In this document: positions 1 through 64,000 of the stretch, in pieces
How the letters are laid out: every line of letters starts with the position of its first letter
Position numbering within the stretch: position 1 is the first letter of the stretch
Origin: Paracyclopina nana
Taxonomy: Eukaryota > Arthropoda > Copepoda > Cyclopoida > Cyclopettidae
DNA: 64,000 nt
Reading direction: 5' to 3'
Assembly: GCA_019096065.1 (NCBI GenBank)
Contig: JAGUCH010000001.1
Location: forward strand, 8,680,001 to 8,744,000
The notes under the pieces: model-generated
The model's database searches: none
The model's input: only the letters and a program-made list of their open reading frames with translations
Told to the model about the DNA's origin: nothing
Program-made: the position numbers and the translations under genes

Positions 1-3000
1 AACAAAGAACTTGTTCTTCTCGGTCAATTCGGCATGTAAAGTTGTCATTAGGATTTTCCGTATCTCTGACTGGCATCTTTTTGTACTCTGCTCTGGCCAA
101 TGAGGATAAAGAAACTTGAAGACTTGCTGTCATCGCTTCATCTGTTCCCACCTAAAGCCAAAAGTTCTGGGCTTGCTTAGCCGCACAGCAGAAACTTGGC
201 CGAGAATCTACAGCAGAGAGTCGTGCACCCATGGGAAGGGCAAAAAAGGGAGAAGCAAAATTGATCGCATTATCTGCTAATGAAATGCCAGTTAAGATCT
301 TATTTGCTTCATTCTCCGTATCTTCTTACACGCTGAGGGAGTGATCCGCGTAATGATGTTAGTGAAAGGTAGTTTTCCAATTAAGTCAAGATTTTGTTTG
401 CACGCACGCTAATTTACGCACGTGCGAGGCAGCCGCCTCCTACTGAGCTCGAAAAGGATACCTGCAATATCCCTGTTTTGTGCAAACATGGCCGCGCTGT
501 CCACGCTAGAAAACTGCTTAGCTGTTTTGCTAATGAAAAATGTGCACAGTTGCTGTATTGGAGCCACAGAGATTTTACGCCTCAGCAAATACGTTGGATT
601 TCGGCAGTGAGAAATCGTTATAGCTCCCAATATTATTATTGTTTGTTTGGCTAATTGCAAAAAGGAGAAGGCAAATCAAATAGAACAATTACTACTGGCT
701 GTTGTAGCACCCTCTAGAGACAAGTAGACCTGTCAAATAACGGCAGACAAATGGAATTCAAGTGTTTGCTTAGCGCAACACTATTTATCTATTTTGGCCC
801 CGCCAAAAGCAAATCACTTGCGCTGCCTAAACGTATCCATTTTCCTCGATCCGCAAAGCTCTCCAATATCACAATTAATAAGTGCAATGAAAAGAGCAAC
901 TGCAATAAATTATCCTCTTTAATGGCACATAAATTGAATAATCTTTATTGCTGTACTAAAGAGAGAGTCAGGAAGCATAATATTATTATTATACACAAAT
1001 GAAAAAAAGCCTCAAATATTAAGGACAAGAGTGCAATTTATTGCAAAAGCCTGCTACGCTGGTTGATTCGTTCAAGGAATGGGCGTGAATTTGACTTGAT
1101 TCATAGTTGGTGTGTCGTGAGCTCAGTCTAAAGTGGGGCTAAATCTTCTTTTGGCGCTCTAGGTGGCCGGCAGGATGTCTCTTTTAATGTTCGCCTTTTT
1201 TTAAACTTTGCTGCTGACCTTTGCCTGACCCAACATATTTCATCAGTTTGACACGAGCAATTTCCGATCCGACATCGCTTTAGTGAAAAGCTGAGGTAAC
1301 AAGCTGTACAAACATTTCTCCAGCTTGCATCCGCCAGGCAAATCCTAGGGCGCTATTAGCGAAGGTGACAATTTCTTGGCGATTTCCAAAAACTTAAGCA
1401 TAGCCATTTAGGAAATAACTATTATGTCGACCATGTGCTCTCAAGAGCCGACCGCCGTCAAATTATGGCTCGTAATTGCCTCGCCGAAGGCGACACGAAG
1501 CTGCCCAAAAAGATTTTGAAGAATTACCCGAAATTGAGCTGGCTGCATGGCGATTCATCTCACACCTAATGAGGAGAAATATTTAGAAAGTCTTCTTTTT
1601 TCGTCGGCTCGCGCTCGCGAGAGCGCCGAGCGAGAGTAATTAATTAGACCACCATGGTAGTGGCGAGGAGGTTGGCTGCAAATATTCTAGTCATATTTTA
1701 AAGCCAGGTCTTAAAAATTGGTCACACATACTTTTCTAAATCAGACTTTTTGCCACGGAGATGGGCGCGCTGTAAAACCTCGGGGCATTGCAATAAAAAG
1801 TATTTTATTATGCGCAAGAGCAGAGAGGTGAAAAGAGAAACTACCCTCTACCCATCGATTGGTGTGATGGTAAACACTAATCAAGAACTGATGATGATAG
1901 CAATTCTATTTCAACGACAGACAACAAAGGGGCATGTGTCACCACTTCGGGCGAAATCGAGCGGAGCCAATCGGGCGCGGAGCGAACGCTCATTACGGGC
2001 CGTGGCTCGTCAATCCGTTGCAAATCAGCCTTGATTTGAAAGCACGGAAAAAATGAGGGCAAAGTAAATAAAGCGGCCAAGTAGCTGGCTGCTAGGCGCG
2101 AGTGTCAACAGCTGTCAACTTTCCGGCTTGGTTATTGTTTTGGATGTCTATATTGAATAGTCAACATAATGGCTGAAATGCCACAGACGTAAAAAGTAAT
2201 TACAGGAAGCCAGCCAACACCTGCCGAGAGCTGCTAGTGTGATAATCATTTTGTCATTGCTTCAGTCATGCTTTGAATCATTTTCAGCTGATCTCGACAG
2301 GATGCACAATGATTAGGCACCTAACCAGGCCAATCATAGAAAGGCAAATTAATTGACTTTTGCGCGCCCTGCACTACTTTTATGGCTCTTTATTGCTTCG
2401 ACTGCTATTTACAGCTGCTGGGCAGCGAAATTAAGTTCCTCCATTCCTGCATTCCACTGATGAACTCTGAGTTTTGTCTCCATCATCCTTATTGAATTAA
2501 GGAGCAGCGCCGTGGTGTGTTTTTGTTCATTTTATGCTTCTTTGGAGAGATTTTGGGGCGTGAAAAAAGGCGAAGATGACTAGGGCCATGATTCCTGCAG
2601 ATGAAGTCGTCAATGCATTGTTGAAGGTAATAGCCAAGAAGTGGGAGGTCTAGGAAGACATAGCCAAAGGGCTCGACAATGAAGACCTAATTTTTCCGCA
2701 GGCATCTTGAATTTCCATTCAGACCTTCAGTTTTACCTGTCAGCACCAAAGTGACACATCATTAACTGTTTTGGCGCGAAACTTCACTCCCCCGATGTCG
2801 GTACAAGCTTCATGGCTCAAGCTAAGCATGCACTATGAGGACAAATCAAAAGCCCGTTTCTTCCAAAATGTAATCTCCATCCGAGGATCTGATGAGCACA
2901 GGCTGAAGAAAGGGCTTGCTTTTTTGGCCTGCCCACCCCCATAGTGCTTTCTGCGCTGGCTTGGGAACATCTTGCTTATTCGTCTCTGTTTGACACCCTG

Positions 3001-5639
3001 ATTACAGGCCCTGTGTGGAGTCCTAAGCCGCCAACTAGCACTTGAACAAGACAACAACAATAACATCTAATCATCGTGTGCACGAAGGTTTACACTAGCT
3101 TCTTCCTCTTGATTTGGTACCATCTGAAAAATGTGCCACCACCGCTATGATGTACTGCGATCACGTAGCTCAGCACGTTGTTGGATCAGAATTAGCAGAT
3201 CAAAGCGTGGCTACCACCAATTTATTAGAATTAGTGAGAATTGTGACGGTAGCTGGCCATCGTTAGTCAAAATATCACATAATGACATGGTTCTCATGGC
3301 AGCAGAAAATGATACAAACCAGAGCTTATTTGGGAGATCTGCGTTTTGTACGAAACATGGCTATCGAATCGTGAATGTGGAACTATTTAAAAGCGCGCGC
3401 GCGCTCGTCGTAAGAATCGAGCCTCGAAATGCAAAGTGGATGGGACATTTGCTAAATTAGCATGACCGAAGAAGTGTCTCGTCAAAGGGAAGTTCATCTC
3501 AAACAAAGAGCGAATTCCGCGAATTCCTTCATCACATCAGCTTTGTTGGCGCGCTCATTCCTAATAAGTTGAACAAATGCAATGATGGCTGATAAAAATG
3601 AAGTGGTTTCCCTGCAAGAGGAATGGGTCGTGTTTTTCAGCTCCAGATCATGTTGAAAATTAGGGTCATCATCTTTGTCGGCCCTTGTTATTATTTAGGT
3701 CTGGAAACCAATATAATAATGGTCTGCTGTAGGTCTGACACCTCGGTCTATTGAGCTTGATGTCATGCTGGGACCTCGACAGGTCCCTAACAGCCAAAGT
3801 CATTTCGTTCAATTTCCTCCAGGAGACTACTACCAAACGCTGCAGCAGCTAGCGAGCGAGTTCAGCCAAGGCTCGCCATGTGGATTGCAGCGTATGCAGC
3901 AACATTTGATGGACTTTTCTTGGGCAATTCCAACGCTCTGGCTTATTCCAGGTGCGGCGCCCCAGCATCATTGGCTCAAAACGTTTTAATGGCTTTTTCT
4001 CACTGGCCCTCAACAACAAAGCAAGATCTCGCCATAAATAACTGAAGCCCCCGTACAATAAAACGAAGCTGTACTCGGTTTTACCACTCGCGACTATCTA
4101 ATTATTTCGCTGGAACCAATTACTGCCTGGCTTCATCGCCTCAACTGCTGCTGCTGCTGCGCACCATCAATGCCAATAATGTGTTTGGAAGGACTCCTCG
4201 CGGGTGTCAAAAGTTGAATGGAGTCGGTGGCTAAATTGATGTAGTTGTAGGTGATCAGCGTCCATTGTGGTTCGCATTTTTTTACCATTGTTGCTCGAAT
4301 TCCGTATGTTCCCCAGCCAGCCCACAATGGGCTGGAACAAATCACCTCGTTGACGACTTTTTCAAAGTGGGTGGGTTTTCCGAAATTCCTCGCGCGCAGA
4401 CTCATTGAAAGGGGTTAATGACGAAATTATTATTTCCTCCGTGATTTATTGTCAAGCCACATTAAATGAGGGGCTATCGCTTTTCATTAAGTCTATTAGC
4501 AACGCATTTCTCATGTTGCTCCAGCCGAAGCCTCTAATCAGCCCGGGCCCAGGCAAAGTACACGCGTGGAAATCCAATCGTCGATTGCATCGTTCGAGTC
4601 CTTAGTCGTTCGGAAGCTCCGAAGGCTCTTGAAATAGGCAAGCTGGAAATGGCGTTGTCGGAGGGATGAGATGATCGATACTGTACTGCATTCCATTTCT
4701 CGTTCGAAGCGAAGGTGGGAAATGGGAGGGCGACTTGGAGAAGGAAGTTAGTGATTAAGTGCGCCCCAGGGTTTGAGCACCAGTGATTTTCACCTACGAT
4801 GATCTCTTCATTTATCACACAAACGGCTCTTTTAGCGGGGTTTTCGCGAGAGGTCCGTCATGATTTTTGAAACAAAGCTCGCGGGAGGATTTATTTGTGC
4901 TTTGTCACTTGAAATTGTGCCGATTGGTCACACTCGTCTTGTTGGGCCATTTTTCCTCAATTAGGGCGATGCGATGATCGTCCCACAATCCGTGCCATGG
5001 CAAACCACCACTTTTTGTGATTTACACTTCGTCATCTGCAGTTCGTTGAGAAATGACTTCACAAACATGGACGTGACCGAAACACGAAAAGAGATTTTTC
5101 AAGTATCATTACTCTAATTGGATGTTCATTCACGTGACAGACGGAACACCCAAACTGCTCGCACGCTCAATTTTCATCGCGATGCCAGCTGTGCCGCACA
5201 ATGAACCCGTTTTTGCGCGCTCCAATTTTCAATTCCGTTTCCTCGGCTTCCAATGAGCGCGCCTACTTCTGGAAGAAAGAAGGAGATTTTCTCAGCTTGT
5301 TTTCCGACTCCGCTGCCAGTTGCTTTGGCCTGGGAATGACACCCATGATTTATCAAAAGTGCCGGACTGAGCGCCGCAGCGTATGATTTTACTGCGGGCA
5401 AATTGATATGCGATGTAAACAAAAGTGCTTCTAATGGTCTTTCCTTCGGCTTGCCCGACCGGCGGTGTAATGCGCGCGCTAGAGCAAAGTTGTTGAACAA
5501 CAACAGGTTAGATGGACCACCCAGGGTAAAAAAAGATGAAGTCTCGAGTCGATCTGTTACACACCTTGTAATTGCATCCTTTGAAACGCGCATCTCACAC
5601 TTAAAGTTGAGCGAGCGCGGTCAAAAGCGAACGCTCAAA

Positions 5640-6070
5640 TCACTCCGCCGGCCACAACCCTCCACTTGACTCCATGCATCACCCTAAGCGACGGCTTGAT
5701 GGCATTATTAGGGAGCGATTGAAGCGTCGGCTCACGAGGCCGCACCAACGACCACCCAAATCCCGCCGACGATGACCTCTTTGCAGCGCAGCAGCCCAGC
5801 GAGGCCGACATTGACCTTCGCCGCGAGCTCCCCCAAGCAGCGCCGCCGTTTCCGCCGCGCCGACCGAGAACAGCCGAAAACGGAACTGCGAGCCGGCGGA
5901 CGTAGCGGAAAAGCTCTCCACTCTCGCTCGCATTGACACGTTCTCGCCTCATTTGCGAGATCCCATGGGACACGTTGAAAGAACACGCCTCAATCGTGGA
6001 GCACCGCTAACTTCCACTCTTCACGGCATCGCAAGAGAAACCCTCGAAATTCTTGACCTTCTCGCCGAAC
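5640..6070. promoter_or_regulatory. GC/CpG-rich block upstream of lbx
   Basis: About 430 bp are clearly richer in G, C and CpG than the surrounding AT-rich DNA. Open frames exist on both strands, as expected in GC-rich sequence, but none shows a family motif. It may be a promoter or an unrecognised first exon; neither can be shown from sequence alone. Confidence 0.25.
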
Positions 6071-6304
6071 AAAAAAAAGAGTCGTCGGCGTGCTCACAAT
6101 TTCCGTTCTAAATGGAACGTTTACGACTGGACACGCAATAATTCATTGTCGAGATGGTGTGAATGATTTTATTGGCCAATTTTTTAGCTTCATTATTTTT
6201 ATGACTTTCGATCAATCCTAGATAATCGAAGATTGATTGCTCGACGTGTCCCGATCCATCACGATTGCACCAAAAATGGTAAAATAACGCGATTGATGAA
6301 TTAA

Positions 6305-6690
6305 TAGCTTGTTCTCATAAAACTCAGTAAGGCAGGCGGTAAGCAAAGCAATGCACTTTGGAAGCTTATAACTCAGTAAGTATTGAGCCGATTGGAACCA
6401 AATTTGGAGGGATTCATAAGAGCATATTGAAGAATCTTCATGCAAAATTTCATCAGGATCGGAGAACTCTAAGGAGGTGGCTGATTTTTCTCCTTTGCTT
6501 AACTGATTTGCCTCACTTTCAGTAAGGCGGCCTTAGCGTCCTCCGATCCGGATGAAAATTGGCATGAAGATTCTTCAATACGTCCTTATGAATTCCTTGA
6601 ATTTTGGTTCCAATCGGACGAGTAGATGCTGATATATGAGCGCGCAAAGTGCCTTGCTTACTTTATAGAAATGTTTATGAGAACAAGCTA
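6305..6690. repeat. Degenerate 386-bp inverted repeat (foldback/MITE-like relic)
   Basis: The arm at about 6305-6480 matches the reverse complement of about 6520-6690. Shared blocks include the outer tagcttgttctcataaa, a central ccgattggaaccaaa, and tattgaagaatcttcatgc. Small indels and many substitutions separate the arms, so the element is old. No open frame or clear target-site duplication was seen. It fits a non-autonomous foldback or MITE relic. Confidence 0.7.
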
Positions 6691-6842
6691 CTGGCTCTCG
6701 TGATTCGACCACTTAGCCACGGCTTTTCCTTGCGAGCAAGTCGTTATTTTCCTAACGACTGACTGGCAATAGCGCTTTTGCACCTTTTTACAAACATTCA
6801 CCGAAATGGAGTTTTCTCAGTTGCGTTCTTCTTTGGGGGTGG

Positions 6843-6850
6843 TATATAAA
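6843..6850 (+). promoter_or_regulatory. TATA-box-like sequence
   Basis: The octamer tatataaa lies about 830 bp upstream of the first recognised lbx exon, on the same strand. It could be a core promoter for lbx or for a short isoform, but no initiator or transcript evidence is visible. Chance occurrence in AT-rich DNA is possible. Confidence 0.2.
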
Positions 6851-7676
6851 GTACCCCCAACTTGTCAGAAAGATAATTTCCCCCCTGGCGGATTTTGACA
6901 CGCTGGAAAATGATCAAAAGCAACGTTTTCCTTCCTAAAGTAGGCAATCAAGCAATGCTGAAATATCTGTGTATTTTTATTATGCCCTGCTGCTATGCAT
7001 GATAATTCGGGCTGTCGTTGCATGCACACTATTTGCCTTGCGTACCTAATAATGTGGAAAAAACATTCAATTTACTAGTTGATTGACGCAACTACCCAAG
7101 CATTATTCTACAGAAAAACCAACTCTAATTATGTCGTGACTTTCCTAATTGGCAACTTTGCAGTTAGCAGGAACGGAAACGAACGCACGCCAAACAAAAC
7201 TTTGTGTCAAATTGTCGTTGAGCCAAGGCGACAGAAAAAACACATCGAATATTTTCCAATCAGATTTGGAACATGTGAGCTCGTAATGAAATGTGTGATT
7301 TTTGCCGTACACCACCAGGTATATTATTCAATTCGGCATTCTATTTGAAGAGAGCCTTTATTAGGCAGATGAGTAATGGTGTCGGAAATCCACTGCTTCA
7401 ATAATTGAGTAGTCAATCGAAAATCAATTGTAAGCACTTTTGCCGCTGATTGTTTGCTTAGCTGACGTCACAGTTGTTAAAATCAAAAGTGGGCAAATGT
7501 GAAGTGTGAGAATATTACGACCATATACCAATGGAATTTCCAAAAAAAAAAAAAAAAATGAGGCGGTTTAAAGCCCATGTCGCCCCAGGGTCAGTTGGAA
7601 GGCGCGAACAAGGCCAATTATGCATTAAAAATTAACCTGTCAAAATTGTCACTAATTGTGATTGATTTCCTTGCAG

Positions 7677-8293
7677 AGCTGGACCCATCTCAGTTGACAT
7701 TCACGTCTAAGCAGCCACCAAAGAAGAAGCGGAAATCACGCACTGCATTCACCAACCATCAAATTTTCGAGCTGGAGAAGCGGTTCTTGTACCAGAAATA
7801 TTTGTCGCCGGCTGACAGAGATGAAATTGCCGCTCAACTAGGATTGTCAAATGCTCAGGTACAAATTTGCCATACCGTCGATCCGATTCATTCGATAATC
7901 TACTTCTTGTTTCTTCAGGTGATCACTTGGTTCCAGAACCGCAGAGCAAAGCTGAAACGCGACATGGAAGAGCTCCGCAAAGACGTGGAATGCACGACCC
8001 AAGTCTTGCCGCACGCGCTGGTCGGGCATCAGCAGCACGTCGCTGCGGCCGTGGCAGCCTCGGTTCTGGCCTCGAGGAACGCGGCCGCGGCCGCGGCAGT
8101 CGCCGTCTCCAAGTCCTATTCTTTCGACCTCCAACGACCTCACTTACTGCACGCCGCGGCGGCCGCGGGCCTTTCGAGATCCGAGGCTGGCAGCTCCACC
8201 AGTTTAATTAGTCCAAGGTCGCCGCCCGACTCGGCCTCCGTGCCAGCCGACTCAAGATCTCCTCCTATTCGGGTCACCGATTCGGACGGCTGA
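7677..8293 (+). CDS. lbx: Ladybird/Lbx homeobox transcription factor (N-terminus missing)
   Basis: This is a nuclear DNA-binding transcription factor of the NK-like ladybird class, which acts in muscle and neural patterning in animals. Two exons are seen, 7677-7858 and 7919-8293, separated by a 60-bp GT-AG intron at the usual Lbx position inside the homeodomain, between ...SNAQ and [14 protein letters not shown]. The homeodomain begins [19 protein letters not shown] and is diagnostic for Lbx. The C-terminal part is rich in alanine runs, Ser and Pro. The first exon shown opens after a strong acceptor (ttccttgcag) in phase 1, so there is upstream coding sequence. A 13-nt exon at 7577-7589 (ATG, then GT at 7590) would fit the phase and give a short isoform starting MSPQE, but the usual N-terminal eh1 motif was not found in the window. 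The identity of the homeodomain is certain; the start is not. Confidence 0.93.
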
Positions 8294-8837
8294 ATTCCAA
8301 CCACAGCTCTCTAAGTCAATGCTCTGCTGTCATGATGAAGACCATCCTGGATCACGAAGACAGAATGGCGTTTCATTGTGAGCTACTACGTCCTCCCATC
8401 TATACTGCTAAGTTATATTAATTGTGCGTGCCTTTCAATAGTCCGGTTCCTATCAAGGATCATTAGCTGGGATTGCTTGAATTAGTCGACAACCTCTTCG
8501 TTCGGCAATGTTTGCCGCTAGTGCATTTCTTCTTTCGGCCTCAATAGTAATGACAATAACCATTCGTTCAAATTGACTGCTATTACTAAGCTACTGAAAT
8601 TGTAAAAAACGAATCACATTCTTGTAGAGCATTGACTGATTTGCAGCTCTCCCCCAAGTCAGATTTATGAAAAACCAACTTGATTTCTTTTTTGCTTCGG
8701 AAAAAAACACATTATTCTCTCGATGCCAAATCTTAGTCTTACGTGTTGTTATTTGTGGTCATGATATGTATGATAATTATTCAAAAAAATCTTTAGTAAA
8801 ATAAAGACACGATAACCGAGGCCTGACGATGATGCAT
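8294..8837. other. lbx 3' untranslated region and convergent gap
   Basis: There is no coding signal. This is the lbx 3' UTR, ending near a canonical poly(A) signal at 8800, and it runs into the stop codon of the oppositely oriented secreted-protein gene at 8838. The 3' UTRs of the two genes probably overlap. Confidence 0.6.
8800..8805 (+). promoter_or_regulatory. Poly(A) signal AATAAA for lbx
   Basis: A canonical AATAAA lies about 505 nt after the lbx stop codon and only 33 nt before the stop codon of the antisense neighbour. Cleavage 10-30 nt downstream would fall at or inside the end of that neighbour's coding region. Confidence 0.6.
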
Positions 8838-10171
8838 TTAATACACCTCCCTGAGAGACACTTCATTCAGAACTTGCTGCAGAAATTCGAATGCCCGGTT
8901 GTTCACGTCGGTTCTGCGAGCGATTTCCTGCTTCACCATCTCGAGCAAATTCTCCAACTTTGCATCGCAGCCATGATCGCCGCCTTCCTCCCCACTTTCC
9001 AGATGGACAGTCAGCTCATGGGGCATGTCATCGTAGTTGCCTGTTTTTATTTCGATTCCGTCAGCAGAGGTAGTCGCGACTGATGCTCCATGCTCTTCTC
9101 CGAGCTGATCATTGACATCAGTGGAATCTTCATCGGTTGCCATTTTAGAAATGTCTGTAGCTGCCTCAGCTTCGTCCTCTGTTGCACCTCCTTGCATTTG
9201 GCTTACGTCTCCATGGTCAAGTATTTCCTCGTCGATTACATCATTGCCATTGTGAAGGCTTTCATCGTTTTCAGCAACGTCTGCATCATTGCCCTCGTTG
9301 TGGTCAACTACATTCTGCTCAGTTGCCTGGAAATCTCCTTGCTCGTCCACTGCGAGAGCTTCTGTGGTTTCACCAAGTGCACCAGGGTCCAAAGTTTTGA
9401 TCTCGTTGTCGTCGTCAGCAGGCTGATCGGTGACTTGTTGGAATACACCCTCACCACCAGAAATTTCCGTGGTATCTTCGCTAGCCCCGTTATTGGGCAA
9501 AACTGGCAGAGCTTCATCATCAGAATTGCCAGACTCTTGGTGGAAAACTCCCCCACCAGCACCTTCGGTGGTGTCTCCGCCTAGCGCGTTAGCTGCAATA
9601 TCCTCAGACTCTCCATTGGGAAAGTCCTTGAAATTGTCTCCCGGCAACACGGTGGATGATTCCCCATCAGTCACCACTTCATCGTTTTCTTCGTCGTTTT
9701 CCTCTTCGTCGTCCGATGGCTTTTCCGAATCTTTTGCTGGTGTGAGATCTTCAAGTGCTGGCTCGTCTTCGCCGTTGTCGTCGAAGAGATCTTTCTCCTC
9801 GGGTGCTCCATCACCCTCGTCTCCTAACGGAAGCTCAAATAAGTGAAAGGAAATTTCCCAATGTTGTTAGCTTTACCCTCATTTACGTAATCATCGTGGT
9901 AGCTTTTGGCCAAATCGTCGCAGTCGTCGTCGCCCAGGCCACATTTGGAATTTTTAGCTGGGAAGGATCTGAATGCTTTTTTGGCAGATGAGTGCTGCTT
10001 ACTCCGCGCGCACACTGGGCTTTCGAATGACTTTCCTTCGAGGCTTTTGATGCAGATGAATCCTGGAGCACAATCGTCGTCAAAGTTGCAATGCTTAACT
10101 TGCTGCCTGCCTGGCCTGCATTTTGCTAGGGTCATCAAGCAAGCTAAGGCGATCAAAATGCTTGACTTCAT
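8838..10171 (-). CDS. Secreted Cys-containing, highly acidic protein
   Basis: I do not recognise the family. Two exons, 10171-9877 and 9823-8838, join in phase 1 over a 53-bp intron to give 426 residues. The ATG at 10171 is chosen because it starts a clear signal peptide (MKSSILIALACLMTLAKC). A short Cys-bearing segment follows (HCNFDDDCAPGFICIKS, then one Cys in PVCARS and two more near residue 78), loosely like small extracellular Cys-rich domains. The rest is dominated by Asp, Glu, Thr, Gly and Asn and is probably disordered. It ends in a helical segment around KLENLLEMVKQEIARR. The predicted product is an extracellular acidic protein, possibly calcium-binding or matrix-associated; that role is inference from composition only. 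It is convergent with lbx. Confidence 0.8.
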
Positions 10172-10883
10172 ATCTTGCCAATGATAATCAATCAATGTTT
10201 TAATTGAGATTAACTTTGATTTATGAATTAATCAGTTCTAATTTATGATTTCTTTTAAGTTATCGTACTTCAAGGCAACCTATTAACTCAATCCACATCA
10301 GAAGTTCCGCAGAAATTGCTACTCCGAAATGCAATACATTTGTAGCGCTTAATTAGAATTGCGATGGTGCCTACACAACCTCTCACTTTATTTGCTAGTA
10401 GGTAGAAAGCTCTCAGAGCGGAAGCTTTCTCTTTCCCCGCGCAACCTAGGCATACCATGCATCGCCCAGTAAGCATGGAATTACGAGGCTTAGCGTAGAT
10501 TAGCAAAACAAATCAGCAAGGCATCTGAGAGATCTATGAGTACGAATTGGATATCAATATGTTAAGGTGCATAACTAGCCACTTTGTTATAATCTGTGTG
10601 TATCTTACATAGGGTGAGCACATATAAAAGCCATTTTTGCCATTCCAGGTGTCGAGTTACGTGAAGAAGCTAAGCTTCTTAATTTAAATGAAGCCCACTC
10701 ATCAAACGCAGCTATGTAGGCGGAGAATGCTCTGCTTACATCGAGGAGCTGCTGCTCACAATTCGCTGACAGGGAGGAATGAAAAGAGAAAGCTCAGCTG
10801 TTCAAGCCGAAAACTCTGACATCAAACCGATCTCTTGTTAGTCATTTTGGATTATCAGGAGGAGTGCTTTTCCTCCATTCACG
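10172..10883. other. Divergent intergenic region
   Basis: These 0.7 kb separate the start codons of the secreted acidic gene (-) and the transporter gene (+), so the stretch should hold both promoters. A TATA-like catataaaag at 10621-10630 could serve the transporter. No coding signal is seen. Confidence 0.4.
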
Positions 10884-12546
10884 ATGAGACGTAAGAGTGA
10901 ATCGGAAGACGAAGCCCAAGGCTCAAGCTTACCTGATTTTGAGCAGCTGGTGTCCCATATTGGCGAATTTGGATCGTACCAGCGGTGGCTGTATTTCGCA
11001 TTATGGATACCCGCTGGAGCTATGGCCATCGGGATCTATGCGTCAGTTTTCCTGGAGTTTGTTCCCAGCTTCAATTGCTCGGCCTACAAATGTTTGCCTC
11101 CGCCTCAAGATTTGCCAACCTGTACTGTGCCAAAATCCTGGCTCAATGATACCAATAACTGCAGCAGCGTTGCTGATGATGCGTCAATCATCGCGTGCAC
11201 CAATTTCACGTTCAACCAGTCCATGTTCACCAGAACGGTCATCACTGACTTCCAAGCCGTATGCGACCGAAGCTACCTGAAAACCGTGAGCTCCACTGTC
11301 TACATGAGCGGAATGCTATTCGGATCCTTTGCGTTTGGCTGGATCTCTGACTCGTTTGGAAGAAGGATTGCTTTCACCTTGAGCATACTCATGCTGTCTC
11401 TCGGCTCCTCACTGGCTGCATTTTCTGTCAACTATCCAATGTACATGGCTTTCAGATTTATCACCTCCATGGGTGGCATGGCCTCCTTCATGATCTCCTT
11501 CGTTCTGGCCACAGAGTTCATAGGCACCAAGTACAGGACTTTGTGCGGGATCTTGATTGAAATCCCATTTGCCCTCGGTCAACTCTACTTGTGCTTGCTC
11601 GCCTACTTCATTCGAGATTGGCAGACGCTGCAGGTAAATGAGCCCACTCACTCAATTTCTTAGCAGCCAATAATTTGCTTCTATTTTTAGCTCGCCATTG
11701 GGTTGCCGTTTTTTCTGCTGCTTCTCTACCTCATCAAACTACCCGAGAGCGTTCGTTGGGCATGGGCTGTGGGAGAGATGGAGGTGGCGAACAAAGTCAT
11801 ACGTGAGATGGCTGACTTCAACAAAACCCCACTTCCCGAACACTTTATAGCGACGAAATGCCTCCTGCCCAAGTCGGCGGCTGCCAAGAAGAGTGGGCTC
11901 ACTGCTCTGCTCAAGTCTGGCCCTCTTTTGGGAAGACTCGCCGTCATGGCGTTCAACTGGATTGCTGCCACTCTCTGCTTTTACGGCTTGAGCTTGAACG
12001 CGGGCATCGGCTCGAACACTTTCGCGGCCTTCAGCCTCGCGGCCGCCATGGAGATTCCGGCCTACATTCTTTGCGCGATTGCAAGTATTCCGTGCCCCCT
12101 GCTTAACTATGCTAATTTTCTCGTTCCTTGTTTAGACGATCGATCGACTGGGCAGAAAGCCTTTTCTCATCTTCGTCCAGATGCTATGCGGGCTGTCTTG
12201 CACTTTGGCCGGCTGCTTTAGCGACCCAACCACCCGACTGGTCTTCTCTCTGATGGGCAAATTCGGCTCGGCTGCCGCGTTTGCAGTCGTGTTCCTGTAC
12301 ACGGCCGAGCTATTCCCCACCCCAGTGAGGAACTCCTCGATTGGGGTGTGCTCTACCCTCGCGAGAATCGGAGGCATTCTGGCCCCGTCCGTAGCTCAGC
12401 TGGGCTACAAGCACCCCCAAATTCCGTTCCTAATCTTTGGCATCACGACAGTGATCGGTGGCCTGGCTGCCTTCCTTCTGCCAGAGACAAAGGGGAAGAA
12501 ACTGCCCGACTCCATCGAGGAGGCGCTGGAGATGAGCGAAAAATGA
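10884..12546 (+). CDS. SLC22-like organic ion transporter (MFS)
   Basis: This is a plasma-membrane transporter of the major facilitator superfamily, closest to the organic cation/anion (SLC22) group; the substrate cannot be told. Three exons, 10884-11633, 11691-12080 and 12136-12546, give 516 residues, normal for SLC22. After TM1 there is a large Cys-rich extracellular loop with several N-x-S/T sites. Next come the MFS signature FGWISDSFGRR, the PESVRWAW loop after TM6, the second signature TIDRLGRKP, and YTAELFPTPVRNSSIGVCS in the C-terminal half. Intron 1 is 57 bp, GT-AG. Intron 2 (55 bp) keeps frame only if its donor is GC (GCAAGT), that is, a GC-AG intron. The conserved continuation into DRLGRKP supports this junction. 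Confidence 0.93.
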
Positions 12547-13627
12547 GGAAATTTCGTTAGGTGGTATCCACTCGTTTATTGTTTGTTTATTTGGACACAT
12601 CAGAAGAGCCACACAACAATAATCGAAAATAGACGGGAAATCGTAAAAAATAATGCTCGATGATAATTGATAGATTAATTCGTCTTTTGCGGCTGTGATT
12701 ATTACTACAAAAAGATGGCATAAAAAATCCACAAGTTGAAAAAACATGGCTGACTAGATGTAGCAGTAGTGGTGTAGTAGTAGTACGTAGAAACTGGAAT
12801 TGCAGCAGTTCACTCTCAACTCAGTATAAAAACGAATATATATGGCTTCGTTCGCAATTTTGGGCGGGTCATGTTTTTTTCTTTCTTGTTCACAATCGTT
12901 GCAAAATATTGAGGTTGTACAAAGTTTTGCTCCAAATCTCTACAAAAAATGTGACGATAAGTAGCGTACAAAATCGACATCAAAAATAGGGCGAATTATG
13001 GGATACTCATAATAGCTTATCTGACTGTATAATAATGAAGTTGCCGTAGTTTCTTCTTCAAATCAAAAACAACAATTAGTAAATCATCACGCGCGTGCTG
13101 TTTATCAAAAATCCTCCTCACACTAATGTGTCAATTATTAGTAACAGATAGTAATCACATTCAAGGTGCAAAAGTAAGTCCTAGTTCACTAGAGTTGAAA
13201 AATGGTGGTCTAGAATTCGGAATTAGCAATAATTAAGTTATGCTTTTGTAGTCCTATATGTACAGATTTCCTTATTTATGTTTTTTTTTCTATGGAAAAA
13301 ATTCCGTCGCAATGGTGTGTTTTCCTTTAGTATGCTTCTAAGCATGCAAGTTTTTACTCGGGGTGGATGATGTGCAGCAACAAGCATTCTTTGTATCAAG
13401 AATTCAGTGCCGGCATTTAGATAACGTACAACAACAAGCATTTTTGTCAACTTGGCGGTGGGTTCACTACATACGGCAGTGAAGCGAAAATCCCTGTATT
13501 TTGCTGAGATTTGGCGTGCGCTCGCATCCACCGTACAATAATGGATTTTTTTGTCACATGTGAAGAAATAATGCTCATTATTGTACAGTTGGCAACTTGA
13601 TAGTTCTTCTTCAATTAAAAAAAAGAC

Positions 13628-13697
13628 TTAACCGGGATTCGAACTTGGGTCTGCTGAGTGAAAGGTCTGAACTATCCCAATGTACTAATTGATTTCA
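13628..13697 (-). repeat. tRNA-like sequence (tRNA pseudogene or SINE head)
   Basis: Read on the - strand it holds a good pol III B-box-like core (aagttcgaatccc), an A-box-like tagttcagacc upstream, and a T run just downstream. The T-arm stem pairs poorly and the D arm is too short for a working tRNA. It therefore looks like a decayed tRNA or the 5' head of a tRNA-derived SINE. Confidence 0.4.
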
Positions 13698-14171
13698 CAA
13701 ATTTAATTGCACATTATGGCATATTATAAAAAATGATGACTTTCCATTCTAGGAAAGTCTTCCTTGTAACTCCTAATAAATAATAAAAACAGTCTTCTAA
13801 AACATTCTCATTTGAGAAAAGTCTTCCAAGATCTTTTTTTTTAAAGTCTTCTGAGAAAAGATTTTTTTTTAACAAAATTCAAATTTTTTTCGAGACTTCT
13901 TTGCAAAAAAAACTTTTATTGATCTTTCTAAATAGCCAAATTCGTCATTTTGGTGCTTTTTGAAAATATTCCGGCGAAATATTTCCCTAAATATCTGGTT
14001 ACCCTGCAAGTGCTGAGCTTTTGATGGAGATGCGCGCGCGCGATTGACCGCAAAGTTTTACCTGCAAACGAGCTATCTTTTTTAAGGCCAATTTAATAGG
14101 TAAATTAATCAATTTTAAGCATTAAACAGTACTATTGGGACTTTTAACCGTCACGAAGCTGACAAAAATGT

Positions 14172-14321
14172 CAATACTGTCCTGATGACTCGTCCATATA
14201 GGGTTTTTCGCTCATTCGTAGTAAAATTCCAGATCACTCGTGGCTTCGCCACTCGGTGATCTTTCATTTGACTACTCATGAGCGAAAAACCCTATATGGA
14301 CTCGTCATCAGGACAGTATTG
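14172..14321. repeat. 150-bp near-perfect palindrome (MITE-like)
   Basis: The 44-bp ends (14172-14215 and 14278-14321) are inverted copies that differ at two adjacent bases. The arms include ccatatagggtttttcgctcat. The inner part pairs again around cgtggcttcgcca, so the whole element can fold into one long hairpin. No open frame and no clear target-site duplication were found. It fits a short non-autonomous foldback element, younger than the one at 6305. Confidence 0.75.
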
Positions 14322-14945
14322 TTACAATCTATGTAGGGATACAAGAAGAGAACAGAGCGGATAAAAGGGCTGGTTTTGCATGAAAAAATATACGTGGGCC
14401 TGAATAGAATTAAACTCTGGAGGGAGGGGTGGAAGCGAAAAGAAAAGGCCAAAAAAGCAAAAGTGACGCTTAATGATTTGGGCTAATGAAAACACTGACT
14501 CACGAGCAGAAACAATCGTTACCGAGTCATATTTCCACGCGCATGGCTGGTAGTAAAAAGTTTGCATCTTCGATAAAAAATTTAGCAGAATTCCAAAAAA
14601 GCCTTTGCAAAATTCAGTAGTATCAAAATCGAGTTGGTAAATATTGCCATGGCTGAAGAGAATAATTGAGTTGTCTAAAAAACGTTAATTTCATGTTGCA
14701 ATGTATCAAAAAGGACATGAAATTGAGCTTTTTAAAGAAGGATGAGGGTGGGTAAAAACTGTTGGCAGGTGGGATCATCATAGAAAGGCGCATTTTTCCT
14801 GGATGATGGCAAGGCTTTTAAATAGTGTATAGTACGTTGTTGTTAGTTAGAAGAACCATGATGCCTAATATTAGTACAATAGTAGTAGTAGTAGAAGTGT
14901 TTTAGAAATATTGACTAAAATTGGTAGTTAATTGTTTTCCTATTC

Positions 14946-17900
14946 TCAACACCATCGGAACGGAACGGTGCGAGGTCGGTCTGCACCCTCCTTGACCAAC
15001 GGCTTATGAAATTCCCGACCAGGACGTGAATGAATATTAGCCCAGCATTGCTCGCAGTAGTACTGAAACGGAATGAAGAAACACATTTACCAAGCGCTCG
15101 GCAGTCAGAAGATGATTTCTCGGTAATTGCAGCCCATGATTTTTTGGCCTCGTTAGCCTCGGTTTTCCCTCAAAAAGACAAGCGCAGTGAGTGACGGCTT
15201 TGGTGCTAGCTAACTGCCGCGCACAGTGGGCTAAAGAGCCCCCAAACCGCACCCTTCCCGCAGAGCACTTTAATTTGCTGCCAACTGTTCTCCAGTGTGG
15301 TGGTTGAGCTAGTTGTTGTGGGCCATTAGGCGAATTCTTTGTGCATGAGCAAAGTGAGAATTTGGGCAGAAGACCACCCCGATGAACGAGATGTAATAAT
15401 TGTCTCATTAGATACGGTGAGGTGGCTTCTTATACCTGCGGGCTAACAATGTAACAATCATCTTGAAAACCCTTCAAGCACCCAAGCACCTTTTTTACGC
15501 CGCAAAAATGGCGGCTGTCAAAATTTGACAACTCTCTTTATACCATGTTTGACCCGGCCACTCCAAAGTGCTAATAGCGCTTTTCCTGACCTCCATCCAA
15601 GCTCAGTGCATCAAAAAAGATTGGATTGGAGAACGAAGTTGAGCTGCAAAAGAGCAGTGCGCAGGCTTATTTTCGCCCAGGCAAAGCTATTTAGTGTTGT
15701 TGCGTGCCCAACTGCAATTTCACGACTTTTCTCAGCGCCATTAATCAATTTCTCTTTGAGGCCTTCGAGAATTTGTTGACTCAATTATCCATGTTGGTGG
15801 CATTATTTATGGGTCAGCAGCAGACTTTTAAATTGGCATTCCATCATCGGCCAGATTGAAAAGGAATGCAATTTAGGTGTAAATAGTCGCTCCTGGGGGG
15901 CGTCAAGTTTACCTACTTTGGACCTTGTAATCAGCCACGAAAGAAGCCGAACCTACCGCAGCTGCTGAGGGAGGCACAGTGGGACACAAGCACCTCTCTA
16001 TACATATAGTAGATAATATCATAGCATGATTAGCCACTCCACCAGGCTGATTCATCACCACTAAATTTGAACTGCGTGTGTGTCTCAATAACTGTTTTTG
16101 ATGTATCTGTGCGTAGTGGCCAAGCTGCTGGCAGTTTCACTTTTCACCCCCAATTACGACTTGGAGCAGAGACCAGATTCGGCTAGGTGACAATTTGCAG
16201 AGATCACTCACGCGACTTTTGACCGCACGCATCGCTCTAGTGCTTCTAATTTAGTTTCACAAAAGCCGACCTCTGCCTGGCGTACAAGAAACAAGCCATA
16301 TAACACGGACTGCTTATTACTTAGTGGGAGAAAAGCCGTCGATATTTTTTGCTGTTGTCATACCTGCAAACACGTGACATTTGCACAGAAGAACGGCGCA
16401 AATTTTCCGCCACATCTCGCTCCCTGACATTCATCGCACAGCTGATCATCCAATACATAGGGCTTGACCTCAACCTGAAATAATTTGAAAATCAAGCGCC
16501 AGTTCAACTAAATCCAGGGGAAAAGTCTTACTCTCTTGTCAATCTCTCCGTGTTGAAGCTGGACAAACCGTGCACTGATTGCAGCTATGTAGCTCTGCTG
16601 GTTTGAGAACGCCACTCGGCCTGCTCCCTTGGGATACTTGAGCTCCGGATCGGTGTCGATGCCGGCATAGCAAACACCCCCGTACAACCGGTCCATAATC
16701 ATGGCCAATTCAACTGGAAAGTAAAGTCCGGATTGGAGAGGCGGAGTTCATTCCGGATCCCGCACGATTTCTTTCAGTACCTGCTTTCAGCGGCCTCGGC
16801 ACTCCCCCAACGAACACTGTTTTCCTAGGATCCAGGGGCAGTGAAGCATCCAAGACAAAGTCGGCATCACTCAGGCGCCAAGGTCGAATTTGTACCGGCT
16901 TATCCTTGATGGTGGGGCTTGACACGCACAAGTAGAGCTTGTCGTCATCTTGGATGCAAGCATCAATCAATGCCTGAACAGATGACTCATCCTGGAAAAA
17001 TTCATATGCACAATGAACAACCTTTCTTCTGACTGATCACGCAGGTGAATCGATTCTCTCTCGTAGGAGAATTAAGCCAATAATTGGAAAACACCCTACT
17101 CAACATGGGAAAGCAACACCTACCTGAAAAAGCAGGAATGCATATCCTTTGGGGGGAAAGTAGGACTTGCTTTCGGCTTTGTGCGGCCAATCCACGACTA
17201 ACGGCCCGAATCGTCTGAAGCTGGCTGTGATTTCGTCCTCGTCAATGTCTGGTGGCAAGCCACCGACAAAAACTTTCCGACTAAATCTTTCATTATTCGG
17301 GTCGAATCCGGACCCAGATCTGGGAGACGATCTGGATGAGGAAAAGAATCCGGATGAGCTGTTGGCATCGTAGCCTCCAGATTCATCGTTGAACTCCTCA
17401 CCTCCGAGGGGCATAATACCCTTGCCTGAAACGGGAAATTTCTCGCATTAGAAGAAAGCGTTGAAACGACTAATCAGCACGAATTTTGTGAGCACCACCA
17501 ATTTCACACTTAGTCAACACACTTAGACACCATGATACAAAAAATGCTCTGAAGTACCTTTCATGTGGTAAGAATTGCTAAATGGAGGTGGACAACCTAA
17601 TATGCAAAAAAATTTCAAATGTTATAGCATTGGATTTATGGGTAGCCCTACCTTTTTGCCCCGAGTCTGGGCCCATAAATCCACGAGGCTGATCACCAGG
17701 CAAAAATTGCTCTAAACTTCTCATGGAGTCCAACGGACCATTTCCTCCCACCATTCGGTCCTGAAATTGATTTCAGCTGCTTACTGGAGCCTTCGTCACT
17801 CGGGCAGAAACTACTCACTTTATATTGGTTGCCTCCATGGTGCTGGCCATAAGCACCAAAAATCTTGTTCCTTTGGCCTCCCAAAGAGCCCATGCCACCT

Positions 17901-18691
17901 CCCACTCGTCCTCCTCTGTGGCATCCTCCCCAGCCTCCAGGGCTCATGTTGGGAGGCATGCTGGAATTATGACTAGGACTGCCCCAGCCACCACCGTAGA
18001 CTCCTCGTCCCATCATGAACAAGTTTTGCTGTTGTTGATGCTGTTGTTGCTGATGCTGTTGCTGATGCTGCTGCTGCTGATATTGACGTCCGCCCATGTT
18101 GTATTGCTGCCCGCTATAGTTATTCATTTGCCCACGGGCTCCCCTCATGGTTGGGATTCCTGGGGGCAAGCCTGAGGGAGCTGCCATCATTGGTGGCGGT
18201 CCATAGTTAATGTTCATGGAATCCTGATCCCAGTTGTTATGGCTGCTCTGCACTCCATTATTCCTAAAGTAGTCAAACTTCATATCTTGCGAAGGCTGCT
18301 GCTGTGGCTGCCCTTGGGGGCCGTCATACAAGTACTCGTCATTGTTCTTGTGGTTGGGACTACCGTTGTTGCCGCCCATAAAAGCGGACTTGTTTGATTC
18401 TTGGAAGTTGGCCAGGTTATTCACTGACTGGGCTGGCTCGTCGTTGCTGAGATTCTCTTCAAGATCTTTGGTAGCTGCCTCCGGTTCTTTGGTGATTGCC
18501 TCGACAGAGGAGTCGCCATTTTTCACGGGACTAGGAGCTGCAATGTCGGAATCCTTCGTACCGTTGGTTCCGTTCGTGCCATTACTAAGGTTGACTCCAT
18601 TCTCTTTGGTGGGGGTTTCTGACAATTCAAGGCTCAACGAGGACTCCTTGCTGCCATTTGCGCTGCCATTAGTTTCTACTTGACTCTGCAT
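14946..18691 (-). CDS. orb2: Orb2 / CPEB2-4-type translational regulator
   Basis: This is a cytoplasmic RNA-binding protein that recognises CPE-like motifs in 3' UTRs and controls polyadenylation and translation. Eight exons are joined in frame: 18691-17819, 17760-17652, 17596-17558, 17425-17124, 16991-16781, 16713-16532, 16474-16364 and 15062-14946. The product is 647 residues. The N-terminal exon is Asn/Ser/Thr/Gly-rich, with a Gln/His tract near residues 200-225 like the prion-like region of Orb2. RRM1 starts near SRKVFVGGLPPDIDEDE and RRM2 near KTVFVGGVPRPLK. The C-terminal zinc-binding ZZ-type domain has CDECQGARCGGKFAPFFC and CEQCWANIHSRPGREFHKP, and the protein ends VPFRWC. The ATG at 18691 opens the large exon. 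A 39-nt microexon sits just before the RRM1 exon. The only large intron is the last (1.3 kb). Confidence 0.96.
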
Positions 18692-21033
18692 TGTAATTCC
18701 TCTTGCTCACAAAGTTGTTGAACAGTAATTTCTTTATTGCACTGGTCCTCTTTTCTGGATTCCAAAGTTCGAGCGGTCCACCTTAGTCACGAATCCATCC
18801 TGGAACAACATAACTTTCACTACCAACATTGCATAAAAAACCTGCAACTTTGCTAAGAATGAGAGCAAGCTTTCCCGAGCTTGATGTCGATGCTGCTTCC
18901 CCAGCCAAATTGGCTTGCATCTAAGAAGTTTTAGGACAGAAAGTCTTGAGAACGCGCTTATCTGTGATTATTGCGCGCGTCAACAAATAATTACTGCTCA
19001 CTAATCTCAAGATCGAGTGCAGTGAAGAGGCCGGCTGATGCCTGGCTGAAATGGTAACAGCCGATGCATCTGGCTTTCTTTCCTCTGTGCATTTCCAGGC
19101 CTCTAGGCCTCAAGGCCATAAAACGAGAGGGAGAGTGCAAAAATGCACTTTCTGGGGCCAAAAAAAAAATTGCATTCCTACCCTTAATTCTCCCTTGGCA
19201 GCAAGCACGAGACTCCAATATAGTGATTGCACTGCGGAAACTCCCAAATTGGCTTGCCTGAATTAAAAAGCCACCAGGTCTAGTAAGTGCACAACGCCTT
19301 GATTCGACACGATGTTTTTACGGCACTTGAGAGGATTCTATGGTTTAACGAGAAGAAAGCTCTCCTATGTGACCTTAATGCTTTTGCGCAAAAAAAAAAG
19401 CTCAGTATCCTTATCATAATAATAAAATCGTGCGTTGTTAATGTGTAAAAATTGTCGTGCTCCAAAAGTTTTACTTGGCTTCGAGCAAAGCAGAGTAAAA
19501 ATGAACTGGGGTTATTTATAGGCTTGAGCTTGAAAAAAAAACCGAAGCGGTGGTTGGGGATCGTAAAATAGGCAATTAATTGGGCCAAAGAGCTCCTTCT
19601 CACCTGATGTGCTGAGCGTCTTGGCCTCTATATATTGTGATATTTGATCAATAGAGGCAGACGAAGTGTTGGGATTTTGACGTTTTGTGTGTCAATTGTA
19701 GCCGAGTGCAGCAGTCGTCGTTGCCGAGAACTTCAGCTGACTTGAAGCAGCCTCGGCGGCCCAGACAGAAAGCGAGGCCAGAGCGCGCCCGCCCTAGCTT
19801 CTCCTATTTTTAGATGCTGCCTCCAAATCAGCCTATGCACGTACCTGAGTTTCGAGGAAAAGGCCCAAGAGAAGTTGTGAAGCCAAATGGTGGAGTGGTC
19901 TCCCGAGTTATGTGTGCTTCAAAGCGATGATCGCTTTTTACAGCTGCTGGTGAAAAGGGGGTGAAAGCAGGGCCAGCCTACGAAGAAACTCGCACGAGTC
20001 GTCCGTGGCTGGTGGAGACGGGGAAAGCCGGTGCAGCTTTCCCCCTCAAGATGGATCGAAGTCAAGGCATGAGAATTGACGTTTTCCACCGGCTTTCCCT
20101 TTTTGTAGGCTGACAGGGTATTGCACATTCACCACCGGCGACTGCTCCACGTGGTACGTCGCTGCCATCAAAGTAGGGTGGGAAAGTAGGTCACAGATTC
20201 GCCGTGCCACCGCACTGGTTGAGCATACCGGGGAAAACCGGGGGTAAAAGCACCCCCATTCATCAGCGAGCGATTCGCAACTTTTCCAACTGACAATATA
20301 CACAAGGGAAAGCACATTTCCGCCTATGAATAGAGCGAAATGATATAGAGGCTAAATTCTTGGAGATTCTTGATTTCTAGCCCTGGATGACGGAAGGCTA
20401 TGCGAGATCGAGTCGTTGGGAAAAAGCAGGGATTTTCATGCACGGCTTCGCCAGTCCCCTATGTGCAATATGTCTGTCTCCTCTTCCGAGCTCTGGATGC
20501 ACATTGTGAAAGCTCAAATCTTCTTCCTCCTCACGGTGGCAACGAAAATGTCCTTTTGGCTCGAAGTGCATCATCCAAAACTGGTTTGCCTAAATTACCC
20601 TGAAAATCACAGCAACACATCCAATAATTCAATGTTAGTTCCTGTATTTTTTTTTCTTTTCATATTTCATGTTCTTGTAAGTTAGCTCTATCTCGTGTAG
20701 GTAGCTGTTGACAGCTTGTTTCGTGAATTCATCAGAATCTATCACAATAAACGACAATTTGCTCAAACAGTTGTTACACTGAGTACGTATATGCATAGTA
20801 GCACTTGGCAAAAATAACCACTTGTAGGTGATGAGACTTCAGTACAAAAAGTATAAACAAGAGGCTTTTAAATAATGAACGCTATGCAAAAATTCCAATC
20901 TCCATTTTCAGATCAAGCCGTGCAAGGCAGCATACAGCTATCAGGTGCTAAAAGGAAATTGATCCCATTCAAAGCCATGCGCAAAGCGGAAGTAGTAAAG
21001 CGGTGATCACACAACCTCTGACGAGCGCAAAAA
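18692..21033. other. Gene-free region upstream of orb2
   Basis: These 2.3 kb hold the orb2 5' flank and probably 5' UTR, then the 3' flank of the methyltransferase gene. Open frames are short, overlap each other on both strands and carry no motif. I see no RNA gene or mobile element. Confidence 0.5.
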
Positions 21034-21846
21034 TTAAGCTTTCTTCAAAATCGTGTAGTAATGCGTTGTCAGCTTTACGCAAAGCTCCCATTTGATCACT
21101 TCAAGTCCACAAGACATAAATATGTCCCGCAGCATTTTCTCATCGGCTTCCATGGCAGGGAATGCCGCACTGCCAACAGTGTACATATGTTCTCCTATGG
21201 AACCGTGAATGATGATCAATCCGTTTTGCTTCAGGTACTTGGCCACGTTGCTCAAGGCTTGCTTAAACATATTAGCGCTCACTGCCACTACATCAAACAC
21301 TAAAGATGCGATTATGACATCGAACAGCACTTCGTTGAACCTCCCCTCGAAAACGTTCGAATTAGTCACATCACAGAAAACTACATCCTGCAAGAAGAAG
21401 TAATGCCACCATTTCGGGGACACAATTAAGCCATGCATGGTGTGTCTTACAGTAATTGCGTTCCTGGTTCTGGCTTCAATTTCGTCCACACTGCTATTGA
21501 GCTCGAGGACGCCCAAAAAGTTGAAATAATGGGACCACGAGAATCCACCCGTTTGCTGCTCTTTGAACTTTAGTATCTCCTCTCTGTTCGAGGTTAAATA
21601 GTCTGCCATGATAATTTGAGAGCAATATTTGCTGGCTGATATGATGTTGGAAATTGAAGGTCCACACCCAATGTCGAGGATGATTTTTTTGTCACCTGAT
21701 CCCAAAATCGAGGGCACTGTGTCACTAAATGCTCGGTCGAGGAATTCAGTCCATTCAATTTTCACATTGGAACACCAAGTGGACAAATAAGAGGGAGAAT
21801 AGTACGAGTCTAAGCTTCGATGCAACCTTGCAAGATTCTCAGACAT
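21034..21846 (-). CDS. NNMT/PNMT/TEMT-family SAM methyltransferase
   Basis: This is a class I S-adenosylmethionine-dependent small-molecule methyltransferase of the nicotinamide/phenylethanolamine N-methyltransferase family. The methyl acceptor cannot be told. It is a single uninterrupted exon. The ATG at 21846 gives 270 residues, close to the ~264-residue NNMT; an in-frame ATG 39 nt upstream is less family-like. Motif I is LDIGCGPSISNIISA. It is followed by MADYLTSNREEILKF and FSWSHYFNF, which match the family's TDYxxxNRxELxKWL and FDWSPYxKF blocks. SLVFDVVAVS corresponds to the post-II region. The lack of introns, unlike its neighbours, could mean an old retrocopy or simple intron loss; the frame is intact. 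It is divergent from the HSPA12-like gene, with about 550 bp between start codons. Confidence 0.88.
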   Translation of the reverse strand: MSENLARLHRSLDSYYSPSYLSTWCSNVKIEWTEFLDRAFSDTVPSILGSGDKKIILDIGCGPSISNIISASKYCSQIIMADYLTSNREEILKFKEQQTGGFSWSHYFNFLGVLELNSSVDEIEARTRNAITVRHTMHGLIVSPKWWHYFFLQDVVFCDVTNSNVFEGRFNEVLFDVIIASLVFDVVAVSANMFKQALSNVAKYLKQNGLIIIHGSIGEHMYTVGSAAFPAMEADEKMLRDIFMSCGLEVIKWELCVKLTTHYYTILKKA

Positions 21847-22397
21847 TTTGAATGAGCTTGCCAAAATCAAGGGAGAAAGCTGCAAAAGTGCTCAGCTTGC
21901 ATTTTTAGTATTTCTGAAAGCATCCTTATGAAGATTTCTTCAAGATGTTTTCCCCACTTTGTAGCTTAGCACGCAACAAAAACAACTTAGGCAACAAGCA
22001 GGAAAACACCTAATAACTATGTACATATTTTTGAGTTTAAATGAACGGGACATCACTTGCATAAGACTAATAACGAATTTCAGTGATGATTGGTTTCATG
22101 CTCACTGAACAGTGACAAGAGTTAGCCTCATTGACATCATAGCGCCGAATGGCCCATCTCATCTAACCAATCCATCTTGAACAATAATTTAGAACTGGAT
22201 TCTCAAAATATTTGCCATGACAAATAATTCCTAGCCTAAGACAAGTTCGTATCAGAAAAAAAAGAGTTGGGGCTTTGATAATAGGGTATATGGGTAGTTC
22301 CTAGGTCATAATAATTTGGCGTCACTCAGCTCTACTCGAACAGCAAGTGTGATAAAAAATTTGTGTGAACCATATACACAGTGCTTAGTGAAATAAC
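21847..22397. promoter_or_regulatory. Shared divergent promoter region
   Basis: These 551 bp separate the start codons of the methyltransferase (-) and the HSPA12-like gene (+). Both promoters must lie here or overlap the neighbouring 5' ends. A TATA-like gggtatatggg lies near 22285. There is no coding signal. Confidence 0.4.
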
Positions 22398-25300
22398 ATG
22401 GCAAGCTGGGATGAAGTAGCTCCCTTGAAAGCTCAACTTTTATGGGACAATTTGCCCATTGGTCTTTTGCCTTCGTGCGACAGCGAGGAAGACAATGTGG
22501 AAAAAGGGGGCCTTGAAAAGAGTGGCAAGTGCATTTAAAATATCATTCACGCCGATAATTCGAATTTTGGGAGTAACATGAGCTTCCACAAAAAATCACG
22601 AGAGGCAAACACATTCATCAGCTTGGGCGTTTTTTTGTCCTTTTAAATAGAGATACTCCTTTTAAGTTTTTTGCTCAGCAAAGCATACATCTAGAATTAT
22701 TTGCATTTCAATCTACGAATAACTATTGTCTCCTCCAAGGTAATTTTTATGCTCTACCAGCTCATGTCATTCACGAAACAAATGTACAGATCGACAAATG
22801 CGATGAAATTGAAACAAATACTCCAAAAGTAGAAGGTAATTATTTTTATACAGCTTGATTATTGCTCCGCACCTATACCTTCCTTCACCTCAAATTATTA
22901 GCATATCGCAAAAATTAACTGCGATGAATTCATCGCTTGAAAAGAGATGCAAGAAGTGTTGAAGCAGGTCCAAACCTACTCAATATTACTGCTACTAAAG
23001 TAGCTGGATATTGAATAACACGGTCGAATTTCACTATAGCCTCCCCCTCATCCCGTTGCTACAGTGCAAAGTTTTGAGATGAAGCACTGTGGATTAAAAA
23101 TCAGTCATTTCACAAAGGAATTTATTTTTAAATTTCGGAAAGTAGCTGAAAACTTGATCGAAAAACCCTTTCATCCATTAGGGAAAATTAATTTTGCCAG
23201 GCAAAAGGCCACAGTGAATCAATGCTTATAAAGCAATTTTGGGCAAGCCATGTGAATTTGTGAGGAGAGCAACAGTTGGGCATAAAAAGCCCGATTATCA
23301 ACACCGGATGTAGAATTGACGAAAAAAATAACAATTTCCACCAGTTGCAGTGAAAAAGCCCAAGGAAGAGTGGAAGACTTTTAGCCTGCCTCTAGTGTCA
23401 ACCCTAGCTCAAGTCGATTTAGAGTCAAGGAAACCAGCCCTAAAACACTTGAGGCATCGATTTTGCATGAGCCTCTTGGATGAGCACGAGCAGTTTGGTC
23501 AAGGCTGGGAGGGTGACACGTTCTTCGAGCAACCAAAAGGAGAAGACTCACCAATGGAAGTGAAAAACTTCTTTTCAGCAACTCCCTTTGTAAGAAACGG
23601 CTTTGGAAGGCAAAGTGCGACCACAGATGGCGTTTGCAGCAAAAAGACAACAGTCAAGCATTGCATTACCCAACTAAATTCCGCGAACTTAGCTGGAAAA
23701 CATGACACTGTTTTGAATGGTAACACTTCATTTAGCTACTTTTTCGGGGACTACCACAACGACCTCTATTTACTGTTGCCTTGCAGAAAATATTTCGACA
23801 ACAAGGTCAATTTTAGTCTACTCGGATCGGCCATTGGATGTTAATGGGGCGGAAAGTAAGGCCAACTGTGCGAAAAAACCTGCCGAAACCGAGTCTTCAT
23901 TGCCTTCACTAGAGCCAGTGACTGCTCAGACTGGAGCTGAGGAAGACTTGGAAAAAAGTGCGTATCACAGCTACTACGTCTTCCCTCGCTCCAAAGGCAA
24001 CTCGAAAAACTCCCCAAATCTACTATGGCATGAAATGAACCTGAAAAACCTGAATGGCGAAAGAGGGCGATCCCTCAGCCCAGAGATGGGAAAGAAAAAG
24101 CCTCCTTCTTATCTGCCAGCAAGCTCTGTTCTCGTTAAGACTGCGTCTTTGAAACGGAATCCGGATGAACAATCGAAGATAATAATCACCGAAAAGCCTC
24201 TTTTGTCAAGAGACAAAGTGGACAAGGCACTAGAAACTCTCAAGAAGCAGTCCTCATTTGCGAGAAAGTCGCCAAGATTGGGAGTCATAAGGAATACTAA
24301 GCATGGACAAACTGAACAGTTGAGCAAACCTGCGACCGAACCAGAAAAGAAACAGGAGGATCCTATGAAGGTGTTCACGAAGACGGGCAATGACCTCGTG
24401 GAGTGTGAGCCAAGCATAAAACGATTGAATCTGGATACGCCGCAATTCCAATTTGAAGTCGTGGTTGCCATCGATTTTGGCACAACGTTCAGTGGTTATG
24501 CTTACAGCTTCTGCCATGATCCCGAAAACATTCATATCATGCGAAAATGGGAAGGTGAATATGAATTGTTCCACCTACCTTCTTTTGATTATTGACGAAG
24601 TCTCGCGGCACTTTTCCATTTTTAATGATCCGATCAAAATTGGCTAAGACTAAGTTGCAAGTTCAGACTTGAATTAGTTGAATGACTTGAATCGGTTGAT
24701 TCGAGATGTAACTCAAGATCACCGTGTCAGCTGAGATTGTTTGATTGAGTAAAATCGGGTCGATTGTAGCCCACGTTAGCTTTTGATTTCATCTTTTAAT
24801 CAAAACAACGAATAAATTAGAATAAAGTAATCATGAAGTAATTCTTATTTTCAAGATATTGTAAACTGAATGCATAGAAAGTTCTACTTTTCTACTTGGC
24901 CACTTTTAAAAGTCTTAAGCCGCTGAATTGATAGCCTTAAGATTGTAGACTCGTAGTCAAAAACACGTTGAGCCTTTAACCAAGTTTGCTCACTTTTCAA
25001 GTTGCTAGTTGCTACTCGAAAATAACGAAATTTCATTTGAATTTCATTTTTCACCTTTGAGGCGATGATCCGGGCTTGAGTAATCAGAAAACTCCCACCA
25101 TTCTTCTGCTGAAGCCGAATCAGCAGTTCCACTCATTTGGATTTTCTGCCCGGGATTACTACCACGATCTAGACCAAAACGAGGCTCGAAGATGGTTCTA
25201 CTTCGACAAGTTCAAGATGATCCTTCACCACAACAAGGTGAGTCATATTAATTTAATCCCTATTGGGCAACGCAACGTAGTTTTGCTCCTTAGGATATCG

Positions 25301-28300
25301 GCCGAGATACGATGGTAAAGGCAGCAAATGGCAAGGAAATGCCAGCGATGGCTGTATTTGCCATGACCCTAGGATACTTCCGAGATCACGCCCTTCGCGA
25401 ATTATCTGATAGCATTGGGCAGAAGCTATCAGAAAATGAAGTACGTTGGGTCATCACCGTGCCGGCGATTTGGAGGCAAAGAGCTAAACAGTTCATGAGA
25501 GAGGCCGCCTATCAGGTAATAAAGACTTTTTTATTGCTAACATAAGGCCAGCCTAGGGGGAATTCCGAAGTAAGCTTCCTTGATGTGATTCAGCAATCCT
25601 GCAATAGCTTCTATTTGTCGAGGATATTCGTGCTCAGTTGTCACGTACTGATGACTTAGCAGGTCACGCATGGTCGCCCTTTAAAAAATCAAAAGTCACA
25701 TGCTTTTATTGGGGAACAATATTTGATTGTCGTACCTTCGACTCCGTAGCGTTCCATTGGAGTAGTCAACGATCCGAACTTGGCATTGGAATTTGTCTTG
25801 ATATATAGCTACTTTGTCATCCATATAAATGTCTCTGCGAACGAGTCCGCTGCTGCACACCGGGCCATAGATCTGCACAAAGTCCAAGTTGCGATCCTTT
25901 CTCTTTTGAGGCTTGCCTTGGTCAGAGGCATTTTTGAATAGCTCCTTTGCGTAGCTGAAGACAAAGTTTCCTCTTGGGGTAAAAATGACAATCCTCTTCA
26001 GATTTAGGGCAACTGACAAAATCCGATTCATAGTTTTGTACTTTCCTGAAATACGAAGAAGAGTTGCTTTTTTACCAATTTAATACCAGATATAGTTTAA
26101 GGTTTCTACCTAGATGTGTCATGGTCATGATGTTCCAGAGTTCTAAGGTATCGCCAGGATCACCGAATGTGGTGAGAACTCCATAAGGATAGCATAGATG
26201 AATACTTAGGACATGCTTATCTGCGATTCTTTGACTCTTCACGACAGTTCCAGTGTCAAGGCAGAAAAGGTGCATCCAATAATACCTCATGGCAGTAAAA
26301 AGAAGGCATCTATCAGCATCCACTTGGATGTGGCTCTCTCTGAGCAGTTCAGGTGCATAGTGATAGAGCTTGACAAATTTCGGAGTCTCTTCGTCGGTTA
26401 TTTGGTACAGTTTCACCCTGCCATTCGTGAATGACACCACCAGCCTGTCTACAACTGTCAGTTTCAAGTCGAAAATCCCATAGTTGAAGCTCACCAAGCC
26501 GATGCTCTGTAAATATTCGCAATTAGGCATTGTCTCTAGTAATGGCTTGGTAAAAGCTCATTACCGAAAAGCTCCTCCTGTGCCACACTTTCAAAGTGTC
26601 ATTGCCGTGGCCACTTATCACAAATCTGTCGTTGATGGCGAGTAGCTTAGGATATGTGTGGGAATGTCTCAAAATTTCCTTGAGCTCTCGCGTTCTTTTG
26701 TCATACACGTGGATTCTGCCATTCAGGAGGCAGCAGAAAATCTCCCCATTGTCTACGTACACAGATTTGACTCTATACTTACAGTCGATGCAGCTTTGTT
26801 CTGGAAATGCCATGCTCCATTGGTACTCAAGTCGATCGGTCAGAAACCTCTGTCCTACTTTACTGTAGGTGAACATGTCGTCTATCACGGCTTTCAAAGG
26901 CTTGCAGACGAGTTTGCAATTTTTGAAACTTTTCTCGTCTAGGTACATAAGGATTTTCCTTAGGGCAAACCATTGGTGATTGTCTATTAGCTTGGAGATG
27001 AAGAGGCTTTCATTTAAACAGGGAAACTCCTCGCGTCCTTGAGCTATCCCATTAACAATGGCCTTTCCAAAGGTTAGGCTTCTAGTGAAAATCGGCCCAT
27101 GGTGACTCGATCCTTGTGTGGTAGTGGCCTCCTTTTCCTCTTCTTCCCACACATTCCATTCTGGATGGAATTTAAAGACTGGGAGAATGGAGCTGCCCAT
27201 TGAGCTTTATTTCGCGCAACAATTGAATTTTAAAAATCAGCTGCTGTTTCCGTTTGCTGTTTGCGCTGGGCTGACCTGCACGACTCGGCGCGGTCAGTAC
27301 TTGTCCAACTTTTTCAATGATAGCTCGCTCTAGCGGTCAATTTATGCAATCAATTAATGGTGGTCACTCCGCTTAATGCTTATAGGCTGGAATTGGATCT
27401 GATGCGAACCCAGAGCACCTCTTGCTTGCTCTTGAGCCAGAGGCAGCTTCCATTAATTGTAGGAAGCTGCGGATGAATCAACTTGTACCTGAGAGGCCCA
27501 GGTCAATTTTTACTAACCTCAGAGACAATGACAACATGTCCCAATGCTCGGATTTTGTCCTTGAAGACTCTGGAGCTGGTAAGCCTTCATTCTGACCCAA
27601 TCTCGCTAACAAAACACTAACTCCCAAACCCCATTATCAGATTCTGGTGGAGACTCTGACGAATCTCTGGATACATTGGATGGTAACAATAATAATACGA
27701 CTAACCAAGCCAAAAAATCGGTTCGATTCTGCATTGAACCTCAAGTTTTCACCGATGACATCTTTGTCAATGATGGATTTAACAATGGTAGTTGTTCATA
27801 TTCAAGTTGCTCTTAGCGTAATGAAGGAACTTTTTAGGAGGTCGTTACATGGTTGTTGATTGTGGCGGTGGAACCGTCGACATCACTGTTCACGAAATAA
27901 CCACAAGTGATGGCCAATTGAAGGAGCTGTTCAAGGCTACGGGAGGACCGTACGGTTCCGTCAGTAAGTGCAAGACTAGTCACGAGTTCTCCCTGAGTTA
28001 ATGGTCTTATTTGTTTCTAGGCGTCGATGATGCCTTCAAAGCGCTTATGGAGGAGATTTTCGGAAAGGATATCATGGAGGCTTTCAAGAAAAAGAGGCCT
28101 GCTGGCTTTGTCGACCTTATGATAGCATTCGAGTCTCGAAAAAGAGGATGCTCTCCCAACAAGCTGACACCTTTGAACATAGCCCTGCCATTCAGCTTCA
28201 TAGATTTCTACAGACGACATAAAGGAAAAGACGTGAGCAGACTTTTTCTCTTGAAATCCAATTAGTTACCGCTTTTGCGTCATTAGGTTGGTATGGCAAT

Positions 28301-31300
28301 CAACAAATACGGTAACAAAGATATTAAATGGGTCAGCCATGGCATGCTGAGAATCGAAGTGACCGTGATGAAGAGGCTTTTTGAATATCCGCTCAGCAAG
28401 ATAATTGAGGTAGGGCAAAGCATTTTTCTTCTTCTTATATTTGACTAGTTCGTATACTTATATGACACAACATATTCAAAACATTATGGGGAAATCACAG
28501 ATGAGAGTTTTTAAGGATGATGACGATAATGCGTATTGCTAGGAGCGAACAAGAGTGGAGGATACTCCCTCAAGTCTTTAGTTTTAAGTGCGCTAGCTGG
28601 TCCTTGCGACGGACTCAAGCTGCTTTCCGGAGGGGAAGGTAAACTGTTGACGATAGTGTTTCTGCCTGGCAGGGACATGAATTCGCTGTAGGAGGACACT
28701 ATTGTTTGATGTCCATCGAGGGGAATCACAGGGTCGATGCTAGATGAGCCCGTCGTGTTGAGTAGGTCGTCGCCAAAGCCCCCGGACACGGAAGGAGTAT
28801 CTGCGATGATGGGAGTGCCAGAGTAGGTAGTACGGGATTGGGTCGGAGTCAGGTTGGCTGTGGAAGAGTGCGCCTCGTCCTTCCGTCTCCTCCGCCTAGC
28901 CATGGCCATGAAGATCAAGAGGCCGAAAGCCAAAAGAGCAATGACTCCAACAGCAATGCTTGAGATGGTGGCAATGCCAATCCTGGAAGCCCTCGAGTCC
29001 CTCACTGATCTCGCATAGTTCAAGTCCTCCACCACCGTTGCTTCAACCACATTGGCAGACGATCCGCCAAGAACATTGAGTCGTCTATCGTAAATACGGT
29101 TGTCATCGACAGGAACTGAATCCAGGATGACTTCCTGCTCATCCTCGTAGTCGTCGTAGTTAGCGGGCACTCTCGGAACAAATACGGTATTGTCATATTG
29201 CCCATACTCTTGGAGTGGAGCTCGCTCTGTCGAAGATGCTCGCTCTGTTGAAGAGGCTGTTGGTCTGCTGACAGCATCGACAAGCTCAAATTTTATTGTA
29301 CCCCGTTGTGGGCCATCAAAGACAGCGGTCTCTTCTTCAATTTGAGGAGGAGTTGCCTCGGAACTCCTTCCAAAAGAGGCCTCCGTTGTTGGATAGGGCC
29401 TAAGAATTGGCCCTCCTATCTTTGGTACGTCAATTGAGGAATCGGTTTCTGTCCGGAAGGACGGTGGTAATTCTGGAGCACTCTGTATAGGCGGTGGTCT
29501 TCTTGTGGTCAAAGGTGGGATGCTTGGTAACTTTGGCTCTTTTTGCTCTATGGGGAAAAACGGCTTCTGTTCAGCTTGGGCCCCTGATGTTTGGGTAGAA
29601 GATTCATACGAGTCCTCGAGTCGCGGAAGTTTAGGCCTGTTCTCAGTGTCCTTCGCTGCTGGCTGCGCCTTGATCAATATTTGGCCTCTTGAGTCTTTGG
29701 ATTGGCCAAAAGTCACCGTCACGTTTTCGAGAGGCTTGCTGGGACCAAACGCTTCAGAAACTATGCTTGAAATATTTCTCCTGATATCTTCTGACTGAAG
29801 CTCGTCAATCTCCTCCTCCTGGATGGGAATTGTGAGGTTGTAGAAATTTCCATAGAATGCACCCTCGCTCTCTTTGACTTTGCTACGCACAAAAGGATCT
29901 TGAGGAATGGAAGGAGGCAGCCTTGGTGGTTGTGGTATAAATTGGTCCGCTGACTCGTCATTTCGTGATGCCAATGATGGAATAGGTAAACTCAGTCCAG
30001 CTTGTTGCGCAACTAGACCAGCAACCAAAGCAATGACCAAGTCCCTCACTCGGCTCAAAACTCCTGAGGAGAAAAATGAAGCTTCTGTGGTCGTCGTTGA
30101 AGCCGGTTCAGTGGTGGAAAAAACTTCGATTGGAGCTGCAATCTCCTCCAATTTACCGTCGGATTTCGTTAGTGGGTTTGGTGTTGTTAGTCCTATTGGC
30201 AAATTCGGTGCTTTGGTGATGTCCGGAATAGCTTTTTCGTCAACCACCACGTTTATCGTTGGAAGGGTTGTCTGCCCATCGAGTGCCTCATCTGAACTTG
30301 AAATATCCAGATCAGACGTAGCATCGCTGTCTTTGATTGATGAATTATCGATTTGGGCTGGTCCTTGTTCCTCAATTTCATCTAGTGTTGAAGCTTCTGT
30401 GGTAGATGAGGCATCAGGCAATGAATTGGATTCTTTTTCCAATTCAGGGCTTTTAGTTGCCAAAGATGGATCATCAACTGATGAAGGCAAATTGTTCAAA
30501 TCAGGCTTGGGTGCCACATTTTCTCCGTTATGCTCTTCTTCAGTCGAGGGGATGACATTATTTAGTGCTCGTTGTGTTGTTGATGGCCTTCCACTGGCCT
30601 CATCTGGCTTCGATACTACAAAGAATTACTTTAGATAATGAAATATACATTATTTTATTTATTCGTAATACCTATTGGCTTGGTTAATTCGGACGGTAGT
30701 TGTAGCGGTTGGGTTGACGTTTCTACTCGATCATTTGCTGAAACAATGATTTCTAAGGTATATGAAAATTATCTTGCTTTCATAGTTTTACCTTGTGTCG
30801 TAAGGGGAGCCGAGATGGTTAGCCCAAATTCAGAAATGGACATCAAGTCTGTCTGAGTTTGTTGCACAACAGGTTTGCTCTCTTGCGCCTTAACTGTAGA
30901 AAGTTCGGTTTTTGGCAGTTCGACATCCGGAGTTCTTGTTGCAATAGTGATACCAAATTTTTCAAAGCTCAATGTAAATGGTTCGTTTGTCGTACTTTCA
31001 AAAAGCCCTGTTATTATTTCATTCAGAGCTCCTCGAATATCCTTGGCTAGTTGCTCAGCGTCTACATCTTCGGACCTAGGTGCCTTGAAGAGCGGCACTT
31101 GAAATGTTTGAGAGCCTGCTTTCTCTCCCTGAATGTTCACAGTGACCGTCACAGCTTCTTCGTTCGCATCTGAAATGTCGATCTCTGCTTCCTTAGTCAC
31201 TGTTCCGGTCAGGATATTGACCTTGACCATTGAGGGTGTAATTAGTGAGGGATTCTCTTTGATGTGATTTTTTACTTCTCCAGCTATCATTTCTGCCAAA

Positions 31301-34300
31301 TCCTCAGCCTTTTGTGATTCTCCAATTTCACTAGGCCTTGGCTTGGTTAATACGTCAGCTATTTCGATCTTTAGCTGGACCTCGTCAATGTCACCTAGCT
31401 TGTCAAGTGGAACAATTTGTTCAAATGTGAGTGGCTGTGCTACTGTGCCAGTCTGAACTTTGACATTTGCCACAATCTCTTGGCCACCATCTCCTCTTTG
31501 AAAAATCTCAATATCAGGCTCAGGGATATCCTGCCCAGTGCTTATCACAACTTTCACTGTATCAACGTTTTGGCTTTTTTTGGTGTTGCTAAATTGGACT
31601 ATAGCATCAGTGATCTTTTGAGGGAGATCTTCTACGTTGCGTTGTTCATTGTTTGCTTTAGATGCCAATTCTTTAACTAGCACGCCTGCAACGCTCTCTG
31701 CTGAAAACTCAGTTTTGGAAACGTCCACTTGAAGGGTTTGCGAGCTGCCGACATCTCCAGGAATTTTTAAAGTGGCTTCAACCTTTCCTGGAATGAGTTC
31801 TTGAATGGCGATTTCTGGCTCTCCTTTGAAATTTCCCTTGACAATCTCCACTTTGATTGTCCCAGGAACATTTTCTGCTTCTTTTCCTACAAATTCTACG
31901 ATGGCCTCTGATACTTGCTGGATTGCTTTCACTTCTTCCTTGATGGTCTCTGTTACGCTAAAATCTTCAATCAGCCCATTTTCCAATTGAATCTTATCCT
32001 TTTCTCTATCGCCGGTATTTGGAACTCTGACTTTGAGGGTCACAGTTGATTCCTCCTTCTTGCCGTGAACTTTGATGGTTGCCTTGACGCTTCCATCGTT
32101 CAATGCGTCCACAGATATTTCCGGCTCTTCAATGTACTGACCTTTGATGATAGTAACCGTAGCATTTTTTGGAGGCGAACCCTCTTCTTGGAACTGTATT
32201 ATACTCTCAGCAGCCTCTTTGATCACCTCAGTTAGTGCGAAGTCTTCGATGAGGACTTCTTTCAGCTTGGTTGTGTTTACTTTCATTTTGTTGGTGCTTT
32301 CCACTGGAAGTGGAATGGACAATGTGGTGGAATCTGTCTTTGATGAGGGAGCAGTGACAATGGCAGTGAGCTTTCCATTGCTATCTGTAACAACAACGTT
32401 AGCCGAATCGACAGCTTCTTTTTCCTTGTTGACTTGAATCGTGATTTTATCCGGAATGGTTCCATTTTTCAGTGACAAGTACTTATCCACAGCTGCTGGA
32501 ACATCCCGGATGGTTTCTTGGAGAGACAACTCTTCTTCAAGATGCTTCTTAACTTGCTCTATGGTGTCATTTGAAGAAATGGCTGAGTTGACTGAAATGC
32601 TTTCTTCCTGTTCACCCGGAGCTGATACGGTGACCCTTATTTTATCATTGTCTTCTGACGCTTCAATCGAAATTTGGGGCTCGTCGTATTCCTCTCCTTG
32701 TTTGATTGTCACGCGTATCGAGGTGGGTGTCAAGCTTGGGTTTCTCCCTATGAAGTTAGATACAGCCTTCGGTACATCTTGGACAGTTTCTGCAATAGCA
32801 AACTCTTCTTCTAGCAAATCTTTCAGTTTCTCTGAGTCGACCTCTCTATCCTCATTCTTTGGAACATCAACTGTAATTGCTGTTTTCTCTTTGCTGTCTC
32901 CAGGAGCAGTTATAGTTGCTTTCACGTTGATGTCACCAATCGACTCGATGGACACCTCGGGAGTTTCGATGGAATCACTTTCTTGAACTGTAACTGTGAC
33001 GCTAGTGACGCTGGTTTTATCAGCACTTTGCTTAATGACTTGTGACGCTTCCTTGAATGCCTCCTTAATAGCTTGTTTTTCCGCCAGCTTTTTGCTTAGA
33101 TCAACATCATGAATGTCTTTTTGACTTTCTACTGAGACTGACAATGACGTGGAAGAATTTTTGTCGCCGTAGGCAGTAATTGTTGCCTTCAGAGTTCCGT
33201 ATTCAGTGGGCTCGATTGACAATTGCGGCTCATCGTAAGATGTTCCCTTTTTTAGTGTCACTTGAACTTTGTCTACCTTAGTTGCTGGATTTTGATCGAC
33301 AAAAGTATTTACGGCCTCTGGCACGTTTCGTAGCGACTCCGCAATGGAAAATTCTTCCTCCAATGACTCTTGAAGCCCCTCAACATCGACCTCTTTTGTG
33401 GATGGAGAAGTCTTGATGTCAGACTTAAATGTGATCGTACCAGCTTTCTTTCCAGGTGCTTTGATTTTAGCTTTCACGTCTCCTTGAACAATTTCCGTGA
33501 TGGAGAGTTCAGGTTCTTCGATATCCTCGCCAACATCAATAGTCACTGTCACGCTGCTAACATCGACCGTCGCGTTCTTGGGAATAAATTTGTTGATTGC
33601 ATCAGGGACTTCTCTTATGGTATCAACTAATGCAACATTCTCGTCAATTTGATCCTTGATTTCTTCTTGCACATTGCCCTCACTATGAATTGGTGAAGTC
33701 ACTACAATAGGCGCTTTCTTTTTGCCATGCGTTGTGATGGTAGCTTTGATTTCACCTGAATCAGTAGCTTCTATTGCAACTTGAGGCTCTTCAACTTCTG
33801 GGCTTTGCTTTATCACTACTTTTACCTGGGTGGGTTTCAAGTCGGGATTCTCTTCAGCAAAGCTGACAATGGCTTGAGGCACCTTTTTGATGGCCTCGCC
33901 AGACTCGTACTTTTCAATCAGAGTTTTCTTCAATTGCTCTGTATCTTCCGTGTTCGAAACTGTTAGCTTTGTTTTTCCCTTGCCTTTCCCTGGTGCTTGG
34001 ATGGTCACCTCAATTTGGTCCTGGTAGCTAGGCTCAACAGAAATTTCAGGAATTGGGCTTTCACCTCTTTCGATTGACAACGCAATCTTTTCTGGCCTGG
34101 TTGCATTTGAGCCTTTGATTACCTTCTCGATTGCTGCAGGAACTTCTTTGATTGTATCCACAATTGCCAGTTCTTCAAGCAGATTTTTCTCAAAGTTTTC
34201 AGCATCTGCTTTTTTGTTGTCTGATGCCGTGAATGGTATCGTTACGTGAATTTCCTCCTTTTTCGTAGCTGGCGCGACAATTGTGGCTTTGATAATTCCA

Positions 34301-37300
34301 TTAGGTTCCTGGAACTCAATTGAGAATTGCGGCTCTACAAACTCCTCTCCCTTTTTGATGGTGACTCGAACTTGAGCTGGTCCGTTGATAGAGTTTTTCT
34401 CAGCTATTTCAGCTACAGCTGCTGGTACTTGCCGAAAAGTGTCAGCAAGGGCTAGTTCTTCAACAAGTGCGACTGTCAACTGATCAGTGTCGATTGTATT
34501 GCTGTCGGTTTTGGGCAATGGTACGGTCAGCGTAGTCTTCTTATCTGAGTTTCCAGGTGACCTGACAACAACCGTAACAATTTGTTTCTCGGCCTCTTCA
34601 ATGGCTAGCTCAGGTTCTTCGCTTTTTTCAAAGATAATTTTCACCCTATCATGGGCCGAGTTGCTATTATTTTTCTGGAATTCTGCTAAAGCGGCTGGAA
34701 TATCCTTTACCGTGGTCAGCACTGCCAGCTTTTCGTTGAGGTCTTTTTCGAGCTCTTGAGGCGTCTCGTTGGGAGTGATTGGCACCAAAACTGAAAATGT
34801 CTCATTTTTGACTCCATGAGCCTTGATTGTAACCTTAAGCTGTCCTTCGACGCCAGTTGGCTCAATAGACTCGGCTGACTCTTTTTGAGTTGTGTCTGTT
34901 GCAATAGTCACTTGAACCTTATCATAGCTGGAATCCTGATCTTGATTTATATAATCAATAACTTTTGAAGGGATTGTCTTGATGGTCTCGCTGATGGCGA
35001 ATTCTTCAGCGATGCTGTCTTTCAGCTCCTCAATTTTTACTTGATTGTCTTCTGTTTTGGGAACATGGACGGTTATTGTGGTGGACTCGTTTTTGACTCC
35101 AGGCACTTTAATGGTGAACTTGTCCTCACTTTTCGCAATTTCAATCTCCGTTTGTTGGTCACTTTCAATCTTTTGAACGGTGACTGTCACTCTTAGATGT
35201 TCTTGAGAATCATGTGCAACCTCCTTGGCGACATCCTTGAAGCTTTCAATTACTCCGAACTCTTCAATAAGATTCGACTTCAGCTTGCTCTTGTCAATTA
35301 CTGTTTGACTCTTAGTCAATGGGACAGTGACACTTCCTTTGAAAGGGTTTTGAGCCACAACATGGATGTCACCTCTTTCCGTCTGTTCAATAGCTATCTG
35401 CTCTTCTTCATTTGCATCATCGAAACTAACTGTCACCTTCTCAGCTTTGATGTTTGGATTTTCCACTATAAAGCTCTGAATTGCTCCAACCACATCACGG
35501 ATGGTTTCCTTTATGCCAAAATCCTCAACAAGGTCGGCCTTGAGCTGATTGGTGTCAGTGAGGTTATTGCTGTTTTTTCCTAGCGTAGCCTTTATCACTG
35601 TTGGCTCTTCTGGTTTGCCTGGTGCCTTAACAACAGCGATAACGTTGCTGTCAGCATCAACGCCTTGAATTTCAACCCGAGGGCTGTCCACGTCATTTCC
35701 CTTTTCAACAATAACAGTCACTTTTTTGGCAGGAACATCTCCATTTGTCTCATCCACATAATTTCCAATGACGTCAGCTATTCCTCTGATTGTTTCGCTC
35801 AAGGCAAACTCTTCAATAAGGAGTTGTTTCAGTTGTTCAGCGTCCGCTTTGCTCTCAGCCGTCTTCGTTACCGGAATGGAGATTGTAGATGTCTCATTGT
35901 CATTTCCAAAGGTTTGCACAGTTGCCGTTATTTGGCCTTTGCTCGAGGCCTCAACAGAAACCTGAGGCTCTTGTTTGGCCCCATTCTTGGTGACCTTTAC
36001 AGTCACCTGCTGCTGAGGTTGGATTTCTTGGTGCTTATCGATGAACTCAGCGATGGCCTCGGCTGTTTTTTCAAGTACATCTTGGGCGGCTTTGGAATTG
36101 TTTGCAGTCTTCTCGAGGCTGTGGTTCTTTTCCTCGTCGTCGATGATTGGTTGGTTCGGTTCTGTGGTCTCATGTTGCCCATTGAAGACGACGTGTTCAT
36201 TATTATTTGCCGAGTCATTTTGGTGAGTGGGTAGCTGAATGCCAAATAAGACGAATGAATCTTCATTTCCTTGAATTTTTTCATTCGATTCGGCTGGGCT
36301 ATTGGCGCTCTCAAGAGTTTGCTTTGGTGGGTGAGCTTCAAGTGCCAGATTTATGTTGCCCTCTTGCAATTTATCGCTAGCTCCATCCTTTTCAATATCT
36401 GAAGGTGCATTCGGTTTTTCTGTCTGGTCGGGATTGCTCATTTGGGTTGACAGCAGTGGGTTGCTATTCTCAGATGTTTCTTCTGAAAATTGCTCAGATT
36501 GGCTCGATGACGTTTCCAAGCCGTCGTCGTTTATGCCCGACTCTTCATCTAAATTAGGCGGTTTGCGGGTTTCCATGACTGCCTTGTCAAATGCGTCTGA
36601 AACTTCCTTAGCAAGCTCCTGTTGATTCATGGACGGCATCAAGGGGACATCAAAAGATATGGAATCATTGGCATCTCCAGGCAATTTAACCCTAACAATG
36701 ACATCATCAGTGGTCTCCCGTGCAAGCGCAATCTCGGACACTTCCAGCGTGTCCTCGGTGCTGACGTTGAGGTGCAAGATCTGCTCAGAGCTCGCGTCGC
36801 CCGTGTCTTTGACAAACTCCATGACTGAATTGGCAATCATTTCTGCTAGGGAGTCCTCGTCAGGATTATCGGCCTGCGTTGTAGGCGAAGTCGGCCGGAC
36901 CACGATTTGCCTCAGGGCTGCCTCAATCCTGGCCTTGGTGACGAGCCTTTTTTGCTCCAAGTCGCCACTCTTTTCGACAGTTACGCTAACCTCTCCATTT
37001 TTGTCGCTGAACGTGATGATTGGAGTCGTCGATGTCAAAATGATAGGCCCCTTCGTGCTATTCAGGTTTATGCTCACCGTGCCATCTTCGGCGAGGGGCT
37101 CGTTGATCCCGCTAATGATAACGGTGTCCTCGTTGTCCTGATCCTCCGTGATGATGTTGGCGATATCTTGCGCTACCTGGGAAATGATTTCGTCCACGTC
37201 GAAGAATGATCCGCTCGTGACCTCATCAAAGTCAGCCATTTTTTGAGCGATGCACTCTTCCAGGTCAGCCTCGCAAACCGCTATCATCGTGCTATTGAGT

Positions 37301-40300
37301 AGGCAAATGTTGTGGCCTACAAAGCACTCGGAAAGAGCCTTCCTCTGCGCTGGCTTGAAACGCTCAAAGTTGTCGCCTCCTAGGCAGAGATTCTGAGCTT
37401 TGGCACATGTCACAGCGTCCTTGCATTCGACTCCCTTCAAGCACACTGCCAGCATTAGCTGAGGGTCATTAGTTGGTTGCTCGGGTAAAATGGCAGGGTC
37501 TGGAACTTTTTGTTCTGAGCAAGCGTGACAAATTGTGGCAAATTTTTCTATTGCGCCAATAATGTTGGTTCGGATTGTCGAGTTGAGGCTGGGATCAAGC
37601 TGCTGAGTCGAATTGTCGCCCAAGAAGAATGTTGATGGGTTGAAGATGACGTGTTCTGTTGCGTTGCTGTTTGAGTCATCCAAGAGTATGATAAAGTCTT
37701 GGAAGATGGGCAGCGTGTCGTTTTGGGCGAGCAGATCGGCTATCGTGACGTTGCCCTGGGAGGGCTGAATTTCGAAGCCCTTGGTGGAGTTTTGAATTGC
37801 GGAGAGAACGCTGGAGGTAAGCTCATTGAGGATTTCATCGTTGCTCTTGTTCTTCATCATTGCCAGCCCTCCAAGGACTGACATTGGGTCGATGGCCTCT
37901 TCGGCCATTGCGAGCTCGGTTGGAGGTGGCGGAGAGCTGGAAAAAACCATGGGCAGGAACGAGGCTGGCACGACGATTCCGATGCATTTCTCAAACGTTC
38001 CCTGGCACTCTGAGCTATCCCGGTCCCCATTCAAGTGGCAAAGTATATCGTCCACTGAGCATTCAGATAGCTTTTGCCTCACTTTGTGTGGCAGCATTGC
38101 CACGTCCATGCCTTCGTTGCATTTTTGGTGCACTAATCTGCACCTAGAATTATCCTCGCAGCCTATGCCTTCTAGGCAAATTGCCAATCTGAGCGAGGTC
38201 TTTGAGGTGCTGTTGTAAAATGACACGTTGATGCTCAATAATGACGCGTCGTCCTTCTTTGACGATTCGATCAGCGTTGTTGCCGTTTGAATGCCATCTA
38301 CCGACTGTGTCGTGGTGTCGAGCCCAGTGGCTAAAAAGTCAAGTATGTTGGGGCTCATTGTGGTGGTGACGAGATTCGGCTCGGTGTCTTCAAGCATTGT
38401 TGCTGAAATCGAGCTACTTTTTACGACCAGACCTTGGGTGGATATGTCATCGGCTGTGATTGATGAGGAAGTTGTTGGTATGTCATCAAGCCCTGTAGAT
38501 TCACTTGGAGGAGGAGAAGAAGTTTGCTGATTTCCCTGTTTTTCTTGCTCCGAATCACCCGCCACATTTTCGGGATCCGTAGCTGGTGCAACCGTAAGTG
38601 ATCTGACAGTTGATTGATCAGCCTTGGAAATGAGCGGTTGACCTTCAGTAGCTTCTTCTTGTGGCGCTTCGGTATGCTCGTCTTCCATAATCGTGTCGCC
38701 ATTAGCTGGTGTAACTGATGCAGTTGGTGATATGTCCACGGTTGTCAACGGCAAAAACGACGACGAGTTGCCTGGCTGCTCAGTTGACAGGTTTTCTGTT
38801 TCACTTTTTTGCTGCTTCACGTTTGAAGATGCATCTCCCACGCCGCTGAGTTCATCATCATCATCATCAAGATTGCGCAGCGTTGTCGTCTCTTCCAAAG
38901 AAGTCTTTAGCGGTTCAGTTTTAGGAGTGATCTCGATCAAATTTGCGGCTTCGGTTGTTACTGGTTCTTTGATGTTGATGGCGGCTGTGCTTGGAGAACT
39001 GGAAGGTGTTGCGTTCACCGTAGTGGCTAGAGTAGTGACTTCTATGATAGTGGCTTTACTGGTTTTTGCATCTTCATTGGCTACTGTGACCATATCATTG
39101 TTAGCAAGAGTTACAGTGTTCAAGTTTTCCTCTTTGCTGGTACTGGTTGAACTTGGCGACACGGTAGGTGTTGTGGATTCAGCAGAAATGGTTTTGCTTG
39201 TCGCGTCTCCTTTCCCCACCTCGTTGGTCACTATGTCAGTTACGTCTTCCGCTATGCTGGTACTGGTTGAACTTGTAGAAATAATGGGTGCAGTGGTCAC
39301 CATCGAATCTTGAACTGTCGTGGCTTGACTTGTGTCTTCACTTTTCTCCCCTTGGTTGGCCACTGCGGCCATGTCATTATTAGAAAGGGGTGCGATGGTT
39401 GAATCCTCCTCTTTGCTGATACTGCTTGAACTTGGCACCACGGTAGGTGTAGTGGTTACAACAGTATCTTGCGCAATAGTGGCTTTACTGGTTTTTGCAT
39501 CTTCATCGGTTTCTGTGACCATGTCTTTGTTAGCAAGAGTTACGGTGGTCAAGTTTTCCTCTTTGCTGGTACTGGTTGAACTTGGCACCACGGTAGGAGT
39601 TGTGGATTCAGCAGAAATGGTTTTGCTTGTCGCGTCTCCTTTCCCCACCTGGTTGGTCACTATGTCAGTTACGTCGTCCGCTATGCTGGTACTGGTTGAA
39701 CTTGTAGAAATAATGGGTGTGGTGGTCACAATCGAATCTCGCACTACTACTGTTGCTTGACTTGTCTCTTCACTTTTCTCCTCTTGGTTGGCCACTGCGG
39801 CCATGTCATTGTTAGAAAGGGGTGCGATGGTTGAATCCTCCTCTTTGCTGATACTGCTTGAACTTCGCACCACGGTAGGTGTAGAGGTCACAACAGTATC
39901 TTCGTTGGCTTCTGTGATCATGTCGATAATAGCAATTGGTAAGGTGGTTACGTCTTCGTCTTTGCTGTTACTGGTTGAACTTGGAGAAACGACTGGTGTG
40001 GTTGTCACACTAGCATCTAGCGCTACAGCAGCTTTGCTTATCTCGTCACTTTTCACCTCTTCGCCGGTCACTTGGACTACGTCAGTGGTGGTAAGAGGAA
40101 CGCTAGTCGTCTCAACTCCCAGTAAGGGATTTTCAGTTGTTATTACATCGATATCAAGATGGGTTGATCCTGTCATGGCTGTGGAGGACGATGACGGCAG
40201 TGACGTAGATGTGATCACAACCGGTCTTGAAGTGGTGCTTGTAGCTGCGAGAACAACAACGTCGTCATCATCATCAAGGGTTGAAGACTCTTCAAGGCAG

Positions 40301-43300
40301 CGCCTAAAATTCGCCAAACATAGCTCATCATCGGAAAATGTGGTCAATTCGGCCTCCAATGGTAGGCGACACAAGAGCAGCTCCACTTTGCATTCAAGCT
40401 GAGTCGCTCGGTCCGTCAGGGATTTGGAGCTGAAATAGCTTTCAGCGTTGGGGATCCTGGGAGGAATTTGAATGACGCATTGGATCTCGAGCTGAGAGCA
40501 GGACTTTTCAGCGGTGCTTTGCTGGCTCAAGCAAGTGAGCGCATCCAAGCACACTGCTATCTCCGACCTCTGTATAGGTCTCGTGCCAGCATGCAATCGA
40601 TCCTTGAACTTGATCTCCATTTCGGCCAACACTTTTTCCATATTTGCCTCGGTGTCAACGGCTTGTTCGCTACACTCCATTTCGTAGACAGGCTCCCCAG
40701 GCACGTTGCCACCCACTCCGTAGTTGCAGACAAAAAAGTTCTCATATTCCCCTTCATCATAAATGCCTTTGAACTTGGAGGAGCCTTCAGACAGCGGGAA
40801 CTGAGTCCAGCCACAGCCAACATGGGTCGTGCGACCCCACAATATTTGGGTCACCAAATTCGTGTCCATTTTGCTCGGGTCGACCTGCAAAGTTACAATT
40901 TTGTTGTGGTGAGAAAGAAAAAAAATATTTTGGGCCTGCCCACCCACTCTTTTGCCAACGTGCAATCCATCTTTGGCTATTTCGTTCAAATCTGGCAACG
41001 CCAAAGTGCTAATGAAGCATCTGTTAAGGCGGGTTTGTTGGACGCTTTGGTGTGTTAGCGCCATTTCATACAGAAAAAGGTCAGTGAAACGAAGAGGAAA
41101 AGTGACTTTAACGCGCGCAGCAAGGTAATCAAACGGCTTGTTCCTCCCTTGACACACGTCAAAAAACGTTGATAGATCTGCTGTCAGATTACCTGAAAGT
41201 CCCCAATGCGACCTGGCTGCAATTTGTTGATGTCACGATACCACAAGTCATCGATGATTCTGGTGAAGTTGACAAGTTTCGTCAGTGCCCAGGCGACATT
41301 TTGCCCCACACCTGGGGGTGAATTGAATTTGCTCGTCGTTCTCTCGAAGCCTCTCTCGTGGAAAACTCGCGGGTAGGCATCGCTCTGATGGAAGTAAACC
41401 ACATTCGCACATTGATCGGCCCAAATCTGAGCCACTTCTGCCAGTTCTTCGTCCCACCTAAAATTCGTTAAAACTTGCATAGTAATGTGATGTTTTTTGT
41501 GCGTGCTACTAAAATCCTTTTAGCTGGTTGGTGGCCAAATATTTCCTCAAGAACTCCGAAAAAAACTTGGTATTTTAAAAGCACTTCGAACTTTAATTGT
41601 CGTTCCAATAAAAAGTTTAGCTATGACACTTTGTATTTGCCCACGAGGCATTATTTGGGAATAACTTGTGCATTTAAAGTAGGATTTCCGTGTCATACCT
41701 GCAATAGTGCCAGTAAAAGTCAAGCACTATTGTACTTATTTTAATTGGATCTAATTTTAAATCAAAACTGGAAGAAGAGTTGTTTCCTTTTCAAGTTTTA
41801 CCTCCTACTTGTACTCTTGAGCCCAAAAGAGTCACGTTTAGAAAATAGCTGTAAACTTTGTATGTTTGTTTGGCCCTGAGTCAGTTTTTCATACACTCAA
41901 GCTTGCAATATTTTAGATCGTCTTTTTATTTTAGCAACACGTCATTCTTATTTAATTTTGTTGGGCCTGGCCGTGCCACTTTATATTTCCGCATTATTAT
42001 GTTGAGGTTCACGCATATCTTACATTCTTGAATTACTCGCCAAAAGCTCAATAGCTATTTTGGCATGCAACTATGTTGTTCAAATGTTTGAAGAAAGTGT
42101 AAACATGGTTTTTTGGCCTATTCAGAGTTATTTAATTTCAAAACAAAATATGCCTAGCTGACAGTAAACATGCAGCTACATCTTTTTATTTGCTTACCTT
42201 AAATCTGGTATGCATTTAGTGGCCGGTAGACCCGTTTTTCCTGCCCTGACATCAGCACGGTACTCGTTATGCCTTAGCAAAATTTCATTCTTGAGATCTG
42301 GTCTGTTCTTTATGCCACGCCCGCTAGGGGAAACCCCCTGGGGGCACTGAGGGCCGATTCCACAATATTTGCAGCCAGTGTGCAGATCCCCTCCATACCA
42401 AGCTTGACAGTATTTGAGTTGGATTTCCCTGTTGCATATTGGCTTTTCCACTATCTCTTCGCCCAATAAGCCTTGGCTCAGGAGAGGAAGCAGCAAAATC
42501 AGTAGAAAATCCTTCATGTTTTTCAATTCGTCATTGTAGCTGTCTTCTCATCAGTCCTTCTGTTGAAGGATTACCTGAAAAAGTGGGATTTTGTATCATG
42601 TCTCGATTTAGGAGGAAAAGCCCAAGAAAACGAATTGGCAATCACTCTTAGCTCCTATTTCAAGCAACCATAACGTTGCCAGAAAATCAGGACAAAAACA
42701 CGTTCTTGGGTGTACCTGAGGAAATTGCCCCCAATTGCAGTCATTATGTGCTAAAAACTAGCAATAAATAACCTTTTGGCAGAAAGTTCATCATCATGAT
42801 GTCGAAAAACTGTTGGCCTCGCTGTAATTATACACCTTGGTGGCTTTTGCTAAATGTATGTTTGCAGGTGCTTTTGCAACCTAGTGAGACTGCATGCTGT
42901 TGCCAAAATTGAGTTCTCATTTGAAATTTCTAGGCAATCGACCCCAAGTTTGTGTCAAATGGCCGAGTGGCTCTTGAAGTACAACAAGAGTGATCTGCGG
43001 TTTTCCACACTCACGAATTTTGATGATGATGTTGTTGCTCAGCAACTCAATTGAATTCAGGGCATTTTCAATTTCGCTCGCGTCACGGTATCATTTCACC
43101 AGCTCACACCGTGGTGGAGAGGGCTGTAAAAAGGTGATCCTTTCTTAGTGCCGACACTAAAATAAGGCCGACTCGTCGTGCACTTCTTCATTTTTCCCCA
43201 TCAGCTCGTCAAGTATCTTTTAAGGGAACAATTTTTATGCAGTTCTCCAATCTCGTGGAGGGTTTTACTACTCTTGTGGCTCGTAGTGAAAGGAGTGAGA

Positions 43301-46300
43301 ATTTAATGCAAAATTGCCAACGATGAGCTCTTCATCAGATTCCAACTGTGAAGTTGACATTAGTGACCCAGATCGGAAAGGCTTCGTGTAATTTGATGAA
43401 TAATGATGTGTTTCAGCCAAAAATGGTGGCCTTGTGATTTCGCACATCTTGATAAAGCCATAAATGTCGCCATCTTAAAAGAAAAATGGTTCCCCTCCCG
43501 TTTTTATCTCGCAACAAAATCAATTTCGGCAAGATATGCTGAGAGAAACATTGAATTTCGCTAACGCTTTGCGAGAATCGCTTCTAATACCTTACAAAGC
43601 CTTATTTGATCCTATTTATGCAACGAATGCATAATTCTTGCACGCTATGTTGATTCTAACCATATCCTTCCTTAACGAGAAAAAAAAGTTGCTAATATAT
43701 TACGTCATTCAAAGTTTGTTCTTTGTTTTGCATCAATATTATCTAATAGAATCTAGACACCACTTGTAATTGCTGGCTAAGGCTCTACTGAAGATGCTTT
43801 TAAGTTTAAACCGGATTTGTTTATCAGCCCTGGTTTGTAAAATATTTATCAGCTCAACACTTAGTCGCTCATAGTTAGTAGTTTAGATATAGCTTGTTCT
43901 TGAAGTTTAACTTAACAACTACCATTCGGCCAAAATAGTTGATCACAGGTCGTCCTTGCATTTTAATGGCACTAAGTGTTAGCTAGAGTTGGCAATTATA
44001 TCGTGCGTAAATATAATGAAATGCTTGTGGGGTCCCCATTATTTAAAATGTAAGCTCTGTATGATATTTTATTGAAATGTTTAGTAGGTGACTTCTTTCT
44101 TGTTATAGTATCTCTTAATACTCTTACCTCATTAGTGACGTATGCTTTTGCATGCCTTTCTAAATAAGTGTCCCTTATTGAGTCTCCGGCTGTAGTAGCG
44201 TGCAATGAAAACAAAAGATATCAGCAAGCGAAGATGGGCTGCGCATTGGTTGCAGCGCGCTTCTCAACTAAGCCATGATCGCGTCGAGCATAGCAAAGTG
44301 AAGAGGGAGCCGCGCGCATCTTTGCTATATGGCTGGCCCACGCCACAGAATTAATATGAGGCCCGTATCAAATGGGCTGCCCGTGATATTCGCATAGGAA
44401 ACGAAACCTTTTTCGATACATGATTCCATTTCCACACTATATGCTACTGTCCCTCGCAGCGAGCGCATCACTCCTGCAGCAACGCAGCATCACTCTAAAT
44501 AAAGGGTCAACGCACCGTAATTCGCAGGGTTGGGGAATGCTCGTTCGTCCACCATTCACGGTCACACAGAGAGAAGAGGAGCAAAAAAAGGGCGCGGCGT
44601 CCTTCTCGCATCGACTGATATTAAGCAAGCGCGCTTGTGACAGAAATCTTTTGGTATTTATTGCTCGTCCTCGTTTTCGCGCTGTCTCGTGACAAAAGGG
44701 TCTCGTCAAACATGTTGGTGCGCGAGGCAAGGCGATATGATGGATCATGTCTGTTATGCATTCCATGGCTTCTGCTCCGTTCGTGGTTTTTATCATCTTT
44801 TGTTTTGCACCTCGTAATATGGTGTACTCGTCTGCCAGCCAACTTAGGCGAGCGAGGTAGGCCCTACTCCTCTTGCCTACTACCACTTCAAGGTCTACGG
44901 ACGTCCAAGTGATGCACGGGGCGTCGAATTCGACTCATCGGCCCGTTTTAGGGCCGCGACTGCTCGCGACAACGCATGCCTGCTTACCAAGCTGGCTTGG
45001 CTAGGCTGAGGAGTTGCAAAGCAATGCATTAAACTCGACCCATGATGTGGCTTTGCTAAACTGCGATCGTTTATTTGAGTCGGCCCAAAAAGAAGAAGAA
45101 GATGGCAAGATAATGATTGCCTCCCAAGTTGTCATCTGTGACCAGTCTCTGAACTTGTACTGTTAGAAGGCTTGCTTACCGAAGGTGGCAGTTAGCACAA
45201 AAATAGATTACGGTCAGCGCTTTAATTGCATGGCTGTGCGCGCTCGTTTTCGTTACATTAATTTTGCAGGTATAGGCAACAGAGCCTACGAGTTGCATTT
45301 GTAGGTATACCTTTTCTTGGCTCCATGTATCATCATCAGAGCATCCCTGTGAAAACGAAACTCTTAAGTCAGCGACAAGCGCCTTTTATGTTTTCAATTG
45401 GTGGGCTTTATTCCGGAGCTGAAACGTCATCCTCGACAATGCTTACAGCTCTTTTCAATGGGCTCAACAATGCGTTGCAATGTATGAAAACCGAGTCTTG
45501 AATTCGTTAAGCCACACTTTGAAAGGGTGTTGCTTCTCAGTCAGCCGCCTAGCTTAAGATCTTCAAGCGAGACAGATAACCGAAAGGTTTGCCACCGTCG
45601 CGTTGCATTGGGGTTGCGGATTTCGTATGGGTTTAATCCATCAGCGCCACGAGGCACAATTAACAGCAGGATCTACATTTTGCATAGCCTATGGTAACTG
45701 CTAGTGGAGCTCTTCAAAAAATAGGTCAGTTAGCTTGGAAGGCCAGGCCCATGTTGGCTTATCGCGCCCAACTTGTTGCAAATTCTGCCTCATGGTATGT
45801 TGCTGGCCATACAAGATACTTTTTATGTCAGCATTCTATCAGTTCTAGTGCACTAGTGTCCCGTTCATGTGCAAAGTTACTTTTCGGAAAGTAAAAAATT
45901 GTCACAAGGCAAAGGAGTTTTGCTATCAAACCACTTAAGAAGGGCTTCTCAACTAGTTGAACCAGGAATCGAGTTTACAAATTTAGGGCAAAATTCAGAA
46001 AAACTTTGATTATTTCAGCTGTATCTTATATGTATGACCTCTGCATTTTTTGAGTTGGTTCATATGAATTTGTGTGATGAATATTGATTCAGAAGTAACC
46101 AATTTGGCAATGAAATTGAAATGTAATTTTGAGTGTTTACTTTTCAATAGTCTTAAAATTGACCCGTTTTTTCCCAAAGTATTAGCATCAGCAGAACTTT
46201 TTGTGTTTGTCATAAGACAATTTTTCTCCTTTCCGTAAGGCGCGTGTATTATCGTAAGGAATTCGGGGGAAGATGAACGGGATATAGAACTTATCAGCTC

Positions 46301-49300
46301 AGCCTGGTTTGAGTTCGAGATTTCTCGCTGCCATTTTTGTTGAGGACTGCATTTTGCTATCAACGTTTTTTCAGTGTGAGAGTCATTAAGTATAATTCTC
46401 CATTATATAAAGTGATGACTCACCATGCGGAGTTGGATTTATCTAAATTGCTCTTTTTTCCTCTAACAAGAATCCAAGCATGAAGTATTGAGTAAAAAAG
46501 TAATTAGCTCATTTTTATAAAACTACTCATTCTTGATCTACCTGATCTTACGTAGTAAAAGCGGGCAACCAATTCTGAACCAGTGGCGTGTCTCGATTTG
46601 GATTGAGAGCATTATGGCGTTATGATGGACTACAATTTTGGACTCAAAACACCAAAAGAGAAGTGCGATTTGTAGTCCCTTGACCTTCAATTGTTGAAAT
46701 TTGTTGTTGGTCGATATGGCTGCCAAAAGTCGTGCATTGGCGTAGGCAGTCATCTGTTTTACAGGTAGGGATGGTTTCAAGATCAACTTTATCACCCTGC
46801 TCGTAAAGTTGGATAAAGCAATTAAAATGACATGACCGTGATTTTTGAAAAACTATCAGCCCACGGCTCTAATTGGCTTATTTAAGAATGCCTGGAACTG
46901 GCTGAGATGATGATGACCCCCCATATACCATATAAATTAGTGACTTGGGTAATTATAAAGAGCAAAGCACACAGGTGTGAGAAAATTTAAGATGCAGTGA
47001 TCTACGCTGCGAGATTTCTGCAGGCTCCAGCGTTTGCAGTCGTTGTGGGAAACAAGCAACTTCAGCAATTTTGATGTCATCTTCCTCCCAAGATTTTCTT
47101 CAATTATTTTTAAAGGAAGTCTCATGACTGCTGCTGAAGTACCCAAGCAGCTATGTCTTGAAAAGGTGGCTCCACGCTGTGACCTGACGGTTAAACGTAG
47201 CTTGTGTTATAAGCAGCGTAGCTTTGTTTTATTGGGCATTACATCGTACGTTTGTCGTGAGAGATGAAACTGTCTATCTATCAAAATGTTTCCTTGGACT
47301 TTTACAGTTCACGCTGGACGAAATGGTAAAAAAGAGTAAAAAATCCTCTATGATCATTAATTGTGGTGCTCGGTCGCCACAAGCGCTTATGGTTGAAGCT
47401 GAATCGCCATGTAAATTTCTAGTGAGGACAAGGTCAAGATGATTTTTTGAATGAATGACTCTGCAAATTCCTACCCCTGTGAGTGTATTAAAAAATGCGT
47501 GACCCTGTGCTAGACGTAGGGCCACACCACTCCTTCTTGGGAGCTTCATAATATCCGCGTTTTTAGAATTGCCAATGATTTGATGCCGACTTCCTTTAGA
47601 ATGCGTTGGTCCTTGTTGGCGTCTCTTAAATTACTTTTTCAGGTCGTGCGGTTGCCTCAGCGGGCTAATGGCATATTATTGATGCTTCTTTCGACAATTT
47701 GAAGAGAAAGTTTTTTGTTGTTGTTGCCTCTCATGCAATTCATTCATCATTTCTCCCCGGTAGCTCAATGTTGCAGGCCCGCTCTTCCAAAACTAATTTT
47801 AACAGCCGCCGCATACTAAATGCTTTGAATCAAGGCGCCTAAAAAAGGCGGTCAGAAGAAATTCCTCTTTATCGATGATGCTCAATGCTTCTGGTGCCCC
47901 TATTTGGCCACTTTTCCATTGTATGAAAATGTGACCCCCCGAGTGTGGTCTCCTCATCTGATAGACGTTCTTTTGCGACTTCGGACCATTAATCAACCCT
48001 CCTTTGCGTGACTTTTGGGGCAACAAATTGCTCTTTCTTCGATTCATCGTAGTGTTTCGTTTCATCATGAATGGAAAGTTAATGGAGCCTGATTGCAGCA
48101 TAAAATCTGCATGCAACCTCAAATTAGAGCTGAGCTAGTCTGGCCAGGGCTGATAATGATTGGCCATTGATGAGCAACGCTTGTGAATTAAGAGAATCCA
48201 GCGCTCAAAACTCGTTCGAAAAACTACCTAATCCACATTCAAGGGAAGGGATGTTAACGCCAACAATTTCTGTTGTTGATGAGCAGTTTCACCTTGAGCC
48301 AATCGCACACATTGAGACCTTGCGTGACAAATGCCTTGGAATTAAATGGCATCCTCAATCTTACATCGATTAACGCTCATTTTATCAGATGATTCGATCT
48401 TGTAAAATCCGTTTGTTAGATGGGTTTGGTCAAGTTTCTAATCAGTCGCGCCCATTAGATAAATTATCTTCCACCACCGTGAAATTCATACACTTGCTAG
48501 GCATAGATTTTCCTTGAGCGCTCCATGGATTGATTTTCTTCCTCTTTGTGAAATATTTTCGCATCAAATGTAGCTTTAATGGCGTTGTTTTTATTCCGTT
48601 CTCCACCCTTCATCATCATTATTATAGTGGCACTGCATGATGCAACATAGAAGAGACACAAGTGGAAGAAAGATGCCAGCAATCATAATTATTGTTGTGT
48701 ACCAGCTAACCTGAAATTTTCTTGAGGCGAGATCCAAGCCAGCTCCTTTGGATAAACGGCTAATTTTTGCAAAGCATTTTTTTATGTAAAGTGGCGGAAT
48801 TTCGTGCAAAAGTAGTTGCCTCCTAGATTCCATCTTAATGCAGAGTAATTATTGTTTTGAGGAGAAGTCATTCGACTGAAACGGTTGAAATTATTAAAAT
48901 AATAACTTTTTGACGCTAAATAAAAGTCCTTATTAAATACTTCAAGTCTACACTGCACTGATATTTTGTAAGAAGTGAGCATTCTGAGGCTACAAATGCG
49001 TGCTGCGTGAAAGCCCTTTTAACCCTGTTTTCATTAACAATCTCTGATAGCGTGGAATTGAGCTATAAAGCGAAAATAGCTCAGAGGCAAACTCATCATT
49101 TTATGGGCATAAATTGCTGCTTCCTACCGTACGTAGCAGCTCAGAGCCAAATGAGGTCAAAGTTTTCAGAACGGGAAGGAATTCACACTAGAGTTATGCG
49201 TTCGGAGGTAAAGTGGCACATTATCTCTGTTTAGCTGCGAAGTTGTGCTAACATTTTGTTGCCGCAATGCTGATGTCTCGGTGGGTTTTTTCTTGCTGCC

Positions 49301-52300
49301 CAATGCATCTAAAAAGTGCATTCAACTCGGGTCAGTTTCATTGCCTCGGGTTATAAAATGCAACCATAACGTGTGCGTGTGGGATGTATAAAGAGCATCT
49401 TGAATTCCCTCCTTGATCATTGACGTTTCCCGCTTTAGATATCTACAGGGTGATTGTAAAAAGAATCTATGACTCGCAACATTACCTCACTTTTTAAAAG
49501 CTAATTTCTATCACGGTGGCATTTTGCACACGCGGATATTTGATTGTGGTATGTGTAAAAGTTGGAAAAACCGGTTGACGAGGCCTGTTTCTTCAACCGC
49601 GCCGGCGGGTTAAAAAGTTCAACAACTGCAGCAACGATTTGGAGCAATTTCGGGACGTGACAGCAGGCTGCTTCGCAATTTGTGGATGAAGGCGAGCAGC
49701 AAAAATTCCAGAGAAAATTAAGCCCAAATTTCAATTTGTTTTCCTTGCCCAAAGGCCAGTTTTGCATACAGCTCGATTTGGGTCAAACATGGGCACGTAT
49801 GCTGAAATTACGTAAGCGCTTAGCCAATTATTTCCCTTTTTATTTTCTGCTTCTTGATGCATTATCTACTATGGCAAATATGAATGCACTCTTATAAAAA
49901 TGACAATAGCAAATCAGGTAACTCAGGCAAACCGAAACATACTTGACAACCTAAAAAAATCAACAGCAATTACTCCAGCTCATCAACTGGTTCCATTTGG
50001 GGCCCTGAAAATCTATCTGAGTACCCTGAGGTGGAGAATTAGGGGACTGTATAAAAACCCCAAACTAGCACAAACTAGCACAAACCAGCACAAACTTTTT
50101 AATCTTTAAAATTTCAATGTAGAAAGCTCCCCTATGATCAGGAGAGCTCAAATATGTACTTTTTTTCATCAAATCCAATGGGAAGTACCTTAAATATCAA
50201 CTTAAATTAATATAAGAATACTTTATAATAGTCTGATAGCACAAACCTTTAGATTTTCAAAATTCCAAAGCCAAAAGCTCCCATATGTTGAGGAGGGCCC
50301 AAATTAAAATTTTCAGCCATCAAATCCAATGGTAAGTGACTTAAATACTAACTTAAACATTGTAATTGGTGCTATATAAAGAGTTTGGGCCCAAACTAGC
50401 ACAAACCTGCACAAACCAGCCCAAACCTTCATGAAATGTGTTTTTCATGCTACAGATCCTATTGGCTATGCATTTGACACTTTTTCTATTAATGAATGAT
50501 ACTTTTAACTTAAAAACTTAAAAAGCACAAACCAGCACAAACCTTTAGATTTTCAAAATTCCAATGCCAAAAGCTCCCATATCTTGAGGAGAGCCCAAAT
50601 TAAAATTTTCAGCCATCAAATCCAATGGTAAGTGACTTAAATATTAACTTAAACATTGTAATTGGTGCCATACAAAGAGTTTGGGCCCAAACTAGCACAA
50701 ACCTGCACAAACCAGCCCAAACCTTCATGAAATGTGTTTTTCATGCTACAGATCCTATTGGCTATGCATTTGACACTTTTTCTATTAATGAATGATACTT
50801 TTAACTTAAAAACTTAAAAAGCACAAACCAGCACTAATAAGCATTAATAGAAAAAGTGTCAAATGCATAGCCAATAGGATCTGTAGCATGAAAAACACAT
50901 TTCATGAAGGTTTGGGCTGGTTTGTGCAGGTTTGTGCTAGTTTGGGCCCAAACTCTTTATATAGCACCAATTACAATGTTTAAGTTAATATTTAAGTCAC
51001 TTACCATTGGATTTGATGGCTGAAAATTTTAATTTGGGCCCTCCTCAACATATGGGAGCTTTTGGCATAGGAATTTTGAAAATCTAAAGGTTTGTGCTGG
51101 TTTGTGCTTTTTAAGTTTTTAAGTTAAAAGTATCATTCATTAATAGAAAAAGTGTCAAATGCATAGCCAATAGGATCTGTAGCATGAAAAACACATTTCA
51201 TGAAGGTTTGGGCTGGTTTGTGCAGGTTTGTGCTAGTTTGGGCCCAAACTCTTTATATAGCACCAATTACAATGTTTAAGTTAATGTTTAAGTCACTTAC
51301 CATTGGATTTGATGGCTGAAAATTTTAATCTGGGCTCTCCTCAACATATGGGAGCTTTTGGCATTGGAATTTTGAAAATCTAAAGGTTTGTGCTGGTTTG
51401 TGCTTTTTAAGTTAAAAGTGTCATTCATTAATAGAAAAAGTGTCAAATGCATAGCCAATAGGATCTGTAGCATGAAAAACACATTTCATGAAGGTTTGGG
51501 CTGGTTTGTGCAGGTTTGTGCTAGTTTGGGCCCAAACTCTTTATATAGCACCAATTACAATGTTTAAGTTAGTATTTAAGTCACTTACCATTGGATTTGA
51601 TGGCTGAAAATTTTAATTTGGGCTCTCCTCAACATATGGGAGCTTTTGGCATTGGAATTTTGAAAATCTAAAGGTTTGTGCTGGTTTGTGCTTTTTAAGT
51701 TTTTAAGTTAAAAGTATCATTCATTAATAGAAAAAGTGTCAAATGCATAGCCAATAGGATCTGTAGCATGAAAAACACATTTCATGAAGGTTTGGGCTGG
51801 TTTGTGCAGTTTTGTGCTAGTTTGTGCCCAAACTCTTTATATAGCACCAATTACAATGTTTAAGTTAGTATTTAAGTCACTTACCATTGGATTTGATGGC
51901 TGAAAATTTTAATTTGGGCCCTCCTCAACATATGGGAGCTTTTGGCATTGGAATTTTGAAAATCTAAAGGTTTGTGCTGGTTTGTGCTTTTTAAGTTTTT
52001 AAGTTAAAAGTATCATTCATTAATAGAAAAAGTGTCAAATTCATAGCCAACAGGATCTGTAGCATGAAAAACACATTTCATGAAGGTTTGGGCTGGTTTG
52101 TGCAGGTTTGTGCTAGTTTGGGCCCAAACTCTTTATATAGCACCAATTACAATGTTTAAGTTAGTATTTAAGTCACTTACCATTGGATTTGATGGCTGAA
52201 AATTTTAATTTGGGCTCTCCTCAACATATGGGAGCTTTTGGCATTGGAATTTTGAAAATCTAAAGGTTTGTGCTGGTTTGTGCTTTTTAAGTTTTTAAGT

Positions 52301-55300
52301 TAAAAGTATCATTCATTAATAGAAAAAGTGTCAAATGCATAGCCAATAGGATCTGTAGCATGAAAAACACATTTCATGAAGGTTTGGGCTGGTTTGTGCA
52401 GGTTTGTGCTAGTTTGGGCCCAAACTCTTTATATAGCACCAATTACAATGTTTAAGTTAGTATTTAAGTCACTTACCATTGGATTTGATGGCTGAAAATT
52501 TTAATTTGGGCCCTCCTCAACATATGGGAGCTTTTGGCATAGGAATTTTGAAAATCTAAAGGTTTGTGCTGGTTTGTGCTTTTTAAGTTTTTAAGTTAAA
52601 AGTATCATTCATTAATAGAAAAAGTGTCAAATGCATAGCCAATAGGATCTGTAGCATGAAAAACACATTTCATGAAGGTTTGGGCTGGTTTGTGCAGGTT
52701 TGTGCTAGTTTGGGCCCAAACTCTTTATATAGCACCAATTACAATGTTTAAGTTAATGTTTAAGTCACTTACCATTGGATTTGATGGCTGAAAATTTTAA
52801 TTTGGGCTCTCCTCAACATATGGGAGCTTTTGGCATTGGAATTTTGAAAATCTAAAGGTTTGTGCTGGTTTGTGCTTTTTAAGTTTTTAAGTTAAAAGTA
52901 TCATTCATTAATAGAAAAAGTGTCAAATGCATAGCCAATAGGATCTGTAGCATGAAAAACACATTTCATGAAGGTTTGGGCTGGTTTGTGCAGGTTTGTG
53001 CTAGTTTGGGCCCAAACTCTTTATATAGCACCAATTACAATGTTTAAGTTAGTATTTAAGTCACTTACCATTGGATTTGATGGCTGAAAATTTTAATTTG
53101 GGCTCTCCTCAACATATGGGAGCTTTTGGCATAGGAATTTTGAAAATCTAAAGGTTTGTGCTGGTTTGTGCTTTTTAAGTTTTTAAGTTAAAAGTATCAT
53201 TCATTAATAGAAAAAGTGTCAAATGCATAGCCAATAGGATCTGTAGCATGAAAAACACATTTCATGAAGGTTTGGGCTGGTTTGTGCAGGTTTGTGCTAG
53301 TTTGGGCCCAAACTCTTTATATAGCACCAATTACAATGTTTAAGTTAGTATTTAAGTCACTTACCATTGGATTTGATGGCTGAAAATTTTAATTTGGGCC
53401 CTCCTCAACATATGGGAGCTTTTGGCATTGGAATTTTGAAAATCTAAAGGTTTGTGCTAGTTTGTGCTATCAGACTATTATAAAGTATTCTTATATTAAT
53501 TTAAGTTGATATTTAAGGTACTTCCCATTGGATTTGATGAAAAAAAAGTACATATTTGAGCTCTCCTGATCATAGGGGAGCTTTCGACATTGAAATTTTA
53601 AAGATTAAAAAGTTTGTGCTGGTTTGTGCTAGTTTGTGGTAGTTTGGGGTTTTTATACAGTCCCGAGAATTAGAAACTTTTTCTTCTTGCTGACCAAAAT
53701 AACTTTTCTCCCTACACATCACTGTTGCTCGATTGACCTAAAATCATCCATTTGGCTATCTTGTCTCGGGTGGTCTCATTTTCCAAGTCTCTAAATAGAT
53801 CAATTAAAAAGCACTTAGTCACGCTGAGCTTCACCAGCAAATACATGGCGTCCTAACGAAAGCAGAGCAAATCAGTTTTCAGGTAAATCGAGCTTATAAT
53901 TTTAAGTCAAATTTTCAGCAACACGAATAATGCCCGATATGGCCATTAATTGACTTAGCTCGATCTCTGTAGCCGATAGCATACGAGCGCTTTTAACTCC
54001 GCTTCCTGTAGGTAACTTTTCAAGTGTATTTTCATTCAAAACCTTTTCTGAAAAATTCAAAAATTAACATTATTCCATAAAATAGTTAGATAAACTGGAA
54101 TGTGTTAGTAAAGCCTCGTTTGTTGGCACTAGAATCTATAAACTATCGGCGGTAGGGTGATTGATGGCCCGCACCAAGCTCCACAAAGTGCGTAAGAGTC
54201 ACTGGTTTTCAAAAAACCTCTCTTAAGGCCTCTTCAAAATGTGACCATAAAAATCCTTTATCGAGACATTTTTGTGGTATTGTGGCCAAAATTCATTCTT
54301 TCAACCTCTACTTGCTCTAGAAGACAAATGAAGTGTTTTTAGTCTAGTTGATGGCGTTAAAGTCACTGGGAATTACTTTTAGAATAAACTGGTAGCGTTT
54401 TGTCGCATGCGTTTCTCTCAGGATGTCTTTGTTCCTTCTGAACTGAAAACCAAACAAATAAGTAAAGCTCAGGAAATTCTATTGTACTTCTGCTCCGTCG
54501 ATCCCCATCATAGTGTTGACAAAAATTTTAGAAATCCACATATTTTTGACCATTTTTCACGTCGGCTTATTTTTTGGCCGGCTCAGTTGGCTCGGCAGCA
54601 ACGTGTTGCTACTTTTTTGAGTTGAACAGATTTTATTTCGAGCTCTGCTGCCATGTAAGCGGATTAGCATTTTAGTCGAGAAATTTTGAAAGAGGTTTGG
54701 GATAGCGCTCCGAAATACAACTTCTACATAGAGTTTCGTTGTTTTTGACCTTCATGACTTATTTGGTTAGCTGTCGTGAGTCAAAAAAGACAAGACAATT
54801 ATCGTGATGCCCGTAGTTATCGCATGAAAGTAAATGTTGTACCCATTGGCTATTTAGGGTTGGGCAGTCCGAGGATTGGGTCATCAGCTAGACACAATTG
54901 ATCGTCATCATCCGCTGGATAAACCCAAAAAAGCGTCGTCATCAAACGGTTGATTATGAAAAAGTTCTCCCCCCTGGGCCAACATAGCACTTTGGCCGAA
55001 AAGTCCTTGAGGCCCAATGAATTGGGATCCAGCGTCATAGCATGAACAAATTGATTGCTAGTAATGATGCTCGGTGACGTAACATTTGCTGCGGTCCGCT
55101 CTTAAAGCATATTATGGCCCCATTGGAGGGGATGTTTGTTTCGACATGACCCCATAACTGATTTCTGCATTTCTCTTCCATCCATGCATGATGTATGATT
55201 TCGGATCACAGTTTCTTTGTCATTTTCCAATGCTCAATTGCGGCTCACGATTGTGGCCGTTTCCATTAACACGCTCGTTTTTGACTCAAAGACAAAGAAT

Positions 55301-58300
55301 TTTGATTGAAGTAGCCAGAAATCTTCACATGCCCTTAAGGTTGACCCCGGGGTCGCTCAAAGCTATGCACTTTCGGAAACACCCACATTTTATTTTTACT
55401 CATTTATGCATCGAGTGTCATCGAATCGATGGTTTGTTTTGCTTCTGTTTTTTAAATTCAGTTAGTTCTTGATACGCCTCAGTATTTGACAATCACTGTT
55501 TACCATCATGTGGCTTATTCATTGGTCTTTTTTTCCATGGAAAAGTTCTTGGTAACGAATCCATTATGTACTTTTTCTCACTCTTCTCGAGTCTTTGCAG
55601 ATTTGATTCGCGATGAAAAAGGGTGGTGGGAACTTGCGGCTGTGTGCTGGTTTAAATTAAAAAAGTCTTGGTAAACAAAAACCTTTGTTGAAACGTTGGA
55701 AGATGGGGCAAAAAACCGGATGAAATTGAAATCGCCCATTCTCTAATGTTCCAATCTTTCTCGAAGCTCTTAGGCTAGATTCAGTAAAATATTTGCTACC
55801 AATTTGTTGCTTTTTGCCTCATTATTCTGAGAAAAATCAAATTGGTTCTCACAGTGGGATCAAAGGTGACTGAAATTGCCTAGGTGGGTGGGGTGAAAAG
55901 GGAACAAAGCCGTGAAATACGCACCTAACTGAAACGAAAACACGTAAACTCTTATGGAATATGAATATGCGCTGATGCCTTGTTATGATGGCGATATGAT
56001 AATAATTCGTTTTTTGGCATTAATCCCATTGACTGACTTCTAAAGATGAAGTTTCCGTAAGATTGCTACATAATTTTGGAATACTGGAGCTGCTGTTGCT
56101 GCTACCTTGAACAGCTTCGTTGCGCATGATAACTTTATTGTTATTTTTGAGGCATATATAAGGTGTGTCCGGGAACCATTATTACCACAACTTCGGGGAC
56201 ATACCTGCATGCAACAATCATCATTTGAAAGACCTTGAAGTGGGAAAACAACAGAGATTCTTTAAGCATGTAATGAGAGTAATGAAACCCTGTGCGAACT
56301 TCTAGTGGGGTAATTATTGATAGTTAAAGTTAATCAAGGGCTTTGTGTGCTATTGACGTTAGTTGGGGCTTTGAGTCCTGTTAAAAGTCTTCGTGAAGTG
56401 GTGTTGCGTTTTCCCAACTTTGTGTGTGGCCAATTTTGACTCAGCATTATTATTATGTCAATACCACTCAAATGCAAATAAAAGACAAAAGCTCAAGTTG
56501 TTTTGAGTCATATTTGCTCATTTTCATATGCAAGAAATATTATGAAAGGTAATTAAGTTTTCAGCGCTGCATATTTGATTTAACTTTGGCACTGTGCATC
56601 AATGAGCATATTATTTCTTCATTCGAGATAACTTTCACAGTTACGAAATATTGCCATTTGTATTACCACCTCGGGATGTCGAATTTCTTTTACTTGGGTG
56701 AAAATTAATCATCAAGCGCTATACCAGGATATTTTGTGCCCAATGCATGAAGCATCATAGCTCTCAAGTTCAGGAATTGAATCAAGCCTAAAATTGCTTC
56801 AAGCCTGGCCTATGCATGGGTTCACTAATACTTTATTGACTGGGCATCAGCTTACCCTAAAACCTTTCCTGGTTTATTCACTATTGCTTAGGCAGGCTGC
56901 TAAATTGGCTGACCTGTGCTGAGTGCACCTCCACAAGGCTTAGGCTTTAATTGTTAGTTGCTCCTCCAAGATAATAATTCTTTTGTGCGTACCAAAGGTG
57001 ATAAGCTTTGCTGCCGGTCAAAAAAGAATCCTCTTGTTGGTCTGACAAACAAACCCTTCTTACCGCATTTCAGCATATTCCGTTAGCAAACGGAATTATT
57101 TAATCTGCCTTAGGGCCACGCATTGTTCTTAACAAACGGAAAGAATGTCCACATGAATAGAAAAAAATCACTTTGCAAAGTAAAAATTGAGGGGCTGCTT
57201 TGGGTCAGCTGAAGTTGTACGTTCTCTGTAAGTTAATCATTGTGATTTCAGCTAATGAGGTTGTTTTACCGGCGAGGTTTTTTGTCGTTCCTTCTTGACA
57301 TGACCGTGGTCACTTTTTTGCTGAAAACGTCTTGCTAAAGATTGTATTTTGCTCGGGTCAAATTTTGGTCGATTTGGTGAAGGTTGCATTCATTTGTTTT
57401 ATGCAAATAAGTTGTTAGAGAGGATACATGCCAAATAGAAAATTAAGTTTGGTCTCAATTGACGAGCTGAATATAACTGGAAATAATTAGTTTTGTATCA
57501 AGATATCATAGAACATTTCGTGGCATGGCGCATAAGGATCAAAAAGATATTGTCATGGAGTTTTGAAGTTGAAAACTAGTTTGGCTAGGATTTGTGGTGT
57601 AGCAAACAGCCCTAATGATTACTATTTGTTTCAGCACATCAAACGCGTATTGGAGTCTCCGAATTTCACGAAAAGCCAGGAGCATCCGGAGGGTGGGCAA
57701 ATTGGTCATCTTTTTTTGGTTGGAGGCTTTGCCGAGTCTGCGATTGTTCAGGAAGCAATTCGCGCTGAGTTTGGCCAAAGCATGAACGTCATAATTCCGC
57801 AGGTAACGTGAAAGGTTGCGAGTCATGACGTAAGAATATTACGGTTCTTACATTGTTTTAACTTATGATTTCGGTTTAATAATGCGCATGCTTATTTTTG
57901 TTTTTCAGGGAGTTGGTGTGGCCGTGTTAAGAGGTGCTGTCTTGTATGGGCTCGATCCCTCCATTGTCCACGTGCGACGCGCTATGAAAACGTATGGTAT
58001 TGGAGTCATAAAGCCGTTCATCCACGGTCAACATCCTTCAGGTGAGACGCGTAGTTAAGGAAAATTATGGGCTCGGAATAACAACCAAGTGTTGGATTTG
58101 CTCTTCGGTTTATTGATCTGAGTTAAACGGCTACTTGTCGAATCCACGGTGCACCTGGCAGCTCAAAAGGATTATCAGCGTAGAGTGGAAGAGCTGCTGT
58201 GCCCAAAACCGGAGTTGTCTCCCATAAGTAAGCCAAGCCTGTCGCGCACATTTCCAGTTTCACTTGAATTCGTCTTCCTGATTGAGTGACGGCTGATGGT

Positions 58301-60709
58301 TCAACCTGTAATGATAGGCATGGAGGCTCTGAACATTCTAGCTATGCAAACAGTTCTCTTTACCTTCTGCCATGCTCCGTTCACGTTGTTGCACATCTCA
58401 AAATCCTCCTCGCAGCAATAATAAAAACCAACTGACTCAACCACGTTCCACTTGAAATCCTGATCGTAGTCGATGGTGACTGAAAAGCCATCCTCAACTA
58501 GGAAAAACTCAACATAGTCGGGAAAGGGTCCGTTCGTTGGGTAGTCTGCAAGTCCGTAAGCCACATTTAGCCCAGATGTGGCCAATCGTTTGGCTGGAAG
58601 CTGCTTGTTTCTTGGGTGAATTCCGGACTCGTTGTCGTAGGTGTCCAGTGCAACTGCCATGAATACATTCTACCCAACAAAGCCAGTTTAATTAGACATT
58701 TGACATAATTTAATTCTAAAAGTACCTTCATTTCATCATTGGGGACGAACCCAAAGTCGCCTGTTTGATGCCACCTAATCATTGGAAATCCAGGACTCAT
58801 GTCATTAGCATTCCAAGTAGAAAGCTGAACGAAGCCAAAAGGAAACTGATTGCCCGTCAAGCTCATCATGCTCCAAACCCTTCGCCACTCAGAAATCATG
58901 GCTGGAAATGAGCATTGGTACTTGTCTCTGTTCCGGTTGGTGTTTGCCTCCCCTAAGGAACTCATGAATTGAGATAAGAGAATATCTAAGGGGCTGTTTT
59001 GCTACCTTGATACCAAAGTGCTCCCTTGATTGACATCCTTACCAAAGGGTGAATCATGGCATTGTAAAGATAAGTGTCCGAGTTGCCAACATTGTTGTCG
59101 TCCTCAGAGGGTTCAATGTCACACGCGGCCAAGCCTTCTGGTGTCATCCAAGGCTCGATTCTAGTTCCACCCCAATTTGTTTCAATTAGCCCAAAGTGCT
59201 TCATAAAAAGAAGTTTTCATTGGAGCATGAAAAAGGTAATTAGCCTGATTAACCTTTCCGGGCAGTTTTTGAGCCATGTTTTTTATGGTGAGAAGACAAA
59301 TAGCTGAGAATCGTGATACGTATTGAGTTTGGTTGGTGGATGCCCAAATAGTGAAATCCTCGCTCATGAGATCCTCCTGAGGCTGAGGATGGCCCATGTG
59401 AGGCAGCTTGTACAATCTTATGTTGTGATAATTTGCAATGTCTGCTATTTCAGCTTCAAAATCGAAAATGCTCCCCATGCTCCATTCCATATTTGACTGT
59501 CCTGAGCACACCCACACATCCCCATAGGTGACGAAGTTGAGGGTTAAGTCCTACATTGTAAATGTGTGGTTATCGCTTTTATTCTTGTATCACAATTCCT
59601 ACATCCGATCCTTCTTGAGTAAATTTGAAGGAGCAAGTCAAGCCATGCTCCCCGGGAAATTCGAACTTGAATATAGTGTCATCCTATTATTTAAAAGGGT
59701 TAGGTGCACCATAATACCACGTTGCAAATGGCTGTTCCATACCTGCGTTGGAGAGAACGTTTTCGTCACAGGGAACGTCTCTCTTCCCTTGAGCTGACAC
59801 GAGGCTGAGCTTTCGACAGTGTTTGTATTTCCATCCAAGAAGCCCCACAAGATCGCTGACGTGGGATCAGCTTGGATAATCATACCATCTTTGAATACCT
59901 TCGGCCAGCGAAGGCATTCAGCTCCTGCAGCCATAAGAAGAATAGAAAGTAGTTCCCGACCTCTCATGTCGAGGGCAATCTTAAAATGCATTTGATAAGA
60001 TAACAAAGATTACTCAAAAGTTCATGCTGCGAGCATAATTAACGTCTTTGAGCCAATCTAACGCATGCGCATGCCTGTGTGCATCTTTTAATTGACAAAT
60101 GCTGCTCAGGGCTTAACAAGACAGGGGCTTTAAACCTACTTAGAAAGCTGTTTGCACTAAATTGCGTGGCAAAGCCGACGAAAGCGGTCCTTTTTCATGC
60201 ATAACGACAAGATAAACCATATTTATCAAACTATAGCACTGCTCTTTTTTCTTCACAGAAAAACTGGTGGTGAAGGATGACCATGAATGGTGCATGGATG
60301 TGTTCGACACGTTTGTGTTAGCTGGTCAGTCTGTGACAATGGGGGAAGCTGTAGTCCGAAAGTATAGACCAGTCAGCGCTGAAAACAATCACATTGTGCT
60401 CCATATTTTCTCAACTGACCGGGATGATGTCAAGGTATAATTTTTCTTTTACAGACAAATGTTGCTTTCTGTTATGTACCGTTTTTTCAGTTCATTACTG
60501 ATCCCGGTGTCGAGGCTTGTGGATCTTTGAATTTAACTTTAGATCCACTTCCGTCTCTTCAGTCCAAGTGTCGCGAAATTCAAGCCAAGATGCTCTTTGG
60601 AGATACTGAAATCAAGGCCACTGCTATTGATGTGGCAACCAATCAAAGCGTGAAGGTGTACGTCGATTTCATGAATGAAAATAACCCTAAGTACATTACA
60701 AAATTGTAG
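22398..60709 (+). CDS. HSPA12: HSPA12-like atypical Hsp70, host of three antisense nested genes
   Basis: This is an Hsp70-superfamily ATPase of the HSPA12A/B type. Fifteen exons join in frame to 1,084 residues: 22398-22524, 22740-22835, 23351-23719, 23787-24554, 25062-25237, 25294-25515, 27386-27578, 27641-27787, 27838-27963, 28021-28232, 28287-28409, 57635-57802, 57909-58041, 60259-60434 and 60491-60709. The core starts near residue 419 with phosphate-1 motif [17 protein letters not shown]. Later landmarks are [20 protein letters not shown], phosphate-2 [26 protein letters not shown], adenosine motif [10 protein letters not shown] and [21 protein letters not shown] near the end. The ~418-residue N-terminal extension is longer than in vertebrate HSPA12 and looks disordered. 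Intron 1 keeps frame only with a GC donor, so exon 1 is the least certain part. Introns 6, 11 and 13 each contain an antisense gene. The 3' exons continue the core without a gap, so this is one gene. Confidence 0.93.
25530..25535 (-). promoter_or_regulatory. Poly(A) signal for the nested F-box/WD gene
   Basis: AATAAA on the - strand begins two bases after the stop codon of the F-box/WD gene. Cleavage 10-30 nt further on would fall at the donor site or inside the preceding exon of the host gene, which ends at 25515. Confidence 0.5.
25537..27200 (-). CDS. F-box/WD-repeat protein nested in HSPA12-like intron 6
   Basis: This is a likely substrate receptor of an SCF ubiquitin ligase. Four exons, 27200-26565, 26506-26110, 26045-25736 and 25678-25537, join in frame to 494 residues. 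An F-box-like helix set lies near residues 75-110 ([26 protein letters not shown]). A beta-propeller follows, with degenerate WD repeats: [63 protein letters not shown] and [20 protein letters not shown] do not assign an orthologue. The gene lies wholly inside the 1,870-bp intron 25516-27385 of the HSPA12-like gene, on the other strand. Its stop is 22 bp from the host exon, and its ATG is 186 bp before the next host exon. Confidence 0.88.
28511..42517 (-). CDS. Giant CAP-domain, mucin-like, beta/alpha-repeat membrane protein
   Basis: Four exons, 42517-42198, 41457-41193, 40884-30792 and 30615-28511, join in frame (12,783 nt) to a 4,260-residue type I membrane protein. Order: signal peptide ([16 protein letters not shown]); antigen-5-like CAP domain, about residues 20-270 ([51 protein letters not shown]); 8-Cys module about 305-395; Ser/Thr-rich stalk to about 1060; two more 8-Cys modules about 1090-1420; two degenerate repeat units; acidic linker; 18 clearer ~95-residue repeats about 1795-3500; acidic Pro/Ser/Thr region; TM helix near 4105-4130 followed by RRRRR; about 130 cytoplasmic residues. 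The CAP metal tetrad is degenerate: the usual H of GHYTQ is L and the usual E of WYxE is D. It is probably a cell-surface or cuticle-facing adhesion or scaffold protein; function is inference. The ATG is chosen for the signal peptide. The gene is antisense in HSPA12-like intron 11. Confidence 0.88.
30955..36090 (-). repeat. 18 tandem ~95-residue beta/alpha repeats (coding)
   Basis: Within the 10-kb exon the protein repeats a pattern of about 95 residues. It runs: strand (VxVTIxxGEE), strand (xEPEISIEA), strand (GxIKATIxAPGKK), strand (STxLTVPLPK), then a helix ([28 protein letters not shown]). I count 18 units. Examples of the helix end are [26 protein letters not shown] and [15 protein letters not shown]. 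Two more decayed units lie at about 37200-36600. Units differ at most positions, so duplication is old. I do not recognise the fold as a named domain. Confidence 0.85.
37215..38200 (-). other. 8-Cys modules 2 and 3 of the giant CAP protein
   Basis: Two segments (about 38196-37965 and 37455-37215) share one spacing: C-x5-C-x5-C-x6-C, a gap, then C-x6-C-x9/10-C-x6-C. They begin [13 protein letters not shown] and [14 protein letters not shown] third copy at about 40560-40290 (CLDALTC...) has wider second and penultimate gaps. The eight conserved Cys suggest four disulfides. Confidence 0.8.
39060..39900 (-). repeat. Tandem 429-bp repeat in the mucin-like stalk (coding)
   Basis: The segment starting ggtttttgca at 39061 recurs at 39490, 429 bp (143 codons) later, with few differences, and the second copy runs on to about 39900. 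The encoded stalk repeats [19 protein letters not shown] and DVTDIVTN blocks. A whole number of codons per unit keeps the frame through unequal exchange. Copy number may vary between individuals. Confidence 0.8.
42518..50033. other. Gene-free part of the giant intron, upstream of the CAP gene
   Basis: No coding gene is supported here. The first few hundred bases should hold the CAP gene's 5' UTR and promoter; an acceptor-like pyrimidine tract ending in ag, read on the - strand, lies near 42595. Remaining open frames are short and motif-free on both strands. I see no RNA gene. Confidence 0.5.
50034..50042 (+). repeat. Left target-site duplication of foldback element
   Basis: GAGAATTAG directly precedes the left terminal inverted repeat and is repeated exactly after the right one (53665-53673). 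A perfect 9-bp copy at both ends marks transposase-mediated insertion. Confidence 0.9.
50043..53664. mobile_element. 3.6-kb foldback (FB-like) transposable element
   Basis: The ends are inverted copies starting gggactgtataaaaacccc. The outer ~205 bp (50043-50247 and 53460-53664) differ at only about three positions. Inside each arm are tandem copies of a 296-bp unit: about two in the left arm, then a switch of orientation near 50835, then nine in the right arm. Each unit is rich in short words such as caaaccagca / tgctggtttg. No transposase frame is present, so it is non-autonomous. The 9-bp target duplication, the long inverted arms made of tandem repeats and the lack of coding capacity match foldback elements of the Drosophila FB type; a MULE origin (also 9-bp duplications) is possible. 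It sits in intron 11 of the HSPA12-like gene. Confidence 0.92.
50842..53459. repeat. Nine-copy 296-bp tandem array in the right arm
   Basis: Units begin cattaatagaaaaagtgtc at 50842, 51138, 51426, 51722, 52018, 52314, 52610, 52906 and 53202. Spacing is 296 bp, except one 288-bp unit that lost one of two adjacent ttaagttt words. Copies differ by only a few bases, which points to recent amplification or gene conversion. The left arm (50243-50830) holds two inverted copies. Confidence 0.92.
53665..53673 (+). repeat. Right target-site duplication of foldback element
   Basis: GAGAATTAG follows the right terminal repeat directly and matches 50034-50042 exactly. Confidence 0.9.
53674..57634. other. 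Gene-free 3' part of the giant intron
   Basis: These 4 kb run from the foldback element to the acceptor of HSPA12-like exon 12. No frame shows a family motif and I see no RNA gene or further mobile element. A TATA-like gcatatataagg lies near 56153, without a nearby gene on that strand. Confidence 0.5.
58109..58114 (-). promoter_or_regulatory. Poly(A) signal for SIAE
   Basis: AATAAA on the - strand starts eight bases after the SIAE stop codon. This predicts a very short 3' UTR ending close to the host exon that finishes at 58041. Confidence 0.6.
58123..59967 (-). CDS. SIAE: Sialate O-acetylesterase nested in HSPA12-like intron 13
   Basis: This secreted or lysosomal esterase removes O-acetyl groups from sialic acids. 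Seven exons, 59967-59743, 59683-59603, 59550-59254, 59198-59006, 58952-58726, 58669-58364 and 58305-58123, join in frame to 503 residues, close to human SIAE (523). The start at 59967 gives a signal peptide ([18 protein letters not shown]); an in-frame ATG 39 nt upstream is possible. The catalytic Ser is in [13 protein letters not shown]. Further family blocks are [37 protein letters not shown] then EAN, and the catalytic His in [16 protein letters not shown]. The C-terminal YLWETTPV block matches the family end. Both catalytic residues are present, so activity is expected. The gene lies wholly inside intron 58042-60258, antisense to the host. Confidence 0.95.
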
Positions 60710-60967
60710 TTTTGCACTCTCTTTCATATCCATGTAAGCAGCATCGTATAATAAACTGATATTTCATTTCCTCGCGAGCTTCCGATATTTTCAAGTAAAA
60801 GCCTCGCAAATAAGCATCTAAGGCCAATGCGAACGTCGTTCTATGAACTCGCCACAGGTCGACTGGAGCTTTGGGTTACTGCAACAGATAGGTAGAATGA
60901 CTTCCAGTCAACGAGTCTACCTTGGTTGTCAGCTGACTGTGCATCAATTTTTCAGGTGACTTGCATC
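60710..60967. other. HSPA12-like 3' UTR and short intergenic gap
   Basis: The stretch holds the HSPA12-like 3' UTR and the 5' leader of the next gene. A likely 5' UTR acceptor (atcaatttttcag) ends at 60957, ten bases before the next ATG. Confidence 0.4.
60750..60755 (+). promoter_or_regulatory. Poly(A) signal for the HSPA12-like gene
   Basis: AATAAA lies 41 nt after the HSPA12-like stop codon on the same strand, a usual spacing for a short 3' UTR. Confidence 0.65.
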
Positions 60968-61296
60968 ATGGCAGCAACTACTCAAATTGCGCTATTCATG
61001 CTTTTGTGCATTGGAACGACCATTTCAACACCTGTTGATGGACCAGGCAAAATAAACGATCTGCAAACTTTGGATCCGTATCAGCCAGAAAAGGCTCCCA
61101 TCATCCCAGTAATTCTGGGTGAAAGACGTAAGAATCGCAGTTAATACAAGCGCTGTTAGTGGAATCCCCTCATTTTTCAGGCTGTGACAACATCTATCAC
61201 GGTGCAATTTTGCCCTGTTTATTGAGGCCCGAATTGCCACCTTACAGCTATTCAACTGAGACTTACTATAACATGGAATACAAAAAGAAAAAATAA
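60968..61296 (+). CDS. Small secreted protein, unknown family
   Basis: I do not recognise it. Two exons, 60968-61127 and 61181-61296, join in phase 1 over a 53-bp GT-AG intron to give 91 residues. The ATG at 60968 starts a clean signal peptide (MAATTQIALFMLLCIGTTIS). The mature part has only two Cys (CDNIYHGAILPC), is Pro- and Tyr-rich, and ends in a basic KKKK tail. An ERRR basic stretch just before the first Cys could be a processing site, so a peptide precursor is one option; a small cuticle or haemolymph protein is another. It is convergent with the arrestin gene, 48 bp between stop codons. Confidence 0.65.
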
Positions 61297-61344
61297 CAAC
61301 GATTGATTACGATGGTTTGTGTGAGATATGGTCGTGAGTTCAGC

Positions 61345-62409
61345 TTATTCCTCCATAGATTTGCCCATAGCTTCGACAAGCACCGAGTCCTGGGCCTGGA
61401 ATTTTTGGCGTCTCTTGTTCAGCTTCGCCTGCTCTTCAGCAGAAGTCTTCTTCAGCTCTTCAAGTGTGTCAGCCTCCTCAGAGTCTGAAAAAATGGTGTT
61501 AAAAAGACTTTTTAAATACTCCACGATATGGGCCAACCTGGTCTTGGGTGAACTAGCTTAAATGGCAAGTCCACAGACAAGTCTCCTCCCATTCCGGACA
61601 GAACCAAGGTCACTTTGACTGAGTATGAAACAATGACACCCAAGAGGTCATTGGGGTCACCAGTTTCGGCAATGGAAGAGCTTGCTAGGTTAGTTTCGTC
61701 TCTCTCTTTGCTCAGGGCGGCGTCGAGAGCCAGTCCACGCTCGTGGCCACACATTTGGGCCAAAGGCTTCATCGTGAAAGTTCTGTTTAAATTAGCTCCC
61801 GGTCCCAGGGGACAGCCATCCTTGGTCTCCAATCTGGTTAAAGTTACCATCAGATTATGTTGAAAGCAGATTTGGTTTTAACTCACCTAGCAACTTTGCA
61901 GCTGTACTGGGCACCAACCATCGTGAGCTCGCAGTGTTGCACAATGGCAACTCTCAGCGACTTGACAGATTTGTTGGAGTTATTGCTTATCGAGACGTGA
62001 ATTGGAAGCTCTTGGCCGTGATAAAATATCTCCTTGTCAAGAGTGCACTCCATTACGACCTTACCCTTCGCCATGAGGAAACCCTTGTCAGCCTTAGCGG
62101 TTGGGGACCTTTGCTTTTCGTCAGTAGCAGCATATTGAGCCTTTCAGGAGAACTTTTTGTTAACCAAAAATGCTCATGAAAAATGTTAATATTTCTTGGC
62201 ACCTTTCGAATGCTCATGTGGACGGAGGCCTTCTTGGGCCCTTGGTGGTCATCTGAACTGTCTGTGACATGAATTTTGACCTCGTAAGACACACCCATAG
62301 TAGTGGAGTCACCCTCCTCGCCTCTGATAAGCACAGAGTTGGGGGCAGACTGGGGAAAGCTCAGGGTGAAGGGTTTAGCTCCTTCGCCCAGCTTTTGCAT
62401 CAGACGGGT
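61345..62409 (-). CDS. Visual-type arrestin, 3' exons only
   Basis: Arrestins bind phosphorylated, activated rhodopsin-like receptors and stop G-protein signalling. Four exons, 62409-62203, 62140-61887, 61833-61538 and 61484-61345, join in frame to 298 residues and a stop. The first starts at an acceptor (ttctag), so the N-terminal ~100 residues lie outside or beyond 64000. Landmarks: GVSYEVKIHV and VHMSIRKAQYA from the N-domain end, LDKEIFYHGQELPIHVSISN, IVQHCELTMVGAQYSCKVA, LETKDGCPLGPGANL, GVIVSYSVKVTLVLSGMGG and DLPFKLVHPRP. The wording around MVGAQYS and LETKDGCP is that of arthropod visual arrestins rather than beta-arrestins. The tail after HPRP is short, highly charged and lacks a visible clathrin box and the usual FARxR motif. 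Confidence 0.9.
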
Positions 62410-64000
62410 CTAGAAGTTTGTGTCACACGTTATGACAGGGACCCAACGCAAGATATTTAAGTATATAAGTACTTGTAATTTAGTCCTGTGGAGTTACATG
62501 GCCAGCAAGCTTTAACATAACTATACTGTAAAATGCCATGCATTTCAACTCAGTAAATGTCCTGAAGCCTAACTAAAATCAACCTACCAATGTAGGCAAA
62601 TGGGAATAAATGTTAAGTCATGTTTTTAGGGGGAATAGAGCAAATACTCTATTAGTATTTTATTGAGGGATATTACCTGTATAGTACAGAGGTAGTTGGG
62701 TGAATGTACATGTTAGATTTGAACTGGGCCTTATATACAGTTTTGTGAGGGAGGGAATTCTTGGGTGCAACCAAGCAACAAGCAACATATGCTGACATCA
62801 AGGTCAAGTATTGGTTAAGCACAAAGAACCAGGAAGAGGAAGTATATTGAAAGATCCAGTAATATCTGGATCTATTTATACAATGCTATTGAACTTCATG
62901 TATCACACTTCATTTCCCCCGGTGCAAGAAGAAAAAAATTCTTAAAATGTGACTTTTAAGAATTTTTCACCCCAAAACCACAAAGGAAATTATTATTCCA
63001 CCAAAGTGCTGCATCTTTCCAAAGTAATTACTGCTAAGTCTTATTCATTATGTAGCATGAATCTGGAGTGATCAGACCCAGCAAAATAGTTTTAAGCCAT
63101 AATGGCGACTTATGTTTTTGGAGGCCGTGAGCGAATCGCGTTAGGCTAACTTTAATCCTAGTTAGTTTTTTTTTTCAAGATGAGCACTTTGACAAGGATG
63201 ATGCTCATGAAGTTTTAATTTATGTTATGAATGGTGGTTATTTTTGATGGGAACTTCTGATTGGATGTGATTGGATATTACTTGAATTCTCTCCTTTGGT
63301 TGTGCAGATGGTCTAGCTTATTCCAGATGGATTAGTTCGTAGACAATTCTGACGTCATCAGCCTTTTTTTCTAGGATGATTTCAATTTCCGGGCCTTCAG
63401 ACATGAGTGATGGTAAACTTTTCTGATGAGGCTTGGAGTCGCAGGACGCACGGTGTTGGAGGATGGAGGCCAGGTGTAGGTCATTATTGGAATTGTTGTT
63501 CCTGTCGCTATATTTGCAGTCATCCTTGTTGTGCTTTGGGGTAGCCATTTTGCTGTACTGATGTTGGGGTGCAAAAATCGATTAGGTATTTATGGGCTAG
63601 TCTCCAAGGCTAGATATGAGGGTGTGTGGGACCTATGGTTGATGATCAAGGACTTATATTTCTGCAATTATAGCTTGGAAACACAAGGTGGATTAAACAT
63701 AGGGGCATTTCCTATCCAGTTTGGAAATGAGCCCTGGGATGATATCAAGAGGGAAACAAAAATGTTGGTTTTGTAATATGAAAGGTTATGATTTTATTTA
63801 GAATAATATGATGACTTTTGTTACTTAAGAATCTCGTAGCATTTTCCTAGGTTGAAACCGAGCCATAATTTTTTGGGCCAAATTAACCTTAGAATTCTTA
63901 ACTATACCAAGAAGAAGACCAAATTTGACGAGGAAAAAGGGCATAAAATGTCTATTATTAATATAGCAAATAAATTTTGTGCAACTATCCATACTAATTT
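62410..64000. other. Arrestin intron, truncated by window end
   Basis: No further arrestin exon is recognisable on the - strand, so this is probably a large intron of at least 1.59 kb. Two overlapping frames near 63318-63776, one per strand, have no motif and no matching splice context. It is AT-rich, with no repeat or RNA gene seen. Confidence 0.45.

What the first reader, a model, noticed from the sequence alone, without database searches (positions are those of the whole stretch)
28511..42517. Undescribed architecture: antigen-5-like CAP domain on a 4,260-residue repeat-rich membrane protein
CAP proteins are usually small and secreted. Here an N-terminal CAP domain is fused in one frame to 8-Cys modules, a Ser/Thr-rich stalk, about 20 beta/alpha repeats, a transmembrane helix and a cytoplasmic tail. 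All four exon junctions keep frame and the sum is an exact multiple of three. I know of no named family with this order.
Basis: partly seen in the sequence, partly recalled or inferred. Interest (0 to 1): 0.88.

Follow-up and report, generated by a model that had tools for sequence, protein, structure and literature searches.

The report
Giant CAP-headed membrane protein of copepods
A single copepod-type gene encodes a huge membrane-anchored protein with an allergen-like CAP head on a long modular stalk; gene models of two other copepods show the same overall design, I found no paper that describes it, and it probably links the cell surface to the coat outside it.

Summary
On the minus strand five GT-AG exons (42517-28511) join in frame into 4,282 codons (4,260 if the symmetric 66-nt exon 4 is skipped). 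The 10-kb exon alone carries the end of CAP, three 8-Cys modules, a Ser/Thr-rich stretch and 19 repeats of about 91 aa, so the CAP-repeat fusion does not depend on splicing. TM helix and tail lie in the last exon. Gene models of Lepeophtheirus salmonis ('CRISP', 2,519 aa) and Tigriopus kingsejongensis (1,435 aa) also join CAP, 8-Cys modules, TM and a tail with the same motifs; nine unnamed proteins carry internal parts, six starting inside CAP. So this is a conserved copepod family; its membrane exon is single-copy here. No Pfam family above cut-off but CAP; no paper found in seven searches. The repeat array is lineage-specific (19 here, 0 in both named species, which repeat other modules). 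The CAP cavity is degenerate. Best explanation: a transmembrane apical-matrix protein with a CAP binding head on a long spacer, a conserved juxtamembrane RxxR that may allow shedding, and a tail for trafficking or signalling. Architecture: strong. Function: inference. Folds not predicted (tool off).

The parts
42198..42517 (-). exon 1: signal peptide (aa 1-20, by eye) and N-terminal antigen-5-like part with CAP3 motif HNEYR
41193..41457 (-). exon 2: middle of CAP, CAP4 motif GQNV; 72% identical to L. salmonis P0012 over its residues 58-147
40720..42274 (-). CAP domain (Pfam match aa 82-250), interrupted by introns 1 and 2
   Evidence: coordinates
30792..40884 (-). exon 3, 10,093 bp: end of CAP, 8-Cys modules, Ser/Thr stretch, module B, 19 repeats, twin FG motifs
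40285..40569 (-). 8-Cys module 1 (aa 301-395)
38236..40284 (-). Ser/Thr-rich (33%) Cys-free stretch, aa 396-1078
37966..38235 (-). 8-Cys module 2 (aa 1079-1168)
37480..37965 (-). linker with 7 N-glycosylation sequons (aa 1169-1330)
37225..37479 (-). 8-Cys module 3 (aa 1331-1415)
36901..37197 (-). module B (aa 1425-1523): one copy here, five matches of the module in L. salmonis P0014
36589..36837 (-). first repeat of the 91-aa family (aa 1545-1627)
31033..36069 (-). array of 18 further 91-aa repeats (aa 1801-3479)
30940..30972 (-). first FG motif [11 protein letters not shown] (aa 3500-3510)
30811..30843 (-). second FG motif [11 protein letters not shown] (aa 3543-3553)
30672..30737 (-). exon 4, 66 nt, phase-symmetric (skippable in frame)
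28511..30615 (-). exon 5: Ser/Thr- and Pro-containing part, juxtamembrane stretch, TM, tail, stop
29690..30067 (-). membrane-proximal stretch (aa 3765-3890); a part of it (54-57 aa in the relatives) matches L. salmonis and Tigriopus models at 80-88 bits
29000..29011 (-). juxtamembrane RSVR (RxxR, possible proprotein-convertase site); RSIR in L. salmonis, RRIR in Tigriopus
   Evidence: sequence
28898..28981 (-). transmembrane helix (aa about 4127-4154) followed by RRRRR
28790..28837 (-). cytoplasmic motif [16 protein letters not shown]
28676..28735 (-). cytoplasmic motif [20 protein letters not shown] with YxxPhi-like YSEF

Best explanation
A type I transmembrane protein of a copepod family. 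Shown from sequence: secretion signal, degenerate antigen-5-type CAP head, three homologous 8-Cys modules, Ser/Thr stretch, a lineage-specific array of 19 repeats, one TM helix, and a tail whose motifs persist in two named copepods. Inferred: the CAP and 8-Cys parts bind a ligand (lipid, sterol, or matrix protein or glycan) well outside an epithelial cell; stalk and array act as a length-setting spacer through the glycocalyx or apical cuticle matrix; the conserved juxtamembrane RxxR lets a convertase release the ectodomain into the matrix, as furin-type sites do in ZP proteins; the tail (YxxPhi-like and TPS motifs) directs apical trafficking or signals. CAP would act by binding and not through the metal-dependent cavity, because a cavity histidine is lost.
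For: One gene and order. Membrane exon single-copy in this genome: one search found only itself (4 candidates scored). Tail conservation in window, two L. salmonis models and one Tigriopus model; tail piece 46% identical to P0012. RxxR next to the TM in 4 of 4 models that reach it, i.e. three species (window RSVR, P0012 and P0014 RSIR, P0013 RRIR). Spacer role: 91-aa repeats at i-E under 1e-3 with the profile iterated over all proteins: window 19, P0003 19, P0008 12, P0004 10, P0011 9, P0006 8, P0009 1, P0010 1, P0005, P0007, P0012, P0013, P0014 0; P0014 instead has five matches to module B and P0013 four matches (some split) to a module of its own. Array stable between window and P0003: 11 reciprocal best pairs, 9 at equal index. 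CAP1 histidine absent in 6 of 6 sequences that show the motif core. A CAP protein lacking the cavity histidines binds sterol: PMC5893428, passages. Furin site before the TM of a matrix ZP protein: PMC10597583, passages.
Against: No expression, localisation or binding data. No ZP or SEA match (E up to 1). The Ser/Thr stretch has only 5% Pro, so it is weakly mucin-like. An RxxR so near a TM may concern topology, not cleavage. Tail conservation fits a signalling receptor as well as a matrix linker. Repeat fold unknown. The Tigriopus model's CAP is below Pfam's cut-off (17.2 of 21.1 bits), starts inside the domain and lacks a signal peptide and the CAP1 stretch. The module-B profile seeded on the window matched P0014 only weakly (best i-E 1e-3); the clear match came from the profile seeded on P0014 (window module B 69 bits). 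Some models are truncated, so zero counts may partly reflect missing sequence (P0012 lacks stretches that P0014 has).
Confidence: 0.42

Rival explanations
1. Uncleaved adhesion or signalling receptor: the CAP head recognises a partner (another cell, gamete or matrix) and the conserved tail signals inside; the stalk only presents the head.
For: Tail motifs SR[TN]T..TPS and DPV..DGHQTI..SY.E recur in window, L. salmonis and Tigriopus models. A CAP protein in cell recognition: GLIPR1L1 as IZUMO-binding protein (title and start of abstract in the listing).
Against: No Pfam domain found in the last exon; the conserved RxxR suggests release.
Confidence: 0.3
2. Lipid or sterol capture receptor: the CAP head collects lipid outside the cell and the protein is internalised through the YxxPhi-like tail motif.
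For: HpVAL-4 binds sterol and has a palmitate cavity without the cavity histidines (PMC5893428, passages); YSEF, YNEF, YEEY in the tails.
Against: The caveolin-binding loop was not tested; a giant variable stalk is not needed for uptake.
Confidence: 0.15
3. Host-interaction or venom-type CAP protein as in parasites and stinging insects.
For: Best solved structures are insect venom allergens; one named relative is from the salmon louse.
Against: Another relative is in Tigriopus, which is free-living (recalled); membrane anchor and conserved tail.
Confidence: 0.05
4. Artefact: separate CAP and repeat/TM genes joined by eye.
For: No transcript data here; splice sites are consensus calls.
Against: CAP end and repeats share one 10-kb exon; P0012 and P0013 join CAP to TM and tail. 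These are gene models, P0013 from MAKER by its name.
Confidence: 0.03

Closest known systems
L. salmonis 'CRISP' (P0012, 2,519 aa) and 'uncharacterized protein' (P0014, 2,588 aa); Tigriopus kingsejongensis Tk10173 (P0013, 1,435 aa)
   Same: CAP (P0012, P0013; P0014 is cut at its start), 8-Cys modules, long variable stalk, FG motifs (pair in P0012 and P0014, one by the pattern in P0013), RxxR, TM, RRRRR, tail motifs
   Different: No 91-aa repeat; L. salmonis repeats module B, Tigriopus another module. Their CRISP or uncharacterized labels come from the database; I found no study of them
Insect venom antigen 5 (Ves v 5, Sol i 3)
   Same: CAP with similar N-terminal region (YC...HT.CKY; alignments)
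   Different: Small secreted proteins; here the CAP1 histidine is lost and about 4,000 residues with a TM follow
GLIPR1 and GLIPR1L1
   Same: CAP proteins linked to membranes (recalled); GLIPR1 structure 3q2r matches at E 2e-6
   Different: Small; no 8-Cys modules, long stalk, repeats or this tail (recalled, not compared)
Spider CAP subD with extra Cys-rich C-terminal domain (PMC11209345, passages and section 8 read)
   Same: CAP followed by a Cys-rich domain of unknown function
   Different: Described as venom proteins, domain as poly beta-sheet; sequences not compared here
ZP-domain apical matrix proteins (Piopio, Dumpy; PMC10597583, passages read)
   Same: Membrane-released matrix proteins with a furin-type site before the TM: a working analogy
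   Different: No ZP domain here; not a member

Membership tests
CAP superfamily | PF00188 above its curated cut-off | tested here: met
   50.3 bits against 21.1
CAP superfamily | CAP3 HNxxR and CAP4 G[EQ]N[ILV] (patterns from PMC11209345) | tested here: met
   HNEYR and GQNV
CAP superfamily | CAP1 with cavity His, [GDER][HR][FYWH][TVS][QA]... | tested here: not met
   NLVTQILW; only the TQ..W..T core matches; 6 of 6 sequences with that core lack the His
CAP superfamily | strict CAP2 pattern | tested here: not met
   [12 protein letters not shown] in 9 of 9 sequences that contain the region, V at the [PARH] position; relaxed pattern matches. The profile match keeps it in the superfamily as a degenerate member
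Antigen 5 | full-length similarity including the N-terminal Cys region | tested here: met
   Sol i 3 E 2e-18, Ves v 5 E 4e-15, alignments from aa 42 or 36 to about 265. Similarity only; no antigen-5 phylogeny was made
CRISP | hinge plus ICR (Crisp) domain after CAP | tested here: not met
   No Crisp Pfam match at E up to 1
GDNF-receptor or GLG1 Cys-rich repeats (for the 8-Cys module) | profile similarity | tested here: not met
   hhalign probability 0.1% to each; controls between the three 8-Cys sets 95-99%. Templates were thin: 3 of 4 GDNF matches and 13 of 14 GLG1-type matches from this genome
SEA-type transmembrane mucin | SEA domain PF01390 | tested here: not met
   No match at E up to 1; the genome has 2 SEA matches elsewhere
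Transmembrane mucin | dense O-glycosylation of a Ser/Thr/Pro tract | not testable with these tools
   33% Ser/Thr, 5% Pro
ZP-domain matrix proteins | ZP domain | tested here: not met
   No match at E up to 1
Copepod CAP-TM family (defined here) | CAP + 8-Cys + RxxR + TM + two tail motifs | tested here: met
   Full set in window, P0012 and P0013 (CAP of P0013 below Pfam cut-off); C-terminal set in P0014

The most novel reading that the evidence does not exclude
Copepods have a private class of apical-matrix receptor: a degenerate CAP head and 8-Cys modules held far from the membrane by a spacer whose length is under selection but whose building block was re-invented, with different modules tandem-amplified in different copepod lineages, while the membrane and tail end stayed nearly fixed.
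Probability: 0.3. Interest if true: 0.65.

Novelty: new variant of a known kind. Interest (0 to 1): 0.5.

Why it matters
It adds a membrane-anchored giant with a conserved tail to a superfamily known mostly as small secreted proteins, points to Cys- and repeat-module families without a Pfam entry, and shows amplification of different modules inside one orthologous protein. Relatives exist in the genus Tigriopus and in the salmon louse, so its function can be tested directly.

Tried and rejected
Two-gene artefact: rejected. GDNF and GLG1 ancestry of the 8-Cys module: no similarity. Common origin of the 91-aa repeat and module B: hhalign probability 0.5%. PDB profile searches of repeat pairs and 8-Cys modules: best E 0.25, and no match up to E 5. 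Pfam scans of single members: 8-Cys, 7 families, at most 2 of 21 members each, best E 0.0074; repeat pairs, 63 families (25 shown), at most 6 of 22 members each, best E 0.0011 in one member; read as chance, though cut-offs are not shown in those tallies. Self-BLAST of the whole protein gave only the trivial hit; replaced by an iterated profile. COX1 to identify the species: no match in the assembly; 'copepod' rests on the named relatives. The PF00188 search of this genome listed 10 matches, not including this three-exon CAP. The tail search with L. salmonis residues 2300-2519 found only L. salmonis among 1,051 candidates and missed Tigriopus, so it does not show absence elsewhere. Paper searches were seen as listings of the best 8-15 rows (51, 653, 1,048 and 15 papers matched; 1; 0).
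Full report
What was checked. The window is part of contig C1 of a 92-Mb, 10-contig assembly. The minus strand holds open frames of 3,487 and 704 codons, translated. Reading the junctions gives five exons with GT-AG introns, a CDS of 12,849 nt and 4,282 aa. The longest open frame in 20 shuffles was 251 codons.

Anatomy. Signal peptide; CAP (Pfam E 5e-13; antigen 5 structures in PDB); 8-Cys module 1; Ser/Thr-rich stretch; 8-Cys module 2; sequon-rich linker; 8-Cys module 3; module B; one repeat; linker; 18 repeats; twin FG motifs; membrane-proximal stretch; RxxR; TM; RRRRR; tail. The 8-Cys sets are homologous to each other by profile comparison (95-99%). Mean identity among the 19 repeats is 31%, maximum 52%, so the array looks old.

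Relatives. A first search found P0003, P0004 and P0005. All three open inside the CAP end and run into 8-Cys modules; P0003 and P0004 run on into the repeats, P0005 has at most one weak match. A profile of four sequences found 11 proteins, including L. salmonis 'CRISP' P0012 and Tigriopus kingsejongensis P0013. A tail search added L. salmonis P0014. P0012 and P0013 carry CAP, 8-Cys modules, TM and tail; P0014 is cut at the N-terminus and carries the rest. CAP of P0012 is above Pfam's cut-off (36.8 bits), that of P0013 below it (17.2 of 21.1). Of the nine unnamed relatives P0003-P0011, six begin inside CAP (P0003, P0004, P0005, P0006, P0007, P0011) and three after it (P0008, P0009, P0010). None of the nine shows the juxtamembrane or tail patterns; several end soon after the FG motifs, which fits an intron there as in the window. 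Their species are unknown.

Evolution. Repeat counts differ widely (figures under the best explanation). Between the window and P0003 the arrays are partly collinear: 11 reciprocal best pairs, 9 with equal index; 13 of 19 best hits at equal index. P0004, P0008 and P0011 gave only 3, 4 and 3 reciprocal pairs with the window. In P0011 the copies are young (mean 59%, maximum 90%). L. salmonis P0014 has five matches to module B where the window has one, using the profile seeded on P0014; the profile seeded on the window matched P0014 only weakly; Tigriopus repeats a module of its own. The membrane exon is single-copy in this genome. A separate intron-less frame on C5 encodes a CAP protein plus one 8-Cys-like module without TM in its 467 aa (30% identity over 270 positions by BLAST; 8-Cys match 14.5 bits with strong composition bias, domain E 0.0027 in the six-frame set), which suggests that CAP plus 8-Cys is the older unit (inference).

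Function. The CAP1 histidine is missing in 6 of 6 sequences with the motif core, so the metal-binding cavity is probably not functional; a histidine-less CAP protein still binds sterol (PMC5893428, passages). The conserved tail and juxtamembrane stretch and the RxxR site in 4 of 4 models (three species) point to regulated surface display or shedding. The analogy with ZP proteins (PMC10597583, passages) is a working likeness only; no ZP domain is present. YxxPhi and RxxR as sorting and cleavage signals are recalled motif knowledge.

Literature. In the listings of searches I saw no paper describing a CAP protein of this architecture; the only paper holding both 'CAP superfamily' and 'copepod' is about sponge silica (PMC10772126, passages). 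CAP family papers on blowfly (PMC7694928, passages) and spiders (PMC11209345, passages and section 8) do not use the word 'transmembrane' in their main text. The library is open-licence only, so absence there is not absence in print.

Verdict. Real, one gene, conserved, uncharacterised. New variant of the CAP superfamily; interest moderate because relatives are already in databases under generic labels and the function is inferred.

Noticed in passing
L019 2833-3542 (+), G000:C5: Beside the secreted CAP paralog lie small frames with a signal-peptide-like start and repeated HALRIRR/SHALRIKK motifs, like a neuropeptide precursor (read).
   Followed up: no
L015, G000:C1:9122890: Another CAP gene whose frames continue into many thrombospondin type 1-like W..W..CS.TCGGG repeats (read): a second multi-domain CAP architecture in the same genome.
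   Followed up: no
L013/L019 1225-2700 (+ in L019), G000:C5: Intron-less CAP plus 8-Cys-like paralog; the window gene has two introns within CAP, so the C5 copy may be a retrocopy or an intron-loss copy.
   Followed up: partly
window 50238-53468: Tandem array of a 296-bp unit (2.0 + 8.9 copies, 97-98% matches), satellite-like, in low-GC sequence.
   Followed up: no
window 30940-30972 and 30811-30843: Paired FG motif found as a pair in 8 of the 13 proteins examined, once in 2 (P0009, P0013), not in 3 (P0006, P0010, P0011); meaning unknown.
   Followed up: partly
window 7562-8290, 10842-11660, 21037-21891, 26526-27206: Neighbouring frames match homeodomain, sugar transporter, NNMT/PNMT-type methyltransferase and F-box families.
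   Followed up: no
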